Assembly (NCBI GenBank): GCA_002067365.1
Contig: MVRK01000135.1
Span: 1 to 64,000, forward strand
Length of the DNA: 64,000 nucleotides
Direction: 5' to 3'
From: Methanosaeta sp. PtaU1.Bin060
GTDB lineage: Archaea; Halobacteriota; Methanosarcinia; Methanotrichales; Methanotrichaceae
Part shown: positions 1 to 64,000 of the stretch, piece by piece
Layout: each line of letters starts with the position of its first letter
Position numbering within the stretch: the first letter of the stretch is position 1
Program-made: the position numbers and the translations under genes
The notes under the pieces: generated by a model
Database searches by the model: none
What the model saw: only the letters and a program-made list of their open reading frames with translations
Told to the model about the DNA's origin: nothing

Positions 1-354
1 CAAAAGTCGATTACATCCTTTCCTCCCTCCTACGTCCCAGGCTTTTGCCTACCTCCTTTTACCCCTATTTTCTTTATAGAGCTTCGCGGCTCTTTGCCTC
101 CCGCTCTTCTCTGCCGTTGTAAATGCAGACTGCCAGGAGAGCGAGGCACGATCTCGGATGGAATAGATGGCTGCGCGAGTCTCAGAAATGAGGGCGCAGA
201 AAAGCGACCTTGGCCGGGTTCGCCGCGATGGATGGAGATGGGCGAAATATCTTTTATGGGTTGTTATACCCTTCGCTTTGGCTTTCAGGCTCGAATTATT
301 ATATCTGTAATAAAAACATTCTGCCAGATGCACTCACTTTAAAGGGTCGATGTT

Positions 355-480
355 ATGGTTATTTTGACCACCATATATAGATCAGGATCAATCAGATGGA
401 TCAATACTGTGGTATTATCTTTGTTAGCAATATTACTACTAGGACTATCTTCCGCCTATAATGTATCGCTCACCATCTAA
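355..480 (+). CDS. possible 41-aa secreted or membrane peptide
   Basis: A 41-codon frame begins ATG and ends TAA. It encodes a basic N-terminal stretch (IYRSGSIRW) followed by a strongly hydrophobic run (VVLSLLAILLLGLSSA) that looks like a signal peptide or single membrane helix, with only a few residues after it. It could be a tiny membrane protein, a leader, or the surviving N-terminus of a broken secreted protein. No clear Shine-Dalgarno precedes it, and no family is recognised. Positions 1-354 hold nothing else I can support; the overlapping frames there lack protein-like composition. Confidence 0.3.
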   Translation: MVILTTIYRSGSIRWINTVVLSLLAILLLGLSSAYNVSLTI

Positions 481-658
481 TTAAATTTAAATATTCAAAA
501 AACATTTTGAATTACAAGGAGCCTGAGATAGTCTGTCCCTTTATCCCTCAAAGGCTCCTGATCCCTTCTATGGCCTTCATGGGCTGCTGCGATGCATAGA
601 TTTTTTTAGTTTGCTTTCCTTCTGCAGGAGTACTTTACAGTCAAAATTGGGTGATGAG

Positions 659-958
659 ATGCAAATAAATGTAGCAGGTGCTGTTCTCATTACAGCCGTG
701 TTGCTGGGATCTATGATTGGAATGAGCCCGTGCTTGGCCAAAATGCCGACCAACGCCTCGACCAATCCAGATGTACTGAAGATTGAGCTGAATCAATCGG
801 GCATTTTGAGCCTTCTTATGGTCTACCACGACGTGAAGGCTGGATACTGGGACATCTCTTTTACTGGGGTGCAGCGCGTCTGGAACGGCGGTGGAGAGAA
901 ATTTCAGGGAAATATCTCCTTCCCAGATGACGAGGTTAACCGGTTCGAGGTGCCCTAA
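659..958 (+). CDS. small secreted protein, unknown function (99 aa)
   Basis: The chosen ATG is preceded by GGTGAT at close spacing and is followed at once by a signal-peptide-like segment (VAGAVLITAVLLGSMIG, then SPCLA-K). An earlier in-frame ATG at 611 would place 16 polar residues before the signal, so the later start is preferred. The mature part is about 75 residues, without cysteines or a known domain. It includes a short hydrophobic region near GILSLLMVY, followed by an aromatic segment around AGYWDISFTG. The function is unknown and it stands alone. A poly-A/poly-T tract at 1024-1040 between its end and the convergent neighbour could terminate both genes. Confidence 0.6.
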   Translation: MQINVAGAVLITAVLLGSMIGMSPCLAKMPTNASTNPDVLKIELNQSGILSLLMVYHDVKAGYWDISFTGVQRVWNGGGEKFQGNISFPDDEVNRFEVP

Positions 959-1075
959 GGCCCTGGCATCTCACTTTTTTGTTCCAGACGCGCGTCGGCG
1001 ACGGACAGGCGATCTCTGAGCGAAAAAAAAAATTTTTAATAAAATATTGTGCACGAGCCGAAGAACCCGTCCGGG

Positions 1076-2584
1076 CTATCGGGCATAACCCGTGTTCACA
1101 TCCAGGGGCTTTGAATCGGCCCACTTCGGCGGAGAGCTGGGCTTCCTGTAGGAGATCGTGACTGTGCCTTCCTCCATCCGGAGCACAGGGATCTCATAAT
1201 CGGCTGGCCCGAACTTAGCGTACTCATTCACTGCTTCCCTGATCGCAGACTCATCCAGGCTGGCGTTGCTGTACTGTCTCGTCAGGGGACAGTAGTCGAA
1301 GGACTCTGAATCCTGCCCGGCGATGGCATACGACTGGTCCCCGATGCCGTCGCCATTCGCATCTTTGCCCTCGTAATCGCTGTAGCAGTTCCCAATCGTG
1401 GTGTTCCAGATATTGAGGCTGTCATTTTCATAGGCGTTGATCTGGTTATTCAGGAAGTTATTTCCGAAGATGACATTGTTCCTGTTCTCATTCAGCCTGA
1501 TCCCATGGCTGTTGTCTGTGACGTCGTTATCGTAGACTGCGTTGAACTTGCAGCCCTTCGAGATCTCCAGGCCGTTGAAGTTCCCCTTGGCGGTGTTCCC
1601 TATGACGAGGTTGTGGCTGCTGTTCTCCTGCAGGCTGATCCCCTCGCCAAAGCCCTTCACGAACTCATTGCGGGTATTGTCCACTGCCACGTTCTCGGCG
1701 ATGGTGTTGTTGTTGGAGCCATCTGTCACCAGGATCCCGTAGTAGTTGTGGTCAACCTGGTTTTCCCTCACCTGGTTGAGGGATGAATTCCAGAGGGCCA
1801 GGCCAAATGTGTTTCCTGATAGGACATTCCCTGTTATGCTGCACCCTTCAGCGTGCTTGAGCAGGAGGCCTGTGCTGCCCGTGCCGATGACCCTGCTCTT
1901 CTGTACAACAAGATCGCGCACCTCCTCCAGGTTCAGGCCGGACTTCTTGCAGTTGGTGACGGCACACGCCTCGACCCTCAAGCCCTGGCAGTGCGCAATT
2001 GATGCGCCCTGATCGCAGCTGTCCAGAGTGAGATTCTTCAGGACCAGGTCATCGGCATTCTCAGCCCAGATTCCCACCTGGGCTCCGAAGATTGTGCAGT
2101 TCTGGAGGGCGATGCTATTGCCGCTGATGATGACTGCGGCGTTTGGCTGGTCCAGGCGCTGTCCGGCTGCCGCAGCCGGGTTCTCCATATAGTAATTGAA
2201 CTTGGCCCCAGTGTCCTTCGCCACGCCGTCGATCTTAAGTCCGGATACTCTGACGCCATCGCAGGATATCTTCATGCCCGGCCTCTGAATGGCGGCTTTG
2301 ATGATGGGCTGTCCCTGGCCCTGGATCATCAGGAGCTTGTTCACCTCGAAGGAGCTGTGCTCTCCTGGTCCTACGACGACAGTGTCCCCCGGCATCGCTG
2401 CGTTGATTGCAGCCTGGACATCGTACCCAGACTGCACAGTGCCTGCGAGGGCTGGGGAGACGAGGATGATGGCGACGGCTGAGATAAGTGCGAGAATTGC
2501 TGGTATCGCCGGGATCAGAGCCCGTCGAATCTCAGTGCCTGAAGTGGCGCATCCCCGTGAATACCATAGCCATGCCGTGCTCAT
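1076..2584 (-). CDS. NosD-like secreted right-handed beta-helix protein
   Basis: This is a protein of about 500 aa with an N-terminal signal/anchor (residues ~25-47, ALIPAIPAILALISAVAIIL then SPALAG). A long series of Asn-rich beta-helix rungs of the NosD/CASH type follows (N-x-x-x-x-N-x-x patterns such as GNTFGLAL, DNSHGIRLNENRNN). The repeats end with the hallmark NosD capping motif (CYSDYEGKDANGDGIGDQSY ... YCPL). Such proteins are exported pectin-lyase-fold adhesins, carbohydrate binders or surface proteins. The start is uncertain because the first codons overlap the end of the upstream purH-like gene by about 50 bases; the only ATGs lie inside that overlap. Transcription is probably coupled to purH. 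The exact substrate is unknown. Confidence 0.8.
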   Translation of the reverse strand: MSTAWLWYSRGCATSGTEIRRALIPAIPAILALISAVAIILVSPALAGTVQSGYDVQAAINAAMPGDTVVVGPGEHSSFEVNKLLMIQGQGQPIIKAAIQRPGMKISCDGVRVSGLKIDGVAKDTGAKFNYYMENPAAAAGQRLDQPNAAVIISGNSIALQNCTIFGAQVGIWAENADDLVLKNLTLDSCDQGASIAHCQGLRVEACAVTNCKKSGLNLEEVRDLVVQKSRVIGTGSTGLLLKHAEGCSITGNVLSGNTFGLALWNSSLNQVRENQVDHNYYGILVTDGSNNNTIAENVAVDNTRNEFVKGFGEGISLQENSSHNLVIGNTAKGNFNGLEISKGCKFNAVYDNDVTDNSHGIRLNENRNNVIFGNNFLNNQINAYENDSLNIWNTTIGNCYSDYEGKDANGDGIGDQSYAIAGQDSESFDYCPLTRQYSNASLDESAIREAVNEYAKFGPADYEIPVLRMEEGTVTISYRKPSSPPKWADSKPLDVNTGYAR

Positions 2585-3875
2585 TCGCAGCATCTATCAC
2601 CTCTGCATCCCGGATAGAACCCCCAGGATGAATCACCGCCGTGGCTCCGGCCTTGAATGTCTCGTCCAGACCATCGCGGAATGGGAAGAATGAATCAGTA
2701 GCAGCAACTGTGCCCTTTGTGGACAGGCTGTGCTCCACAGCCTTCTCCGCTCCGAAGCGGGCCGAGTCCACGCGGCTCACCTGGCCTGACCCAATGCCTA
2801 TCGTCTGGTTCTCTGTTGCGTAGACCAGGGCGTTGGATTTCACATATTTTGCCACCTTCCAGGCAAAGCGAAGGGCGCGCGTCTCCGAATCTGTGGGCTC
2901 TCTCTCTGTCACTACGCGCCACTCCTTCAGGTCGCAGGTGTCGTACTCCTGAAGCATAATGCCCCCGAAGGTGTTCTTCAGGTAGCAGTTGCTGTAAAGC
3001 TCGTCTGACCTCTCCAGGATGTTCCCTATGTCCAGGACCCTGCGGTTCGGCTTCTTCTCAGTCAGAAGCCTCAGGGCCTCCGGGTCATATCCCGGGGCCA
3101 GAAGCACCTCCACGAAGCTGTCTCCGATGGCGCGGGCTGTCTCGACGTCCACAGGTCGCTCGAATCCTATGACGCCTCCGAAGGCCGACTTGGGATCCGT
3201 CGCAAAGGATAGGCGATAGGCCTCCGCCTGGGTGTCTGCGTAGGCCACTCCGCAGGGGTTGGCATGCTTCACAATGACCGAGAGGGGCCGCTTTACCTTC
3301 TCTCCATCATACCTGGATAGGTCGATGAGCATCTCCAGAACCGCCTCGGCATCCACGATGTTGTTGTAGGACATCTCCTTGCCGTTGAGCTTCCTGGCGG
3401 CGTGAAGCCCGAGGCTGCTGCTTCTGCGATATAGCGCAGCCTTCTGGTGCCAGTTCTCGCCATAGCGCAGGTCCTGCACCTTCTCGAAGGCCTTAACATG
3501 ATAGCGGGGCAGGCCGTCCGAAGGGCTCTGCAGGGATTCGAGCATCCTGGCATCGCTCTCGATGCATCTGAAGAGCGCCTGAATGGCTAGCTCCCTTCTC
3601 GTCTCCTCTGATAGCCCTCCTGTCTCCCTGATCTCCTCCAGCACAGCTGTTCTCTTGGGGTCGAGGAGCACCGGACATCCGCGCTCGATGGCCTGGTGCA
3701 GAAGGGCGCGGCCCGCGGGCGTAGCCTCGAAGCCTGGATCGCAGACCATGAGACTCTCTGACCCGTCAGCAGAAAAACGATCGCAAATCTGCAGGCCAAG
3801 CTGCACCAAGCCGGGAAGAATCGAACCTGCCAAAGGCGAGCGATCCGCCAGGAAGATGATCTGCCTGATCTTCAT
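2532..3875 (-). CDS. purH: AICAR transformylase (PurH-type) with reduced N-terminal domain
   Basis: The protein catalyses the formylation of AICAR late in purine biosynthesis. The AICAR transformylase part is well preserved: LRYGENWHQKAALY, GKEMSYNNIVDAEA, the catalytic Lys-His in VKHANPCGVAYADTQ, DPKSAFGGVIGF, and a complete C-terminus (GSIRDAEVIDAANEHGMAMV, then a final GMRHFRH). Bacterial PurH is about 520-530 aa, whereas this is 447 aa. The shortfall lies in the N-terminal MGS-like IMP cyclohydrolase domain, where the usual STGGT phosphate-binding motif is not seen. The linker before the transformylase (GGLSEETRRELA) is recognisable. I infer that IMP cyclisation is done by another enzyme, such as archaeal PurO. 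The start ATG follows GGAG at moderate spacing. Confidence 0.85.
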   Translation of the reverse strand: MKIRQIIFLADRSPLAGSILPGLVQLGLQICDRFSADGSESLMVCDPGFEATPAGRALLHQAIERGCPVLLDPKRTAVLEEIRETGGLSEETRRELAIQALFRCIESDARMLESLQSPSDGLPRYHVKAFEKVQDLRYGENWHQKAALYRRSSSLGLHAARKLNGKEMSYNNIVDAEAVLEMLIDLSRYDGEKVKRPLSVIVKHANPCGVAYADTQAEAYRLSFATDPKSAFGGVIGFERPVDVETARAIGDSFVEVLLAPGYDPEALRLLTEKKPNRRVLDIGNILERSDELYSNCYLKNTFGGIMLQEYDTCDLKEWRVVTEREPTDSETRALRFAWKVAKYVKSNALVYATENQTIGIGSGQVSRVDSARFGAEKAVEHSLSTKGTVAATDSFFPFRDGLDETFKAGATAVIHPGGSIRDAEVIDAANEHGMAMVFTGMRHFRH

Positions 3876-3966
3876 CGAACCTCGCTCCTTTCATCGCTGA
3901 CGCTATTTCAACCTTTTGCAGCAGGCCTGGCGGGAATGTTCCCTCAGGAAAATGAATAATAGCAGA

Positions 3967-5784
3967 TTATCTTCCCCAGAAAGCATCCTTCTTGCGCTTG
4001 ATATCGAGGAAATTCTCCAGGGTCTCGCGCTCGTCCTCGGAGAGCTTGGGCTTCAGCTCCTGCTCGACGATGCGCGCATGCTTCTCGGGGATGTTTACGT
4101 ACAGGATATCGCCCTCGTGGATCTGGCGTCCGACAGTCGGCCCGTCGATGGAGATCGCGACCTCCTGGCCGACGGTCGCGGAGCCGACGTTCTCATTGTG
4201 AGTCTGGATACCCTTCACGACTCCGACTGAGGCCCCGTCCTCCCTCATGAGGTTCACCTGCGTCCGCACAACGCCCCCTATGACCTGCACACCCACGATG
4301 GCAGGCTTCGACTGGCGGAAGACGCAGTCTGGCAGAAGCCTGACGGCACCCGGCCTGATGACCGCCTCCAGGCGCTCCTGCTCCATCTTCATCTTCTGCC
4401 CTTCCACCCACTGCTCGTAGTTCTCGATGATCGAGTAGATGATGTCGCTCGAAAAGACAGGCACCTCTGTCTTCTGGATCTCGCTGATGGCATCAGGCAA
4501 AAGCTCAACATTGAAGCCGAGGACGGCCGAGAGCAGCGGGTCCTTGATGGCGCTGGCGCGGATCACGTCCCTTCTAGATACCGGCCCCACATCCGCGTAG
4601 TGTATGGGGATGTTCTTGGCCTTGAGTTCGCCCACCATCGCCTCCAGAGAGCCGATGGTATCCGCCTTGATGACCACCCCCTCGTTCTCTGTGTCGATCC
4701 TGACAGCCTCGAGCTCCGACTTCAGCTCCTCTGAGATCGCCTCGATCTCCTCGCCCGAAGAGATCACCCTGATAGTCGAGCCCGCCAGGGCGTTCTCAAG
4801 CCGCGGGGCAGCCACCTTGATTCCGCTTGCCGCCACCACATGCTTCACTGGCAGAAACCTCTCCTCGCTCCTTATCTCCGCCAGAGGCTTCGGCTTCAGA
4901 AGGGCCCTGATCTTCGTGACCACCGGCTCGCGGGCGGTTCCCACGATCACAGAGTCGCCCGAGCGAATCTCTCCGTTGTATAAGATGACGTCCAGAGTGG
5001 TGCCGAGGCCTCGCTCCTCCTTCACCTCGAGGATGGTGCCGACGCCCGGCCCCGACGCCGTGAACTTCAGGTTCTCCTTCAGGAACCTCTGGGCGAGCCC
5101 GACAAGTATCAGGAGAAGATCGGGCACCCCCTCGCCCGTGACAGCGCTGATTGGCACTATCCCTATGGTTCTCGTGAAGTCTGAGATCCTGTCATACCTG
5201 TTCGCGTCGAAGCCGTACTTGTAGAGCTCGCCGACCAGCTCATAGATCCTCGTGTCAAGCACCTCTGCGACCCTGCTGCTCTGCGCCTTCAGGGTCTTGG
5301 CGAAGGGCGCATTCTTGATCGGCAGCCAGCCGCCGATGCGATCGATCTTGTTGGCTGCGATCACGAAGGGGGTCTTGAAGCGCTTGAGGATGCTGAGCGA
5401 CTCGATGGTCTGGGGCTGGAAGCCCTCGTTCGCGTCCACTATGAGCACAGCCAGGTCGGCAAGAGAGCCTCCGCGGCTGCGCAGAGATGTGAAAGCGTGA
5501 TGCCCGGGCGTATCTATGAAGAGCAACCCCGGAACCTGAAACTCGGCCCCGAATTGCGACCCGCAGAACTCCTGAACCACGCCGAGGGGAACCTCAGTCG
5601 CTCCGATGTGCTGGGTGATCAGGCCGGCCTCGCCCTTGGCGACAGCAGTCCCTCGGATCTTGTCGAGAAGGGTGGTCTTGCCGTGATCCACGTGCCCCAT
5701 GACTACTACTATCGGTGTCCTGAGATGGGACTGGGGCTCGCTGCTCTTCTTTGCTTTGCTGGCTTTTTTGGATTTCTGCTGCAT
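3967..5784 (-). CDS. infB: translation initiation factor aIF5B (archaeal IF-2)
   Basis: This 605-aa GTPase is the archaeal/eukaryotic IF2-eIF5B type, which joins ribosomal subunits and positions initiator tRNA. The G1 motif is VVVMGHVDHGKTTLLDKIRG, followed by switch II DTPGHHAFTSLR and the G4 motif NKIDRIGG. Domain II begins near GTILEVKEERGLGTTLDVIL. The C-terminal IF-2C domain includes RPGAVRLLPDCVFRQSKPAI and ends with the acidic/basic tail LDIKRKKDAFWGR. The N-terminus is short and Lys-rich, as usual for archaea. It lies downstream of ndk on the same strand after a 147-base gap that contains its own AT-rich promoter-like sequence. Confidence 0.97.
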   Translation of the reverse strand: MQQKSKKASKAKKSSEPQSHLRTPIVVVMGHVDHGKTTLLDKIRGTAVAKGEAGLITQHIGATEVPLGVVQEFCGSQFGAEFQVPGLLFIDTPGHHAFTSLRSRGGSLADLAVLIVDANEGFQPQTIESLSILKRFKTPFVIAANKIDRIGGWLPIKNAPFAKTLKAQSSRVAEVLDTRIYELVGELYKYGFDANRYDRISDFTRTIGIVPISAVTGEGVPDLLLILVGLAQRFLKENLKFTASGPGVGTILEVKEERGLGTTLDVILYNGEIRSGDSVIVGTAREPVVTKIRALLKPKPLAEIRSEERFLPVKHVVAASGIKVAAPRLENALAGSTIRVISSGEEIEAISEELKSELEAVRIDTENEGVVIKADTIGSLEAMVGELKAKNIPIHYADVGPVSRRDVIRASAIKDPLLSAVLGFNVELLPDAISEIQKTEVPVFSSDIIYSIIENYEQWVEGQKMKMEQERLEAVIRPGAVRLLPDCVFRQSKPAIVGVQVIGGVVRTQVNLMREDGASVGVVKGIQTHNENVGSATVGQEVAISIDGPTVGRQIHEGDILYVNIPEKHARIVEQELKPKLSEDERETLENFLDIKRKKDAFWGR

Positions 5785-5825
5785 GCCGATCGCTCAGGTA
5801 TCTGTTTCTCGAAAAAATATGTTTG

Positions 5826-5845
5826 ATTTTTAAAGAATTTAAAGT
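5826..5845 (-). promoter_or_regulatory. candidate TATA box upstream of infB
   Basis: On the minus strand the 147-base ndk-infB gap contains two TTTAAA-like blocks (TTTAAATTC and TTTAAAAATC) about 45-60 bases before the infB ATG. This is consistent with an archaeal TATA element giving infB its own transcription start. No other support is visible. Confidence 0.3.
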
Positions 5846-5931
5846 CTCCCATGCGTTGAGAAAAGATCCGCCTGAGACCCTCGCTTCCTGCACCAGAGAC
5901 CTTTTGCCTTTTCTCTCTTGGACTCGCCCTA

Positions 5932-6381
5932 TCACTCGTAGAGCCATGCCTCGTCTATGCGCTTATAGCTCGCGATCTCGGCATCGCTGAAGTGCAGAGC
6001 GATCTCGCGAGCGGCAGAGGCAGCGGAATCAGAGCCGTGAACGACGTTTCTCCCTGTCTCGATGCCGAAGTCGCCCCTGAGCGTTCCAGGAGCCGCATCA
6101 GCTGGGTTTGTGGCTCCGTTGAGCTTCCTCATCGCAGATATGGCCCCGCGCCCCTCCACCACCAGGGAGACAGACGGCCCGGAGGTGATGAAGTCCACCA
6201 GATCCTGGTAGAACTTCTTGCCCACGTGCTCGGCATAATGCTCTTTTGCCTTCTCGACGGGCATCAGCGTCATCTTCATGGCCGCGATCTTGAAGCCCTT
6301 CTCCTCGATGCGCTGAAGGATCTTGCCTATCAGGCCGCGCTGGACTCCATCAGGCTTGACCATGACGAAGGTTCTCTCCAT
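5932..6381 (-). CDS. ndk: nucleoside diphosphate kinase
   Basis: This 149-aa protein transfers the gamma phosphate from ATP to NDPs. It starts with the typical RTFVMVKPDGVQRGLIG. The active-site phosphohistidine is His115 in RNVVHGSDS, and the conserved Arg/Asn nucleotide contacts are present (TLRGDFG). It ends at the usual family length. It is the last member of a tight cluster running rpl7ae-rps28e-rpl24e-ndk, with 12 bases between it and rpl24e. This is a common archaeal arrangement. Confidence 0.97.
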   Translation of the reverse strand: MERTFVMVKPDGVQRGLIGKILQRIEEKGFKIAAMKMTLMPVEKAKEHYAEHVGKKFYQDLVDFITSGPSVSLVVEGRGAISAMRKLNGATNPADAAPGTLRGDFGIETGRNVVHGSDSAASAAREIALHFSDAEIASYKRIDEAWLYE

Positions 6382-6393
6382 ATCCGCCAGGGT

Positions 6394-6564
6394 TCAAGCC
6401 CCCTTCCTCGCCCACTTGATCCTTCTCGTCACGCGCCCGAGAGCTACATTGTTCTCGCACTTGGCCGAGCAGAAATAAAAGATTGTGCCATCCTTTTTGG
6501 CATATAGCTTGCCTGTTCCAGGCTCAATGACCCTGTTGCAGAAGGTGCACCTTCTCTCTTCCAT
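6394..6564 (-). CDS. rpl24e: 50S ribosomal protein L24e
   Basis: This short frame of 56 aa encodes MEERRCTFCNRVIEPGTGK at its N-terminus and a second cysteine pair in YFCSAKCENN, forming the C-x2-C ... C-x3-C zinc ribbon of archaeal L24e. It ends with the basic VTRRIKWARKGA. Length and motif match the family. It sits 6 bases after rps28e and 12 bases before ndk, in the standard archaeal ribosomal cluster. Confidence 0.95.
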   Translation of the reverse strand: MEERRCTFCNRVIEPGTGKLYAKKDGTIFYFCSAKCENNVALGRVTRRIKWARKGA

Positions 6565-6570
6565 TCTTCA

Positions 6571-6783
6571 TCACCTGCTCGTGAGTTTCTTGGCCTCTCT
6601 GGCGGTCTCAAGCAGCATCAGGACATCTCCCATCCTGATGGGACCCATGCAGTTCCTTGTGATGATGCGGCCCTTGTTGCTTCCTTCCAGAATCCGACAC
6701 TTGATCTGCGTCGCCTCACCGTGCATGCCGGTGACGCCTATGACCTCGATGACCTCTGCCGGAATGCCGTTATCGTCCTCCAT
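6571..6783 (-). CDS. rps28e: 30S ribosomal protein S28e
   Basis: This 70-aa protein has the S28e signature: [20 protein letters not shown], then the OB-fold stretch [39 protein letters not shown] and a C-terminal LTSR. It binds the small subunit near the mRNA exit. It lies 10 bases after rpl7ae and 6 before rpl24e, so the three genes are almost certainly co-transcribed. Confidence 0.96.
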
Positions 6784-6793
6784 GAGGTATCAC

Positions 6794-7162
6794 CTACTTC
6801 AGGGCCGAGACTTTCTGGATGACATCGTCCAAGAGCTCTTTTCCCTTGCCAGGCTCGACGATGGCTGCGGCAGCGCTCTTGACGCCTAGACCTGCAGCGG
6901 CACCTATCTCGCTCTGCTTTTTGACATAGACGTAGGGCGTCTTCTTCTCCTCGCATAGAGCAGGAATGTGAGCCACTATCTCAGGGGGCTGAACGTCCTC
7001 CCCTACGATCACCAGGCGCGCTACGCCACGCTCGATGGCCTTCGTCGCCTCGTTTGTGCCCTTCTTTATTCTGCCTGTGTCACGAGCCAGCTCGAGGGCC
7101 TCCAGGGATTTCGAGGCCACCTCGGCGGGAACATCAAACCTCACGTATATTGGTCTTGCCAT
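6794..7162 (-). CDS. rpl7ae: 50S ribosomal protein L7Ae (K-turn binding)
   Basis: This 122-aa archaeal L7Ae binds kink-turns in 23S rRNA, box C/D and H/ACA RNAs and RNase P. Visible signatures are [20 protein letters not shown], the RNA-contact loop [20 protein letters not shown], and [15 protein letters not shown]. It is the first gene of the cluster. The roughly 140 bases upstream, between it and the next gene's end at 7301, should hold the promoter. Confidence 0.97.
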
Positions 7163-7273
7163 AACTTGATTCTCCTTCGGGGCAGCGTCTGCCCGTCATC
7201 ATTCATCGCAAAAGCGCTTCAGATTAGATCAGCGAGATGCTACAGATGTAAAAAGGTTGCGCTATGAAGCCAT

Positions 7274-7285
7274 GAAAAAAGAAAA
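7274..7285 (-). terminator. poly-T terminator after the 7301-8146 gene
   Basis: On the minus strand the sequence just past the stop of the upstream secreted protein reads TATTTTCTTTTTTCATG. An oligo-T tract at this position is the usual archaeal termination signal. Confidence 0.35.
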
Positions 7286-7300
7286 TAGAGAACCCCTGGC

Positions 7301-8146
7301 CTATGGGCCGAGGATCGCCGTCAGCGCTCTCTGGAGGTCGCCAGCCGCGACTGAACCTGAGACCTCTGCCACAGAGCCATCAGTGGAATATGCGAGGCCG
7401 TACTTTCCAGCAACCTCTTTGGCTTTCTGCTCTGTGCTGCTCCCTGCCAGGAGGTATTTGGCTGTGATGTTGAAGCTGTCTTGCGCCTTGGCCTTTGATT
7501 TGCTCACGCCCAGGTAAAACTCCTTGTAATCGGCCGAGCCGTCAGCGCCTAGAGCAGCCAGCTGTAGGTCAGCCTCCTCTCCGATCGGAAGGCTGAACTT
7601 GTCTGTGGACATTGCGCCCACGATGACATCCAGAACGCTCTCCACTGAATCCTGCGGGCCGAAGAGCGTCGGAGTTCCCATAACGCTTGCATATCCACTG
7701 CTGCTGGGGATCATCATGAAATTCTCGTAAGGCAGCACTAGGCCGCTGTAGCCCACGCGAAACGGCTTGATCCAGTGAAACTCAGTCCAGGTGTTGTTGA
7801 AATAGACAGCCGCAGCCCTCTCTATCTCTACGGGGTAGATCTGGCTCCCGTAGTCCAGGGCGAAGGACTGGGGAAGAACTGCGCTAGCCGTATCCGTCAG
7901 GTTCGGGGAGACGCTCAGGTTAACCCAGTAGGCCATGACGGTGCTGTTCGGGGCCATCTCCAGCACATCGCTGAGGCTATCGAAGCTCCAGTCCACTAGG
8001 CGGCCCTGCACCCCAAAGGTCTGCAGGGGATCTGTGGTCGCCACCACAGGCACATTGTTGCTCTGGCCGCCGATAAGAACATAGCCTGCGAACATGGAGA
8101 GCGTCATGACAACGCCCACGAATATGGAGAAAGCCTTCTTGTTCAT
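7301..8146 (-). CDS. membrane-anchored secreted protein, unknown function (281 aa)
   Basis: An uncleaved signal anchor (residues ~5-27, FSIFVGVVMTLSMFAGYVLI) is followed by an extracytoplasmic domain of about 250 aa with no cysteines and no enzyme motif. The C-terminus has a low-complexity Ala/Gly/Ser region and ends DLQRALTAILGP. The start is supported by a good GAGGAGC Shine-Dalgarno. The general look (an N-terminal helix with an aromatic, Asn/Thr-rich beta domain) fits cell-surface or envelope-associated proteins of methanogens. I recognise no functional family. It is a single gene on the same strand as the downstream ribosomal cluster, separated from it by a poly-T tract. Confidence 0.75.
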   Translation of the reverse strand: MNKKAFSIFVGVVMTLSMFAGYVLIGGQSNNVPVVATTDPLQTFGVQGRLVDWSFDSLSDVLEMAPNSTVMAYWVNLSVSPNLTDTASAVLPQSFALDYGSQIYPVEIERAAAVYFNNTWTEFHWIKPFRVGYSGLVLPYENFMMIPSSSGYASVMGTPTLFGPQDSVESVLDVIVGAMSTDKFSLPIGEEADLQLAALGADGSADYKEFYLGVSKSKAKAQDSFNITAKYLLAGSSTEQKAKEVAGKYGLAYSTDGSVAEVSGSVAAGDLQRALTAILGP

Positions 8147-8170
8147 CTGCTCCTCTGAGGAGCCTATTCG

Positions 8171-9625
8171 TTATTTAACTTTTCTGGAGGGCCAAAGCAG
8201 CTCATCCTGGGTATAGCTCCTCCCCAATTCCAGGGCTATCTCGGCCTTCTCCAGCTCGCGGCCCAGGTATCCTGCGTGGTCGAGCCTCGTGACCAGGCCC
8301 ATCTCTATCAGTGTGTTCAGGATCTCCCTCGCGCTCTTTCCTGCCACAGAAGCGCTCCTGTGGCGAGCTATGATGTGGTCGCCGGAGATTCTGATCCTGA
8401 AGCTGCCAGCCGGGTCCGCCTCGTATCTGTTTTCGGTCCTAGCCTCTATGAACAGCTTCGGCATCGCCTCTTCTGGCCTTCGCCTCTTCTCCTTCAGGAC
8501 GAGGAGGTCGATGCCCAGGTCTTTTGGCGGCGTCATCCTTTGTCTGGCAAGAAGCATCATCTCCGAGGCTACACGAAGCTCTCGCACGCTCCCCTTGGCC
8601 TTGGCGCTGTACTCTGGGGTGAAGAGGATGCTGGCCCCGACCTCGGCTCCCAGGGCCGCCAGAAGGGCATTTGCGCCCTGGCTGTCCGCATCCAGAAGCT
8701 CAGTCACATTGCCTATGCCGAAGAAGAGGGGGATATCCGGATAGCGCTCTTTGAAGCTCAGGTATCTCCCGAGGGAGGTGGCCAGACCCTGCTGTGGAGG
8801 CGCTAGCACTGGATCGGCTATTACTATTACTCCCATCTGCGTCGCTTTATTGATGTTCTCCTCCAGGCCGATTGAGCCAGGGCCAGGTATGATCACCGCA
8901 GGCACACCAGCCAGGGCCACAGCCTTGCCTGCGAGGGGCAGGTTCTCGGCGTTCAGGCTCAGGACCAGATCAGCTCCTGCCTCAAGGCCTGCGCTGATGA
9001 GATCGGGGCGGACTGCGTCGATGCTCACAGGCAAGGCTGTGGCCTCCTTCGCAGCCCTCACAGCTTCGGAGACCTGGGCCGGATTGGCATCGAGGGAGAG
9101 CCCCAGGTCGATCATGTCGGCGCCCTGCTCCTCATAGTAGTGAATCCTCATGGCGAGCATAGCGGCGGACATTCGCGTGGAATCCACGATCTCCGCCAGG
9201 ACCTTCATCCTGGATTCTTTTCCGATCTTTGTCCCTTTCACCTGCATCGCAGGCGCAGCATCCGCCTCCAGGCGCTCTATCTGGGCCAGGGCATCTCTAC
9301 GCATTCGATCATCCAGAAGAACGCAGGCTGGAGTTGTGCGCGATAGCTCGACCTCCCCCATATGGCGTAGCACCAAGCCGAGGTCGGCCGCATGCTTTGG
9401 CCCGAGCCGGATCTTCGTCTTCAAGGCCTTTTCCGCCTCGCCGAAATCCGCGGTGACGGCTCCTGGAATGAGGATCAGGTCGTAGCCTTTGGGCGCGGCT
9501 TCAAGAAGCATCTGGGGCGTGATGAAGGATGCGACGTCCACATCCAGGACCAGCACATCAACCTCCTTCGCAAAGGACCTCACAAGATCCTCGGCGAGCC
9601 TTCCCGTGACTGCGAGAACCTTCAT
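8171..9625 (-). CDS. dihydropteroate synthase-related protein
   Basis: A protein of about 484 aa with a TIM-barrel centre resembling the pterin-binding/DHPS fold. Visible parts are VLAEIVDSTRMSAAML, YYEEQGADMIDLGLSL, then LPVSIDAVRPDLISAGLEAG, LVLSLNAENL and PLFFGIGNVTELLDADSQG. It matches the archaeal DHPS-related family thought to act in tetrahydromethanopterin-type cofactor biosynthesis; the precise reaction is inferred. The N-terminal 150 residues are a separate alpha/beta domain (MKVLAVTGRLAEDLVRSFAK). This start was chosen because the family begins with MKVLxVTG; an 18-residue upstream extension is possible but unlikely. It lies 24 bases upstream of the 281-aa secreted protein on the same strand. 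Confidence 0.85.
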   Translation of the reverse strand: MKVLAVTGRLAEDLVRSFAKEVDVLVLDVDVASFITPQMLLEAAPKGYDLILIPGAVTADFGEAEKALKTKIRLGPKHAADLGLVLRHMGEVELSRTTPACVLLDDRMRRDALAQIERLEADAAPAMQVKGTKIGKESRMKVLAEIVDSTRMSAAMLAMRIHYYEEQGADMIDLGLSLDANPAQVSEAVRAAKEATALPVSIDAVRPDLISAGLEAGADLVLSLNAENLPLAGKAVALAGVPAVIIPGPGSIGLEENINKATQMGVIVIADPVLAPPQQGLATSLGRYLSFKERYPDIPLFFGIGNVTELLDADSQGANALLAALGAEVGASILFTPEYSAKAKGSVRELRVASEMMLLARQRMTPPKDLGIDLLVLKEKRRRPEEAMPKLFIEARTENRYEADPAGSFRIRISGDHIIARHRSASVAGKSAREILNTLIEMGLVTRLDHAGYLGRELEKAEIALELGRSYTQDELLWPSRKVK

Positions 9626-9768
9626 GGAAGGTAGATGCACCTCAGGGCTAAAAGATCTACCTGAGGACGAAGCTATCATTGAGGAAAAACAGGTCTGCGA
9701 TGAAAAGGGGGAGGGATGAAAATCGAGGGACGAGCCAGATTGCGATCCTGGCTCTGGGTGTTAGCGGC

Positions 9769-10176
9769 CTAGGCAGTGATCTTCGTCTTGGCTATGTACC
9801 TGATCAGATCCGGGCCGATCCTCGCCTTCTTCTGAATCTGGGTCGCGACATCGTCCGCGATTGCTCCATTGGCGGTCAAGTTGCGGATCTCCTCCATTGT
9901 GGCATCATCTATGGTGAAGTACTCGTCCAGGTCCTTTCTGTGGCCCCAAACATCGCCTTCCAGGAGATCTATCCCCTGCATATCCAGGAAGACCTGGATG
10001 GCATTCGACATAGTCTTGCGGTAGGAGGGTGGCACTTGGATCATTCGCAGCCTTGGACACCTCTGCATCAGGTTCAGGAAATCCACGTTGCTCGCCCTGA
10101 AGGCCAGATGGATCAGCTTCTCATTGGCGTTTAGATCCTTTATCTCGTTTCTTGCGCTGACGACTCTAAGTCTCAT
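9769..10176 (-). CDS. DUF1699-like methanogen protein
   Basis: The 135-aa product starts MRLRVVSARNEIKDL, continues VHLAFRAS-like (LIHLAFRASNVDFLNLMQRC), and then PRLRMIQVPPSYRKTMSNA. This looks like the DUF1699 family conserved in methanogenic archaea, whose function is unknown. An upstream extension to 10287 is possible but has poor composition. The middle contains an acidic segment (DVWGHRKDLDEYFTIDD) and the C-terminal third is helical. It is transcribed alone, toward the DHPS-related gene. Confidence 0.75.
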   Translation of the reverse strand: MRLRVVSARNEIKDLNANEKLIHLAFRASNVDFLNLMQRCPRLRMIQVPPSYRKTMSNAIQVFLDMQGIDLLEGDVWGHRKDLDEYFTIDDATMEEIRNLTANGAIADDVATQIQKKARIGPDLIRYIAKTKITA

Positions 10177-10397
10177 TTCGACACTCCAATGCTTCAAATG
10201 CCTTGATATTATTAATAGACACTTTCGCTGTACACTTCCGTACAAAACGCGTTCAGTAGGGCCAAAGAGGAATACAAAATAAATCAATGTGTATCCTCAT
10301 AAAACGGGCTTGATCGTTGCGATTGATAACGACTGTGCTCGGGACTCGCCGCATACCAACAAAAAATATAAAATCCATGGGGCCCGGATAGAGGTTA

Positions 10398-10430
10398 CGC
10401 GAAGTGATAACTGTTGAGATCCACTTCGCG
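10398..10430. repeat. perfect 9-bp inverted repeat (stem-loop)
   Basis: CGCGAAGTG at 10398-10406 is the exact reverse complement of CACTTCGCG at 10422-10430, with a 15-base loop. It stands isolated in the intergenic region upstream of the divergent DUF1699 gene and pycB. It could be a protein-binding site or a structured RNA element. Confidence 0.5.
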
Positions 10431-10617
10431 AATTGCTGATAACACTCTTTGCCGGTCTAGTAGCAATAATTGTTATAATATTAATAATCCTATTCATGGA
10501 GAAGATGGTCGCCGGCACGAAAGAAATCCCTCGATAAAATGCGATTTTTCTTTCGGCTATCATGGATCTGATAGGATATCATTGCGATCGATTCATTCGG
10601 ATAGTTCTAGGGCGATT

Positions 10618-10742
10618 AATCTGATGTGAGTCGCGAACAATGAATCTGATGTGAGTCGCGGACGATGAATCTGATGTGAGTCATGGACGATGAATCTGAT
10701 ATGAGTCGTGGACGATGAATCTGATGTGAGTCGCGGACAATC
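10618..10742. repeat. 25-bp tandem repeat, five copies
   Basis: Copies begin at 10618, 10643, 10668, 10693 and 10718. The unit has the core ATCTGATGTGAGTCGCGGAC, with a few substitutions between copies. Because 25 is not a multiple of three, the array is unlikely to be protein-coding. It lies about 360 bases before pycB. Confidence 0.9.
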
Positions 10743-10773
10743 TAATGAAATGCATTGACGATCTGATATTCTG

Positions 10774-10813
10774 CATGGATGATCTATGAATTTCATGGAT
10801 GATCTATGAAAGG
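10774..10813. repeat. 20-bp tandem repeat, two copies
   Basis: CATGGATGATCTATGAA occurs at 10774 and again at 10794, giving a period of 20. Weaker related sequence lies on both sides (CATTGACGATCTGA at 10753; CATGAGCGACC at 10814). The array probably belongs to the same decaying minisatellite tract as the 25-bp array. Confidence 0.6.
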
Positions 10814-10892
10814 CATGAGCGACCGATTGGGTTGAATCCTGATCCTATTAATGAAATCAATTTATAGATTATGCCCTATTATATTCCACCAA

Positions 10893-10903
10893 CTTTATAT
10901 AAG
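10893..10903 (+). promoter_or_regulatory. TATA box of pycB
   Basis: CTTTATATAAG is the best TATA match in the region. A start about 25 bases downstream would give a leader of roughly 175 nt before the pycB ATG. That leader contains the hairpin CGACCGG/CCGGTCG (10935-10941 with 10949-10955, 7-nt loop). Confidence 0.5.
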
Positions 10904-11098
10904 ATATCCGCGGTTCAGCTTGAGAATTAAGATCCGACCGGCCCAAATCCGGTCGATGCTTCGATCTCAACTGAAGTATTGCAAAGACTATACGGAGCCC
11001 AGATAGAGGGCTTCAGGCTGAGGAAGAATGTGCCATATGCGCTGGCTAACGGGTCAAAGGGGTTTTAAAGTAGAGGGACCAAATAGGAGAGGATCTTC

Positions 11099-12814
11099 AT
11101 GGTCAGGGTAAAGCTTACCGACACGGTTTTTAGGGATGCTCATCAATCTCTTTTGGCCACCAGGATGAGGACAAGGGACATGCTGCCCATAGCGGAGAAG
11201 ATGGACCAGGTCGGATTCTTCTCCGTCGAGATGTGGGGCGGTGCCACCTTCGATACGTGCATACGTTTTCTGAACGAGGACCCCTGGGAGCGCTTGCGAG
11301 CATTGAAGAAGGCCATGCCTGAAACTCCAATGCAGATGCTGCTGCGCGGGCAGAACCTGGTCGGATACAGGCATTACGCCGATGACGTCGTGGACAGATT
11401 CGTGGAGAAGGCAGCGAAGAACGGCGTGGACATATTCAGGATCTTCGATGCCGTGAACGACATCCGCAATATGGAGCGCTCGATCGCTGCAGCCAAGAGA
11501 ATGGAGAAGCACGTCCAGGGTGGAATCAGCTACACCATAAGTCCCGTCCACTCCATCGACCAGTTTGCCGATTTTGCCGTGCAGCTTGCGCAGCTGGGCT
11601 GCGATTCCATCTGCATCAAGGACATGGCCGGGCTGATAACTCCACAGAATGCCTATGACCTGATCCGAGCCATCAAGAAGGAGGTTAACCTGCCCATAAA
11701 TCTTCACACTCACTGCACCAGCGGCATGGCGCAGATGAGCTACTTCCACGCTGTCGAGGCTGGTGTGGACATCCTGGACACCGCCATGTCACCCCTTTCT
11801 GGCGGCACATCTCAGCCCGCCACAGAAAGCCTTGTGGCCTCTTTGCAGGGCACGCCCTACGATACCGGCCTCGATCTGGAGCTTCTGACGGAGATCAAGA
11901 GGTACTTCGAGAAGCTCATGGATATTTACGCCCCTGTCTTCAACCCCATCTTGGCTCGTGTGGACACCAATGTCCTGATCTACCAGGTCCCTGGTGGCAT
12001 GCTCTCCAACCTGGTCTCTCAGCTCATTGAGCAGAAGGCCATGGACAAATGGGATGATGTCTTGGCGGAGGTGCCGAGGGTGAGGAAGGACCTGGGATAT
12101 CCGCCTCTGGTGACCCCAACAAGCCAGATCGTGGGCACCCAGGCAGTCCTGAATGTCATCACAGGAGACCGCTATAAGATGGTCCCAAAGGAGGTCAAGG
12201 ACTATGTCAAGGGCCTCTATGGAAAGCCGCCTGCCATGATCGATCCCAAGGTGAGGCTCAAGGTTCTCTGCGACGAAGAGCCCATCACAGTGCGGCCTGC
12301 GGATCTGTTGCCTTCCGAATACGAGAGCGCCAAGAAGGCCCTCGATGCCCACGGGCTGGCCAAAAAGGAGGAGGACTACCTGACATATGTCCTCTATCCG
12401 CAGGTGGCTCTCAAGTTCCTGCAGGGAACAGCCGTCGAGGAGCCATTGGAGAAGAAGAAGCCTGCCGCGCAGGCGACGGCATCCATGATGCCCTCTGCAT
12501 CAGAGCCGATGGCCTTCAACATAGAGGTGGACGGAGATGCATACCTCGTCAAGGTGGCTCCTGCTGGCATGACCATCCAGGAGGCTCAGCCGAAAGCTCC
12601 GACAGACGGCGTAACAGTGCCCATGCAGGGCGTTGTGATGAGGTACAAGGTGAAGAAAGGGGACAAGGTCTCCAAGGGAGACGCCATTGCCGTTCTTGAG
12701 GCCATGAAGATGGAGCAGAATATCCTCGCGAACAAGGACGGGTCAGTCAAGGAGATCTACGTCAAAGAGGGCACGACTGTCGCTCCGGGCGATGTCCTGA
12801 TGGCGATTGAGTGA
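11099..12814 (+). CDS. pycB: pyruvate carboxylase subunit B (biotin carboxyl carrier/carboxyltransferase)
   Basis: This 571-aa subunit transfers carboxyl from biotin to pyruvate, making oxaloacetate for the incomplete TCA pathway. The N-terminal HMGL-like TIM barrel shows TDTVFRDAHQSLLATRMRT and the metal-binding NLHTHCTSGMAQMSY. A conserved carboxylase domain follows. After a Pro/Ala-rich linker (KKPAAQATASMM) comes the biotinyl domain, with Lys537 in VLEAMKMEQN as the biotin attachment site. Methanogens encode the biotin carboxylase (PycA) separately; it is not beside this gene. The start ATG follows GGAGAGGATCTTC. Oxaloacetate decarboxylase alpha is the alternative, but the methanogen context favours PycB. 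Confidence 0.95.
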   Translation: MVRVKLTDTVFRDAHQSLLATRMRTRDMLPIAEKMDQVGFFSVEMWGGATFDTCIRFLNEDPWERLRALKKAMPETPMQMLLRGQNLVGYRHYADDVVDRFVEKAAKNGVDIFRIFDAVNDIRNMERSIAAAKRMEKHVQGGISYTISPVHSIDQFADFAVQLAQLGCDSICIKDMAGLITPQNAYDLIRAIKKEVNLPINLHTHCTSGMAQMSYFHAVEAGVDILDTAMSPLSGGTSQPATESLVASLQGTPYDTGLDLELLTEIKRYFEKLMDIYAPVFNPILARVDTNVLIYQVPGGMLSNLVSQLIEQKAMDKWDDVLAEVPRVRKDLGYPPLVTPTSQIVGTQAVLNVITGDRYKMVPKEVKDYVKGLYGKPPAMIDPKVRLKVLCDEEPITVRPADLLPSEYESAKKALDAHGLAKKEEDYLTYVLYPQVALKFLQGTAVEEPLEKKKPAAQATASMMPSASEPMAFNIEVDGDAYLVKVAPAGMTIQEAQPKAPTDGVTVPMQGVVMRYKVKKGDKVSKGDAIAVLEAMKMEQNILANKDGSVKEIYVKEGTTVAPGDVLMAIE

Positions 12815-12873
12815 GCATTGGCGGGCGCGTCAAAGAGCGGAAGCATTTCAGTCAAGAATAGGAGCAATCGAAG

Positions 12874-13749
12874 GTGTCAGTAAAGAGAGAACAGGTGCTC
12901 ATCGAGGCTCTGCCTTACCTCCTTGAGTTCAACGACTCGATCATGGTCTTCAAGATAGGCGGCTCGATCATGTCCGACCGCACCGTCCTGGAGGATTTCG
13001 TCCAGGATGTGGTGCTTCTCAGGTTCATAGGGATTCATCCCATCATTGTTCACGGGGGCGGCCCCGAGATCTCCGAGGCGATGGAGAGGTTCGGCAAGAA
13101 GGCCGAGTTCGTGGGAGGGCTGCGCGTCACCGACAAAGAGACCCTGAACATCGCTCGCATGGTATTGCTCGGCAACATAAATGCGGAGTTGGTCAGCCTC
13201 ATCGGCAAGTACGGGGGCAAGGGCATCGGCCTCTCGGGTCAGGATGGGATGTTCCTCAAGGCGAGAAAGAAGCCGCCCGTGAAGATCCAGGGCAAAGAGC
13301 CGGTGGACCTCGGATTTGTGGGGGATGTGGAGAGGGTGGACCCTGAGGTTCTCATGATCATGGCGGGAAAGGGCTATATTCCTGTGATCTCGCCCATCGC
13401 CACGGATGATCAAGGCAACAACCTGAATGTGAATGCCGACACCGCGGCAGGGGCCGTGGCAACAGCCATGCGCGCCAAGAAGTTCTTCTCCATCACTGAT
13501 GTGGAGGGCGTGAGGATGAACCCCGACGACCCATCCAGCGTTATCTCCGAGTTTCCTGTATCTGATTTCGAGCGCCTGGTCCAGGAGGGTATCATCAAAG
13601 GTGGCATGATCCCGAAGGTCGAAGCATGCGTGCGAGTCGTGCAGGGCGGCGTCGAGAAGGCCCACATCATCGATGGCCGGAAACATCATGCCATCCTCCT
13701 GGAGCTTCTCACGAACGAGGGCGTTGGCACCATGATCAGCAGGAGCTAA
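12874..13749 (+). CDS. argB: acetylglutamate kinase
   Basis: This 291-aa amino acid kinase carries out the second step of arginine biosynthesis. It shows FKIGGSIMSD (phosphate loop), the substrate-binding IHPIIVHGGGPEISEAMERF, then FVGGLRVTDKETLNIARMVL, NINAELVSLIGKYGGKGIGL, and NADTAAGAVATAM with the ATP-binding region (FFSITDVEGV). The C-terminal HAILLELLTNEGVGTMI is complete. A GTG start is used, with GGAG 12 bases upstream. It follows pycB by 59 bases and may be co-transcribed. A hairpin (13775-13791) lies just beyond the stop. Confidence 0.95.
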   Translation: MSVKREQVLIEALPYLLEFNDSIMVFKIGGSIMSDRTVLEDFVQDVVLLRFIGIHPIIVHGGGPEISEAMERFGKKAEFVGGLRVTDKETLNIARMVLLGNINAELVSLIGKYGGKGIGLSGQDGMFLKARKKPPVKIQGKEPVDLGFVGDVERVDPEVLMIMAGKGYIPVISPIATDDQGNNLNVNADTAAGAVATAMRAKKFFSITDVEGVRMNPDDPSSVISEFPVSDFERLVQEGIIKGGMIPKVEACVRVVQGGVEKAHIIDGRKHHAILLELLTNEGVGTMISRS

Positions 13750-13774
13750 ACTGCAAAGATCAAGATAGAAAGAG

Positions 13775-13791
13775 CCGCAGCTCAGCTGCGG
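13775..13791 (+). terminator. GC hairpin after argB
   Basis: CCGCAG / CTGCGG form a 6-bp stem with loop CTCAG, 26 bases past the argB stop. No T-run follows directly, so its role as a terminator is tentative. Confidence 0.35.
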
Positions 13792-13902
13792 GAAGAAGGC
13801 CGATGGCATCCAGATGAAAAAGCGACTGCGAGAAGGCCCAGCCAGGGGCTGGACCCCCAAGACATCCTCAAGCCTCGGCCGCGATTTCTTAAGTTTAAGT
13901 CC

Positions 13903-14265
13903 TCAAAGCTGGGGCCATTTGGGCATGTTGGGCTGATCGTAGGCCCAGAATGTGCCGTACCAGGCATCGACACCGAAGTGCCCGTCCACACATGGGTACT
14001 TGACTGAGGGACATACGCACTTATTTGGCGGACAGCATTCTTTGACGCACTTTACGACCTTAATTGGCGGCGGACCGATTGTGACGTTGCTCGCCTCGCT
14101 TCCAACAATTTCGAAATCTATTGGCACATCAAAGGCGGTGTTGACCTCTGCGTGATCTACCTTGCTGCCGACGATGTCCACACCTATCGATCTGGCCCCG
14201 CCAAAAGCGCAGGCTGTCGATGCCAGGAGCATCAGGGCCAAAGCCATGATCATTGCTACTCTCAA
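13903..14265 (-). CDS. secreted Cys-rich protein, paralog A
   Basis: A 120-aa protein that starts at TTG (good GGAGGGGAT Shine-Dalgarno six bases before) with a clear signal peptide (MIMALALMLLASTACAFGG). The mature part carries two copies of a short motif: RSIGVDIVGSKVDHAE and then VPIDFEIVGSEASNVTIG. A cysteine cluster follows (KCVKECCPPNKCVCP ... YPCVDG), and the C-terminus is rich in Trp/Tyr. It is clearly homologous to the neighbouring gene at 14437-14877, which has the same start type, signal, doubled motif and Cys cluster, so the pair arose by duplication. No known family is recognised. It is likely an exported, disulfide- or metal-binding envelope protein. Confidence 0.75.
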   Translation of the reverse strand: MRVAMIMALALMLLASTACAFGGARSIGVDIVGSKVDHAEVNTAFDVPIDFEIVGSEASNVTIGPPPIKVVKCVKECCPPNKCVCPSVKYPCVDGHFGVDAWYGTFWAYDQPNMPKWPQL

Positions 14266-14298
14266 CGTTTATCCCCTCCGATATTTCACAATTACATT

Positions 14299-14312
14299 GA
14301 TTTTATATATAC
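14299..14312 (-). promoter_or_regulatory. TATA box of secreted Cys-rich paralog A
   Basis: The minus strand reads TATATATAAAATC about 35 bases before the TTG start, with GGAGGGGAT between. This is a well-placed archaeal promoter and ribosome binding site. Confidence 0.5.
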
Positions 14313-14436
14313 TGATGGTAGAAAAAACTTTCGGCTCGGCCGGGATGAGCTTGACTTAGTTGATCTTCTCGCCTTCGGATGAGCAGTGGCGAGGAATTGA
14401 GGGAAATCTCCATCCTCGCCAGAGCCTGGAGATCAT

Positions 14437-14877
14437 CTAGGTTTCCGTCATTCCGCCGCTCATGCCCAGAGCCAGTGTCCCTGTCTGCATGCCTTGATAT
14501 CTGTCGCAGGAATAAAAGGGCCTGTTGTATCTTGTCGGAATATAAGAGCTCCAGGGGTAAGCAAGAGGTCTCCCGAAGTCATCCCATGGAGTGGTATAAT
14601 CGCAGCCGCAGGGAGAGGAGCAGATGTAGCAGTCCGGATCGCATCCGCCTCTGCACCTTGAAACCACTTCCTTGCATTCCGGATAACCGATCTGAATATT
14701 CTCAGCCTTGCTCCCGATGATTTCCAGGTCTATTGGTACCTGGCCAGGTGAGAAGATCGTAGTGTTGTTCGCTTTGCTTCCGATTATGTCCAGGCTTATT
14801 GAGCCCCGCCCTCCCATCGCACTTGCGAGAGAAGCCAATAGCACGAGCATCACGACAGATGCCGCCAATATCCTCAA
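14437..14877 (-). CDS. secreted Cys-rich protein, paralog B
   Basis: A 146-aa protein with a TTG start preceded by a purine-rich AAAGG. It has a signal peptide (VVMLVLLASLASAMGG), the duplicated motif (GSISLDIIGSKANNTT, then VPIDLEIIGSKAENIQIG), and an extended Cys cluster (ECKEVVSRCRGGCDPDCYIC, then SSPCGCDYTTPW). The C-terminus is rich in Tyr, Pro and Gly. Alignment with paralog A runs from the signal cleavage site through the first cysteines. I know of no described family. Two tandem copies suggest dosage or division of labour in the cell envelope. Confidence 0.75.
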   Translation of the reverse strand: MRILAASVVMLVLLASLASAMGGRGSISLDIIGSKANNTTIFSPGQVPIDLEIIGSKAENIQIGYPECKEVVSRCRGGCDPDCYICSSPCGCDYTTPWDDFGRPLAYPWSSYIPTRYNRPFYSCDRYQGMQTGTLALGMSGGMTET

Positions 14878-15007
14878 CCTTTCGCCCCCTTTTATAATTA
14901 GGTCTATTAAAATGTACTTGGAGTAGAAATACCTTTTGTTTCATGAAGAATTTGATGAGCTGCCAGTGAGCGCAAACCGTAATATCTAATTGTGCCAAAG
15001 GAAATTT

Positions 15008-15910
15008 ATGAGACTCATTTATGTGGCTGGAAAGGGGGGCGTGGGAAAGAGCGTCTGCTCTGCGGCCACCGGCATCTGGACAGCCGACTCTGGAAAAGAG
15101 ACCCTGGCCTTCTCCATGGACCCTGCCCATTCCCTCTCGGACATCTTCGACGTGGAGATCGGAAGTCATCCCAGGAAGATCCGCGAACATCTCTTCGCCT
15201 ATGAGCCCGACCTCGAGGAGGAGGCGAGAGGCTTCTACCACAGGTACAAGAACATCCTCACTGCGCTCTTCGGCCTCTTCGAGGTGGAGGTCGATCCAAA
15301 GGATTTCGGCCATATGCCCGGAGTCACAGAGCTCATCTTCATGGACAAGCTCAACGACATCTACGTCGAGAAGAAGTACGATTTCGTCGTCATAGATTCC
15401 GCTCCAACGGCGATGGTTCTGCCTCTGCTGCAGCTTCCCTCCATCACCACAAGCTTTGTCACGAGGGTGCTGGGGATGCGAAATAAATGGATTGGTGTCT
15501 TGAACCTTCTGGAATCCGGCTTTGGCGATTCGATTCTGAAGGAGATCAGGGCCATGAGGGTCAAGGCTGAGACCATGAGAAACGCCCTCATAGATCCTAA
15601 AACCGCATCTATAACTGTGGTGACGATTCCTGAGAAGGCAGCAGTTGAGGAGAGCCGCCGTCTGATAGAGACAGTTGAGGCTCATGGGGTTTATGTGGAC
15701 TCGATAGTGATCAATCATGTCATAAAGGAGTGCACCTGCAGCTTCTGCCAGCGCAAGATCGCATCCCAGACGACCTACATCCGGGACCTTCAGAGAAGGT
15801 ATGCGGGCAAGCATATCGCCGTCCTTCCTGATTATGGTGGCGAGGTCAAAGGGGATGGGCTTCGTCAGGTGGCTGAGGATCTTTACGGCAAGCAACAGCT
15901 GGTGATCTGA
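15008..15910 (+). CDS. Get3/ArsA-type ATPase
   Basis: This ~300-aa SIMIBI ATPase carries the deviant Walker A motif VAGKGGVGKSVCSAAT, the switch region SMDPAHSLSDIFDVEIG, and IDSAPTAMVLPLLQLPS. Near the C-terminus is a CxxC motif (CTCSFCQRKIASQT), as in the zinc-linked Get3 dimer. Eukaryotic Get3 inserts tail-anchored membrane proteins, and archaeal Get3 homologues are believed to do likewise; an arsenite-pump role is less likely without an arsB gene nearby. The ATG at 15008 is preceded by GGAAATTT and starts at the conserved LIYVAGKGG strand. A start 18 bases earlier is possible. Confidence 0.9.
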   Translation: MRLIYVAGKGGVGKSVCSAATGIWTADSGKETLAFSMDPAHSLSDIFDVEIGSHPRKIREHLFAYEPDLEEEARGFYHRYKNILTALFGLFEVEVDPKDFGHMPGVTELIFMDKLNDIYVEKKYDFVVIDSAPTAMVLPLLQLPSITTSFVTRVLGMRNKWIGVLNLLESGFGDSILKEIRAMRVKAETMRNALIDPKTASITVVTIPEKAAVEESRRLIETVEAHGVYVDSIVINHVIKECTCSFCQRKIASQTTYIRDLQRRYAGKHIAVLPDYGGEVKGDGLRQVAEDLYGKQQLVI

Positions 15911-15946
15911 GGATCTATTTATCCATGAATGGCCAAGGAATGGTGT

Positions 15947-16363
15947 ATGCCCATTCTAAGAGATGACGAGGAGATCAAGAGCGCCCTGAAGGACTGCAAG
16001 ACCATCTGCGTCGTCGGAATATCTCCCGAGCCTGACCGGCCCAGCCATTTCGTCTCGGATGTGCTGCAGAGCCGAGGCTTCAAGCTCTGCTTCGTGAACC
16101 CGAGATACGAGGGGCAGACGATCCTAGGCGAGAGGGTCTACGCCTCGATAGGGGAGATCCCCGAGGAGATCGACATCGTGGATGTCTTCCGCAGGCCCTC
16201 GACTGTCCCTGAGCTGGCCGAGGAGGCGAGGAAGAAGGGCTTCAAGACCTTCTGGATGCAGCCGGGAACCGAGAATATCGAAGTGGTGAGGCAGCTCGAT
16301 CTAGAGGGCTACAACGTCGTATATGGCAGGTGCGCCAAGGTCGAGTCGATGAGGCTTCTTTGA
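15947..16363 (+). CDS. CoA-binding domain protein (YccU-like)
   Basis: A ~138-aa single Rossmann domain of the CoA-binding family: TICVVGISPEPDRPSHFVSD (glycine-rich loop), the strand FVNPRYEGQTILGERVYASI, EIDIVDVFRRPSTVPELAEE, and FWMQPGTENIEVVRQ, which lies where the family has a conserved cysteine-containing loop near the C-terminus (here GRCAKVESMRL). The molecular role is not known beyond CoA or nucleotide binding. The chosen ATG has AAGGA six bases before it; an ATG 18 bases upstream (15929) is also in frame. It follows the Get3-like gene by about 36 bases on the same strand, so an operon is likely. Confidence 0.85.
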   Translation: MPILRDDEEIKSALKDCKTICVVGISPEPDRPSHFVSDVLQSRGFKLCFVNPRYEGQTILGERVYASIGEIPEEIDIVDVFRRPSTVPELAEEARKKGFKTFWMQPGTENIEVVRQLDLEGYNVVYGRCAKVESMRLL

Positions 16364-16683
16364 GATTGATGCCTCTATACTTGATTGATGCATCTTTACT
16401 TTCTTGATCTTCCAATCGGCAGATCGATTTCTCTGATCTCGGCTGTTATAGTTGGGGATATGAGAGAGAAATGGCAAACAGCTCGTCGTGCGACTCCATC
16501 AGGCCTGCCGATCATGAGGGCCAGGCTGATCCATGGAGATAGCTGAGATGCGGCAAGGAATGCGATGGTACTTTTTGATATTCCAATTTGATATAGACCT
16601 TGATTCATCGCTTTTAAAAATATTTTGGACATCAATATTTTTTTAGCAAAAGCTAAATAGCCCGCCAGGCAGTACCCTCATCG
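16364..16683. other. intergenic, AT-rich, promoter region of the prenyl synthase gene
   Basis: No supported gene. AT-rich blocks near 16610-16650 (TTTTAAAAATATTTT, then ATATTTTTTTAGC) provide promoter elements for the downstream prenyl synthase and possibly a terminator for the gene at left. Confidence 0.4.
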
Positions 16684-17586
16684 ATGTTCTCGGGCTTGGA
16701 AGAGTACGATCTGATCAACCATGAGCTTGCCAAGCTGGTGAAGGGTCTGCCCGAATCCGATCTTGGCGAAGTCATCTCCTACGTCCTCTCCTCGCCAGGA
16801 AAAAGGGTGAGGCCGATCATTCTGATCTTATCCGCGAGAGCATTCGGAGCGCCATCCTCTCAGGCCCTGAATGCTGCCCTGGCGATAGAGCTGGTCCACG
16901 CCGCCTCCCTTGTCCACGATGATATCCTCGACTGCGGAGTGGAGCGGCGTGGCTCTCCCTCTGCCATCGAGCGATTTGGAACGGAGGCTGCTCTGCTCGC
17001 AGGAGATTACCTCATCTCCAAATCGATAGAATTGATCTCCGTCTACTCAAGATCGGTGATCGGCAACTTTTCCAGGGCATGCATGAGCATGTCCGAGGGC
17101 GAGATGCTGGACCTCTCCAGAGGCTGCACTTTTAACGATTACTATCGGTGCATCTCCCAGAAGACCGCCTCGCTCTTCGCGGCCTCGGCTTCCATAGGCT
17201 GCCTTATTGCGCGTGCCCCTCAGGAGGACGTGACAAGGCTGGAGCAGTATGGCCTGAACCTGGGGCTTGCGTATCAGATCCTCGATGATCTTGAGGAGTT
17301 TTTGGGCATAGATCAGGGGAAGGTATCGAGGAAGACGTCCGTGATTCTCCAGAGATTCTCAGAAAATATGTGCGCAAAGGACAATTTGCAGGCAGATGAG
17401 AAGCATGCAGCACAGGCCGCTCTTCAGATGTGTGTGAAAGCCATCGAGGATCACTGCCTCATGGCGAAGAGCGCGCTGTCTGAATCTTCTGGCGAGACGG
17501 TCATGAAGTCCCGTCTGGAAGGCATCGTCGATGAGATGACGCATCGGGGGCTGGAGAGATGCAGATCGCAAAAAAGCCTCTGCTGA
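16684..17586 (+). CDS. polyprenyl (geranylgeranyl-type) diphosphate synthase
   Basis: This 300-aa trans-prenyltransferase elongates isoprenoid chains for archaeal lipids or quinone-type side chains. It shows SSPGKRVRPIILILSARAFG, the first Asp-rich motif DDILD (79-83) followed by the family's RRG in CGVERRGSP, GDYLISKSIELIS, and the QKTASLFAASASIG helix. The second Asp-rich motif is QILDDLEEF, with Glu in place of the third Asp; this is common and tolerated. Chain length cannot be fixed from sequence alone. The last 28 bases overlap the next gene (radical SAM), so the two are translationally linked. Confidence 0.9.
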   Translation: MFSGLEEYDLINHELAKLVKGLPESDLGEVISYVLSSPGKRVRPIILILSARAFGAPSSQALNAALAIELVHAASLVHDDILDCGVERRGSPSAIERFGTEAALLAGDYLISKSIELISVYSRSVIGNFSRACMSMSEGEMLDLSRGCTFNDYYRCISQKTASLFAASASIGCLIARAPQEDVTRLEQYGLNLGLAYQILDDLEEFLGIDQGKVSRKTSVILQRFSENMCAKDNLQADEKHAAQAALQMCVKAIEDHCLMAKSALSESSGETVMKSRLEGIVDEMTHRGLERCRSQKSLC

Positions 17587-18692
17587 GGATCGAGGCCTCA
17601 GCCGAGGGAAAGGGCGTCAGGCTTCGGCCAGAAGGCCCTCTTGCGCCTCTGGCAGGGCCGGTCATCGACAGGATCAATAATCTCTTTGCCGACGAGAAGC
17701 CCATCAGCCCAGGCCCCGACAGGTTCATCTTCTCCACCTGGATTCCGCCTGCACCGAGCCCCGCCTTCGACCGCATGCTCTCTGCCCAGGTGGGGGCCCT
17801 GACCCGCCGAAGGGTCCCTGATCAGTTCTCCATCGCCGTCACGAGAGCCTGCCCAAACAACTGCATTCACTGCAGCGCACCCGTGCGCCACGGAGAGATC
17901 CTGGATAGCGAGACCATCAGGAGGGCCATCGGCGAGGCGCTGAACATGGGCTCTTACCTGATCACCTTCGACGGGGGCGAGACCATGCTGAGAGAAGACC
18001 TGCCTGAGCTGGTATCCTCTGTCGATGAGAGCGCCATCGCCACAGCCTTCAGCAGCGGCTATCGTTTAACTCCTGACCTGGCCCGCAAGCTCAGGCAGGC
18101 CGGGCTCTATGCCGTCAGAATCAGCATCGACAGCCCCGTGGAGGCGGAGCACGACCGGGTACGCGGTCGCAAGGGAGCCTTCCAGGACGCCCTCTCCGGC
18201 GCTAGGGCTGCCCTGGATGCGGGACTGCTTGTGGATCTCTTCATGGTGACCTCCCCGCACAACATCGACCAACTGGAGGATGCATTTTCCCTGGCATGCG
18301 ACCTGGGGGCGCATGAGCTCTCCCTCTATGAGATCGTGGCAGTGGGCCGCTGGGCCTCCCATGAGGACGAGGTGCTTGACGCAGAGGATGTTCAGCGCCT
18401 GGAGCGCTTTCACAAGGAGAAGAACAGGGGCGAGGGACCGCGAGTCACTGCGCTTCCCTACTTGCTCGGCCCTGAGATGTTCGGCTGCTTCGCAGGGCGA
18501 CGCTGGATTCATGTGGATGCAGCAGGCGAGGCCCTTCCCTGCGCCTATATGCCCATCAGCTTCGGAAACATCAAAACGAAGAGCCTGCGGGATATCTGGA
18601 GGGATATGTCGAGGTACAAATGGTTCACAGGCCGATGCTCCTGCCAGATGAGAGATCCAAAGTTCAGAGAGGCGCACCGCCACATCCTCTGA
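17559..18692 (+). CDS. radical SAM/SPASM-like protein
   Basis: A 377-aa radical SAM enzyme. After a ~95-residue N-terminal extension comes the Fe-S cluster motif CPNNCIHCSA (C-x3-C-x2-C), then GGE (FDGGETMLREDLPELV), and SIDSPVEAEHDRVRG. A C-terminal segment resembles SPASM/twitch with several cysteines (FGCFAGRRWIHVDAAGE, PCAYMPISFGN, then GRCSCQMRDPKF). It is of the MoaA/PqqE/heme-D1 superfamily type; the substrate is unknown. The overlap with the prenyl synthase suggests a joint task, perhaps modification of an isoprenoid-related or peptide substrate (inference). The ATG has GGAGAG upstream inside the previous gene. Confidence 0.85.
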   Translation: MQIAKKPLLRIEASAEGKGVRLRPEGPLAPLAGPVIDRINNLFADEKPISPGPDRFIFSTWIPPAPSPAFDRMLSAQVGALTRRRVPDQFSIAVTRACPNNCIHCSAPVRHGEILDSETIRRAIGEALNMGSYLITFDGGETMLREDLPELVSSVDESAIATAFSSGYRLTPDLARKLRQAGLYAVRISIDSPVEAEHDRVRGRKGAFQDALSGARAALDAGLLVDLFMVTSPHNIDQLEDAFSLACDLGAHELSLYEIVAVGRWASHEDEVLDAEDVQRLERFHKEKNRGEGPRVTALPYLLGPEMFGCFAGRRWIHVDAAGEALPCAYMPISFGNIKTKSLRDIWRDMSRYKWFTGRCSCQMRDPKFREAHRHIL

Positions 18693-18734
18693 GCTCTCGA
18701 GGCTGAATCATTCAACATGATCGCATTTCCCAAA

Positions 18735-18745
18735 TTCTTATAAAC
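18735..18745 (+). promoter_or_regulatory. TATA box of trkH
   Basis: TTCTTATAAAC lies 26 bases before the trkH ATG, implying an almost leaderless transcript. Confidence 0.45.
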
Positions 18746-18770
18746 AACAGAGTCGATTCGGATAACGCCG

Positions 18771-20378
18771 ATGAATCTACGGATCATACTGAATACCCTG
18801 GGATTGCTCTTCATCCTTCTCGGGACGCTCATGCTCGTGCCGGGAATAGTCGCAGCGACCTATAGAGAGCCACTGGGCGTTGTTGCATTCGCCTTCTCTT
18901 CCCTGATCGCCATTTCTGCGGGCATCGTCATGGGTCGCTTCGGCATCAGAGGAGAGATGAGCCACAAGGACGCATTTGCCACAGTATCTCTGAGCTGGCT
19001 GCTGGCGGCGGTTCTAGGCGCTCTGCCCTACATTTTTCTGGGATTTGGTCCAGTGGATGCGATATTCGAATCCATGTCGGGATTCACCACAGCAGGCGCC
19101 ACATTGCTCACGCAGTACAATTCTCAGGGCTACTGGATACTGGATCCGGAGCAGGTCAGCGGAAGCATAGCCCATTCTTTCGTTGAAATGGTGGCCTATC
19201 ATCTTCAAAATTATCTGCATGATGGCACTCTCACATTTGATTTTGGGATAACCCTGGATACCAAGGAGCTCCTGTTTGCCAAGGGAACCTATTTCGGCCT
19301 TCTCTTCTGGAGATCTTTCTCCCAGCTTCTGGGCGGCCTTGGCATAATACTGCTATTCATAGCCGTCCTGCCCAACCTCGGAGTTGCGGGAAGAGAGCTC
19401 TACTCTGTCGAGGGCATGGGGCTTACCAAGGAGGCATTGACGCCGAGGGTCAGAGACACCGCCAAGGCCTTCTGGGGAATATACCTTGGCATGGTGGTGC
19501 TGGAAGCCTTGCTGCTGATTGTGGCGGGCCTGCCCATCTATGATGCCCTCTGCACATCCTTCTCGAGCATGGCTACAGGAGGTTTCTCTCCAAAAGCCTA
19601 CAGCATAGCGTCTTATAACAGCGTATTCATCGAGGCCATCGTCTGCATCTTTCTCCTCATGGGCGGAACGAACTTCATAATCTATTATCAGATCACCCTT
19701 AAGAGGGACATGACCAGGCTGATAAACGACGCAGAATTCAGGTTCTATATCTTCATAATGACAGTCTCGGTCCTGATCCTGATGATCTGGGGCAGGATTC
19801 CGGGAGAAATTCCGGCGCAGCTGAGGTCTGCCATCTTCCAGGTGGTCTCAACCATGACCACCACGGGATTTGTGAACAACTTCAATTACGATACATGGTC
19901 TCTGGTCGCCAAGTTCTCCTTGGTGCTATTGATGATCGTCGGAGGGTGTACAGGGTCCACAGGCGGTGGAATAAAGGTCGGACGCATCCTGATTATCCTG
20001 AAATACACATACAATGAGCTGATTCGCAGCCTCCACCCCAAGGCTGTGATGACCATGAGGATAGGGGACAGAATCGTGGGGGAATCCACTGTAAAGTCTG
20101 TTCTCCTCTTTGTCCAGCTCTACCTGTTGATCCTCTTATGCGCATCCCTCCTCTTTGCCATTACCGAGTCGGGGAATCCTCAGTTCAACGCCATATCGGC
20201 CATCTCAGCCGCGGCAAGCTGCATGGGTGTTGTGGGTCCCGGATTTGGGATTGTGGCTCTGGACTTCAGCGGTATCTCAGTCTATGGCCGTATTTTGGGC
20301 TTAAGTTGCATGTACATCGGCAGGCTGGAGATCCTTCCTGTCATACTGCTCCTCCTCCCGGAGACCTGGAGGAGATAA
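18771..20378 (+). CDS. trkH: TrkH-family potassium uptake protein
   Basis: This 535-aa polytopic membrane protein is a K+ channel-like subunit made of four M1-P-M2 repeats. P-loop/filter regions are visible: MSGFTTAGATLLTQ, FSSMATGGFSP, VSTMTTTGFVNN, and ASCMGVVGPGF. The glycine-rich CTGSTGGGIKVGRILIIL is typical of TrkH/KtrB. About ten hydrophobic helices are evident. An extra segment of about 50 residues sits between the first P-loop and the conserved LLFWRSFSQLLGGLGI helix; canonical TrkH has only a short loop there. TrkA/KtrA regulatory subunits are not adjacent. It is convergent with mscS, placing two osmotic-response genes together. Confidence 0.9.
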   Translation: MNLRIILNTLGLLFILLGTLMLVPGIVAATYREPLGVVAFAFSSLIAISAGIVMGRFGIRGEMSHKDAFATVSLSWLLAAVLGALPYIFLGFGPVDAIFESMSGFTTAGATLLTQYNSQGYWILDPEQVSGSIAHSFVEMVAYHLQNYLHDGTLTFDFGITLDTKELLFAKGTYFGLLFWRSFSQLLGGLGIILLFIAVLPNLGVAGRELYSVEGMGLTKEALTPRVRDTAKAFWGIYLGMVVLEALLLIVAGLPIYDALCTSFSSMATGGFSPKAYSIASYNSVFIEAIVCIFLLMGGTNFIIYYQITLKRDMTRLINDAEFRFYIFIMTVSVLILMIWGRIPGEIPAQLRSAIFQVVSTMTTTGFVNNFNYDTWSLVAKFSLVLLMIVGGCTGSTGGGIKVGRILIILKYTYNELIRSLHPKAVMTMRIGDRIVGESTVKSVLLFVQLYLLILLCASLLFAITESGNPQFNAISAISAAASCMGVVGPGFGIVALDFSGISVYGRILGLSCMYIGRLEILPVILLLLPETWRR

Positions 20379-20410
20379 GCCCGATCGGAAGACGGCACGC
20401 ATTGCTTCGT

Positions 20411-21286
20411 TTAGTTCATGGTGAATGGGCCTTCATCCCATTTGAATTCCATGATCTTCTCGCGCAGCTCCTTTTCCAGAACCAGCTGCACTTTGGGATA
20501 GGGTATCTCCACGCCGTTGGCGTCGAATTCTCTTTTTATCTGTAAGAGAAGGTCTCTTGTCATGCTGAATGCTGTTGACTGGTCTTTTGCCTGAGAAAGA
20601 ACCCTCAGCTTTATGCCCGAGTCCTCCAGATCCATGACCACTGCGCTTGGCAGTCCCTCAGCGGGCAGGCAATCCGGGTGCTTCGCGGCAATATCCGTCA
20701 TGATCTGCATCGCTTTGTCGATGTCCGATTCGTAGCTCACCTGGACGAAGACTGGGACGAGAACGCTCGTATCCTTCATGCTGTAGTTGATGATGACCTC
20801 GTTTTGCAGCACTGAGTTGGGCACCACAAGCCGCCGGTTGTCCCAGGTTCGCAAGATCGTGTGCATCAGCCTGATGTCCTCCACCTGGCAGAACTCATCG
20901 CGAAACATGAGGGAATCGCCCATGGAGAACGGCTGGGAGATGGAGGTGATGACGCCTGAGATTATATTGGAGAGGCTGGACTGAGCAGCCAGGCCGATCA
21001 CAATGGACGCGAATCCCGCCGCCACGAATACAGAGCCTATGACTCCCAGAAGCTCGGGAAAGAGGGTGAAGATCACTATCATCATGCAGATGAGAATCAC
21101 GCAGAGATCGATGAGCCTCCTCATTAGGGTCAGCATCGTCTCCAGCTTCGGCTGCCGCCTCACAATCTCCTGGAACGACTTGATAGCGATCTTGTTGACA
21201 ATATAGACGGCGAGAAGGGTGAGGGCGATGCCAATTAATAATCCGGCGAGGGACCAGAGGAGATCATTGTCGAGAGAAATATCCAT
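20411..21286 (-). CDS. MscS-family mechanosensitive channel
   Basis: This 291-aa small-conductance channel releases solutes on hypo-osmotic shock. It has three N-terminal helices (~10-31, ~57-76, ~83-110), the pore-lining TM3 GLAAQSSLSNIISGVITSIS with its Gly/Ala periodicity, then QPFSMGDSL and the beta domain (VEDIRLMHTILRTWDNRRLV, PNS). The C-terminal cytoplasmic vestibule domain follows (QVSYESDIDKAMQIMTDIAA). The length fits the short MscS class. It converges on trkH with 32 bases between the stops. Confidence 0.9.
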   Translation of the reverse strand: MDISLDNDLLWSLAGLLIGIALTLLAVYIVNKIAIKSFQEIVRRQPKLETMLTLMRRLIDLCVILICMMIVIFTLFPELLGVIGSVFVAAGFASIVIGLAAQSSLSNIISGVITSISQPFSMGDSLMFRDEFCQVEDIRLMHTILRTWDNRRLVVPNSVLQNEVIINYSMKDTSVLVPVFVQVSYESDIDKAMQIMTDIAAKHPDCLPAEGLPSAVVMDLEDSGIKLRVLSQAKDQSTAFSMTRDLLLQIKREFDANGVEIPYPKVQLVLEKELREKIMEFKWDEGPFTMN

Positions 21287-21539
21287 GTACTAAGATCACC
21301 TCTTTTCTCAGGATCCCAGGTCCAGAATCACCTATCAGCAAGCAGGCAGAATGATATAAAACCTTTTGCACAGGCTGCTTGTGTCGAATAATCAGAAATG
21401 TCAACATCCATCGAGATCCATCTCTCCTGTCAATCCTAATATGCCACGAAACACATCAATTTTGTGAATTATTCAACATAACGCAAGCTTTAGAAAATTT
21501 AATTATTTGAAAACGCTTATAACCAAGAGTGTTCTGATC

Positions 21540-24911
<3,372 letters not shown>

Positions 24912-25280
24912 CGGTGATATCATATGGTGATCGCCAGATATCTGGATAGAAGGCAAATGCAGTTTCGATGTCCCGGGCTTTCTTCTAGAGAGGATGCGGC
25001 CCTGATGATCACATCTCCTCGCAGAAAAGGAGATCCGGGCTGGGGGAGTACCCGGCCATGTGGACCCAAGACAATCCCGCGGGCCTGCTTGCTTTGGGAG
25101 GAGAATGTCATATCAGAATGTCATATCTGAGAAGGAGATGGAATGTATATGCAAAGGAGATGCTATTATGCGGATGAAGCCTATCCTTAAACTGATTGCA
25201 AGGCTTCAGGATGGAATGGAGGAGTGCAGGCCGAAGCTCTTCCTGATTCATCGAGCCCTCGGCGTGGGTGGGGTGGAGAT
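24912..25280. other. intergenic region between treS-mak and malQ
   Basis: 369 bases with only short frames of poor composition. It contains a perfect 13-bp tandem duplication (AGAATGTCATATC at 25102-25114 and again 25115-25127) and ends with the strong malQ ribosome site GGGTGGAGAT. The duplication could be an operator. No terminator is evident, so transcription from treS may read through. Confidence 0.4.
25102..25127. repeat. 13-bp perfect tandem duplication upstream of malQ
   Basis: AGAATGTCATATC occurs twice without a gap, about 155 bases before the malQ ATG. A paired direct repeat here could be a regulator binding site. Confidence 0.6.
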
Positions 25281-26867
25281 ATGAGGACGAGGGGGTGCGG
25301 CGTACTTTTGCACATAACTTCCCTCCCATCTCCTTTCGGCATAGGCGACCTTGGTGATTCTGCTTACTGCTTCGCCGATCTTCTGGCGGAGAGCAGACAG
25401 AGTTTCTGGCAGGTTCTTCCTCTGGGGCCGACGGACCCCATCTACGGCAACACGCCCTACGACAGCCGATCGGCTTTTGCAGGAAATCCGCTTCTCATCA
25501 GCCCGCAGATGCTTTTCAGGGACGGGCTTCTGACCAAAGAGGATCTGGATGGCCATCAGTCTTTTCCTGATGGGAGAATCGATTATCCTGCAGTCGCTAT
25601 GTACAAGGAGAATCTCCTGGAGAAAGCATATGCGTTCTTCAAAGCCGAGATAATCGAGGGAGCTAAACGATTTAATAAGAATTATGAAGACAATAAAAAC
25701 TCTGATTTCAGAGATGAGGCCGAAGCAGCTGGAGGATCTGAGAGACTCAAGAGCAGATGCTTCTATGATCGTTTCATTGAGGATAATGCGTTCTGGCTCG
25801 ACGACTTTGCGCTCTTCTCAGCAGCTAAGTCTCACTTTCACGGCCACATCTGGTCCAGATGGCCCGAAGAGCTGAGAGATCGCCATCATGATGCCCTGAT
25901 GAAGATGAAGAGCGACCTTTCAGATGAGATTGAGAAGCAGAAATTCGTGCAGTACGCATTCTTCAGGCAGTGGTCCCTTCTGAAGAGCTATTGCAACAGC
26001 CGTGGAATCAGCATCATCGGCGATATGCCCATCTACGTCAACTACGACAGCTCAGACGTCTGGACGATGCCGGAGATCTTCAAGCTGGACGAGGATAAGA
26101 GACCCCTGGCGGTCGCCGGTGTGCCCCCTGATTACTTTTCAGAGTCCGGCCAGCTGTGGGGCAATCCCATTTACCGGTGGGATTTGTTGAGAGAGGATGG
26201 ATATGCTTGGTGGCTTCGTCGCATCGGGCATAACCTGCAGCTCTTTGACATGCTTCGCATCGACCACTTCAGGGGCCTGGTGGCCTACTGGGAGGTGCAG
26301 GTGGGCAAAAAGACGGCTGTCGATGGAGAGTGGGTGAAGGTGCCGGATGACTTTTTCAATGCGCTTTTCAGGCATTTTCCGAGCATGCCTATGATCGCAG
26401 AGGATTTGGGTTTCATCACGCCAGATGTGCGGGAGGTCCTCAATAGGTTCGACCTTCCTGGAATGAAACTGCTGCTCTTTGCCTTCGGGGAAGGCATGCA
26501 GGCAAATCCCTATGCTCCTCACAATCACGTGAAAAACTGTGTGGTCTATACAGGAACTCATGACAACAACACGATTCGCGGATGGTTCGAAAAAGAGAGC
26601 ACAATCTACGACAGGCAGCGCCTCTTCTGTTACCTGGGAAGAGAGGTCTCATCAGAGCAGATCTCATGGGAGCTGGTACGTATGGCGATGATGTCTGTGG
26701 CTGATGTTGCCATCCTGCCAATGCAGGACATCCTCGGGCTGGGCGAAGAGGCCAGGATGAACAGGCCGGGGCAGATCGAAGGCAACTACCAGTGGCGGAT
26801 GCTTCCAGAGCAGATGAAGATGGACCAGCGGCTGAAGGAGCTAACAGAGATCTATGGCAGGGCTTGA
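25281..26867 (+). CDS. malQ: 4-alpha-glucanotransferase (amylomaltase, GH77)
   Basis: A ~528-aa enzyme that disproportionates alpha-1,4-glucans. N-terminal GVLLHITSLPSPFGIGDLGD, QSFWQVLPLGPTDPIYGNTP and YDSRSAFAGNPLLIS are diagnostic. The catalytic residues lie in MLRIDHFRGLVAYW (nucleophile Asp), MIAEDLGFITPDV (acid/base Glu) and YTGTHDNNTIRGWF (Asp). The C-terminal half includes LPMQDILGLGEEARMNRPGQ. The ATG start has a strong GGTGGAGAT upstream; an extension to 25224 is not needed. With treS-mak upstream it forms a maltose/trehalose/glycogen module. Confidence 0.95.
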   Translation: MRTRGCGVLLHITSLPSPFGIGDLGDSAYCFADLLAESRQSFWQVLPLGPTDPIYGNTPYDSRSAFAGNPLLISPQMLFRDGLLTKEDLDGHQSFPDGRIDYPAVAMYKENLLEKAYAFFKAEIIEGAKRFNKNYEDNKNSDFRDEAEAAGGSERLKSRCFYDRFIEDNAFWLDDFALFSAAKSHFHGHIWSRWPEELRDRHHDALMKMKSDLSDEIEKQKFVQYAFFRQWSLLKSYCNSRGISIIGDMPIYVNYDSSDVWTMPEIFKLDEDKRPLAVAGVPPDYFSESGQLWGNPIYRWDLLREDGYAWWLRRIGHNLQLFDMLRIDHFRGLVAYWEVQVGKKTAVDGEWVKVPDDFFNALFRHFPSMPMIAEDLGFITPDVREVLNRFDLPGMKLLLFAFGEGMQANPYAPHNHVKNCVVYTGTHDNNTIRGWFEKESTIYDRQRLFCYLGREVSSEQISWELVRMAMMSVADVAILPMQDILGLGEEARMNRPGQIEGNYQWRMLPEQMKMDQRLKELTEIYGRA

Positions 26868-26902
26868 TTATGAAGTGTGGAGATTGAAGCCAGACCACTG
26901 AA

Positions 26903-27502
26903 TCACGAAATCAAAGAGAACTTGACATAGGGAAAAATCTCCGGATTTTGCTTCGACTCCAGGGCGGCTGTCAGCGCCCTGGCGTTGGCATCCTCCAGGG
27001 AGAAGAGATTCTGCTTCACATCAAGGATTCGAGCCGCGGCTTCGAGGATTCGCGAATGCCACATGTTCTGCGTCTCCCTCTCCACTGCCAATCCTGATCC
27101 AAAGATCTTCCGGCAGATGGGCGAATTGCATCTGCATTCCTTGCTCCAGGGGAATGAGCTGAAAAAAAGGCCGTAATCGATGGTCATCTCCTCTCCTGGA
27201 TTTATGTCCTTGACTGCGATGTCGCAGTAGATGCCATCGACGAATAAGGACAGGATGCTGGAATCGCAGCTATGGTTGATGTTGTCCACTTTCATCAGCC
27301 TGTTTCCTGCCTCATCCTCCACCCCGTATTGATAAAATAAATTTTTTTCGTCATCTGAAAGGGATAGAAACCTCTCTTTAGAGATGAATGGTTCGTTCTC
27401 GCCGTAGAAATATACGATTGTACCTTTAGGAATAAATTCCCCGGCAAATACCCCATAGCCTTCAATCTTGCTCTCCTTTTTGAGAATATTGACTATATAC
27501 AT
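26903..27502 (-). CDS. SET-domain methyltransferase
   Basis: This 199-aa protein carries the SET lysine-methyltransferase core. It begins ILKKESKIEGYGVFAGEFIP (the SET N-terminal strands), then VDNINHSCDSS (the NHS motif that forms the SAM pocket), EEMTIDYGLFF (the catalytic Tyr strand) and a post-SET zinc-like ECRCNSPICRKIFG. SET proteins are best known for histone methylation in eukaryotes. In methanogens they are sporadic and may methylate chromatin proteins such as MC1 or other targets. The C-terminal ~55 residues form a helical tail. It converges on malQ, with 35 bases between the stops. Confidence 0.85.
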   Translation of the reverse strand: MYIVNILKKESKIEGYGVFAGEFIPKGTIVYFYGENEPFISKERFLSLSDDEKNLFYQYGVEDEAGNRLMKVDNINHSCDSSILSLFVDGIYCDIAVKDINPGEEMTIDYGLFFSSFPWSKECRCNSPICRKIFGSGLAVERETQNMWHSRILEAAARILDVKQNLFSLEDANARALTAALESKQNPEIFPYVKFSLIS

Positions 27503-27728
27503 TCTGGATTCTTTTTCTCACAAAGGTATAAAAAGCTTTATACAAGGAACAAGAATATTCGGCTATCGGTAGCAGCAGCAGGTATTGGGGATGAATCACT
27601 AAGCCCATGATAGAGCTCTCTGAGATCGGCTGGGCAAAGAAAGTCAGGGAAATAATTATGGAGATAAGTCGCCCCTGCGAAGATATCCTCGATAAGCCTC
27701 GAAGGAAGTGTGGAGCAAAGATGTGCGA

Positions 27729-30700
27729 ATGTCATCCTCAGTCCATATTGGAGGGTCATTGAGCAGATCGGGATCAATTTCTTCGGACGGCTCGGAGGGT
27801 GAAGCGCAGTCTTGCGGCGCACCTTCGGGCAGGTCCACGGGGGTGCGTCCTGCGGCTCCAGCTATATCCTTCTTTCATGCTGCCATCGTCGGAGCCCTAT
27901 CGGTCGCTTTTTTTGGAATAGGCATGTTCTTGCTGAGGGACGACCCCGAGGCGAATACAGCCTTCACAGATATAGCAACATTTCTGATCGACGCCCTGGT
28001 CACCCTGGCACTCTTTTATGCTGCCAGGAGATCTTATTCCGGTGAAAAGAGGGTCTTCTATGCCTGGCTGCTCCTGGCGATCTCCAGGCTAGCCTGGACA
28101 GTTGGAGACTTCCTCTGGGCCTACACCGAGGTGGTCCTTAAAGAGAGCCCTTATCCCTCGCCCTCTGACCTATTTTTTATAATAAGCTACCCATTATTTC
28201 TTGCCGGCGTTCTCCTCCTGCCCAATATAAAATTCACCACAAGCGAGCGGCTGAAGATGGCGCTCGATACGGGAATTGTCTTGATATCTGCAGCTCTTGT
28301 TTTCTGGAGCCTCATCATTGTGCCCACCATTGAGATGTTCATCGGGCTTGATTCACTCACATTGACGCTCTCTGTAGCCTATCCGGTTATGGATTTGATC
28401 TTGCTCTTTGCGGTTCTCGAACTGCTCTTCAGAAAGATTCCCGATTCCGGCAAAAACCCTCTAATGCTCCTGGCTATTGAAATCATGGTTTTAATAGTCA
28501 CAGATACAATATTCTTCCGGCAGACTGTGGATGGAACCTATGCAGCAGGCAATCTGGTAGATCTGGGCTGGCCTATCGGATATGTCATCTTGGGGCTTGC
28601 TGGAATATCTCAAGCCGATCTCGCCAGCAGGGGGCAGGCAAATCTAATCGAGAACTACCAGCATCGATATGGTCAGCTAACATGGCCCCTTTATCTTCCC
28701 TATCTCTCTGCTGGCTGTGCATTTGCTCTGCTGATCTGGAGCCATGATCACTATGTCGGTGTCTCCTTTGGGTCACTCTCCCTGGCAGTGGCTGCCATCA
28801 TCTGCATGGTGATTGTGAGGCAGGTTCTGGCTTTGAACGAAAACGCTGATCTTTATCATGAGGCACAGCGGGACCTCAGAGTGCGCGAGCAGGCCGAAAG
28901 GGAGATAGTGCGTCTGAACGAGGAGCTCGAGCGCCGCGTGATTCAGCGCACATCGCAGCTCGAGGCAGCCAACAGGGATCTGCATAGCGAGATCGTTGAG
29001 AGAACCCAGGCCGAGGCGGCCATGAAGGACTCCGAGCGTCGCCTTGCGGATATCATCAACTTCCTGCCGGACGCCACCTTCGTCGTAAATAAGGACGGCG
29101 AGGTGATCTTCTGGAACCGCGCCATTGAGAAGATGACTGGGATCAAGGCGGAGATGATGATGGGAAAGGGCGATCATGAGTATGCTCTGCCCTTTTACGG
29201 CGAGAGAAGGCCTATTCTGGTCGATCTGGTTCTCGAGGGCGATCCCGATGTCGAGAAGAGGTATGACGGCATAAAGAAGATGGAAGACGGGACGCTCATG
29301 GGCGAAACCTATGTCACCAATATGAAAAACGGAGCAGGTTACCTTCTTGGAAACGCAGCGGTTCTTTACGACTCAGAGGGGCGAGTATACGGCGCTATCG
29401 AGTCCATCAGCAACATAACTGAGCGCAAGCTTGCTGAAGAGAACATGAAGAGCGCCAAGAACAGGGCTGAGTCAGCCATGAGGGCAAAGTCGGAGTTCCT
29501 GGCAAACATGAGCCATGAGATTCGCACGCCAATGAATGCAGTCATAGGAATGGCGGGCCTTCTGCTGGAGTCGGATCTGAAGCCTGAGCAGCGCGATTAC
29601 CTGGAGACCATTCGCAACAGCGGCAATGCGCTCCTCGCCATCATCAATGATATCCTGGACTTCTCCAAGATCGATGGCGGCAAGATGGAGATCGAGGCAG
29701 AGCCATTCGATCTGCAAAGCTGCATCGAGGTCTCATTCGACCTATTAGCAGGCAGAGCCGCAGAGAAGGGCCTTGATCTGGCTTATCTCATCAATGAGGA
29801 TGTGCCAACTCACCTGTTGGGTGATGCGACCCGGCTGCGCCAGGTCCTCGTGAATCTTCTCGGGAATGCTGTGAAGTTCACAGAGAAGGGCGAGGTGGTC
29901 CTCTATGTGACAGCATCAGCAAAGGAAGACGAGAATGTCGAGATTCGTTTCTCTGTCAGAGATACTGGCATAGGCATAGCCGCTGAGAACATGGACAGGC
30001 TCTTCCAGTCCTTCAGCCAGGTTGACTCATCGACCACGAGAAATTATGGCGGGACTGGTCTAGGCCTCGCCATAAGCAAGCGCCTGGTCGAGCTTATGGG
30101 CGGGAGAATATGGGCTGAGAGCAGGCCGGGAATGGGCAGCACATTTCACTTCACCATCAGGGCGAAGGTGTCAAAGGCCAAGGAGACCTCAAAAGAGCCA
30201 TATCATCATCTGAGGGAAAAGAGCGTTCTCATCGTGGAAGGCAATGAAGCAGTCAGAAGCATGCTGATGACTGCGGCGGGATCCTGGGGGATGAGGGCTG
30301 CAGCCGCCTCCAGCATTGAGACGGCCATGGATATCCTGAAGGGCGAAGATTTCGATTTTGTGGTTATTGATATAGTCCAGCCGGATGAGGATGGCCTCGC
30401 CCTGGCAAGAGAGAGGATGCACGGCTTGAATCCCGAGGCGCGCATAGTGATGGTCAGCCACCTCGGCAAGGAGATCCTGCTCGACTCAAGCGTCTCCGGC
30501 AGGCTTAACAAGCCCATCCTGCCCCTTCAGCTTCGCAGGCTCCTGGCAGATCTCGTCTCGCCTGAGAAGAGCAGAGGGGATGGCGCTGTGGGCGACATCC
30601 CGGCGGCACAAGAGATGCTGGCCAGCACTCCGCACATCCTGCTCGCGGAGGATAATCCTGTGAACCAGAAGGTGGCACTCAGCATGCTCAAGCGCCTGGG

Positions 30701-31004
30701 ATACAAAGCAGATGTCGCGTCCAACGGCCAAGAGGTCCTTTCGGCCCTGGAGCGCCAGCCGTATGATCTCATCCTCATGGACATCCAGATGCCGGGAATG
30801 GACGGGCTTGAGACGACGAGAGCCATTCGTGAGAGAAGGCTGCAGGAGAAGCAGCCTTGTATCATCGCCATGACCGCCTACGCCCTGGAAGGAGATAAGG
30901 AGGAATGCCTGAGGGTGGGAATGGACGAGTACCTCAGCAAGCCCATAAAGATAGATGAGCTGCAGGAGGTGCTCGAACGCAGCATCAAGAAGCGAGGAGC
31001 ATAA
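27729..31004 (+). CDS. membrane hybrid histidine kinase, PAS-HisKA-HATPase-REC-REC
   Basis: A ~1090-aa sensor kinase. The N-terminal third has about ten hydrophobic helices (e.g. [36 protein letters not shown]). A coiled coil ([16 protein letters not shown]) and a PAS domain ([20 protein letters not shown]) follow, then HisKA with the phospho-His in [15 protein letters not shown] (residue ~596), and HATPase ([33 protein letters not shown]). Two receivers end the protein. The first has an altered acidic pocket (VEGNEAV instead of an Asp/Glu pair) but keeps DIVQPDEDG. The second is canonical ([27 protein letters not shown]). The start could be GTG at 27708 or this ATG. No response regulator is adjacent. 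Confidence 0.9.
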
Positions 31005-31654
31005 GCCCTTGATAGATGAGCAAAGAAAAGGATAATCGAATATCAATATCTCACATGGGAGACGAATGCCAGATACTATGATTGCGAGTGGTTGAGTAAA
31101 ACGAGTTCAAGAAGCTTCATCCCGGGGTTTGCCAAGGAGATGCTCCGTCTCACCCCCGCGCGAGGCGCGAACTGGCGCTCGCGCTGCGGACGCGCAACGC
31201 GCGAGGACTTCTTCCGCGAGGATCTGGTGAGCAGGGTGCTATGCAGGGGAGTGGCACAGCAACGATGATCAATGTCTCTATCCATCCTTCCTCATCAGGG
31301 TTTATCCCTTTCATCCTCAGATCGTATTCATACAGAAACCTCGAAAGGCTCGTGCCTTCTCTGCGGAAATATCAAAGACTAAATGGGATACGGGGCCTAT
31401 AACCATTCTTATTATCATATAACAGAAGATTGGCTACACGGCCTTTGGACCGAGCAAGAAGTTTTGAAAATGGTGCATATCCTCGCATATCATTGGCTGG
31501 ATCTATCAGTTGCAGTTTTTCTTCTCCGGGTTGGGTCATTTCTATGCGCCAAGGAACACCAGTGGAGCTGCATTTATATCAAACTAAACTAGATAACACT
31601 TCAAATCCAATAAGCATATATTTAATAGAGACATCAATAAATGGGGTCACATTA
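31005..31654. other. intergenic region with a GC-rich anomaly
   Basis: 650 bases without a supported gene. Positions ~31150-31215 are unusually rich in GCGC repeats (GCGCGAGGCGCGAACTGGCG, then CGCTCGCGCTGCGGACGCG), unlike the flanks. This could be a remnant of a foreign or decayed gene or a structured RNA. The segment closest to the next gene (31560-31650) is AT-rich and contains promoter-like sequence (CATATATTTAATAG near 31617). Confidence 0.4.
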
Positions 31655-32002
31655 ATGATCTCTAAAAGTAAGAGTGCCACTTCTAAAGCCAATTCGCCTT
31701 CAGAAAAAGTCCGTTCCCTAGAAGACATTAGGCGGACCCTGAAAGAGCACATGCCCGAGCTGGCCGAGCGCCACAAGATCAAATCGCTTGGCATCTTCGG
31801 CTCTTACGTGCGAAGCGAGGCAAGAAGTACGAGCGATGTAGATCTTCTGGTAGAACTCTCTGAAAACCCAGATATCTTCAAATTCATGGATCTGGAGGAG
31901 GATCTGACTGCGCTTCTTGGTCAGAAAGTAGATCTGGTAACTAAGCCTGCACTGAAAGGAAACAGAGGAAACCGAATTCTTCGCGAGGTAGTTCCGGTTT
32001 GA
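31655..32002 (+). CDS. MNT-type nucleotidyltransferase (MntA-like, orphan)
   Basis: A 115-aa minimal nucleotidyltransferase with GSYVRSEARSTSDVDLLVEL: the GS motif, then D-x-D that binds metal/NTP. It then shows FMDLEEDLTALLGQKVDLVT. In MNT/HEPN toxin-antitoxin systems such proteins adenylylate and neutralise the HEPN RNase, but no HEPN gene is adjacent here (the next gene is mtd on the opposite strand). It is therefore an orphan antitoxin-like protein or a stand-alone NTase. The ATG was chosen because the N-terminus before it has poor coding composition. GGGGT lies eight bases before the ATG. Confidence 0.8.
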   Translation: MISKSKSATSKANSPSEKVRSLEDIRRTLKEHMPELAERHKIKSLGIFGSYVRSEARSTSDVDLLVELSENPDIFKFMDLEEDLTALLGQKVDLVTKPALKGNRGNRILREVVPV

Positions 32003-32086
32003 AGGCTGGCAGATATTGGCGCATCTCCGCCATCACGATCCTCTAGCGAATAATCCGTCTGACCTGACCAGATCAAAAAGGTTGTT

Positions 32087-32911
32087 TTATATCTTCTCAG
32101 GCCGCTCCAGCAATCTGCTCTTCTTCATCAGCTCTCCGGAGCGGGCGTGGGGCTTCCTGGAGACTGTGTCGCCTGCCTTCTCCAGCTCTCTCGACTCGTC
32201 GGCCAGACGCGCCGCAGCCCGCATGACCTCGTGGCCTGCAGCTGCAGCCAAGGCGATCTGCTCCAGCTCCTTCAGCCTGAAGCACGCCGCAGCATCGATG
32301 GAGGCCACAGTCTGGGCCATGTGAAGCGCTCCCACTGCTTTGGCGCGCGCATAGGGATTCTGGAAGCTCATGCGCTCAGCACACTTATCTGGCGTGGCAA
32401 GGATCGTCGGAAGCTTGGCTTCTCCTCTGGCGATTGCCGCCATAGCCTGATCCAGCTCCTCCTGCACCAGCCTCACTGCTCCGCAGGCTGCCAGCACCTT
32501 TAGGGCGTCGGAGTTGAAGAGGGCCATCTCCACAGGGTCCAGGAACTCGCGCTTGGCACCTATGAGCGGGTCCATCGGCAGTATGATGAAGCCGAAGCCC
32601 TCCGCGGCCAGCTGATCGCGCGCCTCCTTCTTCGTCGGCCCGTCCGAGATGACAATGGTCGGCGTGCCCTTGAAGATCTCGCGCGCTGCAGTCGGTCCGG
32701 CGGTCGCTGCATTGGGGCTGCTGATGACCACGAGCTGCGGGCCCCAGGCCTTCAGCTCTGCTGACGCCTCGCCCTCCTTCTTCGTCATCTTAGGGCCGAA
32801 GCTGATGACCTTGAACTCGATGTCTGTCCTCTCTGCGATCTCGTCCAGGGCGAGGTCGGCCGCCAGCGAAGTGGCTATGTTCCCGAGCTTTACAAAACCG
32901 ATCTTGAACAT
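32087..32911 (-). CDS. mtd: F420-dependent methylenetetrahydromethanopterin dehydrogenase
   Basis: This 274-aa enzyme oxidises or reduces methylene-H4MPT with coenzyme F420, a core step of the C1 branch of methanogenesis. Diagnostic segments are FKIGFVKLGNIATSLAADLA, FKVISFGPKMTKKEGEASAE, the VVISSPNAATAGPTAAREIF nucleotide/cofactor region, and the C-terminal MKKSRLLERPEKI. In an acetate-using methanogen it likely serves the methyl-oxidising or biosynthetic C1 branch. It is divergent from uvrC, and its upstream region has TATA-like CTTTTATCTTTT. Confidence 0.97.
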   Translation of the reverse strand: MFKIGFVKLGNIATSLAADLALDEIAERTDIEFKVISFGPKMTKKEGEASAELKAWGPQLVVISSPNAATAGPTAAREIFKGTPTIVISDGPTKKEARDQLAAEGFGFIILPMDPLIGAKREFLDPVEMALFNSDALKVLAACGAVRLVQEELDQAMAAIARGEAKLPTILATPDKCAERMSFQNPYARAKAVGALHMAQTVASIDAAACFRLKELEQIALAAAAGHEVMRAAARLADESRELEKAGDTVSRKPHARSGELMKKSRLLERPEKI

Positions 32912-32969
32912 GAGGGCCCTTGAGGGGAAGAAAAGATAAAAGGGTACCGCTGTCGAAGCTATTTTGGAA

Positions 32970-34541
32970 ATGATCTCACTTCATGCCCTTCCGCACCTTC
33001 CGGGCTGTTACCTCTTCAAGGATGCGAGGGGCTCAGTGCTCTACGTCGGCAAGGCCAGGGACATAAAGAAGCGTGTGGCGAGCTACTTCCAGAAGCTGAA
33101 CCACGACCCGAAGACCACCGCCCTGATCCAGGCAGCCTCAGACATCGACTTCATAGTCACCAACAACGAGGTCGAGGCCCTTCTGCTGGAGAACACCCTG
33201 ATCAAGAAGCACTGGCCAAGGTACAACATCAAGCTCAAGGACTCATCGAGGTACGCCTGCATCCACCTGACGGACGAGGCTTTTCCAAGGATCTGCATCT
33301 CCCGCAAGAGTTCGGGAAAGGGGAGATTCTTCGGCCCCTTTGTCCACGCCAGAGAGCGGCAGGATGTCTTCAACATCGTCCGCAGGACCTTCGGCCTTCG
33401 GACCTGCAGGCGTCTTCCGAAGAGGGCCTGCCTGCGCTATCATCTGGGTCACTGCTGCGCACCGTGCATCGGAAAGATCTCAGAGGCCGACTATCAGAAA
33501 AGGGTGAAGAGGGCCGAGACTGCCCTGAGCAGGGATATCTACAGCCTCATCGCCTCCCTTGAGGAGGAGATGAGGGCGCTCTCAGAGGCCCAGGAGTTCG
33601 AGAGGGCCCTGGAGCTGCGCGATCAGATAGCAGCCCTAAAGCGTCTCGGAGAGCGGCAGAGTGTCGAGCGCTCTAGGTCGTTCGACCAGGATGTCCTGAG
33701 CTATGCAGTCGAATGCACAAGCGTCTATCTGATGCTCTTCAAGGTCTACAAGGGGACCCTGGAGGGCAAGGAGGAGTTCGTCTTCGCCTGGAGCGAAGAC
33801 TTCCTGGAGGAGTTCCTCGTCCAGTATTACTCGGAGAACGAGCCGCCTGAGGAGCTGATACTTCAACAGACCCTGGAGGATTCTCTCGTCGATTTCTTGG
33901 GACATATGAGAGGAAAAAAAGTCAGGGTGACTGTCCCGAAGCAGGGCGAGAAGAAGGAGCTTCTCATGCTGGCTGAAAAGAACCTCCAAGCAGCCTTCTT
34001 CAAAGAGAGAGAGAAGCTTGAGGCCCTTCAGGAGGCGCTCAGGCTTCCGAGGTCTCCGGAGGTCATCGAGTGCTTCGACATCTCCCACATCTCGGGCACC
34101 TCTACAGTCGGGTCCATGGTCCAGTTCAGGAGCGGGAGGCCTGACAAACACAACTACAGGCGCTTCAGGATCAGGAGCGTGCAGGGCGCAGACGACTTCG
34201 CCTCATTGGCGGAGGTTGTGAGGCGGCGCTATTCCAGGCTGAAGGATGAGAATCAGGAGCTGCCTGATCTGATAGTGATCGACGGCGGATTGGGCCAGCT
34301 CTCTGCAGCCGAAGGCGAGCTTCAGAGGCTGAGGGTCAGGGTTCCCGTCATCTCCATCGCAAAGGGAGAGGAGGAGATCTATCTGCCCGGGAGCAGCCAG
34401 CCCTTGCCATTGAGAAAGGATGAAAAAGCATCTCTCTATATCCAGGAGATAAGGGACGAGGCCCACAGGTTCGCCGTCACTTACCATCGCCTGCTCAGAC
34501 GAAAGGCCCTCGGCTCCTCTGGTAAATCTGGAAAAGACTGA
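32970..34541 (+). CDS. uvrC: excinuclease ABC subunit C, short form
   Basis: This ~523-aa protein makes both incisions in nucleotide-excision repair. It has the N-terminal GIY-YIG nuclease domain (PGCYLFKDARGSVLYVGKAR, NNEVEALLLENTLIKKHWPR), the cysteine cluster (FGLRTCRRLPKRACLRYHLG then HCCAPC), a UvrB-binding UVR region (AQEFERALELRDQIAALKRL), and an RNase H-like C-terminal nuclease (IECFDISHISGTSTVGSMV, DLIVIDGGLGQLSAAE). The usual C-terminal (HhH)2 DNA-binding domain is absent: the protein ends HRLLRRKALGSSGKSGKD. The ORF could begin with TTG six bases upstream. uvrA and uvrB are not in the window. Confidence 0.95.
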   Translation: MISLHALPHLPGCYLFKDARGSVLYVGKARDIKKRVASYFQKLNHDPKTTALIQAASDIDFIVTNNEVEALLLENTLIKKHWPRYNIKLKDSSRYACIHLTDEAFPRICISRKSSGKGRFFGPFVHARERQDVFNIVRRTFGLRTCRRLPKRACLRYHLGHCCAPCIGKISEADYQKRVKRAETALSRDIYSLIASLEEEMRALSEAQEFERALELRDQIAALKRLGERQSVERSRSFDQDVLSYAVECTSVYLMLFKVYKGTLEGKEEFVFAWSEDFLEEFLVQYYSENEPPEELILQQTLEDSLVDFLGHMRGKKVRVTVPKQGEKKELLMLAEKNLQAAFFKEREKLEALQEALRLPRSPEVIECFDISHISGTSTVGSMVQFRSGRPDKHNYRRFRIRSVQGADDFASLAEVVRRRYSRLKDENQELPDLIVIDGGLGQLSAAEGELQRLRVRVPVISIAKGEEEIYLPGSSQPLPLRKDEKASLYIQEIRDEAHRFAVTYHRLLRRKALGSSGKSGKD

Positions 34542-34589
34542 GGCGGATGAGCAACCTTTTATTATCCCGGCGAAGAGATTAGGTCGAAG

Positions 34590-35081
34590 GTGATAAGTTT
34601 GCGAGAAGATCTCAAGATCGAAATCCTCATCATTTCCCTCATTGCCATATTGATCCTGGCGCTATCTGTGCCTGCCCTATCTTTGCCGTCTATCACAATG
34701 CCAGATCAGGCGGATAGCCCTGAATCCTACACAGTGAACATCTACGAGAACAAGTTCCTCGGAAGCTATCTGGCAAACGAGACGGGCTTCACCCTCTATT
34801 ACTACTCCAATGACTCCAAGGGCGACGGCGCGAGCACCTGCATCGATGGCTGCCCAGAGATGTGGCCGCCATTCTATGCCCCCAGCCTCTCTCTTCCCGA
34901 GAGCCTCAGATCAGTCGATTTCGCGACAATAACAAGGGCGGATGGATCGAAGCAGACGACCTTCAAGGGCTGGCCGCTCTACCTCTATTCGAGGGACACA
35001 GCGCCTAAAGACACATGGGGCAGCGAGAAGGATGGGCTCTGGCATGTTGTCGACCCCATGGGCCAGCCTCAGCTGATGTGA
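34590..35081 (+). CDS. secreted protein with Lipoprotein_15 (COG4315) repeats
   Basis: This 163-aa protein has an N-terminal membrane anchor (LIISLIAILILALSVPALSL) and then an extracellular domain with the COG4315 pattern. The first half carries NETGFTLYYYSNDSKGDGAS with a C-x3-C (STCIDGCPEMWPPF), and the second half carries ADGSKQTTFKGWPLYLYSRD, then WGSEKDGLWHVVDP. Family members are exported proteins of unknown function, often next to redox genes. Start candidates are GTG at 34590 and TTG at 34599. AGGTGAT overlaps the former and sits just before the latter, so the TTG is also plausible. A strong terminator lies ~40 bases past the stop. Confidence 0.8.
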   Translation: MISLREDLKIEILIISLIAILILALSVPALSLPSITMPDQADSPESYTVNIYENKFLGSYLANETGFTLYYYSNDSKGDGASTCIDGCPEMWPPFYAPSLSLPESLRSVDFATITRADGSKQTTFKGWPLYLYSRDTAPKDTWGSEKDGLWHVVDPMGQPQLM

Positions 35082-35120
35082 TCCCGGGAATCGAAAAAAA
35101 AACGCGGCAGAGAGAGCAGA

Positions 35121-35146
35121 AGCCGGATGCCTCTCCGGCTCTTTTC
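35121..35146 (+). terminator. hairpin-plus-T terminator
   Basis: AGCCGG (35121-35126) and CCGGCT (35135-35140) form a stem, followed directly by CTTTTCTATT. It terminates the Lipoprotein_15 gene and could also separate it from the convergent ferritin gene. Confidence 0.55.
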
Positions 35147-35217
35147 TATTCTCCTTCGACGTCTCTTCATCTGGCAGAACTCTGCCTGATAGATTCCTTC
35201 TTCTGCCTTACTCTCGT

Positions 35218-35772
35218 CTAGCTCTCCTCTTTCTTCAATGACCCTATGGTCGTCTCTGAAGCTGCTGATGCAAAGATCCTGTAGCCCTTCGGGAACTTGA
35301 AGCGCCTCTGGCCAAGCTCTTCATCGGCTGCCTTCAGCGCCTTTGCATCATCCCCTGCTGCCTTGACCAGCTTCAGGACATAATCCGAGGATTCCTCCTC
35401 CTCCACCTGCTCGTCCACATACCACTTCAGGAAGCTCTTCGTCGCTTCGTCCTTCTCCGAGACGGCCACTCCCACAAGGGCATGGATCAGCCCTGTGACA
35501 GCCCTCTCGTGGTTCCAGACGTGCAAAAAGGCATCCGCGGGAGAGGCCCAGGAGAACTGCGGAGCCTCGACTGCGAGCATCTTCGCCCTGCCGCCTGATT
35601 CGACAACATAGTCGTAGAGTTTCATGGCGTGGACCAGCTCCTCGCCCGCCTGAACCCTCATCCAGGATGCAAAGCCCTTCCTGCCGATGGCCTCGAAGTA
35701 AGCCGACATCGAGAGATATAGATAGGAGGAATAAAACTCCCTGTTCGCCTGCATATTGAGCGCGTCTGTCAT
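35218..35772 (-). CDS. ferritin-like iron storage protein
   Basis: This 184-aa (or slightly longer) non-heme ferritin stores iron as a mineral. It reads NREFYSSYLYLSMSAYFEAI, then GFASWMRVQAGEELVHAMKL (the E..H ferroxidase ligands), and EEESSDYVLKLVKAAGDDAK. Family N-termini usually read LSDKM-x-x-ALN. Here in-frame codons just upstream encode exactly LSDK before the first ATG, with no ATG, GTG or TTG in the way, so initiation may use ATT or ATC a few codons earlier. It lies near rubredoxin and the oxoacid oxidoreductase genes, an anaerobe redox/oxidative-stress neighbourhood. Confidence 0.92.
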   Translation of the reverse strand: MTDALNMQANREFYSSYLYLSMSAYFEAIGRKGFASWMRVQAGEELVHAMKLYDYVVESGGRAKMLAVEAPQFSWASPADAFLHVWNHERAVTGLIHALVGVAVSEKDEATKSFLKWYVDEQVEEEESSDYVLKLVKAAGDDAKALKAADEELGQRRFKFPKGYRIFASAASETTIGSLKKEES

Positions 35773-35896
35773 CTTGTCGCTGAGAATGATCTCACATCCG
35801 TTGCAGCTCTTTTGCTTTCAACTTCTTTTTGCTTTCTGCGGCTCTCGTCACTATTCTTTGCCGCTCTAATTCTATCTTGCCCAACACGATTCCGCC

Positions 35897-36061
35897 TTAC
35901 TCCACCAGCTTCTCGAAGAGATCCTTTGCTGCACCGCATTCAGGGCACATCCAATCAGCGGGCAGATCCTCGAAAGCTGTTCCAGGGGCTATATTCTGAG
36001 TGGCATCGCCCTTCTGTGGATCATAGATATATCCGCAGACTGTGCACACGTATTTGTCCAT
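35897..36061 (-). CDS. rubredoxin
   Basis: This 54-aa mononuclear iron protein begins [15 protein letters not shown] and ends [18 protein letters not shown]; the four cysteines 6, 9, 39 and 42 bind one Fe. It is of full family length and carries electrons between soluble redox partners. It lies 12 bases downstream of the oxoacid:ferredoxin oxidoreductase beta subunit on the same strand, so it is likely in the same operon and possibly an electron acceptor or oxidative-stress partner to the nearby ferritin. Confidence 0.95.
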
Positions 36062-36073
36062 CTTCTTCACCCG

Positions 36074-36937
36074 TTAAATCATTCTCTCAAGCACTTCACT
36101 GATCTTCTTTTCTCTCTTCGCCTCATCGAGATCCACCAGCTCGAAGCCGGGGAAGACCTCTTCGAAGCTGGGAGCATCCACCTGATAGAACCTTCCCAGA
36201 GGTATGGGCGCATCAGGACCGTCGTATCTCCATGAACGGCTTAGCCTTAGCGCCTCATCGAAGCTGCTCGTGTCGTTGCCCTTCATCTCATAAACGCATT
36301 TGTTGTAGGACTCGTACAGGTTGTTGTAGGTCATGCAGACCTGAAGGACGTCCACGAAGGAGAAGCCCTTGTGAAGGATCGCCTCTTTGAAGAGCCTCTG
36401 CAGCAGGTCTATGCCGTGGGTATATCCCCGGGCGATGTAGGTCGCTCCTGAGACAAGCATCAGCTCGGGCGGGTTCATGGGCGGCTCGGCTGAGCCCAGA
36501 GGCGTTGACTTGCCCTTGAAGCCCTGGGGCGATGTGGGGGTGTACTGGCCAGTGGTGAGGCCGTAGACGCGATTGTCATGCAATATGAGGGTGATGTCGA
36601 TGTTCCTCTTGGCGGCGAAGATGAGGTGGTCGAGGCCTTCTGCCAGGCAGTCGCCATCGCCTGAGAAGCAGATCACCTTCCGCTCGGGATTTGCAAGCTT
36701 GATCGCCGTGGCCACCGGCAGTGTCCTGCCATGAATCGAGTAGAAGCTGTTCACATTGAGGTAGTCCACGATCTTGCCATGGCAGCCGATCCCCGAGACC
36801 AGCACTACTTCTTCGACGGGGAGGCCCTCCTCGTCGAGCTGTGCAAGGACAGCTCTCATCGCATTCAGGATGGAGAAGTTGCCGCAGCCCGGACACCATG
36901 TGTTCTTGGCATAGGTTCCCAGGTCAGTCGGTTTCAT
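36074..36937 (-). CDS. 2-oxoacid:ferredoxin oxidoreductase, beta subunit
   Basis: This 287-aa TPP-binding beta subunit carries WCPGCGNFSILNAMRA, GIGCHGKIVDYL, the TPP/Mg motif CFSGDGDCLAEGLDHLI and YGLTTGQYTPTSP. Together with the upstream alpha subunit it oxidises a 2-oxoacid (pyruvate, 2-oxoglutarate or an amino-acid-derived acid) to an acyl-CoA with ferredoxin reduction, or runs in reverse. The two-subunit form (fused gamma-alpha plus beta) is of the KorAB/OFOR type. The substrate cannot be fixed by eye. Its start overlaps the end of the alpha gene by four bases (ATGA). Confidence 0.93.
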   Translation of the reverse strand: MKPTDLGTYAKNTWCPGCGNFSILNAMRAVLAQLDEEGLPVEEVVLVSGIGCHGKIVDYLNVNSFYSIHGRTLPVATAIKLANPERKVICFSGDGDCLAEGLDHLIFAAKRNIDITLILHDNRVYGLTTGQYTPTSPQGFKGKSTPLGSAEPPMNPPELMLVSGATYIARGYTHGIDLLQRLFKEAILHKGFSFVDVLQVCMTYNNLYESYNKCVYEMKGNDTSSFDEALRLSRSWRYDGPDAPIPLGRFYQVDAPSFEEVFPGFELVDLDEAKREKKISEVLERMI

Positions 36938-38604
36938 GCCAGGGTCCTCCCGATCTCCGAGATCAGATCATCGAGAGAAAACGGCCTGCCGTCGTATTTC
37001 AGGATCTTCTCATCGACATTTATTCCGTAGAGCCCTGCAAGCCTGGCCAGCTGGGCGGTGGAGTTGCCCTCGACTGCGATGATCCTCTGCGCCCCCTTCA
37101 GTGCCTCTTTAAGCCTCTGTGCGGGGAAGGGCGAGAGCACCACCACATGAACCGCCTTCAGGCCGAGACCCTCAGCGGCCTCGATGCAGACTCCCTTGTT
37201 CGAGCCCCAGCATAGAAGGGCCGTATTGCTGCCGCTGTCGCCGTGGACCGCCACGGCCTCGTACTCTTCCATCTCTTTTGCCAGAGCTTCTCCTTTCAGA
37301 AGTTGCTTGTCAGCCATCGCCACAGCGGTCTTGGGATCCTCTGTGGTAATTCCGTGCTCATCATGGCCGTAGCCATTGGCCTTGATCGCCTGGCCTCTGT
37401 GGGATGGATAGGCCAGAGGTGAAACCCCTGTCTGGGTGTACTTGTAGCGATGGTACTCATCCTCTCCATCCCAGAGAATAGGATGCTCCTCCCTCGTCTC
37501 TGCTATGCTGATATCGAGGCTGTAGAGCCCTTCGCTGACGCTCTTGTCGGTGAGAATGAAAGCAGGCACCTGGAACTTCCAGGCCATATTCAGGGCCACA
37601 CCTGACCAGCGGCAGGCCTCCTCGGCATCTCCTGGGGCGACCACAAACCTGGGAAACTCGCCCTGGCCAGCGTTCAGAATGAAGTGCAGATCGCCCTGGG
37701 CTGTGTAGGTGGGCAGGCCGGTCGATGGGCCCGCCCTCTGGGCCATCATGATCACCACAGGCATCTCAGCCTGGCCTGCAAGGCTTAAGCCCTCAGTCAT
37801 GAGACAGAAGCCGCCGCCCGATGTCCCCACTGCAGCCTTGATCCCGGCATAGGCGAACCCCTGGGCCATCAGCATGACTGCGATCTCATTCTCGGGATGT
37901 ATGACCCTCAACCCAAAGCCGGGAGCTGATTGGGCCATGAAGTCCAGAAGGCTGGACGAGGGGGTCATAGGGTAGGCGATGTAGGCCTTCAGGCCCGCCC
38001 TGATCAGGCCGAGGCCGATGGCCTGGTTGCCAGTCATGATTGGCAGGCTTTCCTGGTTCAGCCCTTCTATGCGGCAGAACTCCACAGCAGAGTCATAGCC
38101 ACGGTGGGCCACCTTCAGGTTCAGCTCCAGCTCTTTCGGGATGTGCATACTCAGGACATCTTCGAGGACCTGCCACTCGATGCCCACAATCCTGCAGAGG
38201 CCTCCGAGGATGCAGCTGTTCTTCATGATGGACAATGCTCCCTCCTCCTTCAGGATCTGGGAGACGGGAAGTCCGCAGGCCGACGACTTCAAATCCAGAG
38301 GCTTGACTTTGTCGGCATCGTAAATGATAAAGGATTTGTCCTTCAGCCTCTCCCTGTGCCTCTCAAGCGTCTCCTGGTTCAGGGCGATGAGAACGTCCAC
38401 CTTATCCCTGTGAGTTCCAATCTTACGCCGGGCAGCCCTGATGAGGGAGAAGTTATGCCCGCCCCTGATGAGTGAGGGGTAATCGTAGTACATATAGATG
38501 CGATAGCCGAGGCGGTTGAAGAGGCGGCCTATGGTCGCTCCGGCCTCGTTTATTCCGTCCCCTGCTATCCCACCAATGAGTGTAGAAAAATCCTCCATCT
38601 CCAT
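36934..38604 (-). CDS. 2-oxoacid:ferredoxin oxidoreductase, fused gamma-alpha subunit
   Basis: A 556-aa fusion. The N-terminal gamma domain (STLIGGIAGDGINEAGATIG, the RGGHNFSLIRA motif) is joined to the alpha domain (MTGNQAIGLGLIRAGLKAYI, AYPMTPSSSLLDFMA, then GTSGGGFCLMTEGLSLAGQA), which ends with RIIAVEGNSTAQLARL. The YPMTPSS motif marks OFOR alpha subunits. It is co-translated with the beta subunit (4-base overlap) and then rubredoxin. The start could instead be the next ATG six bases on. Substrate unknown. Confidence 0.93.
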   Translation of the reverse strand: MEMEDFSTLIGGIAGDGINEAGATIGRLFNRLGYRIYMYYDYPSLIRGGHNFSLIRAARRKIGTHRDKVDVLIALNQETLERHRERLKDKSFIIYDADKVKPLDLKSSACGLPVSQILKEEGALSIMKNSCILGGLCRIVGIEWQVLEDVLSMHIPKELELNLKVAHRGYDSAVEFCRIEGLNQESLPIMTGNQAIGLGLIRAGLKAYIAYPMTPSSSLLDFMAQSAPGFGLRVIHPENEIAVMLMAQGFAYAGIKAAVGTSGGGFCLMTEGLSLAGQAEMPVVIMMAQRAGPSTGLPTYTAQGDLHFILNAGQGEFPRFVVAPGDAEEACRWSGVALNMAWKFQVPAFILTDKSVSEGLYSLDISIAETREEHPILWDGEDEYHRYKYTQTGVSPLAYPSHRGQAIKANGYGHDEHGITTEDPKTAVAMADKQLLKGEALAKEMEEYEAVAVHGDSGSNTALLCWGSNKGVCIEAAEGLGLKAVHVVVLSPFPAQRLKEALKGAQRIIAVEGNSTAQLARLAGLYGINVDEKILKYDGRPFSLDDLISEIGRTLA

Positions 38605-38745
38605 TCTCCAGATAGGTCCTGCAGCTCATGAGCTGCACAGTCGTCATCGGGACAATAGGCAAATATCTTCAATATATATCCGGGCGCATCAGTTATAAAA
38701 ACTTCGGAGAAATCAGCAGACCTACGGCCGTTTTAATATATCCTG

Positions 38746-38788
38746 AAAAAACTAAAAAAAGATACAAGCGCGGGTGAGCTAAAACCCG
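38746..38788 (-). terminator. hairpin plus T-run terminator
   Basis: On the minus strand CGGGT (38788-38784) and ACCCG (38775-38771) form a stem with loop TTTAGCTC, followed about ten bases on by TTTTTTTAGTTTTTTC. It lies about 55 bases downstream of the 103-aa secreted protein gene. Confidence 0.5.
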
Positions 38789-38842
38789 AACTATGAAATT
38801 TTCGGTTGACAGGCAATGCTAGACAATCGTACTCTGGCATGC

Positions 38843-39154
38843 TCAGTTGAACTCGCTCGTGTTCAGATCCTTTATCTCATCTATCCTGGTCTTCAGCCAT
38901 GCATTGTCCTCTTCGGGGCCTGATGCAATCTCGTGCAGTATGCCAGACTTATTCAGCTCGTAATTGTATGGTGTCCTGCCCCAGTTCCAGAGATCATTGC
39001 CTGAGGCTTTGGTCACATCGGTAGTTATGTTCATGCTGGCCACTTTTGCCAGAATGCTCTGGCCGCTGAATCCGCCGAGCTGCAATGGCGCTACAGCTCC
39101 GCTATTCAATGTCAATAGCAGGATGATCAGGCTGAATAGCAATAAGTTCCTCAT
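38843..39154 (-). CDS. small secreted protein, unknown (103 aa)
   Basis: A signal peptide (LLLFSLIILLLTLNSGAVA) is followed by a mature part of about 83 residues rich in Asn/Thr, with no cysteine (ASMNITTDVTKASGNDLWNW, then ELNKSGILHEIASGPEEDNA). The predicted C-terminus is helical and acidic (WLKTRIDEIKDLNTSEFN). No family is recognised. NIT and NKS sequons are present. It stands alone and has its own hairpin/T-run terminator. Confidence 0.6.
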   Translation of the reverse strand: MRNLLLFSLIILLLTLNSGAVAPLQLGGFSGQSILAKVASMNITTDVTKASGNDLWNWGRTPYNYELNKSGILHEIASGPEEDNAWLKTRIDEIKDLNTSEFN

Positions 39155-39487
39155 GTAGATTCACCTTCGAATTCTTTCATGCCATGCGATGTTGCACTGA
39201 CTCGGAATTCCCTCAAGGAATGCCTATGCGTGAAGATGAAGATATTGAATCTATCAATCTATTTGAGATTTCATATGTTGGCGGAATGATGAATTAGGAA
39301 AAGGTATGACTGAGGAGAAGGCATGACTGCAACGGAAGTCATCTCGAAATTCAGATTGCTCTGCCTATTGCAGGAAATGCCGGTAGATGATAAGAGAAAC
39401 GTATTCGTCGAGTGATTGGGATGGAGGCTATAATCGCCTCCACCCTTCTCCGAGTCGATTCTTATAGACTCCTTCGAAATGCTGTTC
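39155..39487. other. intergenic region, no gene seen
   Basis: Between the 103-aa secreted gene and the dockerin-binding-protein gene. Only short frames with poor composition are present. Confidence 0.4.
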
Positions 39488-40759
39488 TCACCAATCCTCT
39501 GGGATCGGATACAAGAATAAACCCCGCTTATTGATATCGTAGTCCAGATGCAGGAACCTCTTCAAGTACTCTTGGTGTACTGCCCTGGGGTCCAGGTCTT
39601 TGAAGATCTCAGGGTGAAGCAATTTAGACAAATACACCGTACCTATCCAGGGGTTAGCCGTCAAAATGTAAAATGACATGGTATAAACATTTCGGTTCTT
39701 GACAGCATCGATATTGCTGAAGCCGGTAACATTTGCGAAATCCTTCAACCTCATATCAACTGCGGTTGAATTATTTACCTGGTAACCAGCATTATTGTTG
39801 GGGATCAATGCTTCCCAAAGGATTACGGACGGATTTTGCTCGATGACCCATTCTGGATCTATCTGAACATATACTCCTGGTAGACCTACACCTGGTCGAT
39901 CAGCCGCAATATCCCTTCCGCCAGCGATGTTTATCATGGAAATTACTGGACAACCCTGGCCGCTAGTTCCCATTGGCAATAAATCAGTGGGGGCCCAATA
40001 ATAGAAGACGCTGGGTTTCTCTTCATTCGAGAGGTCTTCTGTCTTGCGGGAGATGTCATCCAGAAAGCCACCATACCAGTTGGTGTATTCTTCAGCGTTA
40101 TCTGCGACACCAAGAACATACCCCAATCTCCGGATGGCCGAGATCGAATGGAGAAGCTCTCCATGGCCCTCGGAGAAGAGAACTGGAATGCCTGCTGTCT
40201 CTAGTTTATTTATTATACCTTTGTCTCCTCCCTCATATATCACTAACAGGTCCGGCTTCAAGGATATGATCTTCTCCATATCCAACTCTTTAGTGCGGCC
40301 GACATTTTGACACTTGCTCAGCTCGGGGAAAAGCTCTGGCAGCTTAACGATGTCGGAGGATACACCGACGACCTTGCTATCTGCACCTATCGCGACTATC
40401 TCCTCCGCAAGTGGTGTGAAAGCCACAATCACCCGTTCAACTGGAAATTTTATTTTGACAGTCCTGTTAAGAGCATCTATCACTGAGATCTCGCTTTCAG
40501 TATCCTGTAAAATATTTTCTACCTGATCTATGTCCTTATCATCGATCTTGCCATCATCATTGGCATCTGCCAGCGCTGTCGGGCTTTCGGTGCCTGCTAT
40601 TATAGCATTGAGGAAATCGATATCTTTCTGGTCAATAGTCCCGTCCATATTCGCATTACCGAGGACCTTAGGTGTGTAGTCCATTTCTGCGCTGGCGGGA
40701 CTCACCATGATACACAGTAATATTAAAATAGGCGATATACAATGCATATGTTCTATCAA
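39488..40759 (-). CDS. dockerin-fused ABC transporter substrate-binding protein (Fe/B12 type)
   Basis: This 423-aa exported protein has a signal peptide (ISPILILLCIMVSPASA), a dockerin type I module of two calcium-binding EF-like repeats (NANMDGTIDQKDIDFLNAI and ADANDDGKIDDKDIDQVENI), and then a class III solute-binding protein of the BtuF/FhuD type (VERVIVAFTPLAEEIVAIGA, PDLLVIYEGGDKGIINKLE, VYTMSFYILTANPWIGTVYL). A dockerin would dock to a cohesin partner, tethering the binder to a surface scaffold. No permease or ATPase gene is next to it. The binder most likely captures a metal complex or corrinoid; the ligand is unknown. Confidence 0.88.
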   Translation of the reverse strand: MIEHMHCISPILILLCIMVSPASAEMDYTPKVLGNANMDGTIDQKDIDFLNAIIAGTESPTALADANDDGKIDDKDIDQVENILQDTESEISVIDALNRTVKIKFPVERVIVAFTPLAEEIVAIGADSKVVGVSSDIVKLPELFPELSKCQNVGRTKELDMEKIISLKPDLLVIYEGGDKGIINKLETAGIPVLFSEGHGELLHSISAIRRLGYVLGVADNAEEYTNWYGGFLDDISRKTEDLSNEEKPSVFYYWAPTDLLPMGTSGQGCPVISMINIAGGRDIAADRPGVGLPGVYVQIDPEWVIEQNPSVILWEALIPNNNAGYQVNNSTAVDMRLKDFANVTGFSNIDAVKNRNVYTMSFYILTANPWIGTVYLSKLLHPEIFKDLDPRAVHQEYLKRFLHLDYDINKRGLFLYPIPEDW

Positions 40760-40989
40760 TTTAACACCAATCGCAATCTGAAGATGCTATTAATAAACGT
40801 TTTGCCACAAATAATAGTATTTAGAGTCCTGAATGTTTGGACTTCATATGCTATTTATATACTCGGCCCGTATTTTTAAATACAATCCCTGCGCGATTGA
40901 TTTGATGCTCTCGCCTCGGATTTTGGCCCGAGTGATATATCTGATCTTCTTCTTTGTCAGCTCGGCAGTGGAGCAAAGGACGAGGGTAG

Positions 40990-41236
40990 GCTCTGAGATC
41001 GACCTCTAGCGTTTACCACTATGACGAGAAAAATGCATCCGACTTCAGGCTGCGGACCCTCTCAGAGCTTTTTTATGATATCTACGACATAAAGATATTT
41101 CAGCAGCTACCGATGCGAGTTCGCATGAGGTTCTTAATGGGATATTCCCTACTGCGATGACGAGCAATTTCCGTACGAGGCCACAAGAGAGTTCGATGCC
41201 TTCGAGCACAGGTATTATGACCACATAGGAGTATAA
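40990..41236 (+). pseudogene. frameshifted gene remnant of unknown family
   Basis: One frame reads SVYHYDEKNASDFRLRTLSE, then LFYDIYDIKIFQQLPMRVRM and RFLMGYSLL, ending at 41160. A second frame takes over near 41140 with IPYCDDEQFPYEATREF, DAFEHRYYDHIGV and a stop at 41236. Both halves have protein-like composition, and the join looks like a one-base frameshift. No start codon is found. I cannot name the family. Confidence 0.3.
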
Positions 41237-41387
41237 GCCATTAGACGAGGCAGGATGAAAAAGAGGAACATTAATTATGCCAGCTCAGCGAAGGGATGGC
41301 TATCCGATCGCCAAAACAGGGCATGGCCCATATGGGAACTACTTTCATCAACCTCAGGTCGAGGAGATAAAATGTTTGAAGGATCAA

Positions 41388-42062
41388 ATGTCGCAAGCAA
41401 ATAAAGAAATTAATTCGGATTACGAATGCCTTCCTGTTGATTTCTATGAGGTCACAGACACTGACTCTATCGAGTTCGAAGAGGCCACCAGGATCTATGC
41501 TGAGTCGTTTCCCGAGAACGAGCGTCGTCCCATAGCTGCAATTAACGAGATGGTAAATGGCGGCCGAGGTCGCCTGATGGTCGGCAAAAGAGAGAATGAG
41601 ATCGTCCTCATGTCGCTGCTATATCCTTTAGCTGACAAGTCCTGCTTGCTTGTCGATTACCTGGCAACGGCAAAAGAGCACAGGAGCACAGGATTGGGCA
41701 GGGCATTCTTGAGGCATATTCTCGACAGAACCGATGATCTCCAATTCAATTCCATCCTCATCGAGATCGAAAATCCTTATCTGGACGATGATGATGCTAA
41801 ATTAAAGCGGCTAAAATTCTACAAAAGCCTCGGCATGAAAGAGCTGCAAGGCGTGAGATATCTTCTTCCACCCTTTCAGGGCGATGAGCCTGTGGAATTG
41901 ATATTGCTGATCTTCTCCAGAGATGATGCAGATCATCTGGCTGGCGAGGCGGTGAGGAGCCTGGTCATCCAGCTGTTTGGAGAGCTGTATGACCGATTTG
42001 AAGACGATTGGTTCCTGACATCGACCCTTGGAAGCATACCTGACTTCGTCCCGCTGATTTAA
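41388..42062 (+). CDS. GNAT-family acetyltransferase
   Basis: A 224-aa protein of the GCN5-related N-acetyltransferase fold. It shows EATRIYAESFPENERRPIAA (acceptor-side helix), the core strand VDYLATAKEHRSTGLGRAFL with the R-x-x-G-x-G/A acetyl-CoA loop, and FYKSLGMKELQGVRYLLPPF. The substrate is unknown. The ATG chosen has AAGGAT just before it; an ORF extension to 41277 has poor composition. A C-terminal extension of about 45 residues past the core (SLVIQLFGELYDRFEDDWFL) is unusual. The gene is single, and convergent with iscU 17 bases away. Confidence 0.82.
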   Translation: MSQANKEINSDYECLPVDFYEVTDTDSIEFEEATRIYAESFPENERRPIAAINEMVNGGRGRLMVGKRENEIVLMSLLYPLADKSCLLVDYLATAKEHRSTGLGRAFLRHILDRTDDLQFNSILIEIENPYLDDDDAKLKRLKFYKSLGMKELQGVRYLLPPFQGDEPVELILLIFSRDDADHLAGEAVRSLVIQLFGELYDRFEDDWFLTSTLGSIPDFVPLI

Positions 42063-42079
42063 CTACAAAAAAACTGGGT

Positions 42080-42523
42080 TTATTCCGCCGGGCAGGTCTC
42101 CCCTTCATCGCCGCCCTCAGGCTTCGCCTCTTCCGGCTTGATCTTCCCGATCTTCACCCAATAATTTTTAATTGCCGCGTGCAATGCATCCGCGCCCAGG
42201 TTCGAGCAGTGCAGCTTCTGAGAGGGCAGCCCACCAAGCTCAGCGGCCACGTCTTTTCGGGTGATCTTCATCGCCTCTTCCAGAGGCTTTCCCTTGGCCA
42301 TCTCAGTGACCATGCTGCTCACAGCAATCGCCGCCCCGCAGCCAAATGTCCGGAACTTGATATCGTCTATTTTGTCGTCCTTGACCTTGATGAAGATCTC
42401 CATCAGATCACCGCAGACGGGGTTGCCGACCTTCCCATATCCATCCGGGTTCTCAATCACCCCAACGTTCCTGGGGTTCATGAAATTCTCCATCACCTTT
42501 TTGCTGTAGCCTACCTGTTCCAT
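42080..42523 (-). CDS. iscU: IscU/NifU-type Fe-S scaffold protein
   Basis: This 147-aa scaffold assembles Fe-S clusters for transfer to apoproteins. The three ligand cysteines are Cys37 (NPVCGDLMEIF), Cys62 (RTFGCGAAIAVSSM) and Cys106 (QKLHCSNLGADALH). A C-terminal tail adds one more cysteine (EGETCPAE). The cysteine desulfurase (IscS) is not next to it. The start ATG follows AAGGTGACC, and a TATA-like GATCAGTATATAG lies about 70 bases upstream (42589-42601). Confidence 0.93.
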   Translation of the reverse strand: MEQVGYSKKVMENFMNPRNVGVIENPDGYGKVGNPVCGDLMEIFIKVKDDKIDDIKFRTFGCGAAIAVSSMVTEMAKGKPLEEAMKITRKDVAAELGGLPSQKLHCSNLGADALHAAIKNYWVKIGKIKPEEAKPEGGDEGETCPAE

Positions 42524-42790
42524 TCAGTGGTCACCTTGTCCCGATTTGGATTGCTGGTCTCCTTCGATCTTTGACATATGTCCCATATGGATCAGTATAT
42601 AGCTCTACATGTAGTTGTATCTGCCCATCAGCCCGTGGTGGGGCGGCATGGGCTATCGGCCTTGCCTTCGCCGGCCATTCAGGGAAAATCGCAGCGGTCA
42701 TATGCCTTTCAGGACGAGTCTTCCGGCCAAGCGTGCATCTCACTTGGGCCCGACTATGTGCAAATAGGGTCGGCTGGGCGAAAATGAGGA

Positions 42791-43945
42791 TCATCTTTGG
42801 GTTATCTCATCCGGCCAGATGCCGTGAACTGCTCCCAGGGCTTGATCCACAGATGCATGAACCCTCTCTGCAGAAAAGCCGCTGAACAGGAGGTACGCCT
42901 CGACATAGTTTGGCACAGGTATGGACATCTGCTCCACAAGCATGACCATCTGCATGATAGTGTGGTCTCCGAGTTCAAAGGGAATTATGGCATCTGGGAT
43001 GAGAAGCTCATAGATCTCCGGGCTCATAGGGCGCTCAAAACCGGATATAAATGCTTCCAGGATCTCGCTCGTCCACTCATGCTTCCTCCCGAGATCCTCA
43101 TAGGGGATTATAACTATACGCCTGGCCTCACTGAGATGTTCCAGCAACATTTCCGGGGTGGGCCTCCCATCAAAGACGAGATTCAGATGATGGACATGCG
43201 GCATCGTTGTCGGAACTTTGCTCGCCCGAACGGAGAACCTGACATCTTTGAAGACCGTCCCGGCATCCTTTCCCTGATGGCCAGCGCCGTTGCCGAACTG
43301 GATCGCATTGGGGGAGAGCTTGACGATATTGTGAGGATCAGCGCTTCTGCGGTCCAGGTTTCCAAGAACAGCACGAAGGCCCAGGGGTCTGGCTGCCATG
43401 ACTGCCCTGCACAGAGCAGTGGTGTTGCAGCTTGTGCACTGAATCAGCTTTGGGGCCTCCTTCTGAAATCGTTCGTAGTTCTCCAGGCCAAAGAAGAATT
43501 CCCCGGAGAGGTCATCTCTGATCTTCTCTGGTATCTGCAGCTTCTTCTCCTCAAGGCCGCTCAGGATTTCGCCTCTGTGGGCCCCGCCCATCAGCATCGT
43601 ATAGCAGTCATGGGCCATGCTCGCCTCTACATAGGGCAGCTCCTGGCCCTCCGGAGTCCCGACAACTATCAAATCCGATTCTTCAAAGAAATCGTCATAG
43701 CTGCCCTCTATCTTGGCTCCTGCCTTCTCCCATCCCTGTCGATTCTTTTCGTCTGTCAAAAAAGCTCTGACGTCGCACATTCTGGTGAACTTGCTCAGCA
43801 TGCTCTTGGCCCTGGCATGAGGCGCACGAAGAAGAACATTCATGTCGCCAGCGATCCCTTCCTCCTCTTTGATCTTGGATATTGCGGGAATGGCTCTCTT
43901 GCTCTCTGTCCCATCAAAGCCAACGAAGCCAGCATTCATTTTCAT
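42791..43945 (-). CDS. divergent archaeal-type glyceraldehyde-3-phosphate dehydrogenase paralog
   Basis: A ~384-aa protein whose middle resembles archaeal GAPDH: TSCNTTALCRAVMAARPLGL carries the active-site Cys in the SCNTT context. KVPTTMPHVHHLNLVFDGRP matches the archaeal C-terminal domain, followed by ARRIVIIPYEDLG. The N-terminus, however, reads GFVGFDGTESKRAIPAISK instead of the Rossmann glycine motif of normal GAPDH, and the protein is ~45 residues longer. It may bind a different cofactor or have a different role (aldehyde or acyl-phosphate chemistry, or regulation). The ATG has GAGTGAT upstream; 43975 is an alternative start. Confidence 0.7.
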   Translation of the reverse strand: MKMNAGFVGFDGTESKRAIPAISKIKEEEGIAGDMNVLLRAPHARAKSMLSKFTRMCDVRAFLTDEKNRQGWEKAGAKIEGSYDDFFEESDLIVVGTPEGQELPYVEASMAHDCYTMLMGGAHRGEILSGLEEKKLQIPEKIRDDLSGEFFFGLENYERFQKEAPKLIQCTSCNTTALCRAVMAARPLGLRAVLGNLDRRSADPHNIVKLSPNAIQFGNGAGHQGKDAGTVFKDVRFSVRASKVPTTMPHVHHLNLVFDGRPTPEMLLEHLSEARRIVIIPYEDLGRKHEWTSEILEAFISGFERPMSPEIYELLIPDAIIPFELGDHTIMQMVMLVEQMSIPVPNYVEAYLLFSGFSAERVHASVDQALGAVHGIWPDEITQR

Positions 43946-44075
43946 GAAATTATCACTCAAATGATGTTTATACATCAGGATGATATTTCAAATTTTCTAT
44001 AATAGTAAATATGCTAATAGGATCTGAGTCATAAGCTAGGTGATTGGATTACGACAGCAATAAGTAGTTTCGAGG

Positions 44076-44459
44076 ATGGATATCTCTGCAGAGGAGTATC
44101 TGATGCTTGAAAAAATGCCTGAGAGTTCTGGAAATGTCATCGGCTATAGGGCAATTGGGACAATAACTTCTTCGGACTACCTGAAGCTGGAGCCGGAAGT
44201 AAGAGAGCTGGTGAAAGGGGAAGGAAACATACGCATCTTGATAGATCTGAGCGAGTTCAAATGGGAAAAAATGGAGGCCTGGCTGCGGGATCTGAAATTC
44301 GGATCAGAATTTCGCCATGAGATCCAGAAAATGGCCATCGTCGGGGATAAGACATGGGAGAAGTGGATGACGTATCTGGCCAAGCCCTTCTATGCGCGTG
44401 ATGCCAAGTTCTTTCACTCCTCAGAGATCGATAAGGCCTGGGCTTGGCTTCGGGAATGA
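44076..44459 (+). CDS. SpoIIAA-like (STAS-type) domain protein
   Basis: This 127-aa single domain shows GYRAIGTITSSDYLKLEPEV, the strand IRILIDLSEFKWEKMEAWLR, and FGSEFRHEIQKMAIVGDKTW, ending with KWMTYLAKPFYARDAKFF and WAWLRE. It matches the SpoIIAA-like family of small alpha/beta proteins found in many bacteria and archaea. The family is related to STAS, but the functional Ser is not obvious here. Role unknown; it stands alone. Confidence 0.75.
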   Translation: MDISAEEYLMLEKMPESSGNVIGYRAIGTITSSDYLKLEPEVRELVKGEGNIRILIDLSEFKWEKMEAWLRDLKFGSEFRHEIQKMAIVGDKTWEKWMTYLAKPFYARDAKFFHSSEIDKAWAWLRE

Positions 44460-44567
44460 TTTAGAGGGACAATCTGAAAAGAAGATCTGCGCTGAGCCCA
44501 TCGGGGAGACATAATGCCCCGGGTGTGATGGAGAAGAAGCCATCCTCAAAAAACAATTGGGGGAGAA

Positions 44568-44897
44568 TTACGTCGTAAATCTATATGCGATGGAGTTTGC
44601 CCCAATGTTATTGGGAGTGGTCACGCTCTTGTATCTGTTCGTTACCGGGATCGTGCTCATGGATTTGCTTATCGGAATCGCAGCCCTTCCTTGGTCGGAT
44701 TGATCTGTGATATTTGTTTGATTTGTGACATTGGTCTGATTTGTTATATTAGTCTGATTCAAGATGTTCTCGTTGCTCGGGACATTTTTGGAGATGCTTC
44801 CAAGGAGGAGTGGTTTGACATTGGCGCTGCCCAGCTGCACAGATTCCACCAAAGCGACGGCCAGCATGAAAACCACAATGCATATAATTATCCGCAT
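44568..44897 (-). CDS. secreted protein with tandem N-glycosylation sequons
   Basis: This ~109-aa protein starts with a signal peptide (IIICIVVFMLAVALVESV). A central 18-bp DNA repeat encodes three copies of the hexapeptide N-Q-T-N-[IV]-T (44706-44759). Six adjacent Asn-x-Thr sequons follow each other, an array that archaeal AglB oligosaccharyltransferase could modify densely. The C-terminus is Ser/Thr/Asn-rich. Eight residues upstream of this start are possible, but the signal fits this ATG. It resembles a heavily glycosylated surface spacer or mucin-like protein. No homologue is recognised. Confidence 0.65.
   Translation of the reverse strand: MRIIICIVVFMLAVALVESVQLGSANVKPLLLGSISKNVPSNENILNQTNITNQTNVTNQTNITDQSDQGRAAIPISKSMSTIPVTNRYKSVTTPNNIGANSIAYRFTT
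44706..44759 (-). repeat. 18-bp tandem repeat encoding NQTN(I/V)T
   Basis: Three copies of an 18-bp unit (minus strand AATCAGACTAATATAACA and variants). Third-position differences between copies argue that the peptide, not just the DNA, is maintained. Confidence 0.85.
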
Positions 44898-44983
44898 ATA
44901 TCTGACCTCTGAGCCTTTCATGGAAGTCTTATTTAAAATAGCTTTAGGTTCACCCCAGCCTTTTGGGAAAATTAGCCGGCTGC

Positions 44984-45013
44984 TGGCGCTCTGTATCTCA
45001 ACCTAAAGCGCCA
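44984..45013 (-). terminator. hairpin after the exported carbonic anhydrase gene
   Basis: TGGCGCT (44984-44990) and AGCGCCA (45007-45013) form a 7-bp stem with a 16-base loop, about 30 bases past the carbonic anhydrase stop on the minus strand. Confidence 0.4.
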
Positions 45014-45042
45014 GGAGCCGATAAATTGGACACTGCCGATGG

Positions 45043-45726
45043 CTACTTCAGTATCTCGACCTCTCCATTATCGAGGTGGTAGCGAGCGCCTACGATCGTC
45101 AAGTTCCCCTCCTCAACAAGCGTGGAGAGTATGGGTTCAGAGTTTTCGAGCTGCTTCACTATGTTCTCTGTGTTGATATCGATGGATGAGTTGAGCACCT
45201 CCTTCTCGCTCGCCTCGGCTCTGGCTTTATCGATTGCTGGCTGAATGGCCTGTACAAGGCTTGCCAAGTGTCCGGGAGCTTCTCCCTCCTCGACTGTCGC
45301 CTTTACGGCACCGCAGCCATCATGGCCCATGACGACCACCAGAGGCACGCCCAGGTGTTCAGCACCATATTCGATGCTCGCAAGGGTGGCATTATCCATA
45401 ACCTCTCCAGCACTCCTGATCACAAAGATGTCGCCGATTCCCTGGTCGAAGACGATCTCCGGGGGGACCCTGGAGTCCGAGCATCCCACGAGTATGGCAA
45501 AGGGATGCTGACCTGAAACGACCTCTGCACGGCGCTCAGCTGATTGGTCTGGATGTATGGCGTTGCCGGAGACGAAGCGAGCGTTGCCATCCATCAGCTT
45601 CTGCAGAGCCTGATCTGCGGTGATCTCTGATGACTTTTCCGATGCTGCCACAAAGGCGCAAAGGAGCAATAGCACAGCTGCTATTGAGAGCATCTTCATG
45701 GTTTTTATGCTAAATTCCTCCCTCAT
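45043..45726 (-). CDS. exported beta-class carbonic anhydrase
   Basis: This 227-aa enzyme interconverts CO2 and bicarbonate. A signal peptide spans about residues 12-29 (LSIAAVLLLLCAFVAASE), so it acts outside the cytoplasm. Zinc ligands are Cys82 and the Asp84-Arg86 dyad in VGCSDSRVPPE, with His135 and Cys138 in MGHDGCGAVK. An extracellular CA in an aceticlastic methanogen would help handle CO2 release from acetate splitting. The first ATG is used; 45699 is an alternative. Confidence 0.93.
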   Translation of the reverse strand: MREEFSIKTMKMLSIAAVLLLLCAFVAASEKSSEITADQALQKLMDGNARFVSGNAIHPDQSAERRAEVVSGQHPFAILVGCSDSRVPPEIVFDQGIGDIFVIRSAGEVMDNATLASIEYGAEHLGVPLVVVMGHDGCGAVKATVEEGEAPGHLASLVQAIQPAIDKARAEASEKEVLNSSIDINTENIVKQLENSEPILSTLVEEGNLTIVGARYHLDNGEVEILK

Positions 45727-45968
45727 TTGACCATCTCATGATAAAAAATAAGAGCCTTTCGCCCCAAGGATATCGATGAGGTTCATCAGCAGCCCAAAAT
45801 TTTGTATCGAAGGCTCTGGCAAGGATTCTTCGGCTAACTGGACAATTGCGAGTGCACTCATCTCTGAAAACCCATATGAACTCTGGGGGAGTCTCATATG
45901 ATCTCAGCGCTTAAATAATGTCAACGACTCTGTTATATGATGAAGGTCGTCAACGAATTAGGTGACTG

Positions 45969-46445
45969 ATGATGATATATAATGGTAAATCGGGCCTGAT
46001 ATTGGCTTGGCTCTGTATGGCGATCCTGCTCTCCATGAGTCTGACTGGTGCCGCATGGGATAGCTATGGCAGCAACTCCAAGTCTGCACTCGGCACGAGC
46101 GACTTATACGAGGCGATGAGTGATCCTTATGCCATCAGCGCGTCACAATCGGCACTGGATAGAGCTGTTGCATTAAGAGAAATTCAAAAGATGAATTACG
46201 GCTACTACCATCCGGCTGGCGAAAATAGCTGGGATTACTGGGCGAACATGTGGCTGAAGGATGATTCCAGCACAGCTAGCGTTTATAGATTGATGCAGGA
46301 CCCATATGCATACGGTGGACCTCAATCTGCTCTTGATAGTGCAGCTGCACTGAAGGAGATTCAGAAGAGCAATTACGGCTATTACAGCCCGTCGGCTTCT
46401 GGTAATTGGGATTACTGGACGCGGATGTGGCTGAATCTGCAATGA
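45969..46445 (+). CDS. secreted protein with two tandem ~50-aa repeats, novel
   Basis: This 158-aa protein has a signal peptide (LILAWLCMAILLSMSLTGAA), then two homologous blocks. Block one is LYEAMSDPYAISASQSALDR, continuing AVALREIQKMNYGYYHPAG and SWDYWANMWL. Block two is VYRLMQDPYAYGGPQSALDS, continuing AAALKEIQKSNYGYYSPSA and NWDYWTRMWL. Each block has one helix and a Tyr/Trp-rich tail. No cysteines or enzyme motif. An AGGTGACTG ribosome site precedes the ATG. Probably an envelope or adhesion-type protein. Confidence 0.75.
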   Translation: MMIYNGKSGLILAWLCMAILLSMSLTGAAWDSYGSNSKSALGTSDLYEAMSDPYAISASQSALDRAVALREIQKMNYGYYHPAGENSWDYWANMWLKDDSSTASVYRLMQDPYAYGGPQSALDSAAALKEIQKSNYGYYSPSASGNWDYWTRMWLNLQ

Positions 46446-46651
46446 AGTTCGCGAACATCGAATCCGAATTGAAGCAGGGCATGATATGCGCCCCTCCTGA
46501 GGCAATGCCCTGCTTTCATACCGCAATCTGGAATTTGGGACAGAATCAGGGTTAATCCCCTGTCTCGTCAAATTTTTATAAAAAAAATTCATATCAATTT
46601 GTGCCACCAGAGAGATGCTCCGAAAGATGTATCATGATAAACTGCTGTTAA

Positions 46652-49600
46652 ATGGCGATCATGGCCATCATCGACTGCGCAAGATATGATGAAACCTCGC
46701 AGGAAGCCGATCGAGCTGAAGAGGCCCAAAAATCCCAGTGCAAGCAAGTAGTGATACCCGATGTTCTCTGGCGCTATGAAGTCAATGCTAACGGAGAATG
46801 CGTCGACTCTTATATCTCACCAGTCGTAGACAGGATGCTGGGATTGCAGGATGGCACTATCGGAAACAGCTTCAACAAATATTTTTCCTATGTCCATCCT
46901 GATGACTTGCCAGCAGTGCAGGATATACTTTCCAGAGGGATACGAATGCTTTGGAAGGAGATAAGCATTGAATACCGTCTGAGAAAGGCCGATGGCCCTC
47001 TGATTTGGGTTCGCACAACGGCTTCGGCTCATTCTCATGAGGATGGCCGGGTTGCTGTCTTTGGCACGACAAATAATGTCACCAGGAAGAAAGATGCAAA
47101 TGATGCGCTGCGGGAGAGCGAGGAGAAATATCGCAGATTGATCGAAAACAGCCATGACATCATCTGCGCGCTCACTTCGGAGGGAGATTTTACCTCTGCA
47201 TCTCCTGGCTTCTCCAAATTGCTGGGATATCAGGCGGACCAGGTAGTCGGAAGATCATTCCGGCAATTCGTGCATCCGGGTGATATTGCAGGGTGCATGG
47301 AATCGATGCGTATGATGATCGAGACAGAACAGCAAAAGGGTTTTGAATTCCGCGTGCACCATGCCAACGGAACATGGCATTGGCTCCATGTAAGTGCCTA
47401 TCCTTTAAAGGACAAGGCTGGCAAGATCTATGGCGTTGAGGGAAGCGCCACAGACATCACCGAACGCAAACAGGCTGATGCAATGTCACGCCTCCAGTAT
47501 GATCTCAGCCTTGCGCTCAGTTCGAGCAACGATCTGCACCAGGTGCTGGAGCATGTCTTGAATGTCGTCTTGCAGCTAGAAGGCATTGACAGTGGCGGAG
47601 TTTATGAGGTCAATCCGGCCAGCGGCGTGCTCGACCTGGTGGTGCATAGCGGCCTGTCGCCTCAATTCGTCGACCATCTCTCTCATCATTTCACGCGGGT
47701 GCGCCTGGCAGATGCGGGAAAAGTGCACTTCGGGATCTGTCCTGATGTCATCCAGACCAAGGATGCCATCCTCCAGCAAGAAGGACTGCGCGCTATAGCT
47801 TTTATCCCCGTGTTGAGCCAGGGTGAATCGATTGCAGCTCTGATCCTCGCTTCACATACCCAAGACGATATACCTGCCAGTGCTCGTAGCATCCTTGAGA
47901 CGCTTGCCCTGCATATTGGTAACACCTTGATGCGCCTGCGCTCGGATGCCGCACTGAAAGAGAACGAGCTGAGGCTGAGGACCATTTTCGAAGCATCCAG
48001 CGCTGGAATAATCATAGTCGATACCGAAGGGCGGATCACACAGGCCAATCAGCAGATGGCTGAGCTGTTTGGATCTCCGCTGGAGACTGTGATCGGAGCT
48101 TCGTATATGGATTTTGTCCATCCCGATGAACGCCAGGATGGAATAGATACTCTGCAAGCGATGCTGGAAGACAGGCTCGATACCATATATAAAGAGAGGC
48201 ATTATCTCCGTGGAGCAGAAGGCGATTTCTGGGGATATTTAAGTGGACGAAGAATGGTGGGGCAGGACGGAGAGTTCACGGGTTTGCTGGGCATTATATC
48301 CGATATCACCGATCGCAAGAAGGCTGAGGATGAGCTTAGATGGAAGACGGCTCTGCTTGAAGCTCAGGTCGAAGCATCTCTGGATGGAATCCTGGTGGTA
48401 GATGATCAGGGGCAAAGGATCCTCACTAACCAGCGGCTCTTAAACATGTTTAATGTGCCGCCACATCTGAGGGTCCAGATGTATGATGAAAGGGTCCGGA
48501 TGTATGACGAGGCTCTTCTTCAGCATGTGACAGGCAGGACCAAGAATCCCGAGCAATTCCTTGAAAAAATAAGGTACCTTGATTCTCATCAAGATGAGAC
48601 CAGCCGGGATGAGGTCGAGTTTGATGACGGGATGGTTCTGGACAGTTATTCTTCGCCTGTTATCGGCAAGGACGGCATACATTATGGCAGGATCTGGATC
48701 CTTCATGATATATCCGACTACAGGCACGCTCTGGAAGCTCTGCGCGAGTCCGAGCAGCGCCTGTCCGATATCATTGATTTCTTGCCTGATGCTACATTTG
48801 CTGTGGACAGGGTGGGGAAGGTTATCGCATGGAACCGCGCGATTGAGGAGAAGACAGGCGTGCTAAAATCCGAAATGATAGGCCAAAATAATTTTGCCTA
48901 CGCTATTCCATCATATGGCGAGCGTCGACCAGTCCTCCTCGACCTTATTTTTAAGGACCGAAAGGAGATCGAAGCCAACTATTACTCTCTCGTGAGAAAT
49001 GGTGATCAATTGATTGCAGAGACATTCGCTCCAATTCTCGCCAATGGCAGGGGCGAATATCTATGGATTATTGCTTCTCCGCTATATGATAGCAATGGCT
49101 CTGTCGTAGGTGCGATAGAATCCATTCGCGATATCACCAGGTATGTGGAAGCTGAAAATGAGCTAAAAAAAATAAATCGGCATTTAATGATGGCGACTGA
49201 GCATGCTCAGATGATGGCTGAAAAGGCGGAGCAAGCCAATGCAGCCAAGTCCGAGTTTCTGGCAAACATGAGCCATGAGATCCGCACCCCGCTGAACGGG
49301 ATCCTTGGCATGATCGGATTGTTGATGGATACGGATCTGAAGGTCGAGCAGCGCGAATATGCGCAGATAGCTCGCATCAGTGGTGAGACCCTGCTCTCTC
49401 TCATAAACGATATCCTGGACTTCTCCAAGATCGAGGCCAACAAACTGAAGCTTGAGATCCTGGACTTCGACCTGCGCTCAGCGCTGAAGGATACGACCGA
49501 TTTCTTGGCAGTATGTGCTCATGAGAAAGGGCTAAGGCTGGATTGCCATGTTGAGCCCGAAGTTCCTTCGCTTCTGAGGGGGGACCCGGGAAGACTGCGC

Positions 49601-50431
49601 CAGATCCTGATTAATCTGGGAAGCAATGCCGTTAAGTTTACTGCAAAGGGCGGCATAGCGATATGCGTTGGCCTGGTGAGCGCAGACGACAAAGCCATTA
49701 CTCTTCGCTTCTCCATAAGTGATACAGGCATAGGCATCCCAGCGGACCGAATAGGGATCCTCTTTTCACCTTTCACCCAAGCGGACAGCTCGACAAGGCG
49801 CAGATACGGGGGAACAGGTTTAGGCCTGGCGATCTCCAGGCAATTGGTTGAACTGATGCATGGAAAGATCGGTGTCGAAAGCACAGAGCGTGAAGGCTCC
49901 ACATTCTGGTTCACTGCGGATTTTGAGAATCCATTGGCAAATCCGTCTTCCGATGGCGCTGTGCTCGCCGAACTCGATGCAGGAGGATCTCAAGGGTGCA
50001 CAATTTTACACCCTGGACTATCCGCGCCATCCAGGCAGAGGTTACGCGTCCTTCTGGCTGAGGACAACCCCGTAAACCAAAAAGTGGCACTGGCAATGCT
50101 GAGAAATATGGGTCACCAGGCAGATGCTGTGGCCGATGGCAAAGAGGCCCTCGATGCATTACAGACCATTCCCTACGACCTGGTGCTGATGGATTGCCAT
50201 ATGCCTGAGATGGACGGCTTCGAGGCCACTCGTGCCATTCGAGGAATGGGGGCAAAGACGCTCGATCCAAGCATTCCCATCATTGCGCTGACTGCTTCAG
50301 CCATGGAAAGCGATAGGAAGAAGTGTATTCAGGCCGGAATGAATGATTTCCTTGCAAAGCCCGTCCTGAAAAGAGCACTAGAAGAAAAGATCATCAAATG
50401 GATGGCGATGATGTCGGGCGATGAGATGTGA
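46652..50431 (+). CDS. large multi-PAS/GAF hybrid histidine kinase with REC
   Basis: A 1259-aa cytoplasmic sensor (no membrane helix seen). The domain order is: PAS (~36-145, VLWRYEVNANGECVD), PAS (~155-275), GAF (~285-440), PAS (~445-570, IFEASSAGIIIVDTEGRI), PAS (~575-700, EASLDGILVVDDQ), PAS (~705-830, DIIDFLPDATFAVDRVGKV), HisKA with His875 in [16 protein letters not shown], HATPase (SNAVKFTAKGG, DTGIGI, GLGLAISRQLVEL), and one receiver with Asp1181 in VLMDCHMPEMDG. It is related to the kinase at 27729: the last PAS and kinase core match closely. No separate response regulator is adjacent, so output is via phosphotransfer or an internal target. Confidence 0.92.
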   Translation: MAIMAIIDCARYDETSQEADRAEEAQKSQCKQVVIPDVLWRYEVNANGECVDSYISPVVDRMLGLQDGTIGNSFNKYFSYVHPDDLPAVQDILSRGIRMLWKEISIEYRLRKADGPLIWVRTTASAHSHEDGRVAVFGTTNNVTRKKDANDALRESEEKYRRLIENSHDIICALTSEGDFTSASPGFSKLLGYQADQVVGRSFRQFVHPGDIAGCMESMRMMIETEQQKGFEFRVHHANGTWHWLHVSAYPLKDKAGKIYGVEGSATDITERKQADAMSRLQYDLSLALSSSNDLHQVLEHVLNVVLQLEGIDSGGVYEVNPASGVLDLVVHSGLSPQFVDHLSHHFTRVRLADAGKVHFGICPDVIQTKDAILQQEGLRAIAFIPVLSQGESIAALILASHTQDDIPASARSILETLALHIGNTLMRLRSDAALKENELRLRTIFEASSAGIIIVDTEGRITQANQQMAELFGSPLETVIGASYMDFVHPDERQDGIDTLQAMLEDRLDTIYKERHYLRGAEGDFWGYLSGRRMVGQDGEFTGLLGIISDITDRKKAEDELRWKTALLEAQVEASLDGILVVDDQGQRILTNQRLLNMFNVPPHLRVQMYDERVRMYDEALLQHVTGRTKNPEQFLEKIRYLDSHQDETSRDEVEFDDGMVLDSYSSPVIGKDGIHYGRIWILHDISDYRHALEALRESEQRLSDIIDFLPDATFAVDRVGKVIAWNRAIEEKTGVLKSEMIGQNNFAYAIPSYGERRPVLLDLIFKDRKEIEANYYSLVRNGDQLIAETFAPILANGRGEYLWIIASPLYDSNGSVVGAIESIRDITRYVEAENELKKINRHLMMATEHAQMMAEKAEQANAAKSEFLANMSHEIRTPLNGILGMIGLLMDTDLKVEQREYAQIARISGETLLSLINDILDFSKIEANKLKLEILDFDLRSALKDTTDFLAVCAHEKGLRLDCHVEPEVPSLLRGDPGRLRQILINLGSNAVKFTAKGGIAICVGLVSADDKAITLRFSISDTGIGIPADRIGILFSPFTQADSSTRRRYGGTGLGLAISRQLVELMHGKIGVESTEREGSTFWFTADFENPLANPSSDGAVLAELDAGGSQGCTILHPGLSAPSRQRLRVLLAEDNPVNQKVALAMLRNMGHQADAVADGKEALDALQTIPYDLVLMDCHMPEMDGFEATRAIRGMGAKTLDPSIPIIALTASAMESDRKKCIQAGMNDFLAKPVLKRALEEKIIKWMAMMSGDEM

Positions 50432-50550
50432 ATGGCATATGCCAAAGCAGCATGGCTGCGCTCTCTTGTTTTTGCTCAGATTCCTATGGAATATTTTCTA
50501 GAATCGCTCGGTGATGATGCTAAAGTCGATTCGAGTTTCAACCTTATTCC

Positions 50551-51636
50551 TTATCTTTTTACCAGTTCGAGCAGGCAATATTGATAGGGCAGGCCCTCGG
50601 GTTTTTCATAGAACTTGTCTTGCAGACGTCGATAAATCTCTTCGATCAGGTACTTATTCTCCGCATGAAGCCCGATTTGCATCGACGATTCGCTCCAGGC
50701 CCTGACAACATGAGCCAGAGTAGCGGCAAGCTTGGACCTCTCCTGTGGATCGTCAAGTTCGTCTTGCGCCTTGGTGAAATAGGCGCAGGGGACTGTCAGG
50801 GGATCACAGGCGTTGATTGCAAAAGATCCCAGATCGCCTTCATTCAGCAGGCTTGACATCTCCTGTGGTGCTGCAAAATAATCAGGTATGAAAATAGAGT
50901 TCAGCTCGGCTTCGGAGAGCCTTTTCTCCCCATATAGCTCTCGACAAATGTCCCTGAGATTGTTATATCCCGCGGACGCTGGCCACCTGTCGTCCCCCAG
51001 ATTGGCAAGGTTGGCAAGAAACAAAGCGCCCCCTCTGACAAGCGATTCAGAGCACTCGTGCAGGAACGATCGCAAATCCGCCTTCCATTTTTCCGCAAAT
51101 TTTCTGCGTTCCGTGTCGGACAACTGGTTGGGCTGCAGGCAAAGGGGATGCGAAAAAAATTCAGGCCCAACGGTTTTGGCGTTCAGCCAGTGCAGCGAAG
51201 TGGAGGAGAAACCGATCCGAAGTCTGCCTCTCATCTCAGGAAATGGCTCATAAAAAGAGCGCTGGATATATTGGCCCTCAACATGCTTTAATTTCGCTAA
51301 TACGGAGGCTTCCCAGAACATCTCGAAATTCGCAGGATCCGCCAGGTCGATATAGATTAGTTTGATGGGAAGCAGAGGATTCACCTCGTGAATCTGGCGT
51401 ATGACGGCTTCGAACAACTCGCTCGAATTCACACCGTCTGCGGCACCATAATCGGCTATCACAAACATCTCGTCGGCACTCATGGCTGCGATGTGCGGCG
51501 ATATGCGCCGGATGTATGATGCCATTTTGGGGAGCACCTCTGCATTCACCGCCCGCGCAGTATCGGAGATCCGGCTGTAATCCTTGGTCATCGTCGGTGA
51601 ATACTGCTGTGATGAGACCAATCGTGCATTCTTCAT
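50551..51636 (-). CDS. SABATH-type SAM-dependent carboxyl methyltransferase
   Basis: This ~361-aa protein resembles the plant SABATH family (salicylate/jasmonate carboxyl methyltransferases). It shows TKDYSRISDTARAVNAEVLP (family S-x-x-Q region, here altered), the SAM loop VIADYGAADGVNSSELFEAV, IKLIYIDLADPANFEMFWEA, SFYEPFPEMRGRLRIGFSST and SLHWLNAKTVGP. FSSTSLHWL matches the SSYSLHWLS segment typical of SABATH. The substrate is likely a carboxylic acid, but cannot be stated. A member in a methanogen is unusual and suggests lateral transfer. The ATG at 51636 has GGTGA five bases before it. Confidence 0.72.
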   Translation of the reverse strand: MKNARLVSSQQYSPTMTKDYSRISDTARAVNAEVLPKMASYIRRISPHIAAMSADEMFVIADYGAADGVNSSELFEAVIRQIHEVNPLLPIKLIYIDLADPANFEMFWEASVLAKLKHVEGQYIQRSFYEPFPEMRGRLRIGFSSTSLHWLNAKTVGPEFFSHPLCLQPNQLSDTERRKFAEKWKADLRSFLHECSESLVRGGALFLANLANLGDDRWPASAGYNNLRDICRELYGEKRLSEAELNSIFIPDYFAAPQEMSSLLNEGDLGSFAINACDPLTVPCAYFTKAQDELDDPQERSKLAATLAHVVRAWSESSMQIGLHAENKYLIEEIYRRLQDKFYEKPEGLPYQYCLLELVKR

Positions 51637-51892
51637 GGCTTTCACCAATCTTGTTATCCAACTATTTCAAGTCCTCTAGAGGCAATCTTCCTTCCTCAAG
51701 TCCCCCTCATCAAGAGGATAGTGACTGCACAATGCTCTCTCTCAACCGCAAAAAAAGGGCCGAATCTCACCCCTAAGAAGAGATGCGAGCCAGAGGCTTC
51801 TGAGGCCAAGACGGTTCTCTCGCCGGGGTGAAGCCATGAGAGTGGTGCGATTTTATCAGAACCGCTTACTGCACTTTTTATATATAATACAG

Positions 51893-52010
51893 CGCCGAGG
51901 GTGGGATTCGAACCCACGATCCGCGTAGCGGAACAGGTTTAGCAAACCTGCGCGCCCTTCGCGAATCCTTGGTTCAAAGCTTTAACCAATCGCCCGCTTT
52001 CGTTTTCGGC
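51893..52010 (-). tRNA. tRNA-Ser(GCT), 3' half intact, 5' half abnormal (candidate attachment site)
   Basis: On the minus strand the anticodon arm is CAGGT-TTGCTAA-ACCTG (anticodon GCT at 51943-51941). The long variable arm TCCGC/GCGGA, T-arm GTGGG-TTCGAAT-CCCAC and acceptor 3' strand CCTCGGC with discriminator G are all well formed. The 5' half is not: the acceptor 5' strand GCCGAAA pairs only over five positions with CCTCGGC, position 8-9 is AC rather than TA, and about 30 extra bases sit between a D-arm-like hairpin (AAAGC/GCTTT) and the anticodon stem. It may be a 3' fragment left by integration, a pseudogene, or an unusual intron-bearing gene. Confidence 0.5.
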
Positions 52011-52140
52011 CTTTTTCCTATCCGCTTTATAGCTCTATGAAGGCACCCGATCTATAAATAATTTGCCGCGGTAAAGGTAGTAATTAGGTAGCCTCATTTG
52101 AGCGAGAACATTGGAGCGTCTAGTATGAGACTCAATCTCA

Positions 52141-53529
52141 TCATCGCAGAATCTTCTTAGCTAGTGCCACCAGGAATGTTGACATAAGCAACCATCCAAG
52201 AATCCGCTCCATGATGCTGATATACCAGCATAATCCGCTTAAGTTGCCAATTTGTGTGGTTGTAGTGAGTATTATGGCGCTTAGGCCGAATACGCCTGGG
52301 AATTGGGCCTGACCACCCCACAAATAGACAAAGGTTGCGATAAAAAAGATCGCAATCATCGATAATAGTGGATAGTAGAAACGAACACCATATCCATAAA
52401 ACCCCAAAGCTATATAATCGAGATACAATGGTAATCCGGCTAGATGTTCCTTTCTTCGTACCGTTCGATATTGGAACTTACAATTATCTGCATCGTCAAA
52501 CTTCCCTTGATTTTCATAATTCCTAATTAGTGCCAAATAAGCTGACTCATCGAATACCAGCTTATCCTTAATTAATGCCCATGGTACTTCGAGAAACGCC
52601 AAATCGGAATTTCTCAATGATAAACTAGAATCAATTCCTAATGAAACATTGAACAACATGTGTTTGATTAAAGAATTATTTATATTAACATTATTGTCAA
52701 AACTGGATTTTTCAAAGCTTGCCGCTCCGATGAATTGAGAGTTGAAGAAGTTCGCTTTTCCATTAAATTGGGCGTTGGAAAAATTAGTGAACCCAAGAAA
52801 CTCCGCTCCATCAAAAAAAATCTCCGTTCCGCTGAATTCTGCTCCATCAAATTCAACAAATAAGCTGAACCTCGCTCTATTGAAACTGATCACCTCTCCG
52901 TTAAATCTAGCCTCTTTAAAGCTTAAACCACTGCCAAACTGAACACCCATGAACTCTATCTTTTCCCCGATAATCTCGGCTTTAGAAAAGTCGGCAAATT
53001 TGCCAAATTCCGCTCCATTGAAACTTGTCTCCTTTCCTTTGAGCTTCACTTCGCTGAATTCGGTTCCTTTATCAAATTGTGTCTGAAAGAAATTGGCATT
53101 TTTTATAAAATGGGCTTCTGTGAAATAGGCAAATTCCTTAAATTCAGCGTGCGAGAAAACAACATCTTCTTTAAACTGCGCTCCGGCAAAGTGAGCTTCT
53201 CTGGAGAACTGTGATTCTGTGAAGCTAACATTTTTCTTAAATTGAGTGCCAAGAAATTCCGACATTCCCTCAAATTTAGATCCATAAAAGTCTACAATTT
53301 CTTCAAAAATGATATAGTTGAAGTTCAAAGATCCATTGATTGTCGAATTTCTAATATTTATCATAGAATGCACGGATTTTTTATCAGCTTCATCCACAGG
53401 CTCCTCTGCGCGGCCAAAATCAATATTGCCTTTTATGATGACATGATCATATTCCACCAGCTCGCCTTTCTCGATCTTTGCAAGTATCTCGCTGGCAGGA
53501 ACCTCTCTGAGATTGTCCACTTCTGCCAT
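52141..53529 (-). CDS. pentapeptide-repeat protein fused to a K+-channel-like membrane domain
   Basis: This 462-aa protein has about 45 tandem pentapeptide-like repeats (A-x-F pattern: FSHAEFKEFAYF, FNGAEFGKFADF, FNRARFSLFVEF), forming a right-handed square coil. A linker (LIRNYENQGKFDDADNCKF) and a C-terminal membrane region with two or three helices follow, including VRFYYPLLSMIAIFFIATFV, AIILTTTTQIGNLSGLCWYI and GWLLMSTFLVALAKKIL. The last part is shaped like an Ion_trans_2 pore, but the selectivity filter has become TTTTQIGNLSG instead of TTVGYGD. It may be an element-encoded membrane or effector protein. It is the first gene right of the tRNA-Ser. Confidence 0.8.
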   Translation of the reverse strand: MAEVDNLREVPASEILAKIEKGELVEYDHVIIKGNIDFGRAEEPVDEADKKSVHSMINIRNSTINGSLNFNYIIFEEIVDFYGSKFEGMSEFLGTQFKKNVSFTESQFSREAHFAGAQFKEDVVFSHAEFKEFAYFTEAHFIKNANFFQTQFDKGTEFSEVKLKGKETSFNGAEFGKFADFSKAEIIGEKIEFMGVQFGSGLSFKEARFNGEVISFNRARFSLFVEFDGAEFSGTEIFFDGAEFLGFTNFSNAQFNGKANFFNSQFIGAASFEKSSFDNNVNINNSLIKHMLFNVSLGIDSSLSLRNSDLAFLEVPWALIKDKLVFDESAYLALIRNYENQGKFDDADNCKFQYRTVRRKEHLAGLPLYLDYIALGFYGYGVRFYYPLLSMIAIFFIATFVYLWGGQAQFPGVFGLSAIILTTTTQIGNLSGLCWYISIMERILGWLLMSTFLVALAKKILR

Positions 53530-54150
53530 TTCGGTCCACCATCTTCTTGATCTACTTATGGATATTTGGTTCTTTGGTTAGATCAATGGAAAGACTAAAG
53601 GCTTGGACTGCATTTTGAATTTTTTAAAGTTAGTTGTTATACAGGAGGGTCATAGTGGAAACCGGGTTAGCCTTTTCAACCAAACCACATATTATATTAT
53701 AACGTGATTTCGTTGGTTTACCTAAGCCAAATTCTGCGCGCGTGTTACCTGCATCTATCCGACGACACCAGGCGATCCAAGCACGATAAATTTCTTAATA
53801 TCTAAAAAAATTTTATCAGAGGCCAATTTTATAAAATACAATATTTTGATGTGGAGAGCTAGTTAGGATCGTGCCTTTGGCTAACCCATCTATTACGAAG
53901 ACTATAGAAATTGGAATGATCCCGTGCGCATCCTCATCCCTATCCGCTCGAAAAAGATCTTTATAAAATTCTGCCTATTTTTACAGGCTTACCGCTAGTG
54001 ATTTTCTGTAAATCACTGATACTTGATTTCTAGTTTTATATTAACCGTTAATTCCGCATTTAAAGAAAATTATATTATAAGAGCTTTTAGAAATGCTGCA
54101 AGGATATATCGGCCTAAGCCATTACGATGCCAAGTCCAAAAGTGTTATAC
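53530..54150. other. AT-rich intergenic region in the island
   Basis: About 620 bases with no convincing gene. A good ribosome site (AGGAGGGTCATA, ~53644) leads only to a 14-codon frame. It contains AT tracts and may be degenerate sequence from island rearrangement. Confidence 0.4.
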
Positions 54151-54633
54151 TCAAGGTTTCCTCTCAACTTCTTCATTGAGCCATTCAAGGTGCTTCACGG
54201 CCTGTTCTACTGCTTTTCGTGCATATTCTATCAGCTCGTCTAAGTTGACCGAGTCTTGTATTATGCCACTTGGACCTGTAGGAGATATGTCTGTAAACCC
54301 TCTATGTGCAGCAGTTTCTAGATACGCTTTCGGCAAAATGATATCGACTTTACGGGTGTTTCCTGGCCCCAAATTATCGCTAATTTCGATTTTTACCCTC
54401 GATGATTCTTCAGGCGATTCTTCCCGTATACCGCGTCTTAAATTTACTGCATATCCCCACTTTATGAGATCATCAATTTCATCTTTTAATACAAGCAACA
54501 TAGTGATATTTGTATTTAGCGTCTCATAATTTTTCTGTTGCTCATCGGGGTTTAGGACACGTATTGGGGCATCTATTAGGCCCCTTCTTTGTACGTCGTC
54601 CAAAAGTTGAAGGCGCTCCCATTTTTTCGTCAT
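54151..54633 (-). CDS. unknown 160-aa protein divergent from the E2-E1-JAB operon
   Basis: A soluble protein starting MTKKWERLQLLDDVQRRGLI. It has a helical N-terminus, a central beta region (SSRVKIEISDNLGPGNTRKV, DIILPKAYLETAAHRGF) and a helical C-terminus (LDELIEYARKAVEQAVKHLE). No motif is recognised. The C-terminus is ERKP, not a Ubl-type GG. Its promoter (TATATAAAG at 54657-54666) directs a nearly leaderless transcript away from the MBL-E2-E1-JAB operon, so it is the divergent neighbour of that system and could be a regulator, target or immunity protein. Confidence 0.7.
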   Translation of the reverse strand: MTKKWERLQLLDDVQRRGLIDAPIRVLNPDEQQKNYETLNTNITMLLVLKDEIDDLIKWGYAVNLRRGIREESPEESSRVKIEISDNLGPGNTRKVDIILPKAYLETAAHRGFTDISPTGPSGIIQDSVNLDELIEYARKAVEQAVKHLEWLNEEVERKP

Positions 54634-54656
54634 ATTAAACTATGTGGAAGTGCCCT

Positions 54657-54666
54657 CTTTATATAC
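54657..54666 (-). promoter_or_regulatory. TATA box of the 160-aa gene
   Basis: The minus strand reads GGTATATAAAGAGGG, ending about 23 bases before the ATG at 54633. Confidence 0.5.
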
Positions 54667-54834
54667 CTTTCATACCTTATGGCACACAGGAATTTCTAGG
54701 TTTATGCTGCGCCAATTGCCCAGTATATGGCTAAGCTATCAAGACATTCTGAAGGAGCGCGATTTTTTGCACACAGATTGGATAGTGGTTTCTGGGCAAC
54801 AAGGGATAGATCACTTTCGGCCTGCACAGGTCCT

Positions 54835-54845
54835 CTTTAAATACT
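54835..54845 (+). promoter_or_regulatory. TATA box of the MBL-E2-E1-JAB operon
   Basis: CTTTAAATACT lies about 43 bases before the first ATG of the MBL gene, followed by GGGGTGAAAT as a Shine-Dalgarno. One promoter can serve all three genes. Confidence 0.5.
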
Positions 54846-54887
54846 ATCGATTTTCTATAAGAGACCAATGGCCAATAGGGGTGAAAT

Positions 54888-56048
54888 ATGATGGCGGGTG
54901 CTGCAATAATATATTTTCCTGTCGGGAATGGCGATACAAGTCTTATAAGACTATCTGACGATACGAATATATTAATTGATTGCAATATCACTAATAAGTC
55001 AACAGAAGACGATGAAGAAAAATGGTATGATTTAAAAGACCATTTGCTAAAAATTCTTAGGAAAGATGAAAGGGGAATATTTCATATCGATTTATTCATC
55101 CTAACCCATCCTGATCAAGATCATTGCCGGGGTTTCGAAGATCATTTCTATATAGGTGATCCAAATAATTTGAATGATTCCGCTAAAAATAATAAAAAAA
55201 TCTTTATTGATGAGTTATGGTTTACCCCAAGATTATTCCTTCCTACGAATGAAGATTCTCTATGTGCATCAGCTCAAGTATTTTTGAAGGAAGCGCGACG
55301 CAGGATAATGGTTTACAAAGAGAATAAAGTGCTATCAAAATTGCCTGGAAATAGATTGCAGATTATTGGGTATTCGGATAACAAAAGGTTAGAAGGTTTG
55401 AAGGATATTGTTATAGTTCCCGGTACTCTAACAAATCTCATTAATGCAGATCATAAGAAGGATTTCTCTCTTTTTATTCACGCGCCTTTCCGTAAGGATC
55501 TAGATTCCGAAGACAGTGAAAAAAATGAGACTAGTGTTGTCTTCCAAGCGCGTTTTGTCGTCGATGGAGAAGATCGTGCAGGTTTAGCCCTTTTCGGTGG
55601 TGATGCTCAGTATGAGATCTGGCGAGATATTCTTGACCGCAGTGAGGAGGGAGATCTTCAATGGGATCTCTTTTTGGCACCTCATCATTGCTCTTGGACT
55701 TTTTTCAGTGAGATAGATTACAAGGACGATCCTAATCCAAGAAAAGAATCCTTAGAATTGTTAACTAATAAGCGAAAGGGTGCGATAGTAATCGCTTCAT
55801 GCAAGCCAGTAAAAGACGATGATGATAACCCTCCTCATTATCAGGCAGCCCAGAAATATAAAGAGATCGTTGGAGAGAAGGATTTCTACGTCACCATGGA
55901 GTATCCGAGCTCTGAACAACCACTTCCGTTAGAGTTTGAAATCACAAAGAAAGGTCCACAAAGAAAAGATCCACCAAGGTCTGGTACTATTGCATCTTCA
56001 GCCGCAATAAATAAGGTCGTCAGAGTACCGCAGACTTATGGCTTCTGA
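54888..56048 (+). CDS. ComEC-like metallo-beta-lactamase-fold protein (possible nuclease)
   Basis: This 386-aa soluble protein has the MBL fold. The metal motif is ILTHPDQDHCRGFEDHF (H74-x-D76-x-D78-H79). This is the H-x-D-x-D-H form seen in the ComEC/Rec2 C-terminal nuclease domain rather than the classical H-x-H-x-D-H. Further ligands are an Asp in ALFGGDAQYEIW and a His in LAPHHCSWTFF (ComEC-like HHGS). A Lys/Arg-rich C-terminus follows. In ComEC this domain is linked to DNA cleavage, so a DNase or RNase-like effector role is plausible but inferred. It overlaps the E2-E1-JAB gene by 11 bases, so the pair is translationally coupled. Confidence 0.8.
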   Translation: MMAGAAIIYFPVGNGDTSLIRLSDDTNILIDCNITNKSTEDDEEKWYDLKDHLLKILRKDERGIFHIDLFILTHPDQDHCRGFEDHFYIGDPNNLNDSAKNNKKIFIDELWFTPRLFLPTNEDSLCASAQVFLKEARRRIMVYKENKVLSKLPGNRLQIIGYSDNKRLEGLKDIVIVPGTLTNLINADHKKDFSLFIHAPFRKDLDSEDSEKNETSVVFQARFVVDGEDRAGLALFGGDAQYEIWRDILDRSEEGDLQWDLFLAPHHCSWTFFSEIDYKDDPNPRKESLELLTNKRKGAIVIASCKPVKDDDDNPPHYQAAQKYKEIVGEKDFYVTMEYPSSEQPLPLEFEITKKGPQRKDPPRSGTIASSAAINKVVRVPQTYGF

Positions 56049-58386
56049 TTTATATACTACAGGTTTGCAGGAGCAGGCACTTGATGCCTTAAGCCCAGCA
56101 ATACGAGCAGCGATACTTCAATTGAAGCAGAAGTTCCCAAGGCAAGAGATCAAAGCATTAAATTGGGATGATAATTATATTGCTATACCTATTGATGTTG
56201 ATGTAATTTTGCCTTCTCGGGGAACTATTGATGATATCGATATTCGCGAATCGGAGCCAATATGCCTCATCATAAATAAAAGAAATTATCCATATCAACC
56301 TCCTTATGTCTGGTCAAATCGCAAAGACTTTCCCAAAAATCGATTACCTCACCTCAATTACGGCCGAGCTGATAGTCCGGCAAGTTTCTGCCTACATCGA
56401 GGACGATTAGATGATTGGTATTCCGAACATACTATAAATGAACTAGCTGATAGAGCAAGGGGCTGGTTACGAGACGCGGCAGGAGGCCGCCTTATTCCTC
56501 CAGGAGATCGATTTGAACCTATACGAATAGACGAGAGTTTTGGATATTGTCTCTACGAGCCATCATATTTTATAAATCATATTCAAAATAAATGGTTTAT
56601 GGAAAATAATCGCGAAGGTTTTGCATTTTTATGGTATAAATTATTGAATAGTTCTGTTCCAGATCCAGATCCTATAGTTGGCCGGAGCGGTTATGCAATT
56701 AAGATTGAATATTTACTCAATGAGGAAATAATTCCGGGCGCTATTGATTTAAGTATAAGAATAAATGCATTACAATCTACAGATAATGAGCTAGGTAGAA
56801 GGCTATTCGGGATATTAGTATGGCCTCCAGGCGATTATTTAAATGCAGAATATTGCACAGACCACCCCCATACTCTAGAAGATCTAATTGAATGGTCTAA
56901 GCATCTTAGATTACCCCTGGAACAGGCGCTTCAGGCGTATTTGGCGAAAAATCTACATCTTCTTGTAGGTGTTCCCATAACTTTAGTAATTCCCAGACCG
57001 CAAATCCTTGTAGATAGGCAAACAAATCTTGAGCTTCTTAATTTTGTTATCATTGCCGGAGATGGTTCAGCGCCAAAAGATGGATCCTGGAACCTTAATG
57101 CAAGGGTCTCTATAATGAGCCATAGATTTCCTTTAACCCACAAAAGAGCCAGGGAAATTTCTTCAAAACCGATAGGCTTCAGTCTAGGGGATATAATCTT
57201 TCTCGGTTGCGGTTCTTTGGGTTCGAAATTGATTCTTCATTTGGCCAGAAGCGGTCAAATTTCTATGACTCTGGTTGATAATGACACATTATCACCACAT
57301 AATTTGATTAGAAATGGTCTTTTATGCCAAGCCCTTGGAAAGAATAAGGCTAAAGCTATTAAAGACGAAATTGATGGGATCTATTATGCCGACGATGAAA
57401 AGAGAATTGAAGCAATTGAAGAATCTGCGCTGAATTTTCTTCTGAGTGATCGAAAGGATATGTTGGCTAGGCATTCATGGTTGGTAGATACTACCGCGTC
57501 TAACGTAATACTGGATATGCTATGTCAAGTCGAACTTCCAGAGTCGATCCGTTGTTGTCGGTGTGAAATAGCGCATCAAGGACAATTGGGACTGCAAAGT
57601 ATAGAAGGATACCATCATAATCCACGTGTCGATGACCTAAGGATGCAGATATTTGATTGGGGAATTGAGGATGATATAATATCCGATTGGCTTCGTCAAA
57701 ACCAAGAAAAGCGCGAAAGTATAATTGGCTCAGGATTAGAGGAAATCACAATCGGAGTAAGTTGTAGCTCGGAGTCAATGAGGTTGTCTGATGAGATCTC
57801 CTCTTTGCATTCAGCGTCGTTCGCTATCTGTTTTCGAAAAGCTGCTGAAGAATCAAGATCTGATGGAACTATCCAACTAGGATATATTAATGTTACTGAA
57901 GATATTATCAATGTCGTTAGAAAACGTAACATAGGCAAAACACATGTCATACAAGCCCATAACAACCCTTTGTGGCAAGTGAGATTGAGTAATAATTCGA
58001 TGGAAAGCTTAAGGATGCTATATTCAAAATCTGGCGGTTGTGAGATAGGTGGATTACTTATAGGAATCATCAATCAGAAGTATAAAATTATATATGTAAC
58101 AAGAATAAAGACTATATCAGATAGCATGTGTCGTCCCTATCTCTTTGTAAGAGGTACGCATAATCTTCCTGAAGATCTGAAAATGATAGAGGATAGAACG
58201 GGAGGCTTAATCGGTTATGTTGGTGAGTGGCATACACATCCAATGGGAGGATCTGAATTGAGTGATCAAGATATGCATACTGTAAATCAAATTAGAAGAT
58301 ATCTCGATCACAGTAATTTGCCTACCCATGTGATGATTGTTACTTTAGATGGGCTTTATTCGCATATATTTCATCGAGAAGGGTGA
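56038..58386 (+). CDS. triple fusion: E2 (UBC-like) - E1 (ThiF-like) - JAB/JAMM peptidase
   Basis: A 782-aa single chain. Residues ~1-160 are E2-like: the fold core is ICLIINKRNYPYQPPYVW, and the putative catalytic Cys118 sits in SPASFCLHRGRLDDWYSEHT. A linker or adaptor spans ~160-380. The E1/ThiF domain spans ~380-620: ATP-binding loop IIFLGCGSLGSKLIL (G390-x-G-x-x-G395), and VDNDTLSPHNLIRNGL. The JAB/JAMM metalloprotease spans ~645-782: CEIGGLLIG (Glu669) and GEWHTHPMGGSELSDQD, matching H732-x-H734-x7-S742-x2-D745 exactly. E1 activates a ubiquitin-like C-terminus, E2 conjugates it, and JAB removes it. All three steps are here in one protein. No Ubl gene is adjacent. Confidence 0.88.
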   Translation: MASDLYTTGLQEQALDALSPAIRAAILQLKQKFPRQEIKALNWDDNYIAIPIDVDVILPSRGTIDDIDIRESEPICLIINKRNYPYQPPYVWSNRKDFPKNRLPHLNYGRADSPASFCLHRGRLDDWYSEHTINELADRARGWLRDAAGGRLIPPGDRFEPIRIDESFGYCLYEPSYFINHIQNKWFMENNREGFAFLWYKLLNSSVPDPDPIVGRSGYAIKIEYLLNEEIIPGAIDLSIRINALQSTDNELGRRLFGILVWPPGDYLNAEYCTDHPHTLEDLIEWSKHLRLPLEQALQAYLAKNLHLLVGVPITLVIPRPQILVDRQTNLELLNFVIIAGDGSAPKDGSWNLNARVSIMSHRFPLTHKRAREISSKPIGFSLGDIIFLGCGSLGSKLILHLARSGQISMTLVDNDTLSPHNLIRNGLLCQALGKNKAKAIKDEIDGIYYADDEKRIEAIEESALNFLLSDRKDMLARHSWLVDTTASNVILDMLCQVELPESIRCCRCEIAHQGQLGLQSIEGYHHNPRVDDLRMQIFDWGIEDDIISDWLRQNQEKRESIIGSGLEEITIGVSCSSESMRLSDEISSLHSASFAICFRKAAEESRSDGTIQLGYINVTEDIINVVRKRNIGKTHVIQAHNNPLWQVRLSNNSMESLRMLYSKSGGCEIGGLLIGIINQKYKIIYVTRIKTISDSMCRPYLFVRGTHNLPEDLKMIEDRTGGLIGYVGEWHTHPMGGSELSDQDMHTVNQIRRYLDHSNLPTHVMIVTLDGLYSHIFHREG

Positions 58387-58393
58387 AAGATTA

Positions 58394-59119
58394 ATGGAAA
58401 TTTTGGATCAATACGAAATAAGAGCGAGAATTTCGCCATCTGTAGTTGTTAGTCTACCATTAGCCGTCACACTGTTTATTGGTGCATATGAGGTTTCCAA
58501 TTCTCTAACCGATACTGTACTGGGAGCAGGTGTAATTTATACTATATTAATATATGGCATTAGTATTTTTATCAGAGGATTCGGGCACAAAATAGAGCAA
58601 GCCTTATGGAAAAGCTGGGGAGGTCCGTCTTCTGTGCGTGTTATGCGTTGGAGCGATTCATTATTTGGGGATGAGCAAAAGCTACAGTTTCACGATGCCG
58701 TTAGAGATAAATGCAGCATTGTCTTAAGTACTAGAGATGAAGAAAAGAGAAGTCCAAAGGATGCTGATTGGAAAATCTCGCAAGCTTTCTTACAGGTGAG
58801 AGCTATCCTTCGTCGCTGTGATAAAGAAGGTCTGTGGTCAAAACATAATGCTGAATATGGCTTCCAGCGAAATCTCTTGGGTAGCCGAGTTATATGGCTC
58901 CTTTTCTCAATTCTAGGTTCTATAGGATGTTGGACAAGTTGGACATATGAAAAGGCCAATATTTGGATACTAGGCTTGGCAATAAATTTACTATGGGCTA
59001 TTGCATCAATTATATGCGGTTGGTATTTGTTACCTAAATTCATCAGATTTTCAGCTGATCGTTATGCGGAGAGTGCATGGAGTTCATTCCTAATATGCGC
59101 GCAGAAAGATCCCGCCTGA
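58394..59119 (+). CDS. four-helix membrane protein of the ubiquitin-like operon
   Basis: This 241-aa protein has four predicted transmembrane helices: VVVSLPLAVTLFIGAYEV, TVLGAGVIYTILIYGISIFI, VIWLLFSILGSIGCWTSW and ILGLAINLLWAIASIICGWY. The cytoplasmic loop between helices 2 and 3 is ~130 residues. The ATG lies 7 bases after the E2-E1-JAB stop, with GGGTGA before it, so it is co-transcribed. In CBASS and related defence systems, small membrane proteins are common effectors; it could be a pore-forming effector or a membrane anchor for the system. No named family is recognised. Confidence 0.75.
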   Translation: MEILDQYEIRARISPSVVVSLPLAVTLFIGAYEVSNSLTDTVLGAGVIYTILIYGISIFIRGFGHKIEQALWKSWGGPSSVRVMRWSDSLFGDEQKLQFHDAVRDKCSIVLSTRDEEKRSPKDADWKISQAFLQVRAILRRCDKEGLWSKHNAEYGFQRNLLGSRVIWLLFSILGSIGCWTSWTYEKANIWILGLAINLLWAIASIICGWYLLPKFIRFSADRYAESAWSSFLICAQKDPA

Positions 59120-59221
59120 AATCCTCCGCGCCTCTCTCGTTTCCATCGCAGGCCAACTGTAGAGAGGGAAATAAAAAAGGAGGTTAAATTCTTGAAAGTG
59201 TTCCTTCTTCATATGCCTGTG

Positions 59222-59371
59222 TCAATCGAGTTTGCATCCATTCAAACATTGCCAAGATCCTCGATAATACTTCCCACCGCCTGCAAGCATGGCAAAATGT
59301 CTTCGCCCACAAACCTTGCATTCCATCAGGCCAGTGCTTGGGTCGATAAGCCTCATCACTTTCTTGGTCAT
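59222..59371 (-). CDS. small zinc-ribbon protein (49 aa)
   Basis: A short frame coding for MTKKVMRLIDPSTGLMECKV, then CGRRHFAMLAGGGKYYRGSW and QCLNGCKLD. The C-x2-C and C-x3-C pairs form a probable zinc ribbon. Short one-ribbon proteins of this type occur in archaeal mobile elements. A GGATGTGAATT lies upstream of the ATG. The opposite-strand ORF with a strong ribosome site (59192) overlaps it and is considered less likely. Confidence 0.6.
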   Translation of the reverse strand: MTKKVMRLIDPSTGLMECKVCGRRHFAMLAGGGKYYRGSWQCLNGCKLD

Positions 59372-59676
59372 GGCATAATTCACATCCTGTTATTTGATAC
59401 TGGCAAGAACCGACAGCTCTAGCTGTCAGATCCTACCCCCATACCTTGCCAAGCCAAACCCTACCGCGATAGATCTGTGTTGACTCCCTGCCGGGAGAAA
59501 ATCGAACTTGATCCACAGATCCCAACCGTGTACTGGCGGTTTCCAATATATATTTTTTCGGATCCCATAAGGTCGACAGTACTTTTTTTAGCTAGTAGCA
59601 GAAAATATTAGAAAAGTATTATGGAATAATAAGAGAATAAGGTGAGAAGTTAATATAGTTTGAAGATTTCGGAAAA
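59372..59676. other. intergenic region with one possible mini-gene
   Basis: The only notable content is the 35-codon minus-strand frame at 59461-59568, listed separately. The flanks are AT-rich (59540-59560 and 59580-59650) and probably carry promoters for leftward genes. Confidence 0.4.
59461..59568 (-). CDS. possible 35-aa element-encoded peptide
   Basis: An ATG frame reads GSEKIYIGNRQYTVGICGSS, then SIFSRQGVNTDLSR and stops. It could be a complete mini-protein or a truncated N-terminus. Its composition looks protein-like, but no family is known. Confidence 0.3.
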   Translation of the reverse strand: MGSEKIYIGNRQYTVGICGSSSIFSRQGVNTDLSR

Positions 59677-60441
59677 TTACTTCATATGTAATATATCGCC
59701 AAGTTTGATGCTGTTGATCCTGTACCTATTTAGAATCTCACTGAAAAGTTGTCGTTGTTTTTCTATGCTATCGAATCCTCTTTCTCTTGACAGGGAATAT
59801 AATTCTTCTCCAATTCTTGTAACTTTAGGACGACGAGTTCTATATCGTTCTTTCAATCTATCCCATTCACGCAAGGTATCCTTATCTCTTATCGATTCCA
59901 TTTGCAGCGAGAGTTGTGAGTAATATAATGCCTTTTTAAATATATGCCATTCATACGGTGGATCGCCATAAGAATCTAAACTCTCAAAAGTCCCTGGCAT
60001 CAAAACGCTGCTATAGAAATGAGCTGGACTGAATCCATATTTATCCTGTAACCACGAATCTATTAAAGGGTCGTCTACCATGCTTCCCAATATATTACCC
60101 ATATCTTTTATTTCCTCTTCTTTATACATTTTCGCAATTGGTGTTGGTGCTCTCATGAATTCCATATATTGCTTATCAAAATATTTTATGACATGTCCCA
60201 TTTCATGTGCTACCAGAAAAGCGTCATCAATAGTATCTGGTAATTGTCGAATAACAATAAAAGGCTTTTTATTTTCGTCGATTGATTGCATCGCGTACAT
60301 GGGACATGTTGGATCGATTATCCAATCTATTGAAATCTTTCGTGGAACCCACTCGGTTTGATAGAAGCAATCAAATTCATCAAAATGAAGTATTCTACTA
60401 ATTATATCGTCCTCATCTACTCGCTGACCATCCCTGCACAT
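59677..60441 (-). CDS. ImmA/IrrE-like HEXXH zinc peptidase
   Basis: This 254-aa protein contains the zinc-protease motif FLVAHEMGHVIKYFDK (HEMGH), typical of ImmA/IrrE-type metalloproteases that cleave regulators of mobile elements or stress pathways. Other parts (IIDPTCPMYAMQSIDENKKP, FIVIRQLPDTIDDAF) lie around the catalytic domain. The C-terminal half is helical and charged (REWDRLKERYRTRRPKVTRI). Its start overlaps the end of the small zinc-ribbon ORF upstream by 25 bases, so the two are probably co-expressed or were once one protein. Confidence 0.65.
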   Translation of the reverse strand: MCRDGQRVDEDDIISRILHFDEFDCFYQTEWVPRKISIDWIIDPTCPMYAMQSIDENKKPFIVIRQLPDTIDDAFLVAHEMGHVIKYFDKQYMEFMRAPTPIAKMYKEEEIKDMGNILGSMVDDPLIDSWLQDKYGFSPAHFYSSVLMPGTFESLDSYGDPPYEWHIFKKALYYSQLSLQMESIRDKDTLREWDRLKERYRTRRPKVTRIGEELYSLSRERGFDSIEKQRQLFSEILNRYRINSIKLGDILHMK

Positions 60442-60647
60442 GAAGAATGATTACATTTAGAGCATTTAAACGTTTTGCAGTATATCCTGAAAGCTATATC
60501 AATGGGGCTGCCTCCATCGACGGAAGGCGGCCTGACATATTTGCATATAGCACCACAGTCTATGCATTTAACAGGCACAAATAATCCAGACGGAAAAATA
60601 ACATTAGTTATCATCAACAACACTCGGTTCGTAAAATTCATGATCAA
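60417..60647 (-). CDS. zinc-ribbon ORF overlapping the peptidase
   Basis: A 76-aa frame with a CxxC pair (VKCIDCGAICKYVRPPSVD) and more cysteines near the end (IYCKTFKCSKCNHSSCAGMV), so a zinc ribbon is probable. The first ~25 residues are hydrophobic and may not be genuine. It overlaps the HEXXH peptidase start by 25 bases and may be its N-terminal partner. Confidence 0.45.
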   Translation of the reverse strand: MIMNFTNRVLLMITNVIFPSGLFVPVKCIDCGAICKYVRPPSVDGGSPIDIAFRIYCKTFKCSKCNHSSCAGMVSE

Positions 60648-60761
60648 GACAAAAATAATTCACTGAGCTTTCACGCTGGCATTCTGTATTAGCGTTATCC
60701 ACTTGTTATCGCCTCGTACCTCGATTCCACATGCCTCAGTTGGCGTTCTTCCTTCCAACCC

Positions 60762-61013
60762 TCATGCTTCCAGGCGCTTGCGCTCCAGATCCGCTTTCTC
60801 GATAGCGTCAACCGCCGCGTGATACGAATCCTCGCCCATCATGCCCGCGATCTTCTCGCGCGAAAATCCCGCATCCAGCAAGCTCTTGAATTCCTGGATC
60901 AACCCAAGTTCGGTGTCCGTAAGGCAATCTAGCGCGAGCATGTCCAGAGTGCCCTCGTCATATCGTGCCTCGCGGTTCTCCAACTTCGCAATGCGCGCCT
61001 CCAAGCCCTTCAT
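60762..61013 (-). CDS. small coiled-coil phage-like protein
   Basis: An 83-aa protein starting LEARIAKLENREARYDEGTL, with CLTDTELGLIQEFKSLLDAG and EKIAGMMGEDSYHAAVDAIE. The N-terminus is coiled coil. It overlaps the preceding 74-aa gene by four bases (ATGA). Short proteins of this design lie near packaging or replication genes of phages and plasmids; the function is unknown. Confidence 0.6.
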   Translation of the reverse strand: MKGLEARIAKLENREARYDEGTLDMLALDCLTDTELGLIQEFKSLLDAGFSREKIAGMMGEDSYHAAVDAIEKADLERKRLEA

Positions 61014-61234
61014 CGTGCCTCCAGCGCCGCCAACCTTTTCTCGATCTCAGCCAGCTTATCAAGCTCCATCGCTTTTATCCAGACCGCGAGCAGCTGAGCC
61101 ACTCGCCCGCTGTATTCCAGCTCCTTACCTTCTTGGAACGCTTTGCTTATAATTCGCTGAACAACGCGGCGCACATCATCCGGTGTCCTTAACGTTACAC
61201 CCCGCCGCTTCTTAACCCTATTATAATCTACCAT
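61010..61234 (-). CDS. small phage-like protein (74 aa)
   Basis: It reads GVTLRTPDDVRRVVQRIISK, then AFQEGKELEYSGRVAQLLAV and ELDKLAEIEKRLAALEA. The LRTPxDVR...LAALE pattern resembles small proteins often found near terminase or replication genes in phages and mobile elements. Function unknown. It overlaps the 83-aa gene by four bases. Confidence 0.65.
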   Translation of the reverse strand: MVDYNRVKKRRGVTLRTPDDVRRVVQRIISKAFQEGKELEYSGRVAQLLAVWIKAMELDKLAEIEKRLAALEAR

Positions 61235-61335
61235 AATTTAATCTCCCGCTATTGAAAATAATCGTTAATCCCCCGGAGTCTCGAATCTGGGTATTCCTCG
61301 CGCGTACATCCAGAACGTGTCGCCACGTAGTTGCG

Positions 61336-61398
61336 ATAGCGGCAATTTTCTCTACTTTTATTTTCTTTTTTGTAATTAAAAGTAAAAATAGCCGCTAT
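61336..61398. repeat. nested long palindrome (candidate replication origin)
   Basis: ATAGCGGC (61336-61343) pairs with GCCGCTAT (61391-61398). Inside, TACTTTTA (61353-61360) pairs with TAAAAGTA (61377-61384). The 63-base structure sits in a ~230-base gap between two minus-strand gene groups of the element. It may be an origin or partition site, or a terminator. Confidence 0.7.
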
Positions 61399-61463
61399 AA
61401 CCGCTAACGATACGCTGCGACCCTATTTCTTCCCCCCAATTACCTAATTCATCTCCAACCTTA

Positions 61464-61577
61464 TTACGGGATACTATGTCCCAAGGCTTCCCCGATTTTC
61501 GTTTTATCATCATCCGTCAAAGTGATTACGCCCTGTTGGGCCGCCAGCAGCAACACTGCCACCTCAAGTAGACTCAT
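61464..61577 (-). CDS. tiny 37-aa protein
   Basis: The ATG at 61577 follows the neighbouring 47-aa gene by four bases. The product begins SLLEVAVLLLAAQQGVITLT and ends DDDKTKIGEALGHSIP. It looks translationally coupled to the upstream gene. Function unknown. Confidence 0.5.
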   Translation of the reverse strand: MSLLEVAVLLLAAQQGVITLTDDDKTKIGEALGHSIP

Positions 61578-61581
61578 TTTT

Positions 61582-61725
61582 TCACGAATCATTGCGCATC
61601 GCCTTGAGCACTTGGGGCCATCTCTCACCCAGCATTTCCGCGATCTCCTCTTCACGATATCCGCACTTATTTAGAGCATCGACCTCATCAAGAAGATCGT
61701 CGATCTCGCGTTCACTAACTTTCAT
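61582..61725 (-). CDS. 47-aa phage-like protein
   Basis: It reads KVSEREIDDLLDEVDALNKC, then GYREEEIAEMLGERWPQVL. The C-terminal half has the look of a helix-turn-helix-like or small adaptor segment, similar to short proteins in archaeal mobile elements. It is followed at four bases by the 37-aa gene. Confidence 0.55.
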   Translation of the reverse strand: MKVSEREIDDLLDEVDALNKCGYREEEIAEMLGERWPQVLKAMRNDS

Positions 61726-61842
61726 TGTTCATTCTCCAAATTTTATAATATTACAGAAGTATTACGTGCACAACGGATTTTTCTCCTGTCTATCTTGGTG
61801 ATCGGTTCCGCACGTAGTTGGCGCTTCGGCTGCGTATCGCCT

Positions 61843-62238
61843 TCATTCTAGAAGAACCGCGGGTACTTGCCAATCGTATACGAAACTAGCGACCGCACCT
61901 TTCCTGACCAAATCAATCGCATCTTTATCAGAAAATGGGCTACTCTTTTTATAACTCAGTGCTACCATCGTTTGATATACCAGATCCTCGAAGCAGCCAG
62001 CCTTCAGCACCATCCCGTTTAGCACTTCGTGGAGTTCCCTCAGACAGTAATCTTCGGGCGGGAACTCAAAAGATCTGTATTGTGCACCGCTATCCGCTTC
62101 AGTAACCATACAGAAAGTCAGGGGCGGTATCGGGCAATTAATCTCGCCCGGCAAAGCCATCCTCATGAAAGTGCGAACTTCCGGGAATAGCTCAAAATAA
62201 CTGCTGTCCAGCCAAGCCGCAGTCTTAACCGAGTTCAA
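61843..62238 (-). CDS. 131-aa protein coupled to the helicase-primase
   Basis: It starts MNSVKTAAWLDSSYFELFPE and contains INCPIPPLTFCMVTEADSGA, then DYCLRELHEVLNGMVLKAGC. The ATG overlaps the stop of the helicase-primase gene by four bases, so it is translationally coupled and probably works with it. No known family. Confidence 0.65.
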   Translation of the reverse strand: MNSVKTAAWLDSSYFELFPEVRTFMRMALPGEINCPIPPLTFCMVTEADSGAQYRSFEFPPEDYCLRELHEVLNGMVLKAGCFEDLVYQTMVALSYKKSSPFSDKDAIDLVRKGAVASFVYDWQVPAVLLE

Positions 62239-64000
62239 ATTTCCACCTTTATTTCTTTTTTAGCACCACAACGATGGCAGTCAATGAAATTACCACACCT
62301 TTCCTGCAATGTCGAACACCTGAACGGATTATAGCCGCCTTCCTTCAACCCGCGAACCTGACGCAGCGTGTACGCCTCGCTAAAATCTTTTTGATTCCGG
62401 AACATATCGACTATAGATTCCTCGGAGTAGCCTTCCGCGATCGCTTCGGCAGCTATCGCTACGCGCGTGGTGTGGCCTTCCGCCCCGACAAGATCTTTGC
62501 ATTGCGCGTCCACAAGGCACTGCCGCATACCTTTTTTAATCTTAGGCTTCGGTCTGTAGCTGCTGCTCAAATACTTTCGACCCCCGACCTCTTCGATCTC
62601 CGCCTTAACATCCCGTAGTTCAGCAATGCGCGTAATGGCAACAGCATCCACGGGCTCCAGCGTATTGCTGTCCAGAAGCTGCGAGCGCACCCCTGTCTTC
62701 CTATTAACCGCGCACGGCATCTTAAGAGCGTTACCGTATCGTGTTTTACCTGACTGCTTCGGAAAGATCTCGCATTTAACGCCCGCTTTTCGCGCGATGC
62801 TCTTAGCAAAATCGCGTGATACTGCCGCAGTAGTTCTCAAGATCGGTACCTTGACGTGGAACGAGTGTGGCGAGCCACTCGCGACCACTATTGCCTGACA
62901 TCCAGCTTCTTCGATCACCTTAACCAGCGCGACAACTTTCGGTTCAGCGGGTTCATCGCCTTCATTATGGCAATCGACATCAAAGGTGCACTCGCTCGTA
63001 TTGCCGTCTTCATCGAGCGAATACATCGCGGGCGTCACTGATCCGTCAAACATTCCGGCGACCAGCGCCTTAAAATCCGCCGTATTCACCTTGCGGTATG
63101 GATATCGACCCGCCGCATCCTTAAAGTGAGCCTGCTCGACATGATAGTCCGAGCGATTCACGTAAAGCTGACTGAGAGCGCGAGTGGTCAATTCCAACTG
63201 CGTCGCTGTTAGCGGATTTTGATATAAAATCGCATAGCAGCGACGTCCCGAGTAAAAAGTATACCCGTTTTCCCGCGTTTTCCCGTATATATTATATATA
63301 CGGGATTTCGCGGCGTTTTGGGTATCTATTTCTATCGCAGCTCCGCTAGATAGCGATTCCTCGCAAAAATCGAGAGACGAAGACCAGACGCGCGATAAAT
63401 TAGGGTGGCCCTTCTGGCGTATCGGATCCTTTTTGTGCTCGACGAACACCGTTTTGATGGTCGGCGATTCGAAGGGGTGGTCGCATAGAACGCGCGGGCT
63501 ATCATCGACCTCGACGCGCCTCCCTATGCCCCATGTCGCTATATCCCTACCTCGGTCGGGAGTAACACCAATGCAATACACACGGCTTTCTACTTGACCA
63601 TCTGGGTCTTTCGCCCTGCTCCAAGCCTGCCACGTCGAGGCATCTACTTCATTTTTTCGGAGTGCCTGGCTCTCTTCGAACCCGTTAGTAGAAGCATCCT
63701 CCGCGTTGAACGGTTTATCAGCCGCGCCAACGGCAATCAAAACTCGGCAGTTGCTCTTAATTCCGATAGCTGCGGCACTTCGATACCAGCTCACAGTTAT
63801 ATCCGGTCGTCCTAACCGCTTTTCGATGGCTTTGGCGAGCCTCCTATTAAGAGCGAAAATGACGACGCCCTGCCCCTTTTCTCTCAGCAGCACATCATCA
63901 ATTTTTTCCATAATCTTGTCCATCGTCGCGGTGTATCCTCTCTCAAGCATCTTAGTCCCGAAACGCCAAGTATCGCAATAGATCGACATCTTGCTATTTG
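62235..64000 (-). CDS. helicase-primase fusion (AEP primase domain), 5' end beyond window
   Basis: The visible ~584 aa start in an open frame that runs to the window edge, so the N-terminal helicase part is missing here. The first ~170 residues resemble the second half of a helicase (VVIFALNRRLAKAIEKRLG, EVDASTWQAWSRAKDPDG). An archaeo-eukaryotic primase core follows at about residues 330-450: CTFDVDCHNEGDEP (D-x-D metal site), VASGSPHSFHVKVPI, and KTRYGNALKMPCAVNRKTG. A C-terminal Cys-rich region (MRQCLVDAQCKDLVG ... RCSTLQERCGNFIDCHRCG) suggests a PriL-like Fe-S or zinc module. It is a replication protein of plasmid- or virus-type elements. Confidence 0.75.
   Translation of the reverse strand, partial: NSKMSIYCDTWRFGTKMLERGYTATMDKIMEKIDDVLLREKGQGVVIFALNRRLAKAIEKRLGRPDITVSWYRSAAAIGIKSNCRVLIAVGAADKPFNAEDASTNGFEESQALRKNEVDASTWQAWSRAKDPDGQVESRVYCIGVTPDRGRDIATWGIGRRVEVDDSPRVLCDHPFESPTIKTVFVEHKKDPIRQKGHPNLSRVWSSSLDFCEESLSSGAAIEIDTQNAAKSRIYNIYGKTRENGYTFYSGRRCYAILYQNPLTATQLELTTRALSQLYVNRSDYHVEQAHFKDAAGRYPYRKVNTADFKALVAGMFDGSVTPAMYSLDEDGNTSECTFDVDCHNEGDEPAEPKVVALVKVIEEAGCQAIVVASGSPHSFHVKVPILRTTAAVSRDFAKSIARKAGVKCEIFPKQSGKTRYGNALKMPCAVNRKTGVRSQLLDSNTLEPVDAVAITRIAELRDVKAEIEEVGGRKYLSSSYRPKPKIKKGMRQCLVDAQCKDLVGAEGHTTRVAIAAEAIAEGYSEESIVDMFRNQKDFSEAYTLRQVRGLKEGGYNPFRCSTLQERCGNFIDCHRCGAKKEIKVEI

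What the first reader, a model, noticed from the sequence alone, without database searches (positions are those of the whole stretch)
51893..52010. Broken tRNA-Ser(GCT) marks the border of an integrated element
From the anticodon stem to the discriminator base the tRNA is perfect, but the 5' half fails to pair and lacks position-8 T. Archaeal integrases recombine in the 3' half of tRNA genes and leave a 3' fragment at the far end. Gene content switches here from chromosomal to AT-rich, mobile-element-like, so the island should extend rightward past 64000 to an intact tRNA-Ser(GCT) and an integrase gene.
Basis: partly seen in the sequence, partly recalled or inferred. Interest (0 to 1): 0.6.

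Follow-up and report, generated by a model that had tools for sequence, protein, structure and literature searches.

The report
Mobile element inserted in a tRNA gene

Summary
Confirmed. The window is C135:1-64000 of a 136-contig, 2.78-Mb assembly. The broken copy shares a perfect 64-bp direct repeat (window 51890-51953 = C135:67972-68035) with the genome's one intact tRNA-Ser(GCT), C135:67974-68059, 4 kb past the window edge. A XerA-like tyrosine recombinase lies 160 bp downstream of the intact tRNA. The unit is a 16.1-kb integrative element (51954-67971). It carries a putative primase-helicase, a triple E2-E1-JAB protein with a metallo-beta-lactamase-fold partner (type 6a operon of Iyer et al. 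2006) and other cargo. I found no virion genes among the proteins tested. The host belongs to the Methanotrichaceae.

Relatives add something less ordinary. The same integrase subfamily sits at tRNA-Leu, Pro, Arg, Ser and Gly genes and beside SRP RNA genes. Repeat boundaries place the tRNA crossover in the anticodon stem-loop. Most elements carry the tRNA 3' half, as here. Others carry the 5' half with its promoter: a head-tailed provirus at the same tRNA-Ser in G004, and tRNA-Gly in G026. A 2021 review called 5'-half sites unique to pTN3-like integrases among archaea. No empty site was found.

The parts
51890..51953 (-). Displaced 3' half of tRNA-Ser(GCT): distal attachment site, 64-bp perfect direct repeat of C135:67972-68035
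51954..64000 (.). Integrated element, part inside the window. It continues to C135:67971 (contig numbering continues window numbering). Beyond the window edge lie the tyrosine integrase (C135:67026-67814, minus, 262 aa from GTG, open frame up to 293 aa) and the intact tRNA-Ser(GCT) (C135:67974-68059, minus; repeat copy 67972-68035)
52141..53529 (-). Pentapeptide-repeat protein, 462 aa
   Evidence: Pfam PF13576, E = 1.3e-29
54151..54633 (-). Protein of unknown function, 160 aa
   Evidence: ORF; no family match
54888..56048 (+). Metallo-beta-lactamase-fold protein, 386 aa, partner of the next gene
   Evidence: Pfam Lactamase_B 4e-4; PADLOC LmuA 1e-13 and RTasMBL 1e-11
56038..58386 (+). Triple-module E2-E1(ThiF)-JAB protein, 782 aa
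   Evidence: Pfam Prok-E2_A, ThiF, Prok-JAB; PADLOC E1-E2 and JAB models; operon type 6a of PMC1779556
58349..59119 (+). Protein of unknown function, 256 aa, hydrophobic stretches, overlaps the end of the E2-E1-JAB gene
   Evidence: ORF and sequence; no PADLOC match
59677..60441 (-). Protein with HExxH motif (HEMGH), 254 aa, possible metallopeptidase
   Evidence: sequence; weak PHROG metallo-protease match, E = 0.019
62235..64000 (-). Putative helicase-primase, 969 aa; whole gene is C135:62235-65144, cut by the window edge
   Evidence: PHROG primase 3e-7, PADLOC PrimPol 8e-5, homologues in relatives

Best explanation
A mobile element of about 16.1 kb integrated by site-specific recombination into the single tRNA-Ser(GCT) gene of a Methanotrichaceae archaeon. 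Its XerA-like tyrosine integrase exchanged strands in the anticodon stem-loop, between that gene and an element-borne copy of the tRNA 3' half. The host 5' half with its promoter was thereby rejoined to the element's 3' half, restoring a working tRNA beside the integrase, and the host's own 3' half was left 16 kb away at the far end. That displaced half is the broken tRNA. Shown here: the repeat, the intact tRNA, the integrase, the gene content and the comparative crossover mapping. Inferred: the recombination event itself, that the integrase is active, and that the primase-helicase lets the excised circle replicate.
For: Perfect 64-bp direct repeat bounding the unit. Only one intact tRNA-Ser(GCT) in the genome. 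Tyrosine integrase 160 bp from the intact tRNA. The intact copy has the conserved promoter, the broken one does not. GC and gene content change at the repeat. The same integrase subfamily lies next to tRNA genes in many relatives, with matching direct repeats at the far end of several elements.
Against: No empty site was found in a relative, because this genome's tRNA-Ser has lost its ancestral pheS-pheT-CBS neighbourhood. The right third of the element has host-like GC. Excision was not observed.
Confidence: 0.96

Rival explanations
1. The region is a composite: two elements in tandem (an AT-rich cargo unit on the left, a replication-integration unit on the right) whose middle attachment site has been lost, so the outer repeats do not bound one ancestral element.
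For: GC changes inside the element, 0.39 left of 60 kb and about 0.51 right of 62 kb. Tandem insertion at tRNA-Ser is seen in G027.
Against: Only one integrase gene was found between the repeats and no third copy of the repeat. Mosaic composition is common in mobile elements.
Confidence: 0.12
2. The broken tRNA is a working tRNA with an intron or a trans-spliced 5' part.
For: ARAGORN folds it into a poor cloverleaf. A TATA-like sequence (TATAAAGCGG) lies upstream.
Against: RF00005 does not match it at E <= 1. The canonical promoter is absent. Identity to the intact gene stops at an attachment boundary, and an intact gene with the same anticodon is present.
Confidence: 0.01
3. The repeat is an assembly artefact or a recent segmental duplication of the tRNA gene unrelated to the integrase.
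For: The genome is a draft of 136 contigs.
Against: The flanks of the two copies differ on both sides, the integrase is adjacent, and independent genomes of the family show the same layout with their own repeats.
Confidence: 0.02

Closest known systems
tRNA-integrated genomic islands as mapped by Islander (PMC4383910)
   Same: Integrase, regenerated intact tRNA gene at one end, displaced tRNA fragment as direct repeat at the other
   Different: Nothing essential; host is a Methanotrichaceae archaeon
Classical (non-suicidal) archaeal integrases such as pNOB8 and PYG1 (review PMC8371274)
   Same: Intact integrase gene inside the element, attachment site in a tRNA gene and outside the integrase gene
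   Different: This subfamily is XerA-like by sequence, with one extra residue between the box II His and Arg; within the collection searched, close members are almost confined to Methanotrichaceae
SSV1-type suicidal integrases
   Same: Strand exchange at the anticodon loop of a tRNA gene
   Different: SSV1's integrase gene splits on integration; here it stays whole
pTN3-like integrases
   Same: Some relatives of this element (G004, G026) also use the tRNA 5' half
   Different: This element uses the 3' half. [quoted passage not shown]
Type 6a operon of Iyer et al. 2006 (PMC1779556), as cargo
   Same: E2-E1-JAB triple-module protein next to a metallo-beta-lactamase-fold protein, on a mobile element
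   Different: Here in an archaeon; that paper's table row lists bacteria only; a third overlapping gene follows

Membership tests
tRNA-integrated element (genomic island) | Direct repeat of a tRNA 3' segment at both ends, one end within an intact tRNA gene | tested here: met
   64/64 bp repeat; intact tRNA at one end
tRNA-integrated element (genomic island) | Integrase gene between the repeats | tested here: met
   Tyrosine integrase next to the intact tRNA
tRNA-integrated element (genomic island) | Empty site in a related genome | tested here: inconclusive
   Flanking synteny is lost between this genome and its relatives
tRNA-integrated element (genomic island) | Excision to a circle | not testable with these tools
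   No reads or cultures
SSV1-type (suicidal) integration | Integrase gene split by integration, attP inside it | tested here: not met
   Integrase gene is whole and about 160 bp from the attachment site
pTN3-type 5'-half integration | Element carries the tRNA 5' half | tested here: not met
   This element carries the 3' half; G004 and G026 relatives do carry the 5' half
Tyrosine recombinase | Catalytic R-K-H-R-H-Y | tested here: met
   K139, H208, R212, H235, Y244 invariant and R114 nearly so in 16 members; H208-R212 spacing is one residue longer than in XerA
Provirus | Virion and packaging genes | tested here: not met
   No virion-gene match among the G000 element proteins tested, although not every small ORF was scanned; the G004 element does have them
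Type 6a ubiquitin-like operon (cargo) | E2, E1 and JAB in one polypeptide beside a metallo-beta-lactamase-fold gene | tested here: met

The most novel reading that the evidence does not exclude
One XerA-like integrase subfamily of Methanotrichaceae crosses over in the anticodon stem-loop when it targets a tRNA, but its elements come in two polarities. Most carry the tRNA 3' half, so the host promoter is kept. Some carry the 5' half plus its promoter, so the host tRNA comes to depend on a promoter brought by a mobile element. Polarity has changed more than once. Where both kinds insert at one gene, the working tRNA would lie between two elements with both chromosomal halves orphaned (G009 hints at this).
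Probability: 0.7. Interest if true: 0.5.

Novelty: new member of a known kind. Interest (0 to 1): 0.36.

Why it matters
It shows that a degenerate tRNA called by software can be the boundary stone of a mobile element, and it gives exact ends for a 16-kb element in an important group of acetate-using methanogens, for which the paper searches made here returned no study of tRNA-integrated elements. The comparison with relatives offers a way to study how one integrase family switches between carrying the 3' half of a tRNA gene and carrying its 5' half with the promoter.

Tried and rejected
Intron-containing or trans-spliced tRNA: rejected, because an intact copy exists and identity ends at an attachment boundary. 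Empty-site search with flanking DNA and the left-flank methyltransferase: that gene is present in 11 of 60 other genomes searched but not next to this tRNA. Search for the ancestral tRNA context: it is pheS-pheT-CBS in most genus members; in this genome pheT is on C68 without the CBS gene or the tRNA. Conserved cargo across the family: almost none, only the integrase is shared by all. Viral contigs: four close integrase relatives (L164-L167) were found; only a tRNA scan was run on them and it found none. Paper searches on Methanothrix mobile elements or proviruses returned nothing to the point.

Full report
WHAT IS THERE. The window is contig 135, bases 1-64000, of a 2.78-Mb assembly in 136 contigs, 97% complete. 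On the minus strand at 51892-51973 ARAGORN reports a tRNA-Ser(GCT), but Rfam's tRNA model does not accept it. The genome holds one intact tRNA-Ser(GCT), at C135:67974-68059, minus strand, 53.1 bits, 4 kb to the right of the window. The two share a perfect 64-bp direct repeat: window 51890-51953 and C135:67972-68035, that is tRNA positions 25-86 plus two bases. No other place in the genome matches more than a short T-arm piece of this tRNA. Between the repeats, 160 bp from the 3' end of the intact tRNA, lies a tyrosine recombinase gene (C135:67026-67814; the open frame allows up to 293 aa). The intact copy keeps the genus-wide promoter CGCAGAGTTTAAATA; the broken copy does not.

HOW IT GOT THERE. 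This is the standard signature of tRNA-gene integration: the host 5' half and promoter joined to the element's 3' half (the intact gene), and the host's 3' half displaced to the far end.

WHAT THE ELEMENT CARRIES. In 16.1 kb at GC 0.443: a pentapeptide-repeat protein; an unknown 160-aa protein; an operon-like pair of a metallo-beta-lactamase-fold protein and an E2-E1-JAB triple-module protein with a third overlapping gene, matching the mobile type 6a operon of PMC1779556; a protein with an HExxH motif; a 969-aa putative helicase-primase; small proteins; the integrase. No virion genes were seen among the proteins tested. Replication after excision is an inference from the primase-helicase.

WHO THE HOST IS. 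The genome itself is unnamed. Loci with the same integrase subfamily are mostly titled Methanothrix, Methanosaeta, Methanocrinis, Methanotrichaceae or Methanosarcinales, apart from a few odd bin names, and all close homologues among the relatives searched are in the window's own family. I therefore place the host in Methanotrichaceae; the genus Methanothrix is likely but not shown.

THE INTEGRASE FAMILY. Fifteen relatives are 45-64% identical to this integrase. The best solved relatives are archaeal XerA and a XerC-like protein. Lys139, His208, Arg212, His235 and Tyr244 are invariant and Arg114 nearly so; between His208 and Arg212 there is one residue more than in XerA. Members lie near tRNA-Leu, Pro, Arg, Ser and Gly genes. 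One branch lies beside the archaeal SRP RNA gene (L124, L125), and L125 has a 96-bp direct repeat overlapping the SRP RNA 3' end.

WHERE THE CROSSOVER IS. In elements that carry the 3' half, continuous identity starts between 10 and 3 bases before the anticodon (G000, G013, G035, G047, G038, G021). Other elements carry the 5' half instead. In G004 the order is pheS-pheT-CBS-[promoter and tRNA 1-44]-integrase-virus genes-[promoter and intact tRNA-Ser]; the repeat is 107 bp and 100% identical, includes 63 bp upstream of the tRNA, and ends at position 44. That element is a head-tailed provirus with major head protein, portal and terminase. In G026 the tRNA-Gly(CCC) 5' half (1-38) with about 41 bp of upstream DNA is duplicated between an integrase contig (C344) and an intact gene on another contig (C262). 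G027 has two 5' halves of tRNA-Ser in tandem, and G009 has a 5' half of tRNA-Leu(CAA) beside an integrase. All these limits bracket the anticodon stem-loop. A review states that among archaea only pTN3-like integrases use the 5' half (PMC8371274). In the integrase tree the two tRNA-Ser 5'-type members group together while the tRNA-Leu and tRNA-Gly ones fall elsewhere, so polarity seems to have changed more than once; several inner forks are weakly supported.

LIMITS. No empty site for this element was found. Most genus members keep tRNA-Ser behind pheS-pheT-CBS, but in this genome it sits elsewhere with only its promoter conserved, so the flanks cannot be compared. Activity of the integrase was not tested. 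The G026 case rests on two contigs; the G009 and G027 cases are seen from one end only.

VERDICT. The finding is correct and the thing itself is ordinary; the two polarities within one integrase family are the part worth following.

Noticed in passing
L111 (G004:C1:1684700-1704699): tRNA-Ser 5' half at 1300-1343, intact tRNA-Ser at 16723-16808: A head-tailed provirus of the same integrase subfamily at the same tRNA-Ser, but carrying the 5' half and promoter (107-bp perfect repeat) instead of the 3' half.
   Followed up: yes
L221 (G026:C344:24510-24571) and L224 (G026:C262:14613-14650): A second 5'-half case: tRNA-Gly(CCC) positions 1-38 plus about 41 bp upstream duplicated between an integrase-bearing contig and the intact gene.
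   Followed up: partly
L130 (G009:C59) 520-564 and L131 (G009:C77) 6822-6879: In G009 the 5' half of tRNA-Ser(GCT) keeps the ancestral upstream flank and a 3' half keeps the ancestral downstream flank, with no intact copy found in an 84% complete assembly: possibly two elements of opposite polarity at one gene.
   Followed up: partly
L124 (G000:C115:1-9545) and L125 (G009:C93), 942-1256 and 5001-5096: Members of the same integrase family lie beside the archaeal SRP RNA gene; in L125 the SRP RNA 3' end is part of a 96-bp direct repeat 3.8 kb apart, so SRP RNA may be an integration target.
   Followed up: partly
L105 (G044:C32), 1235-1319 and 10339-10422: An element of about 9 kb flanked by two nearly identical full-length tRNA-Leu(TAA) genes, so here the whole tRNA is duplicated rather than one half.
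   Followed up: no
window 54888-59119: Type 6a-like cargo (metallo-beta-lactamase fold plus E2-E1-JAB, plus a third overlapping gene) in an archaeal element; the 2006 description listed bacteria only.
   Followed up: partly
L219 (G000:C68) 4301-7628: The genus-wide pheS-pheT-CBS-tRNA-Ser order is broken in this genome: pheT is on C68 and the CBS gene and tRNA are not behind it.
   Followed up: partly
L117 (G027:C192) 8178-8216 and 10957-11000: Two promoter-bearing 5' halves of tRNA-Ser in tandem, 2.8 kb apart, behind the ancestral pheS-pheT-CBS flank.
   Followed up: partly
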